Shown: positions 1 through 64,000 of the stretch, in pieces | How the letters are laid out: each line of letters begins with the position of its first letter | Numbering within the stretch: the stretch's first letter is position 1 | Source of the DNA: Candolleomyces eurysporus | Lineage: Eukaryota; Basidiomycota; Agaricomycetes; Agaricales; Psathyrellaceae | Assembly (NCBI GenBank): GCA_027579435.1 | Contig: JANBPK010000706.1 | Location: forward strand, 248,001-312,000 | Direction of reading: 5' to 3' | DNA length: 64,000 bases | Position numbers and translations under genes: made by a program | Notes under the pieces: model-generated | The model's database searches: none | What the model saw: only the letters and a program-made list of their open reading frames with translations | What the model was told of the DNA's origin: nothing

Positions 1-376
1 TCCCCCTCGTGTGCGTACACTCTTCTCACCGATGGCTCATTTTGACTGACCGAGAAATGTAGTACTCCGAAGTATTCCTGCAGCTGCGAGTACGTTTGCC
101 GCTTTTGAGCTCACACGAGGTACTTTCACATCTCCTTCTCCCTCGGGTTGTTTAACTAATGAACTGGGGCTACAGAGTGGCTTGAAAAGGTTACTGGTGT
201 ATGATGCGTATGGTGGCTGCAGGAAGCGGGTTTTGTGCTTTGCGCCACTACATTTCTTGTATGTTTTTGGAAATACAAATAGTGGTACAAATTTTCTAAC
301 TAAGTTCATGATTCGAGCTCATGCCTCGACCATACTCGCTGGCTCATCGAAGGTGCGAAACTCTAGCTCACCGCCA
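1..376. other. 3' flank, no gene recognised
   Basis: Only short overlapping open frames without start context, splice signals or family resemblance are present. The stretch is the 3' flank of the minus-strand CHAT gene that ends at 377. Confidence 0.5.
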
Positions 377-3300
377 CTACAGTCCAAAGTGCACATAAGG
401 CACCCACACCAACGACTCGGGTGTGTTGCCAAGTTTCTTGCGAATGCCATGCGTGATTGCGTGGTGTAATGACTGGCCAGCATGTCGACCGTCGATATCT
501 GGTGCCCCAGCTGCAGCGGAACGAGTCAAAAGGTCGTCGTAAAAGCTCTCTGCGATCTCTGACGCATATTTATCCTTGATAGACCACATCGTCCCCACCA
601 CTCCCCTGTACCCCGCAGCCAACATCCCCGCGGCAAGATGCACGGCTTCTTCCGACAGTTTTTCGTCTCCTGTGCTCGTCTGACACGCCGAAAGGAACGC
701 TATATCGGCGTTGCACATGTTGGCTTGGATAATCTTGGAGAGTTTCAGGCGTCCATCGCGCAGGTGGAAGCCGCTTCTCAGAGGTTCGTCAACATCCTGC
801 TTGGCGTGGCATGCGAGGTGGACGCAGGTGTACTTCTTCATGTTGGACACCCCTGCCTCTATAACGGCTGTACCATCCTTCTCTCCTCCTAGTGTCATGG
901 TTGGAATCCCTCGGCTGTTGAGAAGACTCTTGATGGCTTCGACTTCTGCTTTTGCTCCGGGGATCTCAGTCAGTCCTGGAGCATTGTGTTCACCTATCAG
1001 GAGGACACCCCGCTCCACTGGGGCTTTCGTCGGTGTGCTGGGCTCTGGATTGGGCTTCAAACGTTCCAGAAGGGATGATAAGGTCGGAATATATGAGGAA
1101 ACAGCGTAATCGGAGATACTGACGGCGTCTGGACGACCGTAGACTCCGGCTGCGTGGAGGGGAAGAAACGAAAGGGATCCGGTCGGGCACCACCATATTC
1201 TTTGTTCTGGCACCCTGTCCTTCGAGGCCTGCCGAAAGGGTTTAGCATCCATTCGGGGAGACAAACTGCCCCTGACTCACTGTGAGAGATAGTTTGTTCA
1301 CGATATGTTTGACAATCCGGGTCCAGAGCTGCTTCAGCACGTATTCCAGCATGCTCGCACTTCCTCCGACCCGCTGGACTGGGCGTATTCCTCTGCCATC
1401 GGGGTCGCTCCCAAGGATCTCCTCTCCTTCTACCGAGCTGTCGTACCCCCGCATTCGAACACCCTCTGCGACGAGACTATGATGCAAGTTGGTTCGCCAT
1501 TGTTCCACCATGTCGTAGGTCAGCTCTTGAAGATGCAAATGCATGGGTTTCATAGCGCCCGATTGAAGAACAAGAGCGTCACATCTCGTTTGATGGATGA
1601 CGATAAAGACTATGGCGCAATTCGCAGGGATACGATCGAACCACTCTTCGACTAGCGGTGGCTTCAGGAAGTCTTCAAAGCCTTCTATAAGTCGAACTTC
1701 GGTAAGAACCTCCTCCCATTCCTGAGCGAGGTTAACGTGGGATACCACGTCGTCTTGCAACAGGATCTTCTGCTCCATATAAATCTCCGCGTCTAAGCTT
1801 GATCCTGTGGAGTCCAACGGTCCAGATTCCGACTCTGGACTAGGAGATGTATGAACGGTGCGCGAGCCCATCTGTTCTAGCAAAGGAGACAGATGGGTCA
1901 GTCGATCTGCTAGCCCGGGGTTCACACTTCGGAGAGAATCCACGGGTGTTCGAAGGCTGTTAAGCTGAGTCCAGACGAGGCAACGACCCTGCTCGAGCCA
2001 TTCCATCGCCAACTCCGCAGCTCCAAGTTCGATCGCTACCGCCGCAGCTTCCAATGTGATGTTCGAAATCGAGGAGAGGGCTGAGTGGCGGCTTTGTATC
2101 GTTTGATCAAGTCCGCTAATAACGGATACGAGTTGTATGCAAACTTTGTACGCGGATAGACACCCTCCTGTGTCGAACCTCCTTGTTAATTTGGCCAGCC
2201 TTTTCGCTATATTGATACGATTCCATGGGGATAGCGCTGGGTCGAGAGCAACATCTGTCCAGTTCAAGGCTGCTTCCTGCCCATAATGAATATCCTTCGA
2301 AAGGCGATAACGCGTCGCCTGCGTGTTCGCGAGGTTCGTGCGGAGGCTCAAGCGTATAAAGGTTTGTGCGGAAGTTTCTGGAACGCTATCAAGTCCACGT
2401 TGGAGAACGGCGATTGCTTCATCCAGCTGGGTAATTTCGCCTGTGCGGCGGAACAATGTGTGTAAGGACGTTCCTAAGTTGTTTAAGTATTGGTAGAGAG
2501 ACGGCGACGTGTCGGACTCCGCGAGGAGGGATACGGCTTTGCGACGAAAAGATATGGCTTCCTCGATATCTTCGAGGCTGCTTGATACCTTGAACCTCTC
2601 GTGGAACACGGTACCTAGAGCGTCGGTGATATACGAGAGCAATGAGGGATTCTTAACAACTGCTTCTAAGGCAGTCGCAGTTGTCAACCTAGCAACGGCC
2701 TTATCGAAATCGGGAAGTTGGCGAGTAAGTTCGGCCAGAGTCCTGAGGGACAGTCCCAGGTTCAACATGCGAGCTGGGAGGTGGGGATGGTCGGACAGCG
2801 CATGCGTGATAGCTGCTTCCTGGTAATTGATGGCTTCCTCCAAGTCCAACGTATCTTTTGTGCGCCCAAAGCGAGAAAGAAATGAGTTGCCCAGGTTTGC
2901 CAGGTGGGACGGGTAGTCTGCGCGATCGTTTGGTGTTATTTGAACAACCTTTTGTTGGATGCTGATCGCTTCTTGTATGTCGGAGAGATTGCCTTCACGC
3001 TCAAATCGAAGTCGGAGGGAGATGCCAAGATTGTTGAGTGGAATGGCCAAGCGAGCTTTTTGGCGAAGTGTCACGGGACTGGAGCCGGAGACGGGAAGCT
3101 GAGTAGGAGAAAGAAGGTTGACTGATTCTCTGAGGTACTCTATGGAGAGTAATATGTCGACAGGATCGTGGCCATATCGGAATCGGACTTGATGTGCCCC
3201 TCCAAGAGCGAGATATTGACTTGAACGGTCCAAATGATGGGAATTGGGTGTTAAAGCCCTCGCTTTGCCCAAGTAATCCACGGCTTGGTCGATATCTTCA

Positions 3301-5865
3301 ATGCTTTTCTTCAACTCGGCTCTGCTCATCAGAGCGTTGGCAAAGTTCGTTAGCCTCGTAGGAAGTTGGGGATCTGTTGGAGAGCTCATGGCTACCGCTC
3401 TGGTATGGTTTGCTACCGCACCGTCGATGTCGGATGCCAAGCCGGATCGTTGATACTTCAGGTGAAGCGCATTGGCAAGCCCCCCAACCCAGCTCGGCAG
3501 ATCTGGTGATCGAGGCCGTTTATCCTCCTCTTCATCGATCATCCGTCTTCGCATCGCAATAACGCGGTCAATACATCCCAGGTCTCCGATTCCCTCGAAT
3601 CGTCGTTGTAGTGCAATGCACAGGTTGTGCAACATGAAAGGTAAATTACGATCGAGCTCCGGTGTGAGTGCAACGGCCTTTTCATGGGCCGCTATGGCTT
3701 CCTGGAGGTCCACCATCTGCCTGGTCAACTGATAGCGGTGTTGAAGAGCAACTCCAAAATACATAAGGCGCGCAGGAAGCACAAATCGATCTTCTTCGTC
3801 AAGGTCATTTGGTTGGGTGAGCCTGACACACTGCAGGGAAATTGACACGGCTTCTTCAACATCTTCAATTCTGGCTAGCACTTCGCATTTACTATGCAGG
3901 GCTAGGATGAGCTCGTACAACCGCTTGGCACGGGTAGATTTCTCGCCCTCGGGAGTTAAAGAAACTCCTTCTCTCGCTCGTGAGATCGCTTCTTCAACGT
4001 GTTCTAGCTGTTGGGAGCACCCAAATTGAAGTCGCAGTGATTGCGACAAGCTTGAGAGGTACTGAGGGCTGTTGGGGGAATATTGAACTGCTCTTCGATG
4101 TGAGAGAACAGCCTGATCAAGGTCGGCAGCATTTCGGGAGTATTTATAACGATGACCGAGCCATCGGCCAAGTGTGTCGAGATGGTTAGATATAGAGGAT
4201 TTGTCAGTGGAAAGCATGGTAAGGGTAACTACATCTTGTTGCACCCGGATGGCCTCAGATATGTGTTGCTGTGTCTGAGTCTTAAGGAATCGACGGTTGC
4301 ACAAGGAGGATAGAGACGTGAGTCTGGAAAGGACCCTTGAGCTGGCGGGAGCGGTCAGTTGGACGGAACGTCGTTGGATAGAAATTGCCTCCTCAAGATC
4401 TTCGAGATTCGACGTTTCCTGGAATTTGATGTGGAAGGCATATGCGAGGGAATGCAGTGCGGCGGAAAGATCGCTGGAATGCTCTTTTTTCCCTTCTGCT
4501 TCTTCTGCCATATCAACTGCCATGTGTTTAAAATGGATTGCCTGTTGAATATCGTCCATGGAATGACTATGTTCGAATTTCCGCTGATACACCAACCCTA
4601 GCTTCGACACCCGATAGCGGTGCTCCGGGTGCTCAGGCTTGCAGAGTTGTACAGCTTGATGTTGGTGCGCGATCGCCTCATCGAGGTCCTCAGGATTTTT
4701 TCCTGCATCAAAGCGTCGCAGGAGAGCGCTTCCAAGATTAGTGAGAAGCGTAGGGAGGTTACCGTGGGGCGCCGGTGTCAAGGCCACGGCTTCCCTCAAA
4801 CGGCCCACCGCCTCTTGGAGATCCTTGGTGTCGTGGTCGATATCAAAGCGGCGCTGGAGGGCGTTCGAAAGATTGTTCAACCTTGCCGGTAGGTTGGCTG
4901 CGTCCGTGCCAGGAGTAGCATCGACAGCCTTTTGGAGAGCTTCTATGGACCCATCGAGATCCGACGCGTCGCTGCTCACTCGGAAACACTGATCGAAAAA
5001 ATCTCCAAGCTTGCTGAATCGTTCAGCAAGCTCGGCCTGATAAGTGCCGGAGAGATCAGCGGTGTCCTTTTTCTCCATCGCCATGTCGACGCTCCTCTCG
5101 ATGCAAAAGATAGCGTGTCGAAGATCGCCAACTTCCTTGCTGTGTATGAAGCGGCGGGAGAATAATGTACCCAAGTTTACATATCTCTGTTGATGGACCT
5201 GATCTTCAAGATCGGAGCCAAATATTTCTTGCTGCTCGAGTTCGATGGCTTTATCAATCTCGAGCAGTACAGGGGAGCTCCGATCCTCTTTAGTGTCGGA
5301 ATTGACATCGCCCGTTAGAGTTAAGGTGATATTTAGTTGTAGAGTTGTAGATCCTAGAATTGATGTTGCTGGCGAGAGCCGTTCTTTGATGACTACAATC
5401 GTTGATTAGTGATAGACTGTGACTGGAGGATCCACAGTTGAACGGCGGTACCGCATACTTACATTTCGTTGGAGTCCCACCTCGCCCGGACAGCTGATTT
5501 TCAGCAATCGTCACGAAACCGAGTTCTCCGTAACTTCGGCAGGAAGCTACGATCCTCAACTCCGTACTATTGAGCGCTCTGTTACCGGCCCCGATTCAGC
5601 GCTGACTGGCGATAAACACTACGTATGATTTAGCAGACACACACATCGGAGGGTTTCGTCCCAAGTTCCAATTCTCCCTGGACTCTCTTTGCAGTGGGAC
5701 ACGGCGTTCGTCACCTTCTTGGCAAAGGTATATATTGAGAGTGGTGGTCTCTGAGAGGGGATTGCATTCACCACTCTCAGAAAGGTCGTGTTCGACAGAT
5801 ATCTCTACAAGCAGTGACAAGACAGGTGTCAGATTTGTGATACAACAAAACTCCGTACTGAACAT
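377..5865 (-). CDS. C2-like / TPR-repeat / CHAT-domain protease-like protein
   Basis: Four exons read on the minus strand: 5865-5645, 5578-5463, 5392-1281 and 1228-377, total 5301 nt, 1766 aa. Introns of 66, 70 and 52 nt have GT-AG ends and keep the frame; the last has a CTAAAC branch site. The first about 150 residues look like a divergent C2 domain, the middle about 1300 residues are degenerate tetratricopeptide repeats (recurring ALTP..NLP..L.NL.....RF...G...D...AI), and the end is a CHAT domain. CHAT is a caspase/separase-like cysteine peptidase fold. The expected dyad is visible as HLACHA (His near 1624) and LSACQT (Cys near 1665), so it is probably catalytically competent. TPR-CHAT proteins are expanded in mushrooms, with substrate unknown. 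The start at 5865 is the first ATG of the exon; a short upstream exon cannot be excluded. An in-frame TGA at 5596-5598 falls inside the first intron. Confidence 0.85.
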
Positions 5866-7995
5866 ACGACTTGCCTGTTATCTGGTACATACTAGCGCAA
5901 CAGGAGCTACCGAGTTCACCGAGGACATGAAAGTGATCACAATGCCGCAAAAATCCGGGCGGGCATTGAACCTTTGAGCCCAAAATAGTATTACTGGACC
6001 GCCCCACTACACTTCTCAGCTTTTAAGAATGGGGAACCTACTGCTTCTCAAGCGATCCCGGATGGTCGACGCACAAAGCCATCATCAGAACCAACCCGAC
6101 ATCGAGGCTACATTCATTCGTGATGTCCAGTTTGGCCCTTGATGCATGATGAATGACGGGTTAGAGAACCAAGAAATTTGCGATTCGGCCGCCACCTCCT
6201 CATCCCATAACCAATTAACCCAGTTGCAAATTGTGCTTTATAGCAAGTCTACGGTTCCAAGAACTTGTTCGGTCGGCATTGATATTGTGAAGTATCGCCG
6301 AGAGATCCATGGAGGCGAGTTTTCTTAGTGCGGAGTAAGTTCTCCCTCCCTACTCTCTCTCATGTTAAGAGCGTGGAATAAAGCATGGATTTGCAGCTCA
6401 GCTTGCGCTCGCTCTGTAGCTGGCTTTTCCATCACTCAAATCTCCCCGCAAGGTCTATGCTGCATCACCTGTCCACCGTTCTATCTCGCAATGAGGAACT
6501 CGCATGTCGCTGGCGACGAGGGGTTTCTAAAGTGAGTCTTCTGCTCCTATTGCTATTCGTTTACTGGCTCTTTTTTGGCAGTGGTACATGTCATACCCCA
6601 AGAGAGGATCGTATCCCAAAGTGGGGTAGGAGTGCGGGGGTTCCGATGAGGCTGCAGTGTTAGACCATGTGAGTCGTCGGCTATCTATCGAGTTTTTCAC
6701 CAATGGACCTCGTATTCGTCAAAAACTCTCCCAAATCCCTGCTGTGCGATTAGGAGAGATAGAGCTGCTGCCTTATTTCCTCTCAGAATGACTGAGGTTT
6801 GACTCACCCTGTTTGAGAACATGCGATCTATGTGGCATTCTTTCTCATCCATGAAACGAGACGAAGGCATACTTCAAGAATTCTATACGCAACGCGTAAC
6901 CACCTCACCTGTACGTTACATGCATAGATCTCTTTGTACAGGGCGGTAAAATTTTTCAAAAACAAAGCCAGTTGAGGCGCGGTAACGGCAATGTATGTGG
7001 GTTGTTTGATCGCCGGCCGGTCGATAGACCTGACTAACGGCCTTGGATCCTAACAAACCATGATAACTTCTCCGAGTCCGATTCCACTATGACGAGCTTG
7101 CGGCGATACCTAATCCCTCTCATCTCGCTTCAATTTCGGCTCTTTGAAGACTTAGCTCTCGCCGTCGCACTTACATGAAGGCTATTCTCTAGTACGGCTT
7201 GCTGAACCTACCGATCCTGTGACCCTCACTCTGACCCCGGGCCCCACTCCCTTCAAAGTCGGTGATAAATGTGATGCCTGAGCCCGATTTGTCCTTCGGC
7301 TGTATTCTTCTCTGTCAAATCCCTACATTCTGCGCTGGCCTAGGGCGATGCTAAACGGGACTCGGAATACCATGTCAGCCAGCCTATATACGTACGGCGA
7401 ACCCGGTCTCTCAGCGCCCATACCAATGCGATGCCAGATATCGCATGCGTTTTACATGCGATTCATTTTTGCAAGCACCCCTACTGATTGGGGGGCAATT
7501 TCGGAGACGGGAGTATCGGTATAGTGACGAGCAGCTACGGACCAAACAAATTGGAATAGCGCCCATGCCCGCAAAGCCCTCAAGCCTACGTCTCTTGCAG
7601 TACTGCTATCGTTGTCATCGTCGCTTCAAATGTCTGTCAACGGGCAGCCAGGAGCAAGCATTGACCTTTCATCGGCATACACGTAAGACAGCTTCTTTCG
7701 AATCTCAACCTACCAATTCACTTTGGTTTCTTGTCATATCGTGGACTTTGCCCCGAATTGCAAACTCGATGGCTGGGTATTACACTGCTCTAGAGACATA
7801 CTCCCCCAGGATTAAAGTCCCGCAACCCTGAATAATTCATTTATGGCTATGCGATGCGCGCAACTCATGGGGATGCCGGGGCGCTGACCATAGCTAGACA
7901 AGTGACTATAAAGGTCAATGACAGCGTCATTAGGTCTGCCCAACAACTCCCTCAGGCTTACGGCAAGGCTCAGTAGCCTCCGATTGAGGATAGCC
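5866..7995. other. intergenic, nothing supported
   Basis: Divergent intergenic space between the CHAT gene and the S28 peptidase gene. It contains short open frames (for example 6385-6663 and 7445-7831) with no recognisable domain, splice structure or repeat. The promoters of both flanking genes should lie here, but I could not assign a TATA box with confidence. Confidence 0.45.
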
Positions 7996-10396
7996 ATGGG
8001 TACCTTCCACAGACTCCGCTTGGTTTCTTTCTGTATCCTTCTCCTTGCTGCTTCGTCTGTTGTCTCGGCCATCGATTGGAAACTCTACGTCGACCAATAC
8101 GAACAAAGACTCCATGGAGTCGACCTTCGTGAATTCGGCTCTCGCCGCATCAGTACCGGTACTGGTTCGAAGTCAGTTCCCGCCAGAGTACTCCGGAAGG
8201 GTCGCCCTGTGACTGACGTGAACGGTAATACGATTCCGGACTATGATGAGGTCTACGAGTTCGACCAGTTCATTGACCATACCGACCCGAATCGAGGGAC
8301 GTTCAAGATGAGGTATTTTCTTACTTGGGAGTTCTATAAGCCTGGTCAGTATATCTATTTTCAACACTTCTCAGTACGTAGGTACTAACTATCGGTTCCC
8401 GTAGGCGGGCCAATTATCTTGTACACTCCTGGAGAGCAGGCTCTTGATAGCCCAGGTAATATCCTCTGTGACTACCAGACGCAAGATTGAATTCGAAATC
8501 AACCATTTCTCATTCAAGGCGGTGAATTCATTCTGACGAACCTCACGATGCCGGGATTCATTGCTCAATCTACCAACGGTGCCGTCATCTCCATTGAACA
8601 TCGTTTCTACGGAAAATCCAACCCTACTCCCGACCTCTCCGTGGAGAACCTCAAGCTGCATACAATCTCTCAAGCACTCGACGATTTCGTTTATTTCGCC
8701 GAAAACGTCAAGTTGCCGATGCCTGGCGGTGACACTGATGCCATTCGACCTCACAGGACGCCTTGGATTATCATGGGTGGTAGCTATCCCGGTGCCCTTG
8801 CGGTGTGGATGTTGGAACAGTAAGCAATCGTAATCATTACATTTGGCGCTCTCGGCTCACCACGCTGTCATACAGGCGACCAGGTGTATTTTGGGCATCA
8901 TACTCATCCTCCGGTGTTGTTCAGCCTCAAACGTCGGTATAAATCTCTTGTACATGCTTCACGCTCCGTCATTCTGAAGGCAATACAGGAATTTCTGGCA
9001 ATATTGGACCCCGATCGAGATATACCTGCCGGCCAACTGTTCCGCTGACATTCGCGCTGTTATCGCCCATATCGACGGTGTCATTGATGCTGGAGACCAA
9101 AGCCGACTGAATGAAATAAAGAAGAGGTTCGGGCTTCAGAACCTTAGTAATGTGGATTTCCTCAACGCTCGTAAGTCTCCTAAGTACATTTAAACTTCGT
9201 TAAGTTTACTAATGCTTTTCTACAGTTGCCATTCCTCTACGAACCTGGCAAACCCGAGATGTTCATATTGAGCCTAGCGACCTCTCTGCTCTTCTCTGTG
9301 AATTTTTAGAGACCCGAGGAGACGAAATTCCACCTCCTACAGGATGGGGAGTTGATATTGCTCTCGAGAATTGGGCGACGATGTACAGTGGCGATGAAGG
9401 TGTTGTAATTTCTTGTGAGTTCGTTCATTCTTGCGACATACACGAGCGGAACTGACTGACTCCTACATGAAGTATGCAATGGTACCTCGATGGAGGCGAT
9501 TCAGTAGGGCATCGCTTCATATCTATGATAGACCCTCACTTAAAGTGAAATTTCTCCGTGACAGGAACTGCTCAAGTTTGAACTACAACGGCACTTCCCT
9601 GTCGTCGACAGAGCATAACGACGACAGACCATGGGCCTGGACTTTGTGAGTATTAGTGGAGTGACATCTCACGCTCTTCTGTGATTGACTGTGATCGCTT
9701 AGGTGCTACGAGACAGGCTGGTCCCAGCCAGGTAACCCTTCTGGTGGCGGTATCGTCTCGAAGTACTTCAACGGACAAGCCGGAGCAGTAAGTGAAATTC
9801 CTTCGATTCACGTCCTTGCGAGTATCTCATTGACTATGTACCCACCTCATCCATTATGTAGGATTATTGTCGCGACGCATTTNCCTGGAGCTTTCACCAG
9901 CTCTGTACCCGAATGGCAAGCTCGCGTTGATAAGATAACGGAGCAGTATAAAGGATGGAACACAACCGCTGAGAGAGTGTTCGTCGTGAACGGTCGTCGT
10001 AAGTTTTCCACCGATCATCCCGATCTCATTCCTTCAATTTCAATTCCTTATCTCTGACTTCACGCACCTGCAGGCGACCCATGGCTCGAAGTTACGCTTT
10101 CCGCTACGGTACCCAACATCGCCAGCACTAGCCAACGACCGATCTACCTCACTGACGGGTATCACTGCTCTGACATGAAGGGTCCCAGTGCAGAGGCTGA
10201 TCCATCCATTGCGCAAGTCTGGACGCAGGCAAAGATTACGTTCCAGAGGTGGGTTTCAGAATTCGAGCCTGGCGATAAACCGGCGTCGGCGATTGCGGAT
10301 AGGAGTCAGAAGAACTCCGCGGTTGGGTTGGTGAGGTTTGGAGGATTGGCATTGTTGGCGATGGTCGGGGTGTTCGGGGTGGGTGCTTTGATTTAG
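7996..10396 (+). CDS. S28-family serine peptidase (Pro-X carboxypeptidase-like), probably GPI-anchored
   Basis: Eleven exons: 7996-8344, 8405-8455, 8519-8819, 8876-8932, 8989-9170, 9226-9414, 9473-9503, 9565-9645, 9703-9787, 9862-9998, 10074-10396. They give 594 aa once the N at 9893 is ignored. The start was chosen because a clear signal peptide follows at once (MGTFHRLRLVSFCILLLAA); an in-frame ATG at 7918 would precede it. S28 hallmarks are EFYKPGGPI near the N terminus, the nucleophile elbow GGSYPG (Ser about 222), NGRRDPW (Asp about 489) and DGYHCSD (His about 518), a complete triad. The family removes residues after proline from peptides in the secretory pathway or outside the cell. The last about 25 residues are hydrophobic after a small-residue stretch, as in GPI-anchored proteins. 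The donor after 8932 is a weak GTCGGT chosen to keep the conserved FWQYW frame. Confidence 0.88.
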
Positions 10397-10638
10397 TCGG
10401 CCCATTGACAGTTACAGTATCTCGTTTTCCCCCTCCTCGTTTCTTCCCTCTCATGGACTACATAAATCAATTTCTGGATGCTCGTATTTATTACTGAGAC
10501 GATACACTACGGACATTAATGTTATAATAAACGGGCACTCATGACGCCTCGTGATACAGCTGGAATACACTGTACATACAAGTCCATTTCGGGTAGTCCG
10601 TGTTCGTACTACTGCACAACAACTTCTATTTCGACGAT
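10397..10638. other. convergent 3' ends
   Basis: Short spacer between the 3' end of the S28 peptidase gene (+) and the 3' end of the MYND gene (-). No further feature is seen. Confidence 0.5.
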
Positions 10639-13427
10639 TCAAGCCAAAAGCCAGGCCAATGCTACCACGACAAGTCCCAGCGCAAGCCATGCTGCAAGCC
10701 TGGAATTGAAATTCCATATCAAGAATCGCATTAACCCTTGAACCGCATGTAGTATGTTTACAGAAACGTTGTCAACCTTCGGCCTGATATAAACAGGGAG
10801 TGAGTGTCCACTCGCGCAACGGAAATAGATGTAATCAAAGGGAAACTTACACAAAAAACACAAGGCTTGCCTCGATGTCATACCCGTAAGGCAGCCCCTT
10901 TTCGACAGGCCCACGTCTGTCCTCTGCATCCAGGTCACTGGGCTTATCGCGCTGACGTAGAAGAACGAGAAGATGAAGCGTGAGGTGTCCAAGGTCGAAC
11001 TGGGCGTTTGCGAGATGCCTCGTCGGTCTCGGCTCTCCTCCCTCTGGCTGAGAACCGGACAGAGTCTTGGAACTGGGTCGGCGGTGGAGAGCAGGATTCG
11101 ACGACCTCCATCTCTCGAGGATATGGTTCAGTCGTGGCTTCAACCATGGACGGATCCACCTCCCGTTCTTCGCGATCCAAGCTTTGAAAGGAACCTGCTC
11201 CTGCGTCTCCGATTTGATGAAATTGAAGATCCAGATGAATTCTGTCGGTCCGGTTTTGAAAGGCTTTGCGTTGTATAAGGTCAGTACCTTATCCTGGGTG
11301 TCCGCGCTACGAGGCCCTTTTGGGGAAGGTTCAGCAGAGGGAGTGAAGTGGGAGGAGCTCTTAGTTTTCGTCCGCTTCGTTGAGGTGGGGCTGGACGTTG
11401 AAGTTGATGGCGATGATGGCTCTTCGCTCTGGGACTCTGAGCGCAAGTCTGGGCCAAAAACTTCGTCGCACAAGTCCAAGACTAGCGAGAGATGGAACGC
11501 GCGAGTGGAGTGTGAGTACCACTGATTATCGTGCTTTAAATCTGCAGTCGACCGAATTTAGAGAGTTGGGTAAGAGACAATGGAAAAGAACACATACACA
11601 GATACAAGTCATGGTCTGAGGAGCATTCAAGTCGATGCCGATGACCCCAATCTTGTCTTTGACACTCCTTGGAGCAGTAGATGACCGAATGACACTTTGA
11701 GCACGTCTGTTGCTTTCTAGTACTTTTTCCGGTGCGCGGGAAAGATGAGATTGTACTGAACATTTTGTGCTGATGAAGAGGGGACAAGTTCAATGAAGAG
11801 AAACATTCAAAGAGCGCTAGGCTTACATCCAGGTTGTCGCAGCTCCACGCTCGCTGAGTCCGCTTGACAAACTCGCTGTGTTCGCTCACCGCTTCAAGCA
11901 AGGCTTCATAGAGAATATGCCTTTCGTCGGTTTCAAGGAGCACATCAATTTTTNGACTTTGGGATTGCGGCCATCTGGCGTCTGAGCTCTGGTAGAAATC
12001 GCGGGTATTTTGAATATCTGAAAAGGGTTGACAGCATAAAAGCCCCTTCGTAAGCTGTGCCCTGGCCGGTGATTTGAATGGCACTAGCGTTAATCTTTTC
12101 AAGGTCGAATTTCGAACAAATTTCGCTGGCGGTTGGAAGACGAGTGCGATCAGGCGGAGTTAGGCTGGGTTGGTCGGATGAGTAGGCGAAGGAGTCGATT
12201 ATAAGGTGTAGAACTCCCGATTTAACGAGAACGGATAGGTTGGACATCAGGGATCCTGAGAAGTAGGCAGTCCACACAAATAACTGGCTCGCGAATGTGA
12301 TAAGCTGAGGTATGACCTCAGCCAACCTAGTCTTGTCATCATCGGGAAGGTCGTGTCGAAGCGCCATGAGGCATTCGGTAAAGATGGGGACAAGCCCATG
12401 TCTGATAAAAAGCTCCTGGATGGTGGGGGCTGAGTGCATCAAATGGGCTGTAATCTGGATCAACTCCCAAAAATTACAAGCGCCAAATGCGACGGCCTGA
12501 CGCTTCTTGATCGAAGACGTCGCTGCTTGAACTCTTTTGAGCGTGCTAGTGATAAACACCCCGGCTGGACAAACGGATTCTTCAGTAATTATCCGCTGAA
12601 TCTTCGTCCTAGATACGCTGGACAGTAGAAAGGCGTGAAGATTTCCAATCAGCAAGTCTGGGTGCACGATCGAAAGGTTGTCCGACCCTACAAGTTTCGT
12701 CCTCGTGGACAACGAGGGGAGATCCATCACTGGGTCTCCGTCATTCGTCGACAACCATAGGACAAGAAGTGTCTGAATCGAGCTATAGAGTCCCATGAGA
12801 TGGATTTTAAGATTTGGGTCGAGATCCATGAGTCGTCGCATTGTTGAGACCGATGCACGATGAAGTCGTTGCATTAGTTTTCGGTTTGAAAGTTCAAACC
12901 GCACGGCTTGATAGGGGCTTAATGGTCGAGCACCAAGCACTCCGGGGCCAAATATTGCTTGAGATAAACGACGAGAGGTGTAGTCGTCATGGCTCGCATA
13001 TATCGGGTCACGGACAGCGCAGGTCATCCATGCCACCATCTCCGGAAGCCTCCAAGTTATCTGTTCCACAGTCGCTTTTCTGAGCTCGGGGAAAAGCTCG
13101 AGACACTGAGGAAGTGAGTCACATAGAAGTTTGAAAGCCTCTAGCACGCAGTCTATCTTGCGTGTGAGAGTTTCTTCCTCGATGTGGACAGTCTCTGCTG
13201 GGTAAAGCCGTAGCTGCTCCAGAAAGACCGAGAGAACGTCGATGGAGTAGTCGTGAGGTATAATTGTGGAGGCGATATCTTTTAGATGCTTTGGGGAGCC
13301 GTTAAGGGCTGCACGATGAGTTTCCTGCTATACAAATGTCAATCGATGTCATCAAAAGCACGCTTGCGCGGAATGATACCTCCAGAATTGTTGAGCCATT
13401 AGGACCCTTCAGGCTTGTTGGTGGCAT
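10639..13427 (-). CDS. MYND zinc-finger protein with C-terminal membrane anchor
   Basis: Five exons on the minus strand: 13427-13380, 13324-11827, 11769-11598, 11541-10851, 10783-10639; 850 aa when the N at 11953 is ignored, with intron phases 0, 0, 1 and 2 all consistent. Start is the ATG at 13427 (MPPTSLKG). The N-terminal about 500 residues are helical and not recognised. A MYND finger lies at about 511-564, with CSKCHSVIYC, KECQRQDW and a final H..C visible; the first ligand pair is unusual (C...H in SCDNLDH). After the finger comes a region found in related agaricomycete MYND proteins (STRAFHLSLV), then a low-complexity Ser/Lys stretch. The protein ends in a hydrophobic segment (AAWLALGLVVVALAWLLA) that looks like a tail anchor. 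MYND fingers mediate protein-protein contacts; the partner is unknown. The 57-nt second intron has no stop in frame, so retention would still give protein. Confidence 0.8.
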
Positions 13428-13732
13428 TACTTGGCGCACCCTATTTCCTGCTTGCACAACGAACGATCAACGGACTGGATACTGGATAAAGAACAAAACA
13501 AGCGCCTACGCAGCGAAAGGCTCGCTAGCGGTGACGGTGGGCTGCTACTGCAGCTACTGAGCGGAGTTTGAAAAAGCTCATGTAAGCGACCCCAATTGGG
13601 AAGGTCGCTCGTACAAGGCTCATTCTGCCCAAGCCTTTCCTTGAGTTTGAGGTGTTGATTTCCATTTTCTGTCCAAGAGACTGTAACATGTTTTATTTGT
13701 GTATTAGACCAGCTTTTAAGGTGGGGTTGCAT

Positions 13733-13950
13733 TGAGCAGACAGTGGGGCCGTGCGTGTCCCTGTATCATGCTCAATCACAAAGGCCCCGCAGGGCCAAAA
13801 AATTATTTGGTTTTAGCTTAAAATTATTGTCAGATTTTTTGTCTGGGATGATAGGTCTAGTGGGATTTACATCCTTGTTGCTGGAAAATTAAGCAGACAC
13901 CGGGGCCATTGTGCACGTTATTCAAGTATGATGGCCCCGCAGGACCGGAA
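13733..13950. repeat. tandem pair of hairpin-bearing ~160 bp repeats
   Basis: Copies begin near 13733 and 13893. Each starts with (G/A)AGCAGACA, then GGGGCC, about 30 nt of spacer and GGCCCCGCAGG, which could form a GC stem. The following AT-rich stretch (TCAG/GCAG then a T-run and GGGA...ATAGGT) is also shared, so the unit is about 160 bp. Possibly a decayed non-autonomous element; no target-site duplication was found. Confidence 0.5.
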
Positions 13951-14303
13951 ATTTGATTTTTCTGAGCCTCTTATTGGCAGTTTTTNCTTTGGGAGGAAAT
14001 AGGTATTTCATTCCTCATCCTATCTCTGAAGTATGGCTTTCTACATTCACTTTCTAGATTGTGGTAAGCATATCCAATGAGTCTGCACAACGATCAGCAC
14101 TGTCGCCGGCTCGGTTGCCGCGTGCTGACAAATCAGCTTGTTATCTTGCACAGATAAGATGCAGTAGCAAATTCCGAGATTTGGCAACACCGACTCCCCC
14201 GATAGCAATTTCTCTTGTGCACATGAGTTTGAAACATCTAAAGCCAGCTAAATTATTTTTCTTGTATTTCTTGTATCTCAGGTGATTATTTGGAGGATTT
14301 TTT

Positions 14304-14339
14304 GTCAGTAGCAGCAGTAGCAGCGGAGTTGCTACTGAC
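14304..14339. repeat. perfect 10-bp inverted repeat
   Basis: GTCAGTAGCA at 14304-14313 is the exact reverse complement of TGCTACTGAC at 14330-14339, with a 16-nt CAG-rich loop. No function is known. Confidence 0.6.
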
Positions 14340-14690
14340 GTGGCTGTGTAAATATATTCCGGAAATCTGTTCTGAGCCTGCGATCAAATCCGACTTCACC
14401 ATCGTTCCCCACGTCCAAGCAAGCTACCGCGGAGCGACGGGTGTCAGCAAGTCCTGGTGAGTCTCTGTCAGTTCCCTCTTCTTCCTTTTATTTTTCTTCC
14501 CCTCGATTATTTTTTTATTATTTATTTTTATTTTGGCCCACACTCATCAGTAGCGAGCCCTTCATTGGACGCCCAAGCTGGCCCGTGATTTGACGCCAGC
14601 GTTGCCTCGTGCCTGTGTTGACACGAAACCGGACATCTCCTTTATCGATGTGCATATCAATCGCTGGTTGCTTCTTACCATCACCAAGCC

Positions 14691-15876
14691 ATGTCAACTG
14701 ACAATCCCTCTAACGAAACGACCCAAGGAGCAACACCGCGCGTTGGGGACGTGCTTTGGGGTGGCACAGTGTTCTTCAAGGTGAGGCAGAGGTCTTGCAC
14801 CCCATTGAATGGTCGGCGTAGAACGGTATAGCTAATCAATCACACGGCGGCTCAGGTTGAAGAGACCATGTTCGAGGTCCCTCGATACAGGTTCATGGAG
14901 TACTCGGAGGTTTTTGCAGATATGTTCCGTATGCCCCAGGTTGCTGAGGACGTCGAAGGACGACACAGGGATCGCCCGATCGTTCTGGAGGGATATAAAG
15001 CCGCGGATTTTGCCGCTATGATCAAAGTTCTATACCCTGCGTAAGTGGAATCGCTTGATCTGTAGGTCATTGTCTAAGCACACAGTATGACGGCGGATTC
15101 AGGCCCATCACCGGCTCATACATATTAACGAAGGACGAATGGGTTGGAGTTCTTAATCTATCGACAAGGTGGCAAATGAAGATGGTGCGTCCTACCCCTC
15201 ATCCCACAATTCTTACAGACGCTCAAAGAGACAAAATCTCATTGTTGTGCAGATGAGGGAGTACGCGATCGCCAAACTGTCGAGCTTGTCTTTGAGCCCC
15301 ATCGAGAAGGTCACACTCTCTCGAGCTCACAAGGTTGCCAAATGGCTCAAGGAAGGGTTGAACGAGATCGTGACGCAGGAGGAAGCTCTTAAACCCGACG
15401 AACTCAAAATTCATCTAGGACTGGAAACCGCTTTCCGGTTGGTATGGATCCAGAATCAATTGTTCAGACGTCCACTGGTCAGATCAAATCATCCAATCGC
15501 GTTGGGGTCATTAGGATGTTCCAATGGTCATGTGGTGTTTATCAGCTCCAGGACCTGCGAATCCTGCTTTCAGCAGATATCGTTTGATGATCCCGAGGCC
15601 ATGTATGTGTCCCCAGGTTCCACAGCGACGTGCACATACTCTGCGACCGGGATCGAGTTTGGGATGAACTTACGCACTCTTAGATGCAAGCATTGCTCAA
15701 GCCAACCGTTGTGTCTTGCAAACTATTTCTGTAACTCGTGTGGCTGTTACTATGGTTATACATCCTTCAAGATACTTCAAACTACACCTTCTTGTCAGAA
15801 TACTAACGCTGGCACGGTGAACGTTGAGGAAGTGTTCAAGGAGGAAATCACGAGCTACGAATCCTGGAACCATTAG
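14691..15876 (+). CDS. BTB/POZ-domain protein
   Basis: Four exons, 14691-14780, 14856-15040, 15103-15184 and 15253-15876, make 981 nt and 326 aa in frame. The start ATG (MSTDNPSNET) precedes the BTB core by about 20 residues. The pattern is that of agaricomycete BTB proteins: DVLWGGTVFFKVEETMFEVPRYRF is split by intron 1, then ILEGYKA-type and KVLYP motifs, followed by W..VL.LSTRWQM and KLSSLSLSPIEKVTLSRAHKVA. BTB domains homodimerise or act as cullin-3 adaptors. The C-terminal third is Cys-rich, with several CxxC pairs between about 200 and 290 (for example CESCFQQ, CKHCS, CNSCGCYYGY), suggesting a zinc-binding module. Target unknown. Confidence 0.82.
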
Positions 15877-17326
15877 CTATGCGTCGTTATTATCTGCGAC
15901 GAGCCTCTTGTACTTATACAAAATTACACGTCCAGTTAATCATTTATTCGCCTTGACCTTGAACTCCGGCACTAGTCGTACAATCCAGAGCTCCTTGCCA
16001 ATGAGCTCGACAGTAATCGGCTGGTCTCTTCGTCACATTTCCAAGTCTAATAAAAGTTGTAGACAGTGTGTACCACTTTCTGCGCTCGTTCCCACCGGTC
16101 CACAGCTGTGCAGTCTCGCAAATTGTTGCTTAGTTCGCATGTTTCCTCCGCTTCGCCACAAGCCATCCAGTGAGCCTTGTACCACACAGCAGAAGTGAAT
16201 GTGAAGTGGAGGAAGCGAAGAGAGGGTAGAGCATAGTAGGGGGGCCTGTCGCACAATAACCCGTTCGGAGGGTTAAACGACGCAGAAAACGAGAGGCTCC
16301 AATCAATTCGCGACTCTGTAGCAGGTGGAATTCGACTTTCGTTTCAGAAAAGTCTTCGTACCAGTCTTACCCAATAATTATCCCTCGCTATAAACCGCGG
16401 TATGGGGTTGATTTTAAACAGTTTTAATTTTGTTTGGTTTTTAGGGTGGTTGGGGTGTAAGCATCCGAGGCATTATGCATTATGCTCCGCTCTCAGTTCT
16501 GGCGTCTGCTTCGTATATACAAGAGGTATAAATTTCGGGTACATCGGCTCATTGTAGCCTCCAGATGGTTGTAGCGTAAATAATACTTGTGACTCAGAAG
16601 GGCCTGGCCGTTGTGATTCTTGCATTCTAATCAAACTGGTCAGCACTCTTGGATCTCTCTCTCTAGTGTTTCTATTCAATTCTGCCACTCGGAAAAGGAG
16701 GTAGTTTGAATCACATTCTCCGGAATTGTATCAATTCCATGCGCCGTCGGATGGAGCGGAATCTTAGCGGCCCATGATGACCATAGACCAATCAGTTATC
16801 GGTCTCGAAGCTCCCCAGCTCCTGCTTTTAGTTGGTATCCGTAATCAGACAAATTGCCTTAAGCAACAACTCCGTAACCATGAAGCACGGGTGTACCTAG
16901 CTTTGGCTCTCAGGCTATACTCTTTTGATATCAGAAGAATCGTTAATAGCACCGCTCACCAAGATGAGTGTCAAGGTAGGGAGTGACCGTAGCGTGTCTG
17001 CCAGACTCAAGGACTCACCGAAACCCGAGAGTTGGTAAGACAGTGTATACACCGCACTCGGTCAAAGGGCACAGCAAAGCCACTGCAATATAGTTGATAG
17101 AAGAGGCAAAGGGTTTGACGGGTAGCTTTAAACGGCAGAACGAAAACTGCGACTTCATACCTATTTATGAACATTGACTGTTGCGATCAACCCGCGATGC
17201 CCACAATTTGATTTTGAGTTCTCCGAAGTACCCTCAATGGTAACTAGATACTGGGCGTGAAACCCCTGCTGCTAGTGAAGACTGGTCAATAGTTTCATAA
17301 TTACACCTTGCATAATCGACCAGAGG
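15877..17326. other. intergenic; left edge of segmental duplication
   Basis: No gene is supported between the BTB gene and the first precursor gene. From 16789 on the sequence is shared with 19991 onward, so the last 0.5 kb is the upstream flank carried along in the tandem duplication. Confidence 0.5.
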
Positions 17327-17334
17327 TATAAATA
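17327..17334 (+). promoter_or_regulatory. TATA box of precursor A
   Basis: TATAAATA lies 158 bp before the ATG, within AGAGGTATAAATACCTAAA. Its exact counterpart lies at the same distance before paralogue B. Confidence 0.6.
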
Positions 17335-17491
17335 CCTAAAGGTTTTCAATGGAAAGTCCACAGAACTGATCTTTTCACCCCTTCAACTACTACGCAACTG
17401 CGCCTACTTCATTCCTCATTCAAACTATTCTCAGCGTAGATCGCTATTAAAATAAAACTACGACACACTCAGAACTCGCAATAAATTCAAG

Positions 17492-18620
17492 ATGGTCCAA
17501 CTTAGCACTGCTGCTACCGTCACTGTCGCTGTCCTCATCGCTGCGTCCGCATACGCCGAACCAGGCACCAACGTCGAAGGCACTAGCATCGATATCTCTG
17601 CGTAAGCGACATCATTTCCAGAAAAACTCTAGTCACGTACTCACCACAGAGCTGGTCATCGAAATAGACGATCAGAGCACGGTCACGCTCACGGTGCACA
17701 CCACCACCATGCAACTCCAAGTCGACGAGATCTTGACGACGTCGAGGAACTCGACGCCCGCTTCTTCAGGAAAATCGCCCGAAAGATCTTCGGACGCGAC
17801 CTGAGCTCCGTCGAAACCGAACTGGAGGCCCGGGACCCGACCTGGCACAATTGGATCGGCAACGGGAACATGCGTCGAGAGCTCCAGGACTCGGAGGAGC
17901 TCGAAGCCCGGTTCATAAAGCGAATTGCTCGAAAGATCTTTGGACGCGAGCTTGACAAGCTCGAGGCCAGGGACTTCGAAGATGGAGGGGAGCTCGAAGC
18001 CCGGTTCATCAGGCGGATCACGCGAAAGTTATTTGGACGCGAGTTCGATGAGCTCAACGAGATCAAGGCTAGGGGCTTTGAAGATGGAGAGGGGCTCGAA
18101 GCCCGCCACGAGCACAACCACCACCACCAGCACGAACACGTCAAACGTGCACTGGAGGAGATGTCGGACGAAGAGCTCCAAGCCCGCGCCCCGATTTTCA
18201 GGCGCATCGCGCGAAAGATCTTTGGACGCGAGTTCGACGAGCTTAACGAGGTCGAGGCTAGGGAGGTTCAAGATGCTGCGGAGCTCCAAGCCCGCCACGA
18301 GCACAGCCATCGCCGCCTGCACGAGCACGTCAAACGTGCATTGGAGGAGATGTCGGACGAAGAGCTCCAAGCCCGTGCCCCGATTTTCAGGCGAATTGCC
18401 CGAAAGATCTTTGGACGAGACTTGAGCGACGAAGAGCTCGAGGGACGCGCCCCACTTTTCTTCCTCGGAAAGGTCGCTAAGAAAATTCTCGGCCGTGAGG
18501 TCGAGGATAGGTACGTTTGCTTTTCGTTCTTGATTTACGAAATGAGTTGCTGACATTCGACTCGTGTTGGTTTGGAATTCATCTAGCGTTGCTGCCAGGT
18601 CCCTCGAGGAGCTCGATTAA
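17492..18620 (+). CDS. secreted repetitive precursor A (putative Kex2-processed cationic peptides)
   Basis: Exons 17492-17601, 17650-18510 and 18587-18620 give 334 aa. Residues 1-22 are a signal peptide ending in ASAYA. A His-rich pro-region (about 37-74) contains NRRS and SRRD dibasic sites. Six cationic amphipathic segments follow, at about 75-86, 125-136, 156-167, 217-230, 280-293 and 304-319. They are variants of FFRKIARKIFGR, APIFRRIARKIFGR and a divergent last one (FFLGKVAKKILGR). Each is preceded by an acidic linker ending in EL(E/D/Q)AR or similar and followed by (E/D)(L/F). Some linkers hold HEH...HEHVKR, a dibasic Kex2-type site. The whole resembles precursors cleaved in the Golgi into several small peptides. 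An alternative is an unprocessed protein of alternating acidic and basic helices. I do not recognise the family; function is not assigned. Confidence 0.8.
18101..18478 (+). repeat. 189-bp internal tandem repeat in precursor A
   Basis: The segment starting GCCCGCCACGAGCAC at 18101 recurs at 18290, exactly 189 bp (63 codons) later. It spans a His-rich linker, the VKR site, an acidic linker and one cationic segment. Paralogue B has a single such unit, so gene A gained a repeat. Confidence 0.75.
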
Positions 18621-19510
18621 GTGGCAGGTGGTTAGAAAGAGTTTGCACGGAGTGTTGTGTACGTAGCTGGACATTATGGTCGAATTTTACGTTTCTTGCT
18701 GTCTTTATCTTTACCTGCCAAGGATTGTAATTAAAGTTACTTGAGCTAGTAATTGCCGAGTGGGGGTGATGATTTAGATCACATCGGCAACCTCGGCGCC
18801 CAGCTAATAACAAAAGAAACTCAAAAAAAAGGGTCCCCTTGGTGGTCTTCAGAGCGCTCATTGTGACGCACTTTGTGCTCTTGTTCTGTCTACGAAGCAT
18901 ACAAAGTCTACAGAGCTTGTTAAGACTGCGATCCACCAAATCGGTGTTCGTCTCGCACCTGGAACAACAGTTTGGCGCCTGTCTCACGCAAGCTGAATAA
19001 TCTGAGAACAGGTGTTAGTGCCATTTAGTACGAGAGGCTTTGGCATTCCGGCGTTGAGCTTGGAGGTTTTGGGAACCAAATCTATTTGAAGTTGCGGTAT
19101 CTCGGAGCGTTAGCTGTCAATATAGATCATGATGTTGCTCCACGAGGGTGGCAAGGGTGAAATATAGGGAAGCGGATACCTCCCAGACTTTTAGCTCACG
19201 AGTCCTGCTTACTATCCCTACGTGCCTTTCAATTTGAAATCTTCCTAGCCGAAATTCGATCACCGCCTCCGCCGAGAGGCCATAGCCTACCTGTCTACTA
19301 TATCGCGGTTTTGCAAGGATCATTTCGAGTGCTAGGACAAGGAGCAACGCAGCACATATACATTTCAACACAGGATACAAAGTACAACACCAACTTGGGT
19401 TTTCTGATTTATGTACATCCGCAAAGAGTCAGAGGCCATCACACTAAAACACTAGTAGTCCATCGTTTCGACAAGTCTTCAAGAGGCGACATGCCGAGCG
19501 CCATCTTAAA
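18621..19510. other. intergenic within duplication copy 1
   Basis: This spacer between convergent genes is shared with 21629-22465 and carries no supported open frame. It holds the 3' flanks of precursor A and of the truncated inhibitor. Confidence 0.55.
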
Positions 19511-19988
19511 TCAGTTGGTATTGACAGGGACGAACTGCCAAGTAGGAACACGGTAGTGGAGAGACCGGATGACCGGGTAATTCTTCGTAACGAGCTGCAG
19601 AGCAATGTAGTTAGCACAAGGGAACACAAAGCAAAGTTAGACCAAACGAAATGCAAAAGACTCACATGGCCGCCCTCGACACCAACGGCAGCGAGGGCAC
19701 CGACAAGCTTAGTCAGGACCGTAATACTGCAAACCCAAAAAAGAAAATAAAACATCGTTTGTTAGCCTACCATCCCCTCAAGCAAGAAGAAACGGGGCGT
19801 GCTACGTACGTATCGGTAGCCTTGTTGGGATCTCCTCCCCCATCCGAAGCCTCGGGGTCCAGCTCGTCAGCCTGGATGGCCTTGCTGAGGGGACGGCCCC
19901 AGCCAGCGCGGACGGGTCCGATACGATGTAGGATCGAGTGGGACCTGAAGCCGGGCGTGAGGATCACCCATTGGTCCTTGTTGTCGAG
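19511..19988 (-). pseudogene. truncated mycocypin-like gene
   Basis: The 3' half of the inhibitor gene at 22466-23297 is present (stop at 19511; exons 3 and 4 intact with normal splice sites). Exon 1 and the start of exon 2 are missing because the duplication junction cuts the gene. Exon 2 also lacks 117 bp (39 codons, in frame) relative to the complete copy. The deletion lies between two CCT triplets (22798-22800 and 22915-22917 in the complete copy). No promoter or start codon remains, so it is a pseudogene. Confidence 0.8.
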
Positions 19989-20514
19989 GCTAATCAGTTA
20001 TCGGTCTCGAAGCTCCCCAGCTCCTGCTTTTAGTTGGTATCCGTAATCAGACAAATTGCTTGAAGCACCAACTCCGTAACCATGGAGCACAGGTGTACGT
20101 AGCTCTGGTTCTGTACTCTTTTGATACCAGAAGAATGGTCAAAAGCACCGATCACAAAGATGAGTGTCAAGGTAGACTCAAGGACTCACAGAAACCCGAG
20201 AATTGGTAAGACAGTGTATACGCCGCACTCAATCAAACGGCACAGCAAAGCCACTGCAATATGGTTGATAGAAGATGCAAAGGGCTTGACGGGTAGCTTT
20301 GAATGGCAGAACGAAACTGCGACTTCATACATTGTAATCACCTATCTATGAACGTTGACTGTTGCGATCAACCCGCTCCCGCGATGCCCAAAGTTTGATA
20401 GTTGAGTTCTCCGAAGTATCCTTAATGGTAACTAGATACTGTGCGTGAAACCCCTGCTGCTAGTGAAGAGTGCTCCATAGTTTCATAATTAGACCTTGCA
20501 TAATTGTCCAGAGG

Positions 20515-20522
20515 TATAAATA
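20515..20522 (+). promoter_or_regulatory. TATA box of precursor B
   Basis: TATAAATA lies 157 bp upstream of the ATG, in the same context as for paralogue A. Confidence 0.6.
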
Positions 20523-20678
20523 CCTAAACGTTTTCAATGGAGAGTCGACAGAACCGATCTTTGCACCCTTCAACTACTACTCAACCGCGCCTACCTCATT
20601 CTTCATTCAAACTATCCTCAGCGTAGATCGCTATTGAGATATAACTACTTCACACTCACAACTCACAAGAAATTCAAG

Positions 20679-21628
20679 ATGGTCCAACTCACCACTGCTG
20701 CTACCGTCACTGTCGCTGTCCTCCTCGCTGCGTCCGCATACGCCGAACCAGCCGCCAAGATCGAGGGCACTGGCATCGATACCTCTGCGTAAGCCAGATT
20801 ATTTCCNAAAAAAACGATAGTCACGTACTCACCACAGAACTGGTCATCGAAATAGACGATCCAAGCACGGTCACGCCCACGGTGCAAAACACCACCATCA
20901 TGCGACTCCAAGCCGACGAGATCTTGACGACGTCGAGGAACTCGACGCCCGCTTCTTCAGGAAAATCGCCCGAAAGATCTTCGGACGCGACCTAAGCTCC
21001 CTCGAGACCGAACTGGAGGCGCGGGACCCGACCTGGCACAATTGGGTCGGCAACGGGAACATGCGCCGAGAGCTCCAGGACCCGGAGGAGCTCGAAGCCC
21101 GGTTCATCAGGCGAATCACTCGCAAGATCTTTGGACGCGAGCTCGACGAGCTCGACGCCAGGGACTTTGAAGATGGGGAGGAGCTCGAAGCCCGCCACGA
21201 GCACGGCCACCACCACCTGCACGAGCACGTCAAACGTGCACTGGAAGAGATGTCGGACGAAGAGCTCCAAGCACGTGCCCCCTTTTTCAGGCGAATTGCT
21301 CGAAAGATCTTTGGACGAGACTTGGACTACGAAGAGCTCGAGGCACGCCTACGCCCCGGGCAAGTGAAGAGATCCCTCCCTGGACATTATATTACGAAGC
21401 TTAAAGGCCGTGGGCTCGAGCAGGACTTGGAGGCTCGTGGCCTTATGCGTCCAGGGAGGCGCCCTGTTGGGTGGAGAGGAGCGCTTCCTAGGCCGAGGGA
21501 GCTTGAGGTCGAGGATAGGTACGTTTGCTTTTCATTCTTGATTTACGAAATGAGCTGCTGACATTCGACTCGGTTTGGTTTGGAATTCATCTAGCGTTGC
21601 TGCCAGGTCCCTCGAAGAGCTTGATTGA
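20679..21628 (+). CDS. secreted repetitive precursor B (paralogue of A)
   Basis: Exons 20679-20788, 20838-21518 and 21595-21628 give 274 aa; an N at 20807 lies in the first intron. The signal peptide (MVQLTTAATVTVAVLLAASA) and His-rich pro-region match A almost exactly. Three cationic segments remain, at about 76-87, 126-137 and 184-197 (FFRKIARKIFGR, FIRRITRKIFGR, APFFRRIARKIFGR), with the same acidic linkers and HVKR and MRR sites. After about residue 208 the sequence departs from A: an Arg/Pro/Gly-rich tail (PGRRPVGWRG, PRPREL) with further KR and RR sites replaces the last repeats. The C terminus is again SVAARSLEELD. A and B lie in tandem and in the same orientation. Confidence 0.78.
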
Positions 21629-22465
21629 GTGACAAGTGATTAGGACGAGTTTTGGACATTGTGTTGTTTATGTAGCTAGACATCGTGCTTGAATTTCAAG
21701 TCGTTGCCGTTTTTATTTTTGCCTGCCGCTCGGCGCCCAGGTCATAACAAAAGAAACTCGAAAAAAGGGTCCCCTTGGTGGTCTTCAGAGCGCTCACTGT
21801 GACTCACTCGGTGCTCTTCTTGGATCTACGAAGCATACGAAATCTGCAGAGCGTTTTAAGACTGCGATCCACCAAATCTGTGTTCGTCTCGCACCTGGAA
21901 CAACAGTTTGGCGCTTGTCTCACGGGAGCTATAATCAGACAACAGGTGTTAGTGCCTTTTCGTACGAGAGGCTTTGGCATTCTGACGTTGAGTTTGGGGA
22001 TTTGGGGACCAAATCTATTTGAAATTGAGGTATCTCGGAACGTTAGCTGTCAATGTAGATGATGATGTTGCTCCATGCGGGTGTCCAGGGTGAAAAATGG
22101 GGAAATGGATAACTCCCAGATTTTCAGCTCACGAGTCCTGCTTACTATCCCTACGTGCCGCAGCCTTGATGACGACTCAGGCGCGCCCTTCAGTTTGAAT
22201 TTGCCCAAGTCGGAATCGGATTACCGCCTCGAGGTCATAGCCTACCTGCCGACTAGATCACGGTGTTGCAAGAGCCATTTCGAGCGCTAGGATAAGGAGC
22301 AACGCAGCACATATACATTTCAACACAGGATACAAAGTACAACACCAACGTGGGTTTTCTGATTTATGTACATCCGCAAAGAGTCAGAAGCCATCACACT
22401 AAAACACTAGTAGTCCATCGTTTCCACAAGTCTTCGAGAGGCGACACGTTGGGCGCCATCTTGAA
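21629..22465. other. intergenic within duplication copy 2
   Basis: Counterpart of 18621-19510, with scattered substitutions and small indels. No gene is supported. Confidence 0.55.
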
Positions 22466-23297
22466 TTAGTTGGTATTGACAGGGACGAACTGCCAAGTAG
22501 GGATACGGTAGTGGAGAGACCCGATGACCGGGTAATTCTTCGTAACGAGCTGCAGAATAGTATCGTTAGCACGAGCGAGAACAAAGCAAAATNAAAACGC
22601 AAAAAAAACTCACATGGTTGCCATCGACGCCAACGGCGGCGATAGCACCGACAAGCTTAGTCGGGACCGTAATACTGCAAACCCAAAAAAGAAAGGAAAA
22701 ACATCGTTCGTTAGCCTACCGTCCCCTCAAGCAAGAAAGACCGTGTGTGATACGTACGTATAGGTAGCCTTGTTAGGATCTCCTCCCCCATCCGAAGCCT
22801 GGGAGATAACCCAGTTCTTGATGGTAGTCGTGAACAGAACCGCCAAATCCGGGTGCGGTAGGAGACCCTCCTCCTCCGCCTCCTTATCAGCCAAGACCTC
22901 GGCCTCGGCAGCGGCCTCGGGGTCCAGCTCGTCAGCCTGGATGGCCTTGCGGAGGGGGCGGCCCCAGCCAGCACGGACGGGCCCGATACGATGGAGGATC
23001 GAGTGGGACCTGAAGCCGGGCGTGAGGATCACCCACTGGTCCTTGTTGTCGAGGGCGGGGGTCACTTCCCACTATCAAAACGTGCGTGTTAGTATTTATG
23101 ACAGAAAGCGAGAAGAGAAGGACGGTGTAGCGTAAATAAGTACGTACAGTGTGGACGCCCTTGAAAGGAGGAAAGAGAGGCAGAGCCTCGATGGGCTTGT
23201 TGATGTCCTCACCGACAGCATGAACACCACCGACGAACGGCGGGGTGATATGAGCGGGGACGTAGCGGATCTGGTAGAGGCCGGGCTTGAGAGTCAT
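22466..23297 (-). CDS. mycocypin-like (clitocypin family) cysteine-protease inhibitor
   Basis: Exons on the minus strand, 23297-23148, 23071-22758, 22674-22614 and 22549-22466, give 202 aa. There is no signal peptide, as in known mycocypins, which are cytosolic. The pattern fits a beta-trefoil inhibitor: KPGLYQIRYVP at the N terminus, GEDINKP, an aromatic WEV at the exon 2 start, then DQWVI, NWVI, TYTI and a closing IPTWQFVP. Mycocypins (MEROPS I48) inhibit papain-like proteases and legumain; the proline-rich loop before WEV is the region I compare with clitocypin. An Ala/Glu-rich stretch (about 95-115) makes this longer than the typical about 150 aa. It converges on precursor B. Family assignment comes from remembered motif similarity and is not certain. 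Confidence 0.65.
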
Positions 23298-23401
23298 ATT
23301 GGTCGCTTTAGATTGGTGGTATTCGAAGAGTTTAGAGCAGTAGCGGTGAGCAGAGAAGTGAGTAGCTGGTTAGGCTGTTTTGTTCTCGAAACAAGTGCGA
23401 G

Positions 23402-23495
23402 CTCTTTTATACCTGTTTCTAAGATCCAAATCCTCGATGTAGTCGTCACAAGTGGAGGGTTAGGAGAATTTGGAGCCGGGAATACAAGAGCACCG
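23402..23495 (-). promoter_or_regulatory. conserved inhibitor-family core promoter
   Basis: Read on the minus strand: CGGTGCTC, a CCCGGCTCC box, ATCGAGGATTTGGATCTT and then GGTATAAAAGAG, about 105 bp before the ATG. The same ordered elements precede the four plus-strand relatives. Confidence 0.7.
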
Positions 23496-25706
23496 ACTGC
23501 CTCTTTTGAGTTGATAGCTGCTCAGAATTGAGGAGAAGGGCCAAGTAAATAGCTCATGTGTCTCGTTGCATTTCCAAGAACCATTCTACCTGACAATAGC
23601 AGATTCCTATGGCCGCTCTGGTGCTGGAAAAGGTTCTCTGTCTCTCCATAACTGTCGTGCTGTACAGACAGCAGCACCAGAAAGGCAGGGAGGAATGGTG
23701 TCATAAGACCATACGTTTGCGTGAGGTTTCAGTTTGGGGAAACGGATTGAGTCTCCAATTGGAAGTAGTCCAGATTCCCCTCCTTACAACGTTCAGAAGC
23801 GTCGCGGCATCGGTGAAGAACGATGAAGCCTGACTTAAAGATTACGTTTTCGGCCTTTGGGCACCCAGAGAGATCCTATAAGCAGACGTACAAGAACCTA
23901 CGGCCAACGTTGTAGCCTCTAGAGCTCCGGTGCTCCTCGATACCGAATGCCAGAAACGATGAGAACCAGAGTGCGTCAAGTACCGCAGCGTGTTCCGTTG
24001 AGCCTGTCACTCGTATATGGGCGCGGGTACACATGGTTCCTGTAAACGCGAGTTCATTTTGCGTACATTGGGCGGGCCACTGGTGTCACTGCAAATGGCC
24101 AAGCTGTGACAGGCTTCGCCCGAGACTCCAAAGCGACCGGATACAGAAGCTTTGTCTGAGAAACCTATTGGGGGGTAGTACCCATACCGGAGAATTGAGA
24201 ACACGGGATACATAGCTGTTGCCTTCAGAGTCGGAACCTTCTGCAAGGGAACCGAATTGGAGTTGAGTTGGAGACAGAGTCGTGCTAACGACAGGTAGAG
24301 CTATAGAAACTTGATCATCTGCCTTCGGCGAAATATGCACTCTGTACTCAAGTAGATGAAGCTGAGGGCAGCGAGCGCTGGGGGGTCGCATGGTGTCCTC
24401 GGAGCCACGTTTCACTGAGCAGCGAAGGAAGAGAGGGAACCGAGGCGATTTCTTGGTCATCAAGCATTATTTCAATCCCAAGCTTGTACACGCATCAAGA
24501 TGGCACTGCAGACTGAGGGCGACCACAGCTCCTCCTCGAGCTCTTAGCACAGCGAGTGTTTCCGATTCTCGTTCAAGTCAGCTCGGGGTTCACGTCGTTT
24601 AACGTTCGCTAACACCAATGACAACAAAAGATCGTGCAATGCCGCTTCTGTGGCGGACGATGGAATATTGACCTTTTCGATTCAGCATTCACTAGGCAGA
24701 GTCGGGGCAGATAACCCNAAAAAAAGATCTTGCAAGTCTGCGTTTGAATTCGTGACCCCCAAAGTAACTCGGTGTTTTTCGACGCCAAATGGTCGAGAGA
24801 ACCACGCCCAGGTACCACAGCGGGTTCTGTTGAGCCTGCCAGCGTCAGGCGGCCGCGCAATAGGCGCGGGCAGATCCGTGTTTTACTAGGCGCTCGAACA
24901 TTGTTTACGCCATGATGTCGTCAGACGGTCGAATTGGGAGCCCCTATGGGTGAGCGGTGGCAGGCCTCGCCCGAGGGCCCAGAGTCATGAGCCAGTTGCA
25001 GAAGCGGAAGTTTGAGGACTTGTCAGAGAAGCTACTGGAAGTGTCCATAGTGAGGAATCGTAAATCAATTCCATCAGCGCCCAGAACGTTGCAGTGTAAG
25101 GAAACCAAGTTGGGGACGTGGGCGGTGCACTAAACATAGTGAAGCTATTCTTGGCCAAGGGGTAAGGGCTGCGTAAAGGAGGGTCAGAATAGTGCTGGAG
25201 AAAGGAAGACTCACGCGATGCCCTAGGACATACTCGGGATGTTGGTGACGAGTAGGAAGGAGGACCAACTTTGACGCGGTCAATGTTTGGATCTCAAGGT
25301 CATCGAACCATCAGTGCGGCGAGATTGGCAGATTCCGCGGCACGGTCGTGTTTGAGGTCTACGTCAGTACCTCGTCCTTGTGTCCNTTTTTTTATCCTGT
25401 AGCTCTGACTCACCAAATACACTTTACCCATCTCAGCTTATGCTCTCCTTGTCAGGCCGGAATACAAAGTGCAGCCATGCCGACCGGGGCATGACTAAAA
25501 CGGTTGACGTCACGAAATTGGCTCTCTGGATTTCAAAGGGTCCGTAGCACGTGGAGGACCCGTTTGAGACTCGGAATCCAGGGCACTGCTTACTGCTTGA
25601 CACCTTTCTCTCAACGCCCTCGCCATCCTCCGCGGCGAGCCATTGCTTATTAAAAATGAGTCTCCTTGGCTGGAGTAAGCGACATTCATAATCTTGCCCA
25701 ATAATC
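23496..25706. other. intergenic, decayed repeats
   Basis: No intact gene is supported in 2.2 kb. Two diverged direct copies of a GC-rich element lie here. Ns at 24718 and 25386 sit beside homopolymers. Confidence 0.45.
23965..25060. repeat. two diverged direct repeats
   Basis: Shared strings appear near 23978 and 24810 (GTACC-CAGCG-GTTC-GTTGAGCCTG, then GGGCGCGGG or AGGCGCGGG). They appear again near 24108 and 24961 (GGCAGGC-TCGCCCGAG ... CAGAAGC...TTTG...CTGAGAA). Offset is about 830-850 bp. They may be relics of an old element or gene duplicate; no coding frame survives. Confidence 0.4.
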
Positions 25707-27833
25707 ATGCTGACCTTCTCCATAGACCAGCTCCAGCAGACCTTCTGGCGTCGCCCCGCCCAGCCCACCGCCCCGGCAACCAATCTCGAGGCTCCCCCAC
25801 GGCCTGGGACTGGCATAGACCACCTGCTGCCCCAGAACGATCCCAACGGCAATGCAACATCCAGGGACAAGAAGTCTCTGGACCCCCTCTTTGGCCCAAA
25901 CATCGGCGCAGTGACAAGCGGGCCAGCCTGGACGGCCACTGGCGACAAGAAGATCGTGACTGACGACCTGACACCAGACGTCGTGAACACATGGATAGAA
26001 AAGAGCAGGGATGTTAGTATTTCAACCATTTTCGTCATTTCTGGGTTTTGACTGATAAGCGCTGTAGCCCACACAACCGACGACGACATTACAGGCCCTT
26101 GTGAACCTCAAACGACCAACCATCAAACTCTCACCTCTGCATCACGACGAGCCTCAGCCTGACGATGGCGACCACGGAGCACCGCACGGACTTGAATTCG
26201 AATACGACTGCGATGCACCCAAGTGCGGTATCTACGTCCACGTCTTCCTCCCAAAATCCCACCCAGATGCCCCACCTGCACCCCCGCATCACCCTTACGC
26301 CAAGCTTCTCGTCTTTGAGAGCGTCGTGGAGGGCGGATTCTCAAAGCATCTCAAATTCGACGACGGAGCTGTACTCGAGCTAAGCCATTTCGAACATACC
26401 GCGCAACCTGAAACCGAGGCATCAAAATCGCAATCACCTACGGCGGAGGAGCAGCAGCCGCCGCAACTGCAGCCAAATCTCACTGCCTCGCACCAAGAGC
26501 CAAGCACTAGGAATCGAAGACGATTTACGGCACTTCGATTCCGCCGAGTGAACGGAGCCAACCGAGGTCCCGCTCTCGCCGTTGTGGATGCTGAGCCTCA
26601 AGGAACTGACGGCGCCGCTGCACCCGACGGGAAGAAGGATGGTGGTAAGGCCGATGAAGATGGTGTCAAGGTTACGATCAGGTTGGCTGCACTCGATGAA
26701 CAAGGGACAGAGCTTTCGAACATCAACGAGCAGGTGACTTATCTGCACATTGTACGCGTTGGCACCAAGCCGGTGCCTGCGGAAGGCGCCGAACACGCAG
26801 AAGACACTCGGCCCTATGTTGTCAAGGTCGTTAAGCGGGAGGCGACTGTAAGTTCACGTCCTTTCGCTCGGTCATTCATTCTTTGACCCTGCTTTCGTAG
26901 ATTGGACCCCACACTTTCCATCTCCACGAAATCTACGGCCTCACCTCGACCTCCACATCAAAGGAAACCCACAACTACCCTCCCGTCGAGACGAACACTG
27001 CTGTCATCTCAGATCTCGACGAAGATCCTCAATCCGAATGTCTACTCTGTCTTTCCTCACCTCGAGAAGTTGTTCTTCTCCCGTGCAGGCATTTAGTAGC
27101 TTGCAAAGAATGCGCTCTCAATATGGTGGAATTCGGAGCTGGCGGCAACATTACGCAGTCGGACGGTGTAGTGCCGTCCTCTTCGCCTGTTATCACTGGA
27201 CCTTTCGATGTACCCGGGAATCAGGGTGATGGAGGACAGCCTACTGTTGGTCCTGGGGGTGTTACGGGTATTACGATTACGACTAATGGGACGACTAATG
27301 CAAGGAGGAAGAGGAAGGCGAAGGGGTGGTTCTGTCCGGTGTGTAGGCAACGTGAGTGTTGTTGTTTATTCTGTCCCTTCTTCCCTTCCTCGACTACTCG
27401 ACCTTGTTTATTCGTTTGGACATGCAACTCGTTTGTGCACTTGCTTACTCTTCCATTCTCTCTCCCATCAGCGTATTCTTCTCTCCTTAGGATCACCACA
27501 GCCCCTCCTGGTGATTCTTTGGACTCCAAGGACCAGGCTAACCCCAACAATGCGAATTCGGTGATGGATGGACTGCCAACACTCGCGTCACTCTCGCTTG
27601 GCCCCAACAGCCCTAACGTCAACGGGAACCCGGAGTCCCCGCGGACAGGGTTCTTTGGACGGCCCAACTTTTTGAGGACCTTGACGGGTCGGGCTGCGAC
27701 ACCGACGATGACGAGTAATAATCAGCTGACGACGCCGCAGACGCCTGTGGAGATGACTGCGACGACGGAGGGTCTGCCTTCGAGGCCCTTGGATGTTGAG
27801 AGCGGGGCGGGGATTGGGAGGACTGGGACGTGA
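25707..27833 (+). CDS. MGRN1/RNF157-like RING E3 ubiquitin ligase
   Basis: Exons 25707-26012, 26068-26847, 26901-27351 and 27472-27833 give 632 aa. The order fits mahogunin-type ligases: an N-terminal beta-rich region (EFEYDCDAPKCGIYVHVFL, PYVVKVVKRE, IGPHTFHLHEIYG) and then a RING with ECLLCLSSPREVVLLPCRH, CKEC and WFCPVCRQ, followed by PYSSLLRI. Zinc ligands are at about C409, C412, C424, H426, C430, C433 and the last CxxC near 507-510. Mahogunin-type ligases ubiquitinate membrane-trafficking targets at endosomes. Between C433 and the final CxxC about 70 Gly/Thr/Ser-rich residues are inserted, much longer than in animal MGRN1. The tail after the RING is low complexity. The start at 25707 is the only in-frame ATG I could support, and the N-terminal part before the conserved domain is not recognisable. 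Confidence 0.78.
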
Positions 27834-28215
27834 GTCCGTCCGGGTTTGAGTTGACGTTGTTTACGTGTTATCGCCTTGCTGTTTGTTTGTTTGCCGGCTT
27901 ATCTCTTTCAGAAAGATGCGACGCGACTTTTCTCTCTGGATGAGGGAAGCCCCTTGTGCTCTGTTGTTCGCTCCTCCCTCCGAGCCCTCTCCTACTATGC
28001 TCTCCCCCCTCTGCCTCTGTGCTCTTCCTTTCCTCTCCCTCTCTTCCGCGTCACATCCATTGCGGTTTTATCGTTATGTGTACATGTATCTACTCTACGT
28101 TTTCATCTCAACGTCTTTCTCGCTTTACTTACAGCCTTTTCTTCCATTTCCCTGTTGTGATGTTGTTGATTTGACGTAGTAATTTTTTTTTTCTTTCACG
28201 CCTGCCTGCTTTTCT
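27834..28215. repeat. 3' flank of the RING gene, source of the array
   Basis: From about 27940 the T/C-rich flank (TCCTACTATGCTC ... GTTATGTGTACAT) recurs at about 31160 and 34225, downstream of inhibitor genes 1 and 2. It is therefore part of the amplified unit, not private to this gene. Confidence 0.65.
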
Positions 28216-29700
28216 GCGCTCTACGGTTACGGCTGCTCGTACTCGTTTGCTTGTGGATCGGATTTAGGATGGATTTGTTGGGACGCTCTCACTCCGATGA
28301 ACCAATCGATCGCGATGCTGCTTTTAAATTCTCCTTCATGTCTGTGTGTGCGCCGTGTGTTTCATGTATTGTATTGTACTTGATAGTGTTTTCTCTGCCC
28401 CTCGTCCCGTCTCGGCATGGAGTCTTTTCTATTCTACTCTGTTCTGTTCGATATCGATATCAATATCTGGAAGGACTTGATTTGATGTAGTTGTACGGAT
28501 CATGAATTCTGTTATGAGTGTAGTCAGTCGTTAATGTACGAGCCGACGACGACACTGCCCCTTGTTGCTGCTGAACCTCAGATGAGATGATCAAGGATCC
28601 GGAGTGAGTTGTGTTAAAGGTGATAGATAGTTCGGGTGGATCAAGAAGGCTCGTCGTCGCTCGCTGGAAGAAATCCCGCAGCTCAGCATGACAGTCCATC
28701 ATCAGCGCTTTGATGTTTGATTTGGCCTTGAGATGCAAACACCGACTGATGGGTCCGACTCGGATTGACATTGACCCTTCCTCTCCGATCCTTTCCTTCT
28801 CCTCTCATCATCGTGAACGCGAAATGTACCCCCGAGAGTCGGATGCATGTGAGTTTCCGTTTCGAAAATGTCTGCTGCTCTCATCTTCATGCAAGTATGA
28901 TAATACCGAGTCCATATCCCGCTGAAAGGAAGTACTTCCAGGTTTATTGTGCGTTCGCTATCTTTGGCACGCCGCCGTCCTTAGTTTCTGGCTCTGACGG
29001 CAATGACTACGTTACCACTCGTGTTCTCGACTCTCCGCTATGGCTACCCACCCCAATTGACAAGGCCTCTTCTACAACCTGGTGGTTTCCGATGGCTCTC
29101 GGGTCACCACTCAGTCGTCTGCGGTGACATGGAAGGCCCACCCAATTCACGCATATGACAGCATCGTGCACTATATTCCGATGAATCGGTGCTTCGACGA
29201 AAATCCGAATTGCGAGGGGGTCGGCGTGACACCGTTAGGTTCAACGCAACCTCCTACGGTCCTTTGGAGCGTTCTGGCTTCATAACTTACTTGGCATTCG
29301 GCTTCTGGAAGCACGGGAGTACTTTTGGGGCCACGGCTTCAACTTGCTAGCTCTCAAAATTTTGCTTGTTGGGTCTCTGTCCTTGAGCATTATGGCAAAA
29401 GTCTTTGGAGATATTTCGTCAAGGTCGTTCGCTAGCAAAGCGGTGCTTCACAGAATCTGAGGGGAATTTGAGTTGAGACACTTGCGGCCTCGATCTGAAG
29501 GCGCACGCAACAACGCAGTCTCATGGTGTCATTGCTCTCGACGTCTCTTGTGTTTCTATATATGGAGCGCGCCAGATATGGAGACAGTCGAGTGGCGAGT
29601 AGAAGGATTCTCAAAATTGCAACAAGGTTTACATGAATTCTAACTCAATATTTTTACGTTCTTCTCGATCCTCACCCACGGTACGCTAGAAGAAGGAATA

Positions 29701-29791
29701 CGGTGCTCTCGTTCCCCCGGCTCCTAAACCCACGAAGAGTCTCTTGCGACGACCCCATCGAGGATTTGGATCTTTAGGACAGGTATNAAAA
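29701..29791 (+). promoter_or_regulatory. conserved core promoter, inhibitor gene 1
   Basis: CGGTGCTC, CCCCCGGCTCC, ATCGAGGATTTGGATCTT and GGTAT(N)AAAAAGG occur in order, about 100 bp before the ATG. The N at 29787 interrupts the TATA box and is probably an assembly mark. Confidence 0.65.
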
Positions 29792-29887
29792 AGGCGTGCT
29801 CTTCGTTCAAGTAAATCAGTTCACCAGCTCTTCAGTTACCACTCATCTATTTTCTGCTCTTCTACTACCTTACCAATCTCAGCCAAT

Positions 29888-30693
29888 ATGCCTCTCAAGC
29901 CTGGTCATTACCGGATCCTCTACGTCCCCTCTGGCCTTCCCCCGAGTGACTATGCTGTGTCTGGGCAGATCGAGAAGCCTCTCCCGGTCAGTCCGCTCGA
30001 GGCCAACTCCAGGGTGCGTACGCCACTCCTTTCTGTGTTCCACCCTCTCTCCGTGTCTTGTTCCCACTCGGGAAATAATAAGCACTAACGTACACGTTCA
30101 ACAGTGGGAGCTCCTAGTTGCCCCCGGAAACATTAAGGACCAGTGGACCATCCGCAAGGAAGTCGTAATAGAGCGCACACCTGACTACATTGGGTGGGGT
30201 CGTCCCTCGCGTAAGGGCGTTCATAGCGACGACCGCAATCCCTTCGATTTCAATCCGGAGATCCGCGCTGACAAGGAGGCGGAGAGGGAGGGTCTCATTC
30301 AGTGGCCTGATCAGCCCGTCATTTATACCACCCTAACTCAGAATTGGCAAATCACCGAGACTCCGGATGGTGGAGGAAATCCTGAGAAGACTTATAAGTG
30401 CGTATTAATTGCTGATAGCTTGGGCTTTTCAGAGCTTAAGGTCGGGGGGGCTGAAAAACGAATTTTGATCTGGTTTTGCAGCATCAAGATCCCGACTGAC
30501 ATCGTCGGTGTCATCTCCGCCGTTACTATAGAGAATAACCATGTCAGTCTTTTTCATTTGTTGTTCCCTGCTCTCAGTTTACTGACGATTGATTTTCTTG
30601 ACTCTTCAGCTCGTTACAAAGAATTATCCGGCCCACCCTGTGCCTGGCTTCCCTCACAAGCTCCCCGCTTGGCGGTTCATCCCCATCGTTTGA
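29888..30693 (+). CDS. mycocypin-like inhibitor 1 (divergent)
   Basis: Exons 29888-30013, 30105-30397, 30482-30542 and 30610-30693 give 187 aa. It shares KPGHYRILYVP, WELL, DQWTI, NWQIT, TYNIKIP, LVTKNYP and a final PAWRFIP with the other members, and has identical intron positions. It is the most divergent complete copy: the first exon is eight codons shorter and lacks the GEDINKP and Pro-rich TPPF loop, which in clitocypin-like proteins lies near the protease-binding loops. It may therefore have lost or changed its target. Function otherwise as for the copy at 22466. Confidence 0.65.
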
Positions 30694-32741
30694 TTCGATG
30701 ACGGCGCTCACCAAGCGGCCTCTTAAAGACTCGTGGAAACGACGGACTGCTAGTTTTGTGTTATTAATTCCCTTGGACTCATTGCGAATGTGTATAAACT
30801 CGAAAACCCGTATATTGTGTCGAAGCTGTACTGTAGTGTGTTGGAATGTGAAGGTGTACTCTGTGACCGCAGAATTTGCCCACTCAGTATCTCGTCCTAC
30901 TAGTTGGGGTTCGGGCAAACGTGGCTGATTGAAGAGTCCAAATCCCGGCTTAGCTCAGTGGCCAGTCAGTGCCGTTCACATACCGTGGTTCTCTGATATC
31001 AGATTTCCAAATTTATTTTACAGGTGAATGCATACATCGAGCAGGCAAAAAATTCAGTAAAAGCTCTCCCTTTAGTTAAAATACAACCGGCAGGAAACCA
31101 ATGTAAGAGCAAAACACTGAACCACATTCAGACCTTCAGGTCGATGACAACGCCCTTTGAGGTCCTCCTGCTCCGTTGCTATATCATCCCTCAGACTCTC
31201 ATTATTATACCCCCCCCTCTGTTCTCTTCTTCCCCGCCTCCACGTCAACTCTATTTCTGCGGTTTGATTGTTATGTGTACATGTATATACTCTACGGCTC
31301 ATTTCAACATCTGTCTTACTCTACCTACAGCCTGTCTTCCAATTCTTTCGTTTCCCTGCTATGATATCGTTGATCTGGCGTAGTAATGTCTTCACGCCCG
31401 CCCGCTTCTCTACGCTCTACGGCCATGGTCGCGCATACTTTTTACCCAATGAACCAATCAATCGCGCGAAGCTGTTTCCCTTTTCACTTCATGCACACGT
31501 GTGCACTGTGTTTTTCATGTATTGTATTGCGCTTGATAGGCTCTTTTTTTCCCCTTCCATTGACACGGAGTTTTCCCTTTTTTTTTTCGGTTCTGTTCGA
31601 TANTTTGGAAGGACTTGATTGAGGTGCTCGTACGATTCAAGAATCTTTTTCTACCTGTAGTCGCTAATGTATGAGCGACGCCGACACTGCCCCTTGTTGC
31701 TGCTGAGCCTCGGATGAGATGATCAGGGATCCCGAGCGGGTTGGATTGAGGATCTTATATAGTTCGGATCAAGGAGGGTCGTCGCTCGCTCGCTCGCTGC
31801 AAGAAATCCCGGAGCTCAGCATGACAGCCTATCATCAGCGCTTTGATGTTTGATACGGGCTTGAGATGCAAACACTGATGGGTCCGACTCGGATTAATAT
31901 TGAACTTTTTCTGATCCTTTCCTTCTCCTCTCATCATCGTGAACGCGAAATGTACCCTCGAGAGTCGGACGCATGTGATTTTCCGTTTCGATAACGCCTG
32001 CTGCTCTCATCTTCATGTAAGTATGATTATACCGAGTCCATATCGCGCTGAAAGGAAGTACTTCCAGGTTTATTGTGCGTTCGCTATCTTTGGTACGCCG
32101 TAGTCCTTCGTTTGTGGCTCTGACGGCAATGACTACGTTACTCTTGTTCTCTACTCTCCGCTATGGCCACCCGCCCCAACGGCTCTCTGTGACAAGGCCT
32201 CTTCTACGACCTGGTGGTTTCCGATGACTCTCGGGTCACCACTCAGTCGTCTGCGGTGACACAAGCGACCAGGCCAGTTCAATTATATGACAGCATCGTG
32301 TGGGGGCAATATTCCGATGAATCGGTGCTTGGACAAAACTCTGGATTGCGAGGGGGTCGGCGTGACACGGATGTGCTCAACGTAGTCTCCTGCGGTCCTT
32401 TGGAGCGTTCTGGGTTTACGATTTATTGGGCTTTCGGCGTCGGGAAGCACCCGGAGTGCTTTTGTGCAACCTTGACTTGCTGGTGCCCGAACGTCCGCTT
32501 TTTTGGTCTCCGTCTTTGTGCATTAGGGTAGAAGGCTTTGGCGATCCCTCGTTAAAGTCGTTCGCTGTTAGCAAGGTGGCGCTTCACAGAATCGAAAGTG
32601 GACCTGAATTTCCAATTATGGAGACACTTGCGGCCTGAACCTGAAGGCGCACGCAATAATGGAGTCTCATGATACCATTGTTGAACTCTATATTTGCTGC
32701 TCCTCTTGATCCTCAGCTACGTTAATCTAGAGTAGGGAGTG

Positions 32742-32829
32742 CGGTACTCTTTCTCCCCCGGCTCCTAACCCCACAAAGAGTCTCTTGCGACTACATCGAG
32801 GATTTGGATCTTTAGGACAGGTATAAAAA
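32742..32829 (+). promoter_or_regulatory. conserved core promoter, inhibitor gene 2
   Basis: CGGTACTC, CCCCCGGCTCC, ATCGAGGATTTGGATCTT and GGTATAAAAAGG, with TATAAAAA 105 bp before the ATG. Confidence 0.7.
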
Positions 32830-32926
32830 GGCGTACTCTTTTGTTCAAGATAATCAGTTCAACCAGCTCTTCAGTTACCACTTGTCTATTCTCTGTTCTT
32901 CTATTACCTTTGCAATCTCAACCAAT

Positions 32927-33763
32927 ATGCCTCTCAAACCTGGTCGTTACCTGATTCGCTACGTCCCTCCTGGCCTTACCCCGCCGTTTGAGGGTGGTGT
33001 CTATGCTGTGGGTGAGGTCATCAATAAGCCTGTCCTGGCTGTGCCCGACACCCCTTTTTTCCCGGGCGTCCGCACTGTATGTACGCTATTCCTCTCTCTC
33101 TGTTCCGCCCACTCTCCGTTTTCTGTTCCTAGTCAAGAAATAATAAGAACTAACGTACACGTCCAACAGTGGGAAGTCGCCCATGCTCCCGAAGGCAAGG
33201 ACCAATACACCATCGTCACGCCGGAGTTCAAGTCCCCCTCGATTGTTATCGGACCTGTCCTTGCTGGGTGGGGTCATCCCCCGCGTAAGGACGTTGACAC
33301 TGAGGGACTTGATCCTGCCGCCATTGCCGAGGCCGAGATCAAGGCCGATAAGGAGGCGGAGAAAGAGGGTATCCTTCAGTGGCCTAATGAGCCCGTCCTC
33401 TTTACCACCACAACCCAGAATTGGGAGATCACCGAGACTACGGACGGTGGAGGAGATCCTAAGAAGACTACTTATCAGTGCGTATCAATTGCCGATAGCT
33501 TGGGCTTTTCCGAGCTTGAAGTCGGAGGGCTGACGAACGAACTCCGATCTGGTTTTGCAGCATCAAGATCCCGACTGAGGTCGGTGGTGTCATCTCCGCC
33601 GTTGATGTCGAGAATGGCCATGTAAGTCTTTCGCGTTTGGCCTTTTCTGCTGTCTGTTTTACTGAAGCTTGATTTCTTGACTCTACAGCTCGTTACAAAG
33701 AACTACCCGATTGTCTCTACCCTCTATTACCAGCTCCCCACTTGGCAGTTCATCCCTAACTGA
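32927..33763 (+). CDS. mycocypin-like inhibitor 2
   Basis: Exons 32927-33076, 33170-33477, 33561-33621 and 33689-33763 give 197 aa. It is very close to inhibitor 4 (41688-42523). Shared features are KPGRYLIRYVPPG, GGVYAVGEVINKP, DTPFFPGVRTV, WEVAHAPEGKDQYTI, an acidic helix-like insert (ADKEAEKEG), NWEIT, TYHIKIP, LVTKNYP and LPTWQFIPN. The combination of a Pro-rich loop, WEV and QYTI is what suggests the clitocypin family (papain-like protease inhibition). No signal peptide is present. Exons are intact and contain no N, so this is the cleanest copy. Confidence 0.72.
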
Positions 33764-35893
33764 TTTGGTGATGGTGATCGACGTGCAGCCTCTTGAAGAC
33801 TCGTGATAACGAAGGGCTGCTAGTTTTTTGATGTGAATTCCCTTGGACTCCTCGCGAATGTGTATAAACCCGGAAACCCATTTATTATGTCAAAGCTGTA
33901 CTGTAGTGTGTGTTGGAATGTGAAGATGTACTATGTGGCTGCGAAATTTGCCCGCTAAGGATCTCATTCTGCTATTTGGAGTTCGGCGCCGATTGAAGAG
34001 TTCGAATCCTGGCTTAGCCTGTCAACATCCGGTCAGCGCCATTCACGTAGTGTGGTTCTCTAATAACAGGTTTCCGCAATAATTTTACAGGTGAATGCAG
34101 ATATTGAGCGACCAAAAAATATAAGTGAAGGAGTCCACTTCGTTAAATACAACCAGCAGGAAGCCAATGTGAGAGCAAAACACTCAACCACATTTATACC
34201 CTCAGGTCTATGACGATGCTCTTTGAGGTCCTCCTACTCCCTTGTTCTATCACCCCTCCGACTCCTACTATGCTCCCCCCGCCGTTCTCTTCCTCCCCTT
34301 CCTCCATGTCAACTCCATTTCTGCAGTTTTATTGCTATGTGTACATCTATCCTCTACGGTTAATCTCAACGCCTTTCTCCCTCTACTTACAGTCTTTCCT
34401 CCAATTCTTCCGTTTCCCTGTTATGATATTGATTTGACGTAAAAATTTTCACGCCCGCCCACTTCTCTACGCTCTATGGTCATGGTCGTGCGTACTCGTT
34501 TGTTGTGGATCGGATTTAGGATGGATTTGTTGGGACTCCGATGAACCGATCGATTGTGATGCTGTTTTTCTTTTCACTTTATGTACATGTGTGCGCTTTG
34601 TGTTTCATGTATTGCATTATACTTGATGGTGTTCGTTCTTTGCCCCTTGCATCGACACGGAGTTTGTCTGCATTGTTCTCTTCGATCTCTGGAAGGACTT
34701 GATTGATGTGCTTGTGCGATTCATGAATCCTTTTCTACATGCACTCGCCAGTGCATGAGCGACACCGACACTGCCCTTGATGCTGCTAAACCTCAGATGA
34801 GATGAGCAGGCATCCTGAACCGGTTGGATTGAGAGCGATGGATTATTCAGGTGGATTGGGAACGCTCGTCGTCGCTCGCTGCAAGAAAACCCGGAGCTCA
34901 GCGCTCGGGCGCAACAGTCCATCATCAGTGTCGCTTTGGTTTGATACGAGCTTGAGATGCAAACATCGCTTGATGGGTCCGACTCGGATTGTTCCTTTCC
35001 CCTTGACTCTTTCCTTCTCCTCTCATCATCATGAACGCGAAATGTACCCCCGAGAGTCGGACACATGTGTGCTTCTGTTTCGATAGCGCTAGCTGCTCTC
35101 ACCTTCATGTAAGTATTCGGATAATGTAGAGTGCGTGTCGCGCTGAAAGGAAATACTTCTAGGTTATTGTGCCTTCTCTATCTTTAGCACGCCGCCGTCC
35201 TTCGTTTCTGGCCTTGACAGAAATGACTACGTTACTCGTGCTCTCGATTCTCCGCTATGGCCACCCCCCAATGGCTCTCTGAGGCAAGGCCTCCTGTATA
35301 CTCTGGTGGTACCCGATGACTCTCGGGTTGCCACTCAGTCCTCCGCAGTGACACAAACGACCCGCCCAATTCAAGCATCGTGCGGGGACAATATTCCGAT
35401 GAATCGGTACTTGGGCAATGGTCCAAATTGCGAGGGGGTCGGCGTGACACCGTCAGGTTCAACGTAACCTTCTGCTGTCCTTTGGCACATTCTGGGTTTG
35501 AGGTTCATTACGTTATCGGCTTTGGGGAGCACCGGAGTACTTTTAGGGTCACAACTTCAACTTGCTCGTCCTCAAACATCTACTTGTGGTGTTTCCGTCT
35601 TCGTGCATTAGGGAAGAAATCATTGGCAATATTTCGTGAAGGTCCGCTCGCAATCCCAAGGGAATCCACTTATGGAGACATTTGTGGCCTCAATCTGAAG
35701 GCGCACACGACAACGCAGTCTCATGGCGCCATTTCTCTCTACGTATCTTGTTTGTCTATCTATAGAGCACGCCAGATATGGAGACACGGTCGAGTGGGTG
35801 TAGAATGGATTTCTAGAATTGTAACAAGGTTTCCATGAATTCTAACTCTATTTTTTCCGCTCTTCTCGATTCTACTTTACTCTAGAGGGAATA

Positions 35894-35983
35894 CGGTGCT
35901 CTTGTTCCCCCGGCTCCTTACCCCACAAAGAGTTCCTTGCGACAACTACACCGAGGATCTTGATCTTTAGAATAGGTATAAAA
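35894..35983 (+). promoter_or_regulatory. conserved core promoter, inhibitor gene 3
   Basis: CGGTGCTC, CCCCCGGCTCC, ACCGAGGATCTTGATCTT and GGTATAAAAGAA, with the TATA box 104 bp before the ATG. Confidence 0.68.
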
Positions 35984-36080
35984 GAACGTACGCTTTGGTA
36001 CAAGTAAATCAGCCCAACCAGCTCTTCAGTTACTACTCATCTTTTCTTTACACTTCTACTGCCAATCTTAACCAACCAAC

Positions 36081-36927
36081 ATGCCTCTCAAACCCGGTCT
36101 CTACCAGATCCGCTACGTCCCCCTTCATGTCACCCCACCGTTTGACGGTGGTCTCACTGCTGTGGGTGAGGATATCAACAAGCCTGTCGCGGCTTTGCCT
36201 GTCCTCACGGTGCCCCCTTACACCGGCGTCCGCGATGTACGTACAACACTATCCCATCCTTCTCATCATTTCGCCCTCCCTATTTGTCTATTTTCTGTCA
36301 GCATTAATACTGACACATGTTCACCTAGTGGGAAGTCACTGCTGTCCCCGATNAAAAAAAACCAATATGTTATCGCCACGAAGGACTTCAAGTCTCCTTC
36401 GACCGGTGTCGGAATCATCCGCGCTGGGTGGGGCCGTGAGCCGCGTAAACCTGTTGATATTGAGGGACTTGACCCCGCTGGGGCTGCCAAGGCGCGGCTC
36501 ANGGGCTGACATTGAGGCAGAGGAGGANGGGTATTCTTCCCTACCCCGGTACCGCCGTCCCGTTCACTACTGAGATCGTGAATTGGATCATTGAGGAGGC
36601 GAGTGACGGTGGAGGAGATCCTAAGAAGGTTACCTATAGGTGCGTATTAATCCCTCATTGCTTGGGCTTTCTAGCTTGAGGGGACGTTGGGCTAACGTTC
36701 AATGTTTTTGGTTCTCAGGATTATAGCCCCAACAGTGATCCTCGACGCTATTCCCGCAGTTAGTGTCCACAACAACATTGTGAGTCTTGCCGTTTGGTTT
36801 CCTCTTCTCTCCTTTCACTGACGAATTAATTTCTTGACTTTAGCTTGTTGTAGAGAACTACCCAAAGATCTCGATCGTTGACTACCAGATCCCCACTTGG
36901 CAGTTCGTCCCGGTCCATCCCAACTGA
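36081..36927 (+). CDS. mycocypin-like inhibitor 3
   Basis: Exons 36081-36236, 36329-36639, 36719-36779 and 36844-36927 give 202 aa when three Ns in exon 2 (36353, 36501, 36528) are ignored; exon 2 is then 308 nt, exactly as in copies 2 and 4. Motifs are KPGLYQIRYVP, GEDINKP, WEVTAVP, NQYVI, NWIIEEASDGGGDP and IPTWQFVP. Its tail (ending PVHPN) and its exon 4 length resemble the copy at 22466 more than its array neighbours, so the array mixes two subtypes. Confidence 0.68.
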
Positions 36928-37150
36928 TTTAAGGACGATCCTCAACATGTAGCTGATGGAAACGACGGATCGTGCCAGGTGGTTTGATGCGACCCTTTTT
37001 GGACTGTGCGAATGCGAATAATCTTGAAAATCCATATTTTGTGTCGAAGCCAAGCCGAAGCTGTACTCCTAGTGTATGTTGGAATGTGAAGATATATGTG
37101 ACTGCACGATTCGCCCACTAACTATTTGACCCCTATACATCCCAAGTACC

Positions 37151-37985
37151 GCTCTACGGTTGCTTGTACTCATGTTTGTGAATTGGGTTTAGAATGGATT
37201 GATTAGAAGTCCAATGAACCAATCGAGGTCGTTTCCTTCACTTCATGTGTGCACCATGTGCTGCATGTATTGCATTGTATTGATCGTCATTTTTTACCCC
37301 TCGTCCCGGCTCGACAGTGTCGACACGGAGTCTGCCAGTCCATTCTTTTTGGTTTCCGGAAGGACTTGAAGGTGCCCTCCCTATCTTGAGCACGCTGCCG
37401 TCCTTGCCTTCTGGTTCTGACGGCGGTGGCTAAGCCACTCATGTTCTCGATTGTCTACTATGGCCTACCCCCAACGGGTCTCTCTGACAAGGCCTCTTTA
37501 GCACCCCGATGGTGCATGAGAACTTTTGTATCGCCACTCAGTCGTCCGCATCAACACAAACGACCTACCCAGCTCAAGCAGATAGTGCAGGAAACATATT
37601 CCGATGAATCGGTGCTTTAAAAGGAATATAAATTGCGAGGGGGTCGGCGTGACGCTGTCAGGCCCAACGCAACCTCTTGCGGTCCTCTGGTGCGTCCTTT
37701 GTGGGCAACTTATTCTGCCTCTAAACTCCCATCCAGATGCTCTACGTATACAGCACAGAACCTATGTAGAAATAACAAATCTTGAGCAGCGCCAGAGTAG
37801 CCATAGCACCTGCCAATATCAAAAAATAGTTCTCCAATTGCGGTGAAACTCACATGAAATTTCCTGCACCGCCATTTCTCTCAATTCTGAGCTACGTTTG
37901 ACTTCGAAGACGAATACGGTACTCCGGTATCCCCGGCTCCGCATTTAAGAAAAATCTATTATGATGACTGCATCAAGGGTGATAG
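37151..37985. repeat. inhibitor array unit 4, remnant without gene
   Basis: Carries the CTCTACGG anchor, the CCAATCGA block, the decayed coding-like block (37430-37720) and a recognisable promoter. It is then cut off by unrelated sequence leading to the DUF6533 gene. No inhibitor reading frame follows. Confidence 0.6.
37918..37980 (+). promoter_or_regulatory. orphan copy of the inhibitor promoter
   Basis: CGGTACTC, TATCCCCGGCTCC and a degenerate GACTGCATCAAGGG remain, but the TATA box and the downstream gene are gone. It is a relic of a further array member. Confidence 0.55.
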
Positions 37986-38470
37986 AGTGACAGCCACCCA
38001 CGCAGTCGGACGTCGTTCCGGGAAGGAAGGAAGGGAGTGTTGATGACAGTGGGTGCTAGGAACTAGATACTGAATGATTTTTCTCAAAAGATCTATGTAG
38101 AGCGAAGCGAAGATGCTATTGACTGGCTCCACAAAATGAGAATACACCAGACTTCTCCAAGCTCTCACTTGTCTCCAATGTCACTTCTCATCCAAGGCAG
38201 AATCACAAATGGCGAAGTTTGTCTATATCCTCGCTGTTGACCCACTCAAGGTCCGTTCGTCCTTCCCGGTCATCCCGGGCCACTTGTCTGCAACGCCGTC
38301 ATGAAATGCTTCTCTACCGGAAAACTTATATAGATGAACATTAACTATTACTCCCTGGTAAGAGTCATAGAGTTTTCTTTTGACGTGACTGCAGAAATTT
38401 CTGCCCTTGTTCCACGCATTATTTCTCCCAACAGCAGCCGGCTGGTGACCACAAGACCAAAGATACAGGA

Positions 38471-40047
38471 ATGACGGAGACATTGATAGACCCAGAGATT
38501 CTAGTGAAGACGTATGACATCTCGAGATTCGTTCAGGTATTGAAAACACAATCCCTTCTTTCTTCGATCCCATTGCTCATTCCATTCGATTTCCTGTCTA
38601 TTTACCAGTACTCTGTGAGTTGTGCAGCCACGATGACATCACCTCGACACTTACCACGAATCACATCCAGGGTACCGCTGCCCATGTTGCCGTAGTGAGT
38701 TCACACGAAAATTCGAGAATAGGACATCTGTTCACCAAGCCTTCCCTCGCAATTCATAGGTTGCCGATTACTTTCATACACTTCCAGATGAGGTGAGTGC
38801 GATTCCATGTATCTGGGAAGTAAGAGCCCGCGATTTATAGCTCTTTCTGGCCTCCAGATTCGCCTAATGTGGCCGGCTCCTCTGAGTGCGCCAAAAGTGT
38901 TATTCTTCGTATTACGTTATTATCTTTTGATACACCGTGCGCCTCTCATATTTCGTGAGTAAAATTTGCCAAGCTTTTTTCCAGTGTCTGTCTAACCTTC
39001 CCATCGCAGTGGAAATGCCTAACCATTTTCCACCGGAAGTTTGTACAGCTGCAGTGCGCTTGACGTTGTGTGAGTAGCGTTGCTATTCAGATTTTTGCTT
39101 AACAGCTAATCAGAAACCTTTATGACGCGACCGCTGCCAGATTCGTGTTTCTTTGTGGGCCTTCTCGCAGAGAGTTAGTCCCATATTTCTTGAGTCTGCT
39201 TGTACAAAATAAATGAGCACGACCAACTTTTGCAGCTATCTTATTTATCCGGGTTTACGCGTTCTCCGGGAGAAATCAGAGGCTTGGTGTCGTTCTTGTC
39301 ATTCTATTCGTCGTAAGCTTCTCCCTCAAGCGTATTTCGGGTATTATTGCAAAACGCTTACCTACATACAGGTTATCCACAGCGCAGGATTAGGATTTCT
39401 CATATTGTATGCCAATAGCATGAAATGTAAGTCCATCCTCGTTCTCTATCACGGGAATGCGATTGACTCAGAACTCGAATTACCGCAGTCATCAAAAACC
39501 CACCAATTCTGTACATTCCATGTATAGCGGTTTCTCACAAGGGGAGATTTTTGAGTGGCGTGTTTTCAACCATTCTTCTTAGCTTAGTCCGTGAGTACCT
39601 TCAATCTCTTGCTAAAAACCCCGGTGATGTCTTAAGCTTGCGGCGAACCTTCTCTGCAGTTGTTATGAGTGTCATGGTGTACCTTGCGTACCAGAAGCAT
39701 AGACGTTCTAGAAGCAGCTTGTTCATTGTGTTCTGTAGAGATGGAGTGTTCTACTTTGTTATACTAGCCAGTACGGAATTACACTTTTCAACTGCATTAA
39801 TGAACACTAATCCAACGTTTCCCCCAGTTTTCGGAGTTGCAAACATCGTCGTTTCTTCAGGTTCAACAGTTGAACCCCTCTACACTCTCATTCTTGGACA
39901 GTGAGTACATACCTCTTTCCACGTCAGACGATCAAGAATAGGTCTTCTAACTTTGATGGTAGAGCTGACATCGATCTCCACGGCATCCTCGCCACGCGAA
40001 TGATCCTCCACCTTCGTCGCTGCGCTGAAAGAGGGGTCCTTGTATAA
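38471..40047 (+). CDS. DUF6533 multi-pass membrane protein, copy 1
   Basis: Start ATG at 38471 (MTETLIDPEILVKTYD). Supported exons include 38471-38535, the block VADYFHTLPDE ending about 38792, IRLMWPAPLSAPKVLFFVLRYY (from about 38859), MPNHFPPEVCTAAVRLTL (about 39009-39070) and a late exon with SLFIVFCRDGVFYFVIL. A last exon ends RMILHLRRCAERGVLV. The IRLMWP...KVLF.LRY signature is that of DUF6533, an agaricomycete family with about seven membrane helices, expanded in mushrooms and of unknown function. Many very short introns make exact exon ends uncertain, and I could not join every exon, so decay is possible. It separates array unit 4 from inhibitor 4. Confidence 0.6.
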
Positions 40048-41518
40048 TGAGGAGAGTCGCAATCGGGAATGGTACACTCGCCTATCGATTACCATTCCGA
40101 AAAACGGAGAAGAGACCGTGGCCTTATTACGAGCCTCATCAGGTTCGAGCAACCGGAGAATCCAGAAGCTTTCAGTGTAATACAGGAGACAATAAATTCA
40201 TAGATAGCGATATAGATGACTCTATGTAACATACCAGTGATCAGTACAGAATTCGAAAGGAATCCATACGGTATCAGTACACAGGGAGAGGGACCAGCCT
40301 TCCTCCCTAGGGTATATGCATAGCTCTGTGAGGATCTAAAATCAGCGCAGAGCCTCCCCAGAGTATTCTCGCAGTGTTATCTCCCGGTGAAGGGGTTGCC
40401 AGCTAATGCGTCCCCGCATAATCAGGCGCTCGATATTAGGACACATTGAGCACTCGAGCGTGGAGCAGACCCGGCGGCGCTGTCCAGCCCAAACTCGTAC
40501 ATATCCGCCGCAGTCAGCAAGTTCAATAAAGGATAGTCGTCAACGTGCATTGCAAAGGACGACAAGACATCATCCCAGTCTTCCTTGGAAAGGTGCCGTA
40601 GTATGAGCGAAGAGAGTAAGCGGAGGGAGAACAGACGTACTGAACAAACGAGGTCTGCGGTTGACAGTCTATGGTGCTGGATGAGGTTGTTTTCAAAGGT
40701 GCGGAGGGAGGCAGGAACCCCACCCACCGCGGGGCAAGTGTGCTATTGAAGTAAATTCAGGCGAAATTAGTCATTGCACTCTTCATCTACAGGAATTGTT
40801 GCAAGTGTCAAAGAAGCGAAAGGACAGGTTCAAAATATCTGCGTACATGGAGTTGAGTGTAACCGACGATAAAGAGCGACGATCCTACCAAAGCTGCCAC
40901 GGAAAGTGCCCTTAGCTACTGTTAGCGGTTGAAACCCAACCCACTGAATTTGGAATAGCTTTACTTGTACGGTTCCACAACTGAACAGAAATTGTGAGGG
41001 AAAATTTGGGCGAAGTGGGTCTATCATTTGATAGCATGCTGGAATCTGCTGCGGAATTTTGGCACACCCTGGTTCGCAACGTATTTGGCATTCGGCGCCG
41101 GGAATCACCGGAGTACTTGGTTTAACAATTCAACTTGCTGGTGCTCAACTTCATCTCTTCTACGTCTCTGTGTTTTGGTACTATGGCAGAGGGCTTTGGC
41201 AATAGTTCGTCACAGTTATTCGTCACCCAAGCGGCGCTTCATGAGATCCAGAGGTCTTCTCAATTTCTAAATGCAGAAACGTTCTTTTCCTCAAACTGAT
41301 TGCGCACGCAACAAAGCAGTCTCATGATGCCATTTCTTTTTCTTTTCTCGTGCCTTTATCAACAAAGCACGACGCTTGTGGAGACACGGCGATACTTTCG
41401 CGGGGCCACGGATCCTTACCAGTGTCAGGTAAAGTAGTTCAGGATTGTAACAAAGCTCACAGCTCTGTGCTTGTCATTCCTCTCATCTCTGTGTTATGTT
41501 GCTCTCGAAAAAGGAATA
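40048..41518. other. intergenic; partial array sequence on the right
   Basis: No gene is supported. From about 41050 (TTGGCATTCGGCGCCGGGAA) the sequence matches the decayed coding-like block of the other units and leads into the promoter of inhibitor 4. Confidence 0.5.
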
Positions 41519-41606
41519 CGGTGCTCCTGTATCCCCGGCTCTTGCCCCACAAAGGGTTTTTCAATCACTACATCGAGGATTTGGATCTTGGAAAAAGTAC
41601 AAAAAG
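41519..41606 (+). promoter_or_regulatory. conserved core promoter, inhibitor gene 4
   Basis: CGGTGCTC, TATCCCCGGCTC and ATCGAGGATTTGGATCTT are kept, but the TATA box is altered to GTACAAAAAGG. Expression may be weaker than for copies 2 and 3. Confidence 0.62.
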
Positions 41607-41687
41607 GCGGATTCCTTTCTTCAGGTAATCGGCCCAACCAACTCATCTATTCTCTGCTCTTCTACTACCTTGACAATATCAACCAAT

Positions 41688-42523
41688 ATGCCCCTCAAGC
41701 CCGGTCGTTACCAGATCCGCTATGTNCCCCCCTGGTCTTACCCCGCCGTTTGCCGGTGGTGTCTATGCTGTGGGTGAGGACATCAATAAGCCTGTCCAGG
41801 CTTTGCCCAACACCCCTCCTTTCTTGGGCGTCCGCACTGTACGTACGCTATTCCTCTCTCTATTCCACCCACTCTCCGCGTCTCGTTCCTGGTCAGTAAA
41901 AATAAGGACTAACGTACACATCCAACAGTGGGAAGTCGCCCATGCCCCCGAAGGCAAGGAGCAATACACCATCGTCACGCCGGGCTTCGAGTCCCCCTCG
42001 ATCGGTATCGGACCTGTCCTTGCTGGGTGGGGTCGTCCCCCCCGTAAGGACGTTGACACCGAGGGACTTGATCCCGGGGCCATCGCCAAGGCCGAGATTA
42101 AGGCCGACAAGGAGGCGGAGAAGGAGGGTATCCTTCAGTGGCCTAATCAGCCCGTCCTCTTTACCACCACAATTCAGAATTGGCAAATCACTGAGACTAC
42201 GGACGGTGGAGGAGATCCCAAGAAGACTACTTACAAGTGCGTATTAGTTGCCGATAGCTTGGACTTTTCCGAGCTTGAGGGCAGAGGGCTGACGAACGAA
42301 TTTTGATTTGGTTTTGAAGCATCAAAATTCCGACTGAGATCGGCGCTGTCGTCTCCGCCGTTGATGTCGAGAATGGCCATGTAAGTCTTTTGCGTTTGGT
42401 CTTCTATGCTCTCTGTTTTACTGACAATTGAATTTCTTGACTCTTCAGCTTGTTACAAAGAACTACCCGGTCCTGACTGGCCTCTATTACAAGCTCCCCA
42501 CTTGGCAGTTCATCCCCAATTGA
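41688..42523 (+). CDS. mycocypin-like inhibitor 4
   Basis: Exons 41688-41838 (one N at 41726 ignored), 41929-42236, 42320-42380 and 42449-42523 give 197 aa. It is nearly the same as inhibitor 2: KPGRYQIRYVPPG, GGVYAVGEDINKP, NTPPFLGVRTV, WEVAHAPEGKEQYTI, ADKEAEKEG, NWQIT, LPTWQFIPN. The NTPPF-x(n)-WEV-x(n)-QYTI spacing is the closest to what I recall of clitocypin. It lies tail-to-tail with the membrane protein gene ending at 43004, which is probably the ancestral position of the family. Confidence 0.72.
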
Positions 42524-43003
42524 TTCGATGACGGCGCTGACCGAGCGGCCTCTTGAAGACTCGTGGAAACGACGGACTGCTAGTTTTTTGGTATGGATTC
42601 CCTTGGACTCCTTGCGAATGTGTATAAACTCGGAAACCCGTATATTATGTTAAAGCTGTACTGTAGTGTGTGTTGGAATGTGAAGATGTACTATGTGACT
42701 GCAGAATTGCTCGCCAAGTATCTCACCCTGCTAGTTGGGGTTCGGACAGATTCAGACGTGACTGATTGAAGAGCCCGAATCCCGGCTTACGGGTTTTGAA
42801 GCCTTCATCCGTCGCTTGTTAATCACTGAGAGCTATCTACGTACTGTAGTTCTCCAGTAACGGGTTTCCGAAATTATTTTACAGGTGAATACATACATCA
42901 AGCTGGGCATAAAATACAACATAAAGTGTCCATTTCGTTAAAATACAACCAGCAGTAAACCAATGTCAGAGAAAAACACTTAACCACACTCAGACCCTCA
43001 GGT
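42524..43003. other. 3' flank shared by the inhibitor genes
   Basis: About 480 bp shared in order with the sequence after inhibitor genes 1 and 2 (GAAGACTCGTG, GTGTGTTGGAATGTGAAGAT, TTTTACAGGTGAAT, ATACAACCAGCAG). No gene is seen. Confidence 0.55.
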
Positions 43004-45659
43004 CTATGACGACGCTCTTCGAGACTCGTTCATCAACGGCTGAGACGAATTCGCAGACTGTGGAATCGCCCCATCTTCTACCTCGTTATCCGACTCTACT
43101 TCGTTCACACTCCCTGCTACACCCCCAAGTGACGACGTGGACCCTTCGAATTCATCCGAATCGACGTTGTCTTCTACGATGATGGCCTTGACAATCAGGT
43201 CAATGTCAATCAGCACATCAAACAGATACTTCATGACACCGCCCTCAGCGTATATTTTCCCGATATCCGTGCGGAGGGAAGCGTAGCGCTGTTGAGAGCC
43301 TTGTGCGATTTCGGGGCAGAAGCTGTGGAAAAGGCCGAATGGTGAGAGGGGTTTCATACCTGTTGTTTTGTATACATTGATTAGCACGACGACGTCCTAG
43401 TCGGAAGAGCAAAGCAAGTGAGACTCACCAAACATAATCCCCAGCAGCGAACTCCCAAACAAAAACAGGAAGACCGTTCCAAGCAGGCTACCCAAACCAC
43501 CAACAGACGAAAGCCCGCTCAAAACGGACTTCTCTCGAGCGTCCTGCTTGACTCGCCAAGTCGTCGCCTTGTTGCGCGCGGAGAAGCGGATCGTGGCGAT
43601 GTTAGGGCCTGGTGGTAAGTCGAAGAGGCTCGCGTGGGGGTCGTTGACGACGTATGCGAGCTCTGCCGCCATTGAGGTGTCGAATAGCTATCCGAGAGAG
43701 GGTTAGTACCGATAAACGATCATTGATTCATGTATAAGCTCAGGGAGCAAACGTACATCTGGCCATCCGATAGTCGACAAAACAGGCTGTGTAGACCGTT
43801 GTCTCATAATCAAGTCGGCTATACCCAAAAGGTTGATCCCAGGAACTAGCGTCACAGGTATGAATTCGTTGATCTCGTCCACATCATCCGTCAATGCTAA
43901 AGCGACATGGACGGAGTGGTGTCGGACGTTGATTTGGCTGACGGCTGTAGGCGATGGTTCGATAGCTTTGCCGAGCGCTGCGAAGTCGACGACAACGAGT
44001 AGATCTGGGAAGGCTTGATCGAGAGTATCTGGGCTGTCGTTGTCTAGCGCGTTCAAGAACAACTCTGTAGATAGGTTTGTGAGTGAGCGTTGTCGAGGAG
44101 TGTTATAGGAGTCGAAGGAGCATGCCTTTTGGAATTTGTTGTCGCGCAGCGCATTCAAAAATTACTGATTCCAGCTGCTCTGAGGATATCGGGATGCAAG
44201 GAGGAGCTCCAGCAACGAGCGGAAGAGCTGCACTGGCTACAGAGTCCACATCGCCGGTCAGTAGACATTCAAACAAAACTCGAGGAGGAACAACGTACAG
44301 GTAGTCGGTGTTGGCGTACTAGTGCCGCTCGTAGTGCTGCTCGTAGCGCTACGAGTTACGCTCCTCGTAGAACTGGTTTCACGGTTGGACGTTGTCGAAG
44401 TCGGCGGAGGATTGGGAGCTGAGCTTGGAGGACCGACTTGGGATGGTATGGGTATGGTCGAGTACGTTCCTTGCCGCTTTTCAAGGGCTACTGGTACAGA
44501 TCGTCTCTCCGACCCCGAAGACGGTTGGCTGGGCGTTTCCCAGAGAGGGTACACTTGTACAGCATCGGCCAGGGAGTACATCATGTTATCTTTCGTCTTA
44601 GGTTGTTTCTGGGGAGATATGTCAGGGTTGTGAGAGGTATCATATTTAGCCGCGACTTACCACACGAACGATCCATTTGTTATCCTCCGTCAATGGTGGC
44701 ATACCCCAAGGGATGGATTTCATTTGAAACATCTTGCTTGAGGTCAAAGCCAGCTCCTTGATCGGATCCATGACGGCCATAAAGAACAAAAATCCAACGA
44801 GCAGTGCGAGGAAGAATATGAAAACGATTCCTCGCAGCACAGCAAGGAAACGAGGCTCTCCTCTACCCGATCCGAATTCGAGATCATGTCAGTGTCTGTT
44901 ACCCGCGTCTTGGAGTACAAAGAAACGATAACTCACGCAATCTGTCTTCGCCAAATTGACCTTCCAGCGAGTGCACCAGCTGTAAGCGCCCAGGATGATT
45001 GGAGTTTCTTCCTTCTTCCGACTTTCTCGATGTCGATATTTGATGATGAACTTTTGATGGAGGCTGGAGCTTGACGACCTCCATGGCGCTTTTCCCTGAT
45101 ATCCATCCGGCTGAGAGCACTGGCTCCTCTCGACCATCCATCTGTTACCCAGGCTACCCTAATGAGGATGAGGAAGCCGAGTGAAACGATGAGAATGTAG
45201 TAGGTTGAGATCCGTAGCCAGAAATCGTTAGGCTGGTATTGCCAGCCGACGCTGGTGTGGTAGTTTCCTTTGAGGATGAAGATGAGAGCTGGGGAAGGGT
45301 GTCAGGATCATCACGACTAATTCATGGCGATATAGTACTTACAAACTATTTCGGCTGCTTCGAGGGGAACATCGAGAAGCCATGGTATGCCGAAGCAAGC
45401 GCTAATGCGAATATGATTAGATTTGATGCCCAGAATGAGAAACGCGGGAAGTGAGAACACACTCTACTATGTGGTGAAGAGCAATAACGATTGGTGGTAA
45501 AACGAGAAGAACATGCTGAGCAATCGACTTTGTGCCTCCTGGGCAACGTAGGTAGTAGATCGTGGCTCCTAGATTCACGATAGCTGATACCCATACGAGT
45601 CGCAATGCAAAGAACCTTAGGGTCCTATTCAGAAGGAAGGCGGGAACCTTCACTGGCAT
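43004..45659 (-). CDS. multi-exon membrane protein, family not recognised
   Basis: Start ATG at 45659 (MPVKVPAFLLNRTLRFFALRLVWV); the N at 45666 is upstream of it. Supported pieces, 5' to 3', are an N-terminal hydrophobic block, LIFILKGNYHTSVGWQY with a further TM, a basic loop and RGIVFIFFLALLVGFLFFMAVM. A Ser/Thr/Pro-rich stretch follows, then an extended soluble domain (44158-43758), LFDTSMAAELAYVVNDP and LGTVFLFLFGSSLLGIMFG. The last exon (43359-43004) starts GMKPLSPFGLFHSF. Intron 43360-43428 and the 43757/43686-area junction keep the frame; the second and middle introns are not fully resolved. The terminal GIMFG|GMKPLSPFG motif recurs in agaricomycete hypothetical membrane proteins I remember. 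No function is assigned. Confidence 0.6.
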
Positions 45660-46864
45660 TTTGTTNGGGGGGAGCAGAGGCAAGGGGGTATCCACTCGAC
45701 GGAAATGAAGTGTGCTGCGTTATATTGCGTAGGCATGCCCAATCCGGATACACGTTGGCTGTTAGAAAACGAATCACATTAAGCGCCTGATGTAAGCGTG
45801 GTGAAGGGAACACGCAGTTGCCGAAACGTTGGCTGTGGTATATATTATGATTAGATCAAGGCAATGAACACTGCGTAATATGATGGAGCTCCCGAGTCAC
45901 TCACCATGTTGCCCGGAAAGTATGCATAGTGCTCAATCCGGCTGTTATCTCTTGCTGAGGAGCTATGAGGAGTATATGGAGCGGCAAACCGAGAACCAAA
46001 ATGCGGTGGCCAAGTCATAGTGACGGACATGGCGCCACCTGACAGTGAGACCCAAGCCGCCCGGGTCAGAATCAGTTTCAGTAGAACAGCGCCCGGGACA
46101 GGAATTATTCTACTATTATGATCATTCCAGATCAGTTTTCTTGAAATTACAGGAAGAAACGAGCTACGGTTTGGATCGATGACGCTCTATTTCACGCCAC
46201 AGTCTCCTCGAGTGGAAATAGTGGAGTGTTCCCGTCTAGAGCTTTACAGTCCAGTGCAACCGTGTAGCGCAGTATTCCAAGTCTCGTTGATTAATTGAAA
46301 CTGCGAACTGTCTATGGGCGGCGCATAGGCTACGAGGAGCATAGGCACCGTCGGTAAACCGTGTCTCCGTTGATGAGTGACCTTCTTAGTTAAGGCCTAT
46401 AAAGACATCTTCCATGCAGACATGGGCTCCTCGATGAATTGGAGCCGCTGGGCGATATGAATTTGGAGGGCCTTGGCCTGTCAAGATCAAGATAAGGTTG
46501 AAAGGAGAACGGGCTGTGCCCAAGCCGGGCACGAGGGTCAGCCAGGGTCTCCGCTTGCCGGCCCGATTGAGCTCTACCTTCCTGACGATCAGACCCATCT
46601 GCAGTAGTTAGTGGGACGCGCTATCCACCTCTTGCTCCCAAAACTCTACATTCCCAACCCCCAGTGGTCCTTCGCTTTCCTCGCTCTGGCCAGCTTCCAT
46701 AAGGTTGCCGACGATGGCAACAGAATCGTGGGAAGTGAGTCAAAGCGGCAAGTTTGCTCCTGCTTGCTTAGGCACGTGACTGACGCGTCGCGAACCTGAG
46801 AGGTCTGCGTAAATTAGGCTTGATTTTCAACCATTTTCCTCGCCGTCGACGACGTTCATGGACA
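45660..46864. other. intergenic, nothing supported
   Basis: Head-to-head spacer between the membrane protein gene (-) and the condensin gene (+). Short frames at 46386-46799 have no start context or family resemblance. Confidence 0.45.
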
Positions 46865-49800
46865 ATGCTCGAATCCTTTGACCTGCAGACGGAGCTCTCA
46901 GCATGTGCTCAACCAGACACCTACGATGTGCCCCATGAAGACGATTTCGCCAACAAAGAAACAAACGAGCTGTTGGAAGGTAGGCCGTTTCACCATACAG
47001 TGTCCAGGTATTAACGCGCGAAACCGTGTCTAGCTGCCGTCGAGGCTGTAGCGGAAAACAGCGACTCAATACGGGACGAAGAAATCCTTGATGTATATCG
47101 ATATCTGCTGAAGAATGCAGCTACAACGCCGGGTGTCGTGATGGGGAAGCTTCTAGACTCAATATCGTCCGGCTTGAAGGCAGAGTTGGAGGCAACGTTT
47201 CGGGATGTGGAGTCTGGGGAGCAGGAGGTCTACATGTCTCATAAGCTACCGTTGGAGCTGTACGCATTCCTGTTGGCGTGGTTTGCCAAAGCGTCGGAGA
47301 AGGTGAAGAGTGGAGATGACGATGGTCCAGTGGCCCCGAAGCCCAAACGCGGTCGTGGTGGAAGGACAGCCTCGAGGAACGTCGGAGCCAAACGAACGGA
47401 GACCTGGTCATGGCAGAGTCAAATCCCCGATACTCTCAACCTCATCCTGAAAGTCCTCAAATTGCAGACCCAGCGGATATGGACCAACACGCCAGACAAG
47501 AACAGCTTCTTGACCGCCATCACTCGACCGGCCTATGCTGTCAGCGAGACCCCGCAGTTCATGAAGTCTGCTGAAATCCGCAATGCCGTTTATGAGGTGC
47601 TCTGCATCGCCGTCAAATCCCATGGACAGGCCATGGCCCTCACAATCCATGTCACCCAGTCCCTCCAATTCATGGGCGAGCACATGGCTGAACCCATGGC
47701 GGAGTGCCTGTACAGGCTTTCGACCAAGTACGACCACTCTCAAACCGGGGACGAGGTGCTGCGAGAGATAGCAGGAAGGACGTTTACTGGTCAGGACACC
47801 AAGACCCCTAGGGCTTTCGCCACTTTCCTCGTCACCTATGCGGAGCTTTACCCCCGAGCTGCCCACAGACAGCTCGCGCTTTTGATTAACCAACAGGACT
47901 CAGATGTAAGTTTTGACCTTTCTTTCATTCTCTTCGCTCACGAGCATGTCTCAGGCCTACCCGTTGCGGCAAGCAATCATCGAAATCCTCGGCTGCCTCA
48001 TCCGGGAATTATCACAGTCTTTAGAGGACGAAGGCGACGACAAGAAGAAGACGCAGAACGAGATCGTTGGCATGTTCGAACAGATTATCGACAGAATTCT
48101 CGACAACAATTCCTACGTTCGAACCAAGATCTTCGCCGTCCTTGCTCGTATTTGCGACATTCCCAACGTCAAGTTCCCCAAACAGCGTCTGAAGATGACG
48201 AGCTTGGCCGTCATGGCCCTCGAGGACAAGTCATCAACAGTCCGGAAATCCGCCCTCTCGTTACTCATCAAGCTTCTCCAGACACATCCTTATGGACATG
48301 CGTATGGAGGGCTGCTCCAGCGCGAGGACTGGACGAAGGATTATGAAGAGGTTCAGAAGCAGCTCCAGAAGGTTGAGTCGCTGGGAGACGCCGTCGCCAA
48401 CGCTGAAGAGGAAACTCAAAACGAAACTCAGGAGGACGAGCAACCAAAGAAAAAGAAAAGGTACGCTTTTCAGACTGATTATCTACGGATTTGTTCTCAG
48501 AATTAGCGACAGAAAGTCAAAGAAGCATAAATCGGATGCGGACATGGACATTGACGGGGAGGACGCTGAAGGCGAGGGCGAAGAGGACGAGGAGGATGAC
48601 GTTGGCGGTGACACCGAGGAAGATGAACCCGACCAAATGTCTGTCGATGAAGATGGAGAAGATGGAGAACGCCGCCCACGCAAGCAGAAACTCCAGCCTC
48701 GCAAGTCTCAGATCAATGTAGAGGCCATCACTCAGGAGCAAGAAGTTCTCGCTCATATGGAGCACAACGACCTCATGAAGATGAAGCTCAGGAAGAAGTA
48801 TTGCAAGGAGGCGATCAATTTCATTCACCAAATGGAAATGGCCATCGAGGTTATTGTGAAGTTACTTGGCTCCAAAAACAAGTTCGAAGTTTTGGAAGCC
48901 ATCGACTTTTTCAAAGCCGCTCACGAGTACAAGATTACGGGTTCTCAGGTCAGATTGCCACTTCCTTCTGTGTCGTCGATGTTTATTCACTGCCACGTAT
49001 AGGAGGGTATCAGGAAGATGTTACACTTGATCTGGACGAAGGACAACAACACGACTACCACCGAGGACGGGAAAGAGCTCAAGGGCATCCGTCAAAAGCT
49101 ATTGGAGTGCTACAAGATTCTTTACTTCGATCCGGTGGAAGACCTCGAGCCACGAGCCCAGATAAGCCGTATCGCCAAGAACCTCATTGAGTACGTACCC
49201 CGGTCTCCCTTTGTTTCTTCGGCATTCTGACTTGTTCACTTAGGCGGACGTACGAAGCCACGTTGGCCGAGCTGACTAGCTTGGAAGAGATGATGCGGAT
49301 TATGATGGAGGAAAACTACATCCATCGCGATATCATCGCCAAGCTATGGCAAATCTACAGTAAGTTCTCAGCGAGCTTTGACGAACGCTGTAGCTGACTT
49401 AAGGTCCAGGTGTCCCTCAAAGGATCCCAGCAGAGCAGCGAAGAGGTAGCATTATCATCCTAGGAATGCTTGGTATTGCGAAACCCCTCGATGTGCTAGA
49501 CCCCCAAATCGATCTGATGCTCAAAGTCGGCTTGGGGAAGCAGGGCAAGGTACTGCTCAGAATTTGGTTTTGCTTCGTGAAGTGTCTAATGGCTTTTCAG
49601 CTCGATCTTACGCTCGCTCGCTACACTTGCGTTGCTCTTCAACGGCTTAATGGCAGTGCAAAGAAAGTCAAAGGTGTGTACGGCCTACGTCTTCGTTGAA
49701 TTTGCCCTCTGACAATGACCTAGGTTCTTTGGAGGACAAAACGAAGCGTTTACCGATGGACCACCCCGTCTTCAAGAAGCTCCTCTCAACCGTTGTGCAC

Positions 49801-51687
49801 ACCTGCCGCTCAGTGGACTGGTTTGGTCTCGCTGAGCAGGTCATCAATACCGTTTATGCTCTCGGGGAACACCCAGACGAATTCTGCAACACCCTCATCA
49901 AGCAACTGGCGGGGCGTGTTTGGAATAACCCGAGGTCTGCCAAACCTGATCAGTCCCAGTCCCAGACGGAGCCGTCACAGCAAGAGGGAGCGCAGGGAGA
50001 CGACGCCATGGATGAAGATCAGCCCAATGCTACTCAGATATCCGACCAGATGGCTACGCAAGCGTCAGGAATCAGTATTGCACCGCGGACTCAGAGTGAT
50101 GACGTCGCGGATTGCTTCGAGCTCAGCCAGTTGTTATTTGTTGTGGGCCACGTCGCTATCAAGCAGCTCGTGTTCTTGGAGCTTGTTGAGCGAGAATGGA
50201 AGCGCCAGAAGGAAGTCAAGGAGGCTGGTATGNTTTTGCGCTAGCTCGTATGTAACGATGTGGAGCTGACGCGTTGAATATAGCCGAGAAAGCTGCTGCG
50301 GGAACTACTGCAGGGAAGGACGCCAAGGACAAGCAAGTGGACGAGCTAGACCAGGTAGCTGGCAATGCTGAAGACGAGATCGGAGATCAAATTGCTGCCA
50401 TACGTGAAACGGAGATGCTGGGAGACAATTCGCTGTTAGGCGTTTTCGCACCAATGATCGTTCAGATTTGCGGTAGTCCTCACAAGTTCAAGGTATTATC
50501 ATCTGCAGATGTTCTTAGGAGTCAAGGCTGATTGTGATTCCTTGTAGAATCGGACATTGAGAGCGGCTTGTCATTTGTCGCTCTGCAAGCTTCTCTGTGT
50601 CAGCTCGACTTTCACGGATAAGCACCATCGCCTGCTCTTCAAGATCCTTGAAACCTCGAAAGACCCCAACATCAGGGCGAATAGCGTCATCGCTCTGGGT
50701 GACGTCGCGGTGTCGTTCAACACCATCATCGATGAGAACAGCGGCGACCTGTACAAGGGCTTGCTTGACGCTGATCCCAGGGTGAAGAAGACGACGCTCA
50801 TGGTGTTGACTCACTTGATTCTGAATGGGATGATCAAGGTCAAAGGTCAGCTCGGCGAGATGGCGAAGTGCGTGGAGGACGAGGATGTTCGTATTCAGGA
50901 CCTTGCCAAGCTGTTCTTCTCGGAGCTGGCTACGAAGGAGAATGCTATCTACAATAACTTGCCTGATAGTACGTCCTGCCTTCTCAGGTTTTTGCTGATG
51001 CTGGATACCGACCGACTTTCGCCTTATTTTAGTCATCAGCCATCTGTCGAGCGGTGTAAACGCGACTGACGAGGAGAAGTTCGAAAGCACGATGAAGTAT
51101 ATTTTCACCTTCATCGAGAAGGAGAAGCAGGCCGAGGCTATTGTTGAGAAGCTCTGCCAGCGCTTCAGGCTTACGGAAGAACCCCGGCAATGGAGAGATA
51201 TTGCGTTCTGCCTATCCCTACTTCCCTTCAAGTCGGAGCGGTCAGTGAAGAAATTGATTGAAGGACTCCAGTTTTATCGGGACAAACTACATGAGCCAAA
51301 AGTGTTTGAGCGGTTCCAGCAAATTCTGGATAAGGTGCGCCTCGAGTTGCAGCGTTCATTATTCATTATGCTAATCGATCATCGTCAGGCGCGACAGAAT
51401 AAGTCGAAAGATAAGCCTGATGCCGAGTTGGACGAGTTTGAAAAGGTAAGCCCCCAGACTATATCATGACAGGCCGAGGGCTAACAAAGTCTTAGATTCT
51501 GGAAGAGAACAGGGCCCAGGGCGAGGAGGACCAGGCCCTCCAGAACAGGGTAGCCAAGAAGGCAAAGAAGCGCGCCAAGGCGGCAGGAAGAGGTAAGAAT
51601 TCATCCTCGTCACAGCGCCCCGGAATGACTGAACCCCATGTAGGTCGGGGCAAGAAGGCAGCTGCCGCCGCTGAAGAAGAAGAGTAG
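46865..51687 (+). CDS. cnd1: condensin complex subunit 1 (Cnd1/Ycs4/CAP-D2)
   Basis: Fifteen exons: 46865-46979, 47034-47905, 47955-48460, 48501-48948, 49003-49190, 49244-49357, 49410-49549, 49601-49673, 49724-50227, 50284-50492, 50548-50968, 51034-51334, 51389-51445, 51496-51592, 51644-51687. They total 4089 nt and 1362 aa, every junction in phase. It is a HEAT-repeat subunit that binds the kleisin and loads condensin on chromosomes in mitosis. Recognisable parts are an N-terminal Cnd1 region (LPLELYAFLLAWF), HEAT blocks such as DNNSYVRTKIFAVLARI and DKSSTVRKSALSLLIKLL, and an acidic loop (about 500-560). The late CND1 core follows, with FKILETSKDPNIRANSVIAL and DPRVKKTTLMVLTHLIL. The tail is Lys/Arg-rich (KKAKKRAKAAGRGRGKK). 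The N at 50233 falls in an intron. The size is usual for the family. Confidence 0.93.
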
Positions 51688-52291
51688 AGATTGGGTCTTC
51701 GACCGCCCTTAACTTATTGGATTCTCGTTATTTTTGGTAATAGTTTGCCGTCCGCACTGTGTTTTAGTATGAGGTAATGTACGTTTCTAGAGGGACCGTC
51801 CACCCACATGAGCGGCTGAAATGTCTGAGCTCGTGTCGTCTAAACGAAAGAAAGGTGTCTGTTTCCGTGAAGCCGTCGCATTCTCTCTCTCAAAACTGAC
51901 ACCAATAGACCACTGACTGCCTTAGTGGGTGTTTACGCGGGGTCGCGTTCCAGATATTGTTGGTCTCGGACGCTGCCGCTCTCCATCAAACCCTCATCAT
52001 GCCAACATATGAACCCCCTGTGGAGACAGAAGGTGAGGCTATGAACACGTTCTCGTCCCATGGTTTCCTTTTGTGGCTCGGATTCACCAAATTCATGTTC
52101 TGGATGATCAGCTGTGTACATTTGTTGTGCAAGCATCACCGAGTCTTCCGATGGCACACTCTGAGCGGTGATCATGATGTCCGCGCATCTACATCGATAT
52201 AAGCCCAACCAATCTCAGCGGTGATTTCAGCGCCCAGGTCATCGCACCCCATTCAATCCTCAGGTACTCCAGCGACAAATCCAGAGAAGCC
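51688..52291. other. intergenic, nothing supported
   Basis: Spacer between two same-strand genes, holding the condensin 3' flank and the calpain promoter. No TATA box, repeat or gene was identified. Confidence 0.5.
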
Positions 52292-55078
52292 ATGGGACGA
52301 CGACAGGGAAGGGTAGCCCCCAAGAAGAAGAAGGAAGAAGGCAGGGGCCGTCCAGGCGCACCGAAGGACGATGCTCTGAACGCCGGAGGCCCAGAACGCA
52401 CTCGCAGCCGAAGCCGTCTTCGAAGTGGACCTACTAACCGCAAGGCCAAGAAGAACGAAAAGAAGAAAGAAAAGAAGAAGGTCGGCCTCTTCGTGACCAA
52501 AGAGTTGGCTACTGCCATCGAAACGACCAAGGCCACTGTTGAGCGTATCGCCAAGGAGTGCAGGTTGAAAAACCGAAGATTTAGGTAAGCGACCCCGACA
52601 TCTGATCTTCCAACCACCTGACATTCTGTGCTTTGCTAGGGATCCCGAGTTCGATCTGGAATACGACAAGTTCCGCTGCTTACATGGTTACTCAGAATTC
52701 GCAGAGTCAAGCGGAAGAGACGTTCAGCGCGTCACTGAGATATTTGACAAGCCTCAGTTCTTCCCTCCTGGAGGAGCTGCCACTTCCAACGCGATCCACC
52801 AAGGAGAGCTTGGAGACTGCTACTTCCTCTCTGCGTTGGCCACGGTTTCAGGCTTTCCCGGTCTCATCGAGAAAATTTGCGTTGCGGTCAGTTCTTTCTC
52901 CATCCAAGTATTGGAAAGAAGGCCGTCTGACCCGTGTATCTTTTAGCGGGATGAAGAGGTTGGCATATACGGATTCATCTTCTATCAAGACAAGGGATGG
53001 GTCAGCGTCATCATCGATGAGTGTGTTTACCGCGATATCTGTCACTTATTTGACAGGCTGACGTGGACATGAAGCATGCTCTTTACCAATATCCCGAAGT
53101 ATGAATCGCTTGATCAAGAGTCTAAGGCAGTGTTCCATGAAGATAAGGAACGCTTCGAAACGATGGCCAGAAAAGGTGGTCAAACACTCGTCTACGCGAG
53201 ATCAGGCACGAAAGACGAAACCTGGGTGCCCCTCCTTGAGAAGGCGTATGCTAAGCTCTATGGCTGCTTCGCCCATCTCGATGGTGGCCAGACCCGAGAG
53301 GCAATTGAAGATTTGACTGGGTTCGTCGGATTCGGTTTCCCTCTCACATTTTAAAGGCTAACAATGGCCTCTTCTAGGGGAGTGGCATCCTGCTTGCCTA
53401 CTCGGGTATGGCATTGGCCGGCCTAGTTTTTAGTGCGAATTCTCACTTTCTTACAGGATCTCCTGGACGTTGATCGCTTCTGGAAGGAAGAGTTATTAAG
53501 GGTGAACAAAGATCGTTTGTTTGCCTGCGCTTTCGACTCGATCGAAGCTCCTGAAGATGCTCCTTGGGCAGCTCCTGATGTCCAGGGTCTCTATGGAGGC
53601 CACGCTTATGCCGTTCTCAGAGCAGCCGAAATTAATGGCAAACGCTTCGTCGTTCTGCGTAACCCATGGGGGAAGTCCGAATGGACGGGACCATGGGGAG
53701 ATGGTTCTAAAGAGTGGACGCCTGAGTGGCTCAAAATTCTGCCCCAGCTTAACCACTCTTTCGGTGACGATGGACAGTTCGTAATGGAATGTAAGTACAG
53801 TGAATGTCCCTCTATAGTACCCGAGATACTGATTTCTCCATAGATAAGGACTTCCTGAGAAACTTCACTGAAATCGATAGGGTGCTACTATTCAATGAAA
53901 GCTGGACGGTCGCGTCATCCTGGTTGACGGTGCCTGTCGTCCCCATTCCGTCCGCTCCTTCGTATGGGATGCTGTCGTGTAAGTCACGATTTACGACATT
54001 TGTCCCCTTGAATACGAGACTCAAGAAGGAATTTTCTTCCAGTCGCTGTCACGATTCCCAAGAAAGCAAAATCCATAATTGTGCTCGCCAAAATGAACAA
54101 CCGCGCGTTTAGAAGTCTCGCAGAGAAGTTCACCTTTACCTTCGAGTTCAGTGTTGTCAAAGTCGGAGAATCAGTTCCTTTGGTCACAAGTACAGCCGAC
54201 ACGCCTTGGAGCCGATCTGGCAATCTTGACCTGGAGCTCGAAGCTGGGGACTATATGGTGTACGTGAAGATCATTCAAAGCCGCGCTCTAGACCCGGCAA
54301 AAGACTATGAGGACTGGAAGATTCCTCCTCGCCAATACCCTGAACTCGTCAATGTGGGTTCGTTCTCCTGTGATGGATAAGGACGTGGGCTCACGGAACG
54401 CGACACCTCACTGACAGCCGTTTAGCAAAGTCATTTCTAAGATCTTGACGAGCAAAGTCAATGCAATGTCTCTGACTCAAAGTACGCCTGCCATATCGTG
54501 CCAACCTACGTGTTTCTAAACTAATCATTGCTTCTGTTCTACAGATTGGGATGGGATGTAAGTCTTCTCCCTGTACATTTGGGATCATATGTCTGATTGG
54601 CGCGCATCTTAGGGGTGAAATCGACTTCAAAGTCAAGTCTATCGAAGAAGTAATCCAGGACGACCTCGAAGAAATGAAAGGTGACAATGACGACAGTGAC
54701 GAAGAGGACGAAGATGAGGACGAAGAAGAAAGTGAGAGCGGGAGCGAGGAAGAGGATGAAGGTGGCAGTGATGCTGGAGTAGACACGGGCAAACCCGCAA
54801 GCGAAACCGGAGACGACAAGAAAAAAAGTGAGGATGATGCCGCCAAAACTGAGGGAGTCACCCCTGGCCCGGACGGCGCAGTTGCCGGAGAAGTGGTTGT
54901 ACCTGTGCCTGACGACGATAGTGACGATGAGGTTGACCCCACAGTGACGGAGTGGATCGACATTTTGGAGAACAAGGATGATGAAGCAGTGGTTGGTTTG
55001 AAGGTGTACACTCAGACCAAAGAGCCTGCTGTCATTAGTGGCCGCATCAAGTCTGAAGATGTTACTTGGGTCTTCTAA
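52292..55078 (+). CDS. calpain-family cysteine protease (C2 family)
   Basis: Eleven exons: 52292-52584, 52640-52886, 52947-53020, 53075-53320, 53378-53405, 53457-53790, 53844-53978, 54043-54353, 54418-54481, 54545-54557 and 54613-55078. They give 736 aa. The catalytic core is complete: QGELGDCYFLSAL (Cys about 158), YGGHAYAVL (His about 345) and LRNPWGKSEW (Asn about 365). A beta-sandwich-like region follows (about 390-560; TFTFEFSVVK, ELEAGDYMVYVK). The N-terminal 90 residues are very basic (KKKKEEGRGR, KKNEKKKEKKKVG), suggesting nuclear or nucleic-acid association. The C-terminal part is an acidic Asp/Glu/Ser-rich tail. No penta-EF hand is present, so calcium control, if any, acts through the protease core. 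Fungal calpain-like proteases act in signalling and autolysis; the target here is unknown. The 13-nt exon at 54545 is needed to keep the frame. Confidence 0.88.
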
Positions 55079-56019
55079 GTGTATCTTGACCATCTGAAAT
55101 CTGGTTTGCCCAGGCCTGTGCTTAGGGAATGTGATAGCAACATATTGCCATGAACTTTGTACAACACTTGTTCCGGAATAGAATACAAGACAATCGTTGG
55201 AACAGGTTAAAGCAGATGCTTCACATTGAAGATGCTGAAAATTGCTCTGAGCCTCTCCATACACGTGCTAGCTAGATCTGCTTGAATCATGCAGGAAGGA
55301 GGGTAGAAGGGGATCTTGAGGGTACGCGGTTCATCTAAGTGCGTACAGAAGATGTCCGGCGCCTCCGCCCCACCATGCCAGGATAGGTGGCGCGGGAATT
55401 GATGACGCATCTCCAAGCGTCGGGGTCGGGAGTGCCCGAATCGCTGATTGGGACCTGGTGCCTCCTATATGGGCGCTCGGACCAGAGCATATCGGATTTA
55501 TGAGCGCCCGTTGCACCCTATTCGCTCAACAGCTCTGAAGTTAGAANTTTTTTTTCATTTCAGTGGTAAAAAAAAATTGGCATTACTACTGGTTGCATAA
55601 ACAAACCTTTAGAAAAATGAAGACAGAGGGATGCACAGCAGTTAACGAGAACGAAACGGCGCTTTGGACAATGAAACAGGACGAATTGTTTGATAAGTTT
55701 ACAGCTTATGCTTTTACTTTGATGTTCGAACTCGATGATGTTAAGAACACCTTGTACTCCAGTGTCTCCGCATCAGAAGGAGCATATGGAGCTGTGTTAG
55801 ACTCTTACAGCAGTCCGATGGATCAATAGACGGGATTATGAGGGGAAGATGTGGAATTCCGCTACGTCAGTCTCCACCGCCTTGACGTAGTCATTCGATA
55901 AAAGGGTTGTGCTACAGCAATGGCATTAGGAATCGAATTGCCCAAAACTGATATCAGTACGCCTAATTCTACGCAGAAACTCACTGCACGTTCTGACATT
56001 TCTTCTCCAGTACGACACA
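55079..56019. other. intergenic, nothing firm
   Basis: Contains an 88-codon AT-rich frame at 55563-55829 beside a long T-run with an N at 55547. Base composition differs from the genes around it. No family resemblance, so it is left unassigned. Confidence 0.4.
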
Positions 56020-57666
56020 ATGCATCTTCCAGCTGAACAGAGGCTGAATCCTCCTCAAGAACCACCCCTTCCCAACGAGATCTTTGCGCTTTTTATGACC
56101 CATCTATCGCCCCTCGACCTTCACCGATGCACCCAGGTCAGCCGTGACTTCAACCGCCTTGCTGTCCAGGCCATCCTGGACAGGTACAACATCTGGAGTC
56201 CACAGCAATTCGCTCACCTTCACCTCTCACAGTCCGCAAATGACATTGATGCCTTATCCGCCCTCCTTCTATCAGTACATATGGAAAAGCTATCTTATGT
56301 CCATTTCGATTTGGGCAAGGTCACTTCAATAGCGATGGCGGAGAGGTCCTTCGTCAAGATGAAGCGGTTTATCGATCGGATGTCGTCTGTACACACCGTC
56401 AGGGTGCACTGGACGTCATTGCGTATTCGGACCAAAAAGGACAGATCCTTGGAAAATCTGGCGAAAAGCATTCAAAGCTTTTTGAATTCCGTGATCGTCA
56501 AGGGATGCAGCAAATTGCATGTCGACGGGCTCGATGGCATCTCCCAAGAAAAAAAGAAGCCAGCTGAGAATAAATTCACCCCACTGACTATGCAGCCTTC
56601 AACATTCGTGATGGCGTCCATCTATGGAAACGCGAAGAGATTTCTTTCGCTCGCCAGAAGGTTCATAAGGACGGCATTCAAAGACGCACCGACACAGCCA
56701 ACCCCTCCCCTTCCACCCGATTTGAAGCTCTCCCGATTTGAAGCCAGCTCCACCAGCCTATTCCAGCCACCCTTTGCCCAATGGACATCAGCTGTGTTAC
56801 AAACATCACCGGTGAAGGAGCTCACCATTTCGTTCGCCGATCTTCCTGAAAATTCTCAAGACGCGGAATCTGTCCTCAGCCTGTTGGCTACCGGCGTTCC
56901 GAATGTAACAGCAATCTACCTCGACGACGCAAGGTCAGGCACGATGGACACCATCCTCAACTGGGCCAGCCAGTTCAAAAAGTTGGATACCTTGGGTATA
57001 CAGCCTCGATGTTTCGCCTCGGATACAGGCTCCATGAACCTGGGACTCCACAAGTTGGTATTCCCGAAGCTTCGACGAATCGAATGCCCGCCGAGCTTTA
57101 TATGCGCACTCCTAGCCCCGAGTGGCGCTAGGCCAACTTCGCAGTCGGATGGAGGGGAGAGTCTCACCGATATAGGTCGACGCCTGCCGGTGCTATCTTC
57201 CGGTGGCGTGGTCGCCACCACTTACCACTGGAAGTCGTGCACTAAAGTAGACGTGACGGCCGCCATCAACACCATCACCCGCCTGGAAAACGCATTGAAT
57301 CTTTCCCAGGGCTCTGCGAAGAGCAACTACACGCTGCATGTCGCATTTCAATTCGAACACAATCTCTTCGCAATCGCAGAGGCTTTGAATCAACATCTGG
57401 CCCCTCTCCAGAGTCCAGCAGAGCGAGTCGTCCCAAGAGGTATCTTCATTTTGGAGTTGATTCTACCGGGGACAAGGGAGGAGATCCGAGAAGGGATGTT
57501 TGATAGAGCCATCAATTCACTCCTCAGATTAGCCCCTGGCATCGATAGAATAATTCTGAGCTCAAACGAGCTTGGTTTGGATCTTCCGAAGCAGGTAGTG
57601 AGCGAAGAGCGGGTAGAGAAATTCAGAACTGTTTGCCACAACCTAACGTCAGCTTGTATATATTAG
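56020..57666 (+). CDS. F-box protein
   Basis: Single exon of 548 codons starting MHLPAEQRLN. The F-box lies at about 14-60: PLPNEIFALFMTHLSPLDLHRCTQVSRDFNRLA, with the usual LP.E......L...DL.....VSR.W-like spacing. F-box proteins join SCF (Skp1-Cul1-F-box) ubiquitin ligases and choose substrates through the rest of the chain. Here that part (about 100-548) is a leucine-patterned region without a recognisable repeat, as in the large single-exon F-box families of mushrooms. The gene lies between the calpain gene and a DUF6533 gene, and its 3' part is duplicated at 60.7-61.3 kb. Confidence 0.8.
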   Translation: MHLPAEQRLNPPQEPPLPNEIFALFMTHLSPLDLHRCTQVSRDFNRLAVQAILDRYNIWSPQQFAHLHLSQSANDIDALSALLLSVHMEKLSYVHFDLGKVTSIAMAERSFVKMKRFIDRMSSVHTVRVHWTSLRIRTKKDRSLENLAKSIQSFLNSVIVKGCSKLHVDGLDGISQEKKKPAENKFTPLTMQPSTFVMASIYGNAKRFLSLARRFIRTAFKDAPTQPTPPLPPDLKLSRFEASSTSLFQPPFAQWTSAVLQTSPVKELTISFADLPENSQDAESVLSLLATGVPNVTAIYLDDARSGTMDTILNWASQFKKLDTLGIQPRCFASDTGSMNLGLHKLVFPKLRRIECPPSFICALLAPSGARPTSQSDGGESLTDIGRRLPVLSSGGVVATTYHWKSCTKVDVTAAINTITRLENALNLSQGSAKSNYTLHVAFQFEHNLFAIAEALNQHLAPLQSPAERVVPRGIFILELILPGTREEIREGMFDRAINSLLRLAPGIDRIILSSNELGLDLPKQVVSEERVEKFRTVCHNLTSACIY

Positions 57667-57800
57667 TTTTAATCTATCTCCTACATAACATTTGATGCTC
57701 GAAGACCGGTATCTTCGAGAAATAGAGAGGACGGCAAGGATGCACAGATTGGAAATGAGGCAGTTCTCGAGACCGGGGCAAGCCCTGTTTGGAAGACCTC
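57060..57800. repeat. source of partial F-box duplication
   Basis: From the FRRIE(C/G)PPS codons to GGGGCAAGCC about 130 bp after the stop, this stretch matches 60745-61480 with substitutions but hardly any indel. Copy offset is about 3.68 kb. Confidence 0.75.
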
Positions 57801-58577
57801 GCTTGGAGCTGAAGAACGTAGCAAGAGAGAGATCAACGTCTCTTCGAGTGAGCGAGAGGCGCCACATGATCAACTTTCCTCTGTGCCAGCACCAGCTCGC
57901 CAGTCGCTCAAGAGATCGCTTCAAGACTGCAGGAATTTGTCGTTGATTTTGACCCACCTGCCATCCCCGAGAAGTGTATCATCTGTGCAAATGGTAAGTG
58001 TACAAATTCGACTTGGTTAGCGGAGCTATCCTTGCACAGCAGGAGCCCGCCCGTCGGTAAGGCTCTGTTGCCACTGAGGAATTCGAATGTGACCGAGTCA
58101 GGGCACATGCGTGCCTATCACCCAACTCTCCATACTTAATTACTCTGAGCCAGATAACACACTAACAAAATGAGAGGTCAAGACATAGAACCGCTTGTGA
58201 TAGTCAAAGACCGTCAATGACTTGACGGATCATCGACGACAGAGCTTCACGAAGGTAGGAAGCCAGAACCTTGGTTTTTAAATAAAATATACTATCCATT
58301 CTGCTGCAGTTTCACCGTATCTGGCATTATTATACTGAGGATTGACATACCGCCCGTGAAGGATGTCTCCGCTTCAAAGTTCACAATTCACCCAGGACGA
58401 TCGTGCAGCTCCTTTCTCTGTGAAGCGGCGAGCGCCGGCTGTCTCGATTTTCTGATTTCTAGCTGCGGTCATTAACCGGAGTAGCTCACATACTGTTGCA
58501 TGCGGGCTGTAATACCCCAACCTCCTGAGTATATGTAACTCTCATCAGTGTTTTAACCTTATCCCTACTTCCCCAAG
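57667..58577. other. intergenic
   Basis: The first about 130 bp belong to the duplicated F-box 3' flank. The remainder leads to the DUF6533 gene. No gene is supported. Confidence 0.5.
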
Positions 58578-60361
58578 ATGGACCCCGCTGATGCTGTAGC
58601 CGCAATCCTTGAAACTGTGGCCTCTGGCCAACGAAATATCATGGTCAGAAGAATACCCCCCCCTCATTGCGGCTACTGATTCTTACTGGACCTGCTATGT
58701 GTAGTACACTCTAGGTGAGCAAAGCCACGTAACACTTCAGCCTTTCAATTGAAGAGGAATTCGCCCAGCTGCAAGCGTGACTGTATTGGTGCGTACAGTA
58801 CAATTTGAGGTTATGTAGCTTTTACTCGAAACTCTGAGACTTCATACCTAGGTGGCCGACACCTTACACACATTCCCGAGCGAGGTTGGTTGACTTTTGT
58901 CTGACTGTTGCCATCGCTGCTTATATCCTGGCGCCAATATCAGGTCGGCTTGGTATGGTTGGCTGAGTGGAACCAGGGAAAAGTTCTATTCTTATTGGCT
59001 CGGCATCTCATCTGGGTCGACGTGGGATTAGCCTATCTTTGTACGTGGCGGTTCCATACGGTCCCACTCTCAAGTAATGCGCGAGCAGATAACATTCCGA
59101 AAGCGTTCTCTCCAACAGCAAGTCTACCTTCGATGCGATAATCAAAGTCTCTCATTACTCCCATAGCTTTGTGAACAAGTACTCCTTGCCAGCGCCGGTG
59201 AGCTCAGAAAGGATCCTCCTTCAGGAAGTGGAGTAACCGAACCGCCTATGTGCACCAGCTTTCATCGCTCTTGGGATGACGATTGCAGAAGGTAGGTAAC
59301 TTGTTCCGGTCTCAGTGGAGCGTGAAGCTACATTTTATCATGATTGAGAATTTTCTCATCTCGCAGTAATCATGTTCCTTCGAGCATACGCTCTCTCTTG
59401 TCAAAACCCAAAATTTGGTGCTTTCCTCCTGTCGCTGTTCATTGTGAGTATAATTTACGTTCCCTCAATTGGTGCTTAGTCACGGTCAAGTCGCTCACTG
59501 CTTTCCTACCAGGTAACTCATACAGCCTCATTTTCGGCCTTGATCAAGTTTAGTTTCACATTAGAATGTGAGTTCGGTTCTCTGTGAGATGCCTCGGTTC
59601 GATTGAGAGAATACAGTTTCCCTATCCCACTTCCCGGCGGTTCTCAGCTGCCTCCCAACTAAAGGCGATCTGCGACTATTGAACATCATTTTTGGCTTGA
59701 TCCTTTTCAACGAGCTTGGTAATTGGTTTCCTCTCCGGTCGTGAGCTCCGCAGACTAACCCTGAAGGGCCAGTTATGCTACTGACAACTTTCTGGTTTGG
59801 TGTCCGACGGTACAAACGCTCAGAAAGTCCGCTCTTTTCAGTACTCTATCGCGATGGACTATTCTACTTCATCATCATCTCTGGTGAGCCTACGTCCTCG
59901 CTAACTCAGTGGATTTCTCACCAACTTGGGGATTAGCAAGCTCCGCTGCAAACATCTTTTGCAATATTGCAGGACCAGTGAGTGCTTGTGCACGTTTGTG
60001 ACTTGAAGCGTTGACATTACACCCACGTCCTCGCTTGATTCAATCAGCCAGGCTATGGTTACCTGCTTACATTGTATGTGGAATTGTGTAAGATTGAAAG
60101 TGAAAGAACTGATGTGAGAACAGCCCACAACGGGTCGTTCACTCGATTCTATCGACGAGGATGATTCTGCACTTGCGTGAAATGAATCAAAGGACCTGCG
60201 AGGTGGCCAGCGACCCCTGTGTCACGACCCTACGATTCGCTTTCGATATAGGGGAATTTGACGCCACCGCCGACACAAACTCCATCCACGACCCTGAACC
60301 CAGCCTATCAACTCATATTCCGGTGGAAAGGCAGCTCGTCGTTCATGGCAATCAGTTGTAG
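58578..60361 (+). CDS. DUF6533 multi-pass membrane protein, copy 2
   Basis: Start ATG at 58578 (MDPADAVAAILETVASGQRN). Exon blocks recognised in order are VADTLHTFPSE (about 58853-58884), VGLVWLAEWNQGKVLFLLARHLIWVDVGLAYL (about 58945-59040), MFLRAYALSCQNPKFGAFLLSLFI (about 59370-59443), MLLTTFWFGVRRYKRSESPLFSVLYRDGLFYFIII (about 59775-59881) and a last exon RMILHLREMNQRTCEV ending at 60361. The VxLxW...GKVLFLL.R signature and the YRDG.FYF block near the C terminus are typical of DUF6533 proteins. The short exon after the first one is uncertain. Function unknown; a receptor-like role has been proposed for such seven-helix proteins only by topology. Confidence 0.68.
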
Positions 60362-60718
60362 CAGGTCACAAGATAAAACTGTGTATTTGCTCCATACCAC
60401 TGCTAACATATGTCAATTTCATACTCATACTCATGACATATGGTACGGAAGAACCAACCGTTCAGGATACAATTTCATTGGGACAATTTGGGTTTTCATC
60501 GACCAGATGGAGTTCCGGCTTCAGCATATAAAAATCGCCTTGGTCCCTGCCCTCCTCCGGCACTGGAACCCTGTGTCCCGGATGGGTAGGCAGGGAGCGG
60601 AGAGGAGCACGGGGATACAGAAACCATAATTGTGTCTTGCCATTTACTTCTCAATCATCATACAACCAAACGAAATCATGTACAAAACTTTCACCGGGAA
60701 GGTCAACGCAAACAAAGG
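60362..60718. other. intergenic before truncated F-box copy
   Basis: Unique sequence up to the junction near 60745; no promoter or gene is recognised. Confidence 0.45.
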
Positions 60719-61345
60719 ATGGCACACGCCAGGCAAGGTGGCGCGGGACTTCGACGAATTGAAGGCCCGCCGAGCCTCATATGTGCACTCCTAGCTCCGA
60801 GTGGCACTAGGCCACCTTCGCAATCGGACGGCGAGCAGCATCTCACCGACTTAGGTCGACGGTTTCCGGTGCTATCTTCCAGTGGCGTGGTCGCCACCAC
60901 TTACCGCTGGAAGTCGTGCACTCAAGTAGACGTGGCGGCCGCCATCGACACCATTACCCACCTCGAGAACGCATTGAGTCTTTCCCCGGGCTCAGCGAAG
61001 AGCAACTACACTCTGAATTTCGCGTTTCAATTTGAGCATGATCCCTTCGCCATCGCGGAGGCCTTGAATCGACCCCCGGCCCCCATCCAGAGCCCAGCAA
61101 ACCGAATCGTCCCAAGAGGTATCTTCATCTTGGAGTTGATTCTACCGGGGACAAGGGAGGAAATCCGAGAAGGGATACTCGATAAAGCCGTCACTTCTTC
61201 CCTCAGGCTGAGCCTTGACATCGATAGAATAATACTAACCTTAAACGAGCTTAAATTGAATCTTCCGAAGCAGGTGGTGAGTGAAGAGCGGGTAAAGAAA
61301 TTCAGAACTGTTTGCAACAGCCTGACCTCAGCTTGTATATATTAA
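60719..61345 (+). pseudogene. truncated F-box paralogue lacking the F-box
   Basis: The first ATG in frame is at 60719 and the open frame runs 208 codons to the same stop motif (SACIY) as the gene at 56020. From about 60750 it is a clear copy of that gene's last about 190 codons, including ICALLAPSG, VVATTYRWKSC, PRGIFILELILPGTREEIREG and LPKQVVSEERVKKFRTVC. No F-box or N-terminal two-thirds is present, so it cannot act as an SCF adaptor. The frame is fully open despite divergence, which may mean youth or selection on the C-terminal domain alone. No upstream exon with an F-box was found. Confidence 0.65.
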
Positions 61346-61480
61346 TTTTAACCTATCAATGGCGTAAATCGAGCATTTGATGCTCAAGGACCGGCATCTT
61401 CAACAAATAGAGAGGACGGTAAGGATGCGCAGATCGGAAATGATGCGGTTCTCAGAACCGGGGCAAGCCTGTTTTGATTT
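60745..61480. repeat. partial F-box duplication, copy 2
   Basis: Counterpart of 57060-57800. Together with the following DUF6533 gene it suggests that an F-box/DUF6533 segment of about 3.7 kb was duplicated in tandem. Confidence 0.7.
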
Positions 61481-62044
61481 TTGATGCGCCAACACCCCTC
61501 TCAGTCCCTCTGATCTGGCATGTCCACTTGGTAAGTTCTCCAAAATCTTTCGCTCGCATCTGCTTGACGCTGTTTGACAGTTTATCAAGTGTTGAAAATT
61601 TTTAGCTTTAGATTAACACTGAAACTGCAAGTTTTAGAGTTTGGCTCGGATGCGTCTGCCTGTTGTGGACAAGATGATAGCCAGCAGAGTGATTCCGTGA
61701 CTCTCTGACGAGAGGGATCACTTGAAATGTCTGATTGATCCCTCCGCACCACCGGAACCCCAGGGCTTCTGCTTGCGTGCTTGACCGCCTGCCGTCAACT
61801 TCATGATCAAGTGCTGCGGATTTTTCATGTTTGAGGGTTGGCCCATCTCTTTGCAGACAAAGAACCATGATCTCTCTACCCGGGCATGAGAGCGATGTCA
61901 TACATATGACGCCGTCATGAACCAGACCGGGATGCCCAGCTCCAATCAAACAGTATATACTCCGCAGCCTTCCTCTCCTTCTCTTAACGTTCGTCCACTG
62001 CGACGACTTCAAACTCTGGATTTGATCCTTGCAGGGCTGGAAGA
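61346..62044. other. intergenic
   Basis: The first about 135 bp are duplicated F-box 3' flank; the rest is unique 5' flank of the third DUF6533 gene. No gene is supported. Confidence 0.45.
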
Positions 62045-63770
62045 ATGAACGCTTCTCCGGCAGCCGACTTCGAGGCGATAAAGCAGGGTCTTGTTTCAGT
62101 CCGATACGTAAATGTGAGTGAACNTTTTTTGAACTTCATTCACCTGCTAGAGCTGACAATTCGATGTGTTCAATACCAATGCGTAGTACTTTGTGCGTTC
62201 GACTGTCATCTCTTGATAAGTATTCGTTACCTATGCATGCCTGAACTAGGTCGTCTGCGGAGTGTCCCTTCTGGTATGCCCTTCTACATCGCATCCAGTG
62301 TGCGGTAGGGACTAACTCGACTGTGCTTAGTTTGTGGACTTTTTGTCGACATTCCCCGCGGAGGTGAGATATCCATTACTCCATAATTCCTGTCTCGGGT
62401 AGATCATATTTCCAACTAACTAGGTCCGCCTAATGTGGCCAGCACCGCGAAGCATACCAAAAGTGCTATTTCTCGTTGTGCGGTACTTCAGCCTGATGCA
62501 GGGGAGCATGGCTCTAGTCTGTACGTAACGATCTCCGAAGGTTTTAAAGCGACTGATTCCGAATTTCCGGATTTGCAGATAGTTTCCCGACAGGGCTCTC
62601 ACCACAGGAGTGCCGGGCTAGGTTTCTCTTAGTTGTTTGTGAGTCTTCACTCATGAGATTTGGTGACAGCTGACCGATGAGAACTCGAATTTGACAGTTT
62701 CAGCCATGCTTCTCATGCTCGGGTCAGAAGGTGCGGCTCGCTGGATCACCATCGGATGATCTCAACATATTTTCATCTGAGATTGACATTTATACCTTAG
62801 TCATCTTACTATTTCGTCTTTATGCGTTCTCTGGTAAGGACAAGAGACTACTGGTGTTTTTATCTATTCAAATTGTGGTGAGTCTCACCATTTTCTTGGT
62901 AACAGCGCTTCAATAACTTGCATAGGCAATGGCCGGCGCTGCCATCGGATTATCCACGCAATTCGTCAGCCGGCTTCTGTGTATGTTGATTTCCCAACAT
63001 TTTGCTGATTCGAAGTCTGAATCCTTATTGCAGACGTCGAACTTCCAATACCAGACACCGTCTGCATGCCAGCACGTGCAGATGGATCAATACTTGGCGG
63101 AATATTTGCACTCTTGCTGTGCAACGGAATCCGTGCGTTTATTGTCTAATTTTCTCGTCCGTGCTCACAGCCAGCTCGTTGCCTCTCCCAGTCGCAATGC
63201 TCTACATGATTTATATCACATTTCGTAAATACAGAAGTTTCAACAACTCCTTGATCACCGTGTTCCATCGTGACGGAACATTTTATTTCGTATCCCTGTC
63301 TGGTGAGCTTCTCTAGTTTCGCGTTTGATTCCCAATGTCTGAGTTGTTCGCCTCTAGCCTTGGCATTGGCAAACCTAGTTGTAAGCTTCAGGTCCAAGGT
63401 AAGCATTTGAGCTCTTCTTCGATTGACGATTTTATGAATCATTTGAATTACAGGATGGAATGAAATTTCTCTTTGCACAGTGAGTCACCATGCTTCATTC
63501 TGAAAGCGACGACTGTCAATGATGCGTCCAATGTTTCTCTCCAGACCAGAGTCTTCTCTTCACGCCATCCTTTCAACACGCATGATTCTACACCTTCGAA
63601 CCTGGTCGGAGCGCGAACATGCTCAAGGACACGTTGCCAATTCACGGGGCAATGCACTGAGAATGACCAACATTGACTCCTCGGCGGATAAGCATGATCG
63701 CCCATCCAGCAATTGGACGCCTATGCAGTTTGCGAAGGCTACAAAGACGATGATAGTAGATACCCCTTGA
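62045..63770 (+). CDS. DUF6533 multi-pass membrane protein, copy 3
   Basis: Start ATG at 62045 (MNASPAADFEAIKQGLVSVRYVN, then GTGAGT). Further exon blocks are FVDFLSTFPAE (about 62335-62362), VRLMWPAPRSIPKVLFLVVRYFSLMQGSMALV (about 62424-62520), ILLFRLYAFSGKDKRLLVFLSIQIV (about 62805-62878), AMAGAAIGLSTQFVSRLL (about 62928-62981), a block with MLYMIYITFRKYRSFNNSLITVFHRDGTFYFVSLS (about 63200-63302) and a last exon MILHLRTWSEREHAQGH ending at 63770. Copy 1 has a very similar DUF6533 block (IRLMWPAPLSAPKVLFFVLRYY), so copy 1 and copy 3 are closer to each other than to copy 2. The N at 62126 lies in the first intron. Confidence 0.68.
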
Positions 63771-64000
63771 GTGTTTAGATGCGATGATACCATAGATTCC
63801 TGAATTATCTATGATGCGACCGCCGTAAAGCTTCGGGTATACTAAACATCCGACCTCAGTTGGACGGGAGCAGATAAGAAAAACCCACTGCTAATTGTCG
63901 CGAATTTAAACCTTCCCGTCCATGAGTCTTCGACGAGCGATGTTGCCTGTAATTTTACTCCAGTGCGAGAGGGAATTAGCGGCCTGATTCCACAGCGACA

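Follow-up and report, generated by a model that had tools for sequence, protein, structure and literature searches.

Two tandem genes of Candolleomyces eurysporus, here called A and B, appear to encode secreted multi-peptide precursors that are cut after single arginines to release cationic amphipathic helices, most likely membrane-active, a reading that we favour at a little better than even chances. The repeats, their boundaries, the alternation of charge in A and B, the paralogues, and the relatives built in the same frame are all read directly from the sequence. Both genes lie on the forward strand of the window, the 64-kb stretch of DNA that was analysed, at the coordinates given in the first-pass annotation (Table 1), and the model of gene B is identical in every letter to NCBI protein P0002 (H1R20_g2047, C. 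eurysporus). The intron 1 acceptor of gene A was picked from a comparison of four paralogues and from the NCBI model P0002 of gene B; a candidate acceptor at 17649 in A and 20837 in B was rejected and the later AATAG acceptor adopted, because paralogue C lacks the earlier AG and P0002 uses the later site. By inspection, both proteins have a clear hydrophobic N-terminus (MVQL...AASAYAEP).

Table 1. Positions in the window of genes A and B and of their predicted features
Feature	Coordinates	Strand	Remarks
Gene A	17492..18620	+	exons 17492-17601, 17668-18510, 18587-18620; 328 aa precursor
Gene A signal peptide	17492..17557	+	inspection only
Core A1	17762..17797	+	FFRKIARKIFGR
Core A2	17912..17947	+	FIKRIARKIFGR
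Core A3	18005..18040	+	FIRRITRKLFGR
His-rich acidic spacer, gene A	18107..18187	+	HEHNHHHQHEHVKR-ALEEMSDEELQAR
Core A4	18188..18229	+	AP-IFRRIARKIFGR; AP = X-Pro cap
His-rich acidic spacer, gene A, second copy	18296..18376	+	
Core A5	18377..18418	+	AP-IFRRIARKIFGR
Core A6, divergent	18449..18496	+	AP-LFFLGKVAKKILGR
Gene A last exon	18587..18620	+	C-terminal tail ...VAARSLEELD
Gene B	20679..21628	+	exons 20679-20788, 20856-21518, 21595-21628; 268 aa
Gene B signal peptide	20679..20744	+	inspection only
Core B1	20953..20988	+	FFRKIARKIFGR
Core B2	21103..21138	+	FIRRITRKIFGR
His-rich acidic spacer, gene B	21196..21276	+	
Core B3	21277..21318	+	AP-FFRRIARKIFGR
Gene B last exon	21595..21628	+	C-terminal tail ...VAARSLEELD

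The cores of A, B, and paralogue C follow the consensus [FI][FI][KR][KR]I[AT]RK[IL]FGR, with positions 3-4 alternating between RK, KR, and RR. Both A and B contain at least three repeated segments; the earlier count of three copies holds for B, and the six counted in A are five canonical cores plus a divergent sixth (APLFFLGKVAKKILGR). All 11 canonical cores of A, B, and C are preceded by L-[DE]-A-R or L-Q-A-R-A-P, in agreement with the earlier description of linkers ending in E/D-L-x-A-R, and all 11 end in F-G-R followed by D or E. An AP dipeptide stands before four of them (two of five in A, one of three in B, one of three in C) and before the divergent A6. Mature A holds 20 instances of the motif [LIVM]x[AG]R and mature B 13, where shuffling gives means of 1.2 and 1.1, and none of 2000 shuffles reaches either count; at the DNA level, TTYGGNCGNGA occurs eight times in the window, always within A and B (shuffle mean 1.3; 0 of 100 shuffles reach eight). 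KR and RR sites number 20 in A, B, and C together, and the first-pass annotation was right to place them in linkers, but eight also lie inside cores (four in A, two in B), and the core edges have none. Eight of the 11 canonical cores hold a KR or RR that a standard kexin could cut, an observation that counts against the explanation we prefer.

Leaving out the final Arg, net charge is +4 for the canonical cores of A-C and ranges from -2 to -6 for the acidic stretches that separate them; gene B has basic pieces outside its cores too. Amphipathicity is modest, each of eight cores being matched by 3.9-6.1% of composition-matched shuffles. AlphaFold predicts no fold for the gene B protein (mean pLDDT 36.6) or its relative P0016 (mean pLDDT 41.8) from shallow alignments, 5 and 10 sequences deep, the only helices in either model being of low confidence and lying over cores and some of the linkers. 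Linear cationic alpha-helical antimicrobial peptides of animals, such as cecropin and magainin, are short, cationic, and amphipathic, as the A and B cores are, and some animal multi-copy precursors have acidic spacers too. This likeness is one of character; a 30-residue core stretch of P0016 found no match in the PDB at E 10. With the signal peptide assigned by inspection, the sequence supports the proposal that A and B are secreted repeat precursors of short cationic amphipathic peptides separated by acidic spacers.

Paralogues C and D were compared with A and B, and C holds three canonical cores. Core omega values of 0.22 (A/B), 0.15 (A/C), and 0.08 (B/C) indicate purifying pressure, and linker values of 0.44, 0.16, and 0.43 for the same pairs show that the linkers are constrained too, so that constraint on the cores is not clearly the stronger; adding paralogue D gives a pooled pN/pS of 0.37 in the cores and 0.44 in the linkers. 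These values come from non-independent pairs, in an alignment where the additional repeats of A are imperfectly matched to B-D. Used as a query in the own genome, P0014 from Coprinopsis cinerea (C. cinerea), with the core (DP)FIGKILGGAKRFLFG, finds gene E, located on C230, with a best E of 4.1e-4, and P0007 finds no match in that genome.

A and B appear to form a single branch of a larger Agaricales family. The search of core and linker pattern against proteins that had been proposed returned, in three protein searches, at least 51 proteins that set different cationic cores into this frame, and 16 of the 17 named members are from Agaricales; each search scored about 8000 candidates, which makes the family counts minimum figures. 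Among 219 R-x-P sites in the family, P2 is Ala in 162, P4 is Leu in 179, and the dipeptide after the arginine is D/E/N/A/S-P in 201. The boundary [LIVM]x[ASTGV]R followed by [DENAS]P, formulated after this tally had been seen, occurs at 182 sites in 49 of the 51 proteins, with a mean of 1.1 (maximum 4) in 200 shuffles and none in reversed sequences, and 46 of the 51 end in Leu-Asp. Charge is segregated at p<=0.01 in 30 of the 51, the other 21, P0007 included, not being segregated at 0.01; amphipathicity falls in the top tenth in 16 (windows picked by charge, not centred on cores).

The first-pass annotation took the core to be undescribed and possibly new, and this holds for the core itself: protein A has no Pfam match above cut-off, and the 11 core strings found no match in the literature searched. 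The scope was undersold, given the wider family. Eight Pfam matches to protein A fall below their cut-offs, and an alignment of ten family members touches four unrelated Pfam families with one member each (best E 6.4e-5); these, and the scattered precomputed Pfam labels on relatives, were taken as chance. For protein A, the Pfam search and one of the protein searches used a 334-residue query, six residues beyond the final model.

From these features we infer cleavage by a protease, subsequent trimming, helices forming on membranes, and an antimicrobial role. In the secretory pathway, a protease would cut after single arginines, at L-x-A-R ahead of the core and at F-G-R where the core finishes. 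The arginine left there would be taken off by a KEX1-type carboxypeptidase, and the X-Pro start (AP in A-C; DP, EP, or NP in relatives) would perhaps be trimmed by a STE13-type dipeptidyl peptidase. The products would be 11-residue peptides of the type [FI][FI][KR][KR]I[AT]RK[IL]FG, several copies per precursor, with the acidic spacers offsetting the cationic cores until cleavage and the freed peptides forming amphipathic helices, whose most probable target is the membranes of other microbes. As to FGR serving as an amide signal, no match to PF03712, the amidating monooxygenase, occurs in the genome, nor in 14 control genomes.

The Ece1 precursor of Candida albicans contains one toxin amid other peptides, not many near-identical cores. 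Compared by description only, it is like A and B in giving several peptides, one of them membrane-damaging, through kexin and then KEX1, and unlike them in that the peptide is bordered by KR sites (PMC5784256). The closest likeness is to KEX2-processed repeat proteins, or KEPs (Le Marquer 2019, Umemura 2020, Vogt 2022), which have a signal peptide, as A and B are predicted to have, and share with them at least three short repeats between basic sites, some with X-Pro or X-Ala STE13 dipeptides; A and B differ in borders formed by a single arginine in a [DE]-L-x-A-R context, not KR, RR, or KK, in acidic linkers alternating with cationic cores, and in the Leu-Asp C-terminus common to the family. 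The best reading of the sequence is of KEP-like precursors with a new core and single-arginine borders. In favour of such processing, when Vogt et al. used Pichia to express three KEPs from C. cinerea, several of the products appeared to arise from single-arginine cuts (PMC9769878).

The same processing might instead free peptides with a signalling role, addressed to the producing fungus, to a mate, or to a partner organism, rather than membrane-active antimicrobials; we think this unlikely, though it is the foremost of the alternatives. From one species to another the cores vary greatly, and a single precursor can hold several variants, with cationic and hydrophobic character kept and core positions 3-4 swapping RK, KR, and RR. 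A receptor ligand would usually be conserved more exactly. The architecture nevertheless resembles that of ascomycete alpha-pheromone precursors, which have a repeated peptide, cuts at basic residues, and X-Pro or X-Ala dipeptides after the cut (PMC6339444, PMC9769878), and which differ in having KR sites and pheromone cores, the dipeptide being optional in A-C. Also in favour of signals, and against the membrane-active reading, Vogt et al. reported no antibacterial activity for the KEP peptides tested and no growth phenotype for six other kep knockouts (PMC9769878).

Processing by Kex2 at KR and RR, as first proposed, needs to be revised, since the conserved borders are single arginines and KR or RR never lies at a core edge. 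Strict cutting in silico at these sites in A-C splits eight of 11 cores, frees none exactly, and leaves unequal fragments; one and the same place in the core is held by KR, RR, or RK, the last a site in just one of the published screens, and neither P0007, with repeated SIFGKIFGAVKGIFGR-type cores, nor P0008 has a dibasic site anywhere. That the true products are other kexin fragments, such as ALEEMSDEELQARAPIFRR or the His-rich pieces, is thus improbable, even with KR and RR present in linkers, such sites common in C. cinerea KEPs (PMC9769878), and 39 of 55 sequences passing a re-implemented version of a published dibasic prefilter. Slightly less probable again is an uncut, charge-alternating, His-rich extracellular polyampholyte with a wall, metal, or surface role: the spacers contain HEHxHHHxHEH stretches and the linkers are conserved, but the shallow-alignment models lack a predicted fold, and single-arginine boundaries and X-Pro caps are maintained while cores change. 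A dikaritin-type RiPP precursor with cores cyclised by UstYa (DUF3328) enzymes is very improbable, the signal peptide, the repeats, and at least 16 match rows for UstYa across the genome being set against the listing of none of those rows on C983, C1103, C102, or C230 and the lack of Tyr in canonical cores and of Cys in proteins A and B.

If the preferred reading of single-arginine release is correct, mushrooms possess numerous linear, cationic helical peptides of ribosomal origin, with cores ready for synthesis and testing; literature searches on mushroom antimicrobial peptides turned up no such fungal family in titles or in the opening lines of abstracts. The relatives with other peptides in other mushrooms suggest that antimicrobial-type or signalling peptides have here a source not yet described. 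The processing code would be a single Arg in L-x-A-R, an X-Pro cap, and a Leu-Asp tail, a code not used by two genome-wide dibasic screens, which cut at KR/RR and then KK (Le Marquer 2019) or took KR, KK, RK, or RR as sites (Umemura 2020); 31 putative KEPs have been published for C. cinerea. More tentatively, and at rather less than even chances, there may be a large, fast-changing mushroom arsenal of linear cationic helical antimicrobial peptides, made from multi-copy precursors by the single-arginine route ([DE]-L-x-A-R, X-P, core, G-R), with the Leu-Asp tail as a sorting or processing mark, that dibasic KEP screens have missed or mis-cut. A literature search on single-arginine specificity of Kex2 found nothing relevant, and it counts against the preferred reading that in the work of Vogt et al. 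KEP peptides were still present in all kex knockouts (PMC9769878). The question raised is which protease cuts single arginines, for which the published C. cinerea kex knockouts are suited; in favour of the proposed processing, the genome has three kexin P-domain matches and one DPPIV/STE13-type match.

Genes A and B lie on contig C983 of the 65.85 Mb genome, and each closes with a 34-base last exon encoding the C-terminal end ...VAARSLEELD; the NCBI protein P0002 (Candolleomyces eurysporus) is identical to the gene B model. All cores of both genes sit in exon 2. Of the six copies in gene A and three in gene B counted in the first-pass annotation, all three in gene B stand as canonical cores, as do five of those in gene A, whose sixth copy is divergent. 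Across genes A–D, 13 canonical cores are intact and read F/I-F/I-K/R-K/R-I-A/T-R-K/T-I/L-F/L-G-R, two hydrophobic and then two basic residues being repeated, with a net charge of +4 (+3 for one gene D core), the final Arg left out of the count. Acidic pieces of net charge -2 to -6 separate them in A–C, in agreement with the initial description of cationic repeats between acidic linkers; basic pieces are present downstream of the last core in gene B too. We note a second class of basic segment, GL(M/I)RPG(R/K)R-type, after the cores of genes B and D, several units of which occur in P0006, a C. efflorescens protein. The spacers contain His-rich stretches (HEHxHHHxHEH-type), with another (HGHAHGAHHHH) near the N-terminus, for which metal or pH sensing is a possible role.

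Genes, ORFs and segments located in the window and elsewhere in the genome
Feature	Position	Strand	Remark
Gene A	17492-18620	+	3 exons, 328 aa
Gene B	20679-21628	+	3 exons, 268 aa
Gene C	contig C1103		218 aa
Gene D	contig C102		295 aa
Gene E	contig C230, locus L037 (G000:C230:8500-14500), reverse-complement 2076-4011	reverse	splice model by scoring
His-rich stretch	18107-18187		spacer, gene A
His-rich stretch	18296-18376		spacer, gene A
His-rich stretch	21196-21276		spacer, gene B
Second basic segment, gene B	21439-21498		after the cores
CHAT-domain ORF (PF12770)	380-1276	-	ordinary neighbour
Look-alike ORF	22932-23297	-	by eye
Look-alike ORF	29778-30701	+	by eye
Look-alike ORF	32816-33625	+	by eye
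Look-alike ORF	35971-36573	+	by eye
Look-alike ORF	41674-42306	+	by eye
Condensin subunit 1 N-terminal ORF (PF12922)	47015-48343	+	ordinary neighbour

Kex2 cutting at KR/RR, as first proposed, fits these precursors poorly. None of the 20 such sites in A–C is at a core edge, eight lie inside cores, and dibasic sites are absent altogether from proteins P0007 and P0008; cutting after single arginines is therefore the favoured reading. In the mature proteins the motif [LIVM]x[AG]R is found at 20 places in A and at 13 in B, where shuffled sequences average 1.2 and 1.1 and none of 2000 shuffles matched the real counts. A protease would cut after single arginines, and a STE13-type dipeptidyl peptidase could trim the X-Pro caps adjoining the cut, which would bring AP-IFRRIARKIFG and FFRKIARKIFG to the same length. 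Vogt et al., in a study of C. cinerea KEX2-processed repeat proteins (KEPs), describe products of three KEPs in Pichia apparently arising from cuts after single arginines, and KEP peptides still present in all kex knockouts (PMC9769878). The same study reports three kex2 genes, with which the three kexin P-domain matches in our genome agree; there is one DPPIV-type match.

Three protein searches, with about 8000 candidates scored in each, yielded a family of at least 51 proteins. The six close members are Candolleomyces proteins; the other named members are from Coprinopsis cinerea, Crassisporium funariophilum (three), Cyclocybe aegerita, Flammula alnicola, Panaeolus (two), Psilocybe cyanescens, Ephemerocybe angulata (all Agaricales, which thus supply 16 of 17 named members) and Podospora didyma (P0030), an ascomycete. 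The remainder are mostly metagenomic. Core types vary (SIFGKIFGAVKGIFGR; FLGKIFKKVGGFLGFGR; FIGKILGGAKRFLFGR; SFGSFFRKIRKVV...ASLAIR) within a constant frame. R-x-P sites number 219, in 50/51 proteins, with P2 Ala at 162, P4 Leu at 179, P5 acidic at 170 and x = D/E/N/A/S at 201; a stricter boundary motif, [LIVM]x[ASTGV]R followed by [DENAS]P, defined only after this tally, occurs 182 times (reversed sequences, 0; shuffle mean, 1.1). A Leu-Asp C-terminus ends 46/51 proteins (28/32 after thinning at 60% identity; about 0.8% by chance), a share possibly biased upward by the tail's inclusion in the third-search profile. The exceptions P0001 and P0003 have C-terminal sequence resembling last-intron read-through; P0030, P0008 and P0037 also lack this end and may be convergent.

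Published screens cut at KR/RR and then KK (PMC6339444) or use KR/KK/RK/RR (PMC7329392). Of the sequences compared, 39/55 (the 51 family proteins plus A–D, B and P0002 being the same protein) pass our re-implemented version of the former prefilter, so 16/55 would escape such a screen; A–C would pass, yet be cut inside cores. Eleven distinct core strings were not found in the text of 5.39 million papers, a search that would miss strings solely in figures or supplements, and the portions of the KEP literature since 2022 that were covered hold no description of this precursor family. A–C appear to work in a KEP-like way but without dibasic borders, and we file the family as a variant of that kind.

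Gap-free matches of 86-95% in the blocks upstream, downstream and in the introns mark genes A and B as a tandem duplication. DNA blocks of the paralogues C and D match them at roughly 77-91%, and the similarity continues for about 0.9-1.3 kb ahead of the start; the first core of D has lost the pattern (SSRNATRKNFGR) with its flanks kept. Omega in cores is 0.22 (A/B), 0.15 (A/C) and 0.08 (B/C), and in linkers 0.44, 0.16 and 0.43; pairs with D are looser (0.42-0.60 and 0.31-0.61), and pooled pN/pS over the six pairs differs little (cores 0.37, linkers 0.44). These values support selection acting on the protein and weakly suggest that it is stronger on cores. Gene E begins with a signal-type start like that of the others, alternates acidic linkers with repeated cores of the (D/E)PFFRKIFGGIKRVAGSLLGR type, and ends REIDELD. 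Exon duplication appears to have multiplied its repeats, as 6/7 modelled introns interrupt a core, in a model whose long last exon may hold an unremoved intron.

Pattern and charge suggest that the freed cores would form a helix and act on membranes. The hydrophobic moment is moderately high, reached by 3.9-6.1% of composition-matched shuffles for each of eight cores, and in the top tenth for 16/51 family proteins; charge segregation reaches p<=0.01 in 30/51 and fails to in 21/51. Two whole-protein models show no fold (mean pLDDT 36.6 and 41.8), which is expected of a precursor but also of shallow alignments such as theirs (5 and 10 sequences).

Read by eye, the unit containing A and B (16787-23050) apparently starts near 16787 and ends within the gene adjoining it downstream; a truncated version of this gene precedes gene B near 19440-19989, and the sequence at 16787 recurs at the junction near 19990. 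Several of the look-alike ORFs start M(P/T)LKPG(L/R)Y(Q/L)IRYVP-type; the sole Pfam match of one, joined by hand, is sub-threshold (peptidase inhibitor I66, E 0.021), and the group may be mycocypin-like protease inhibitors.
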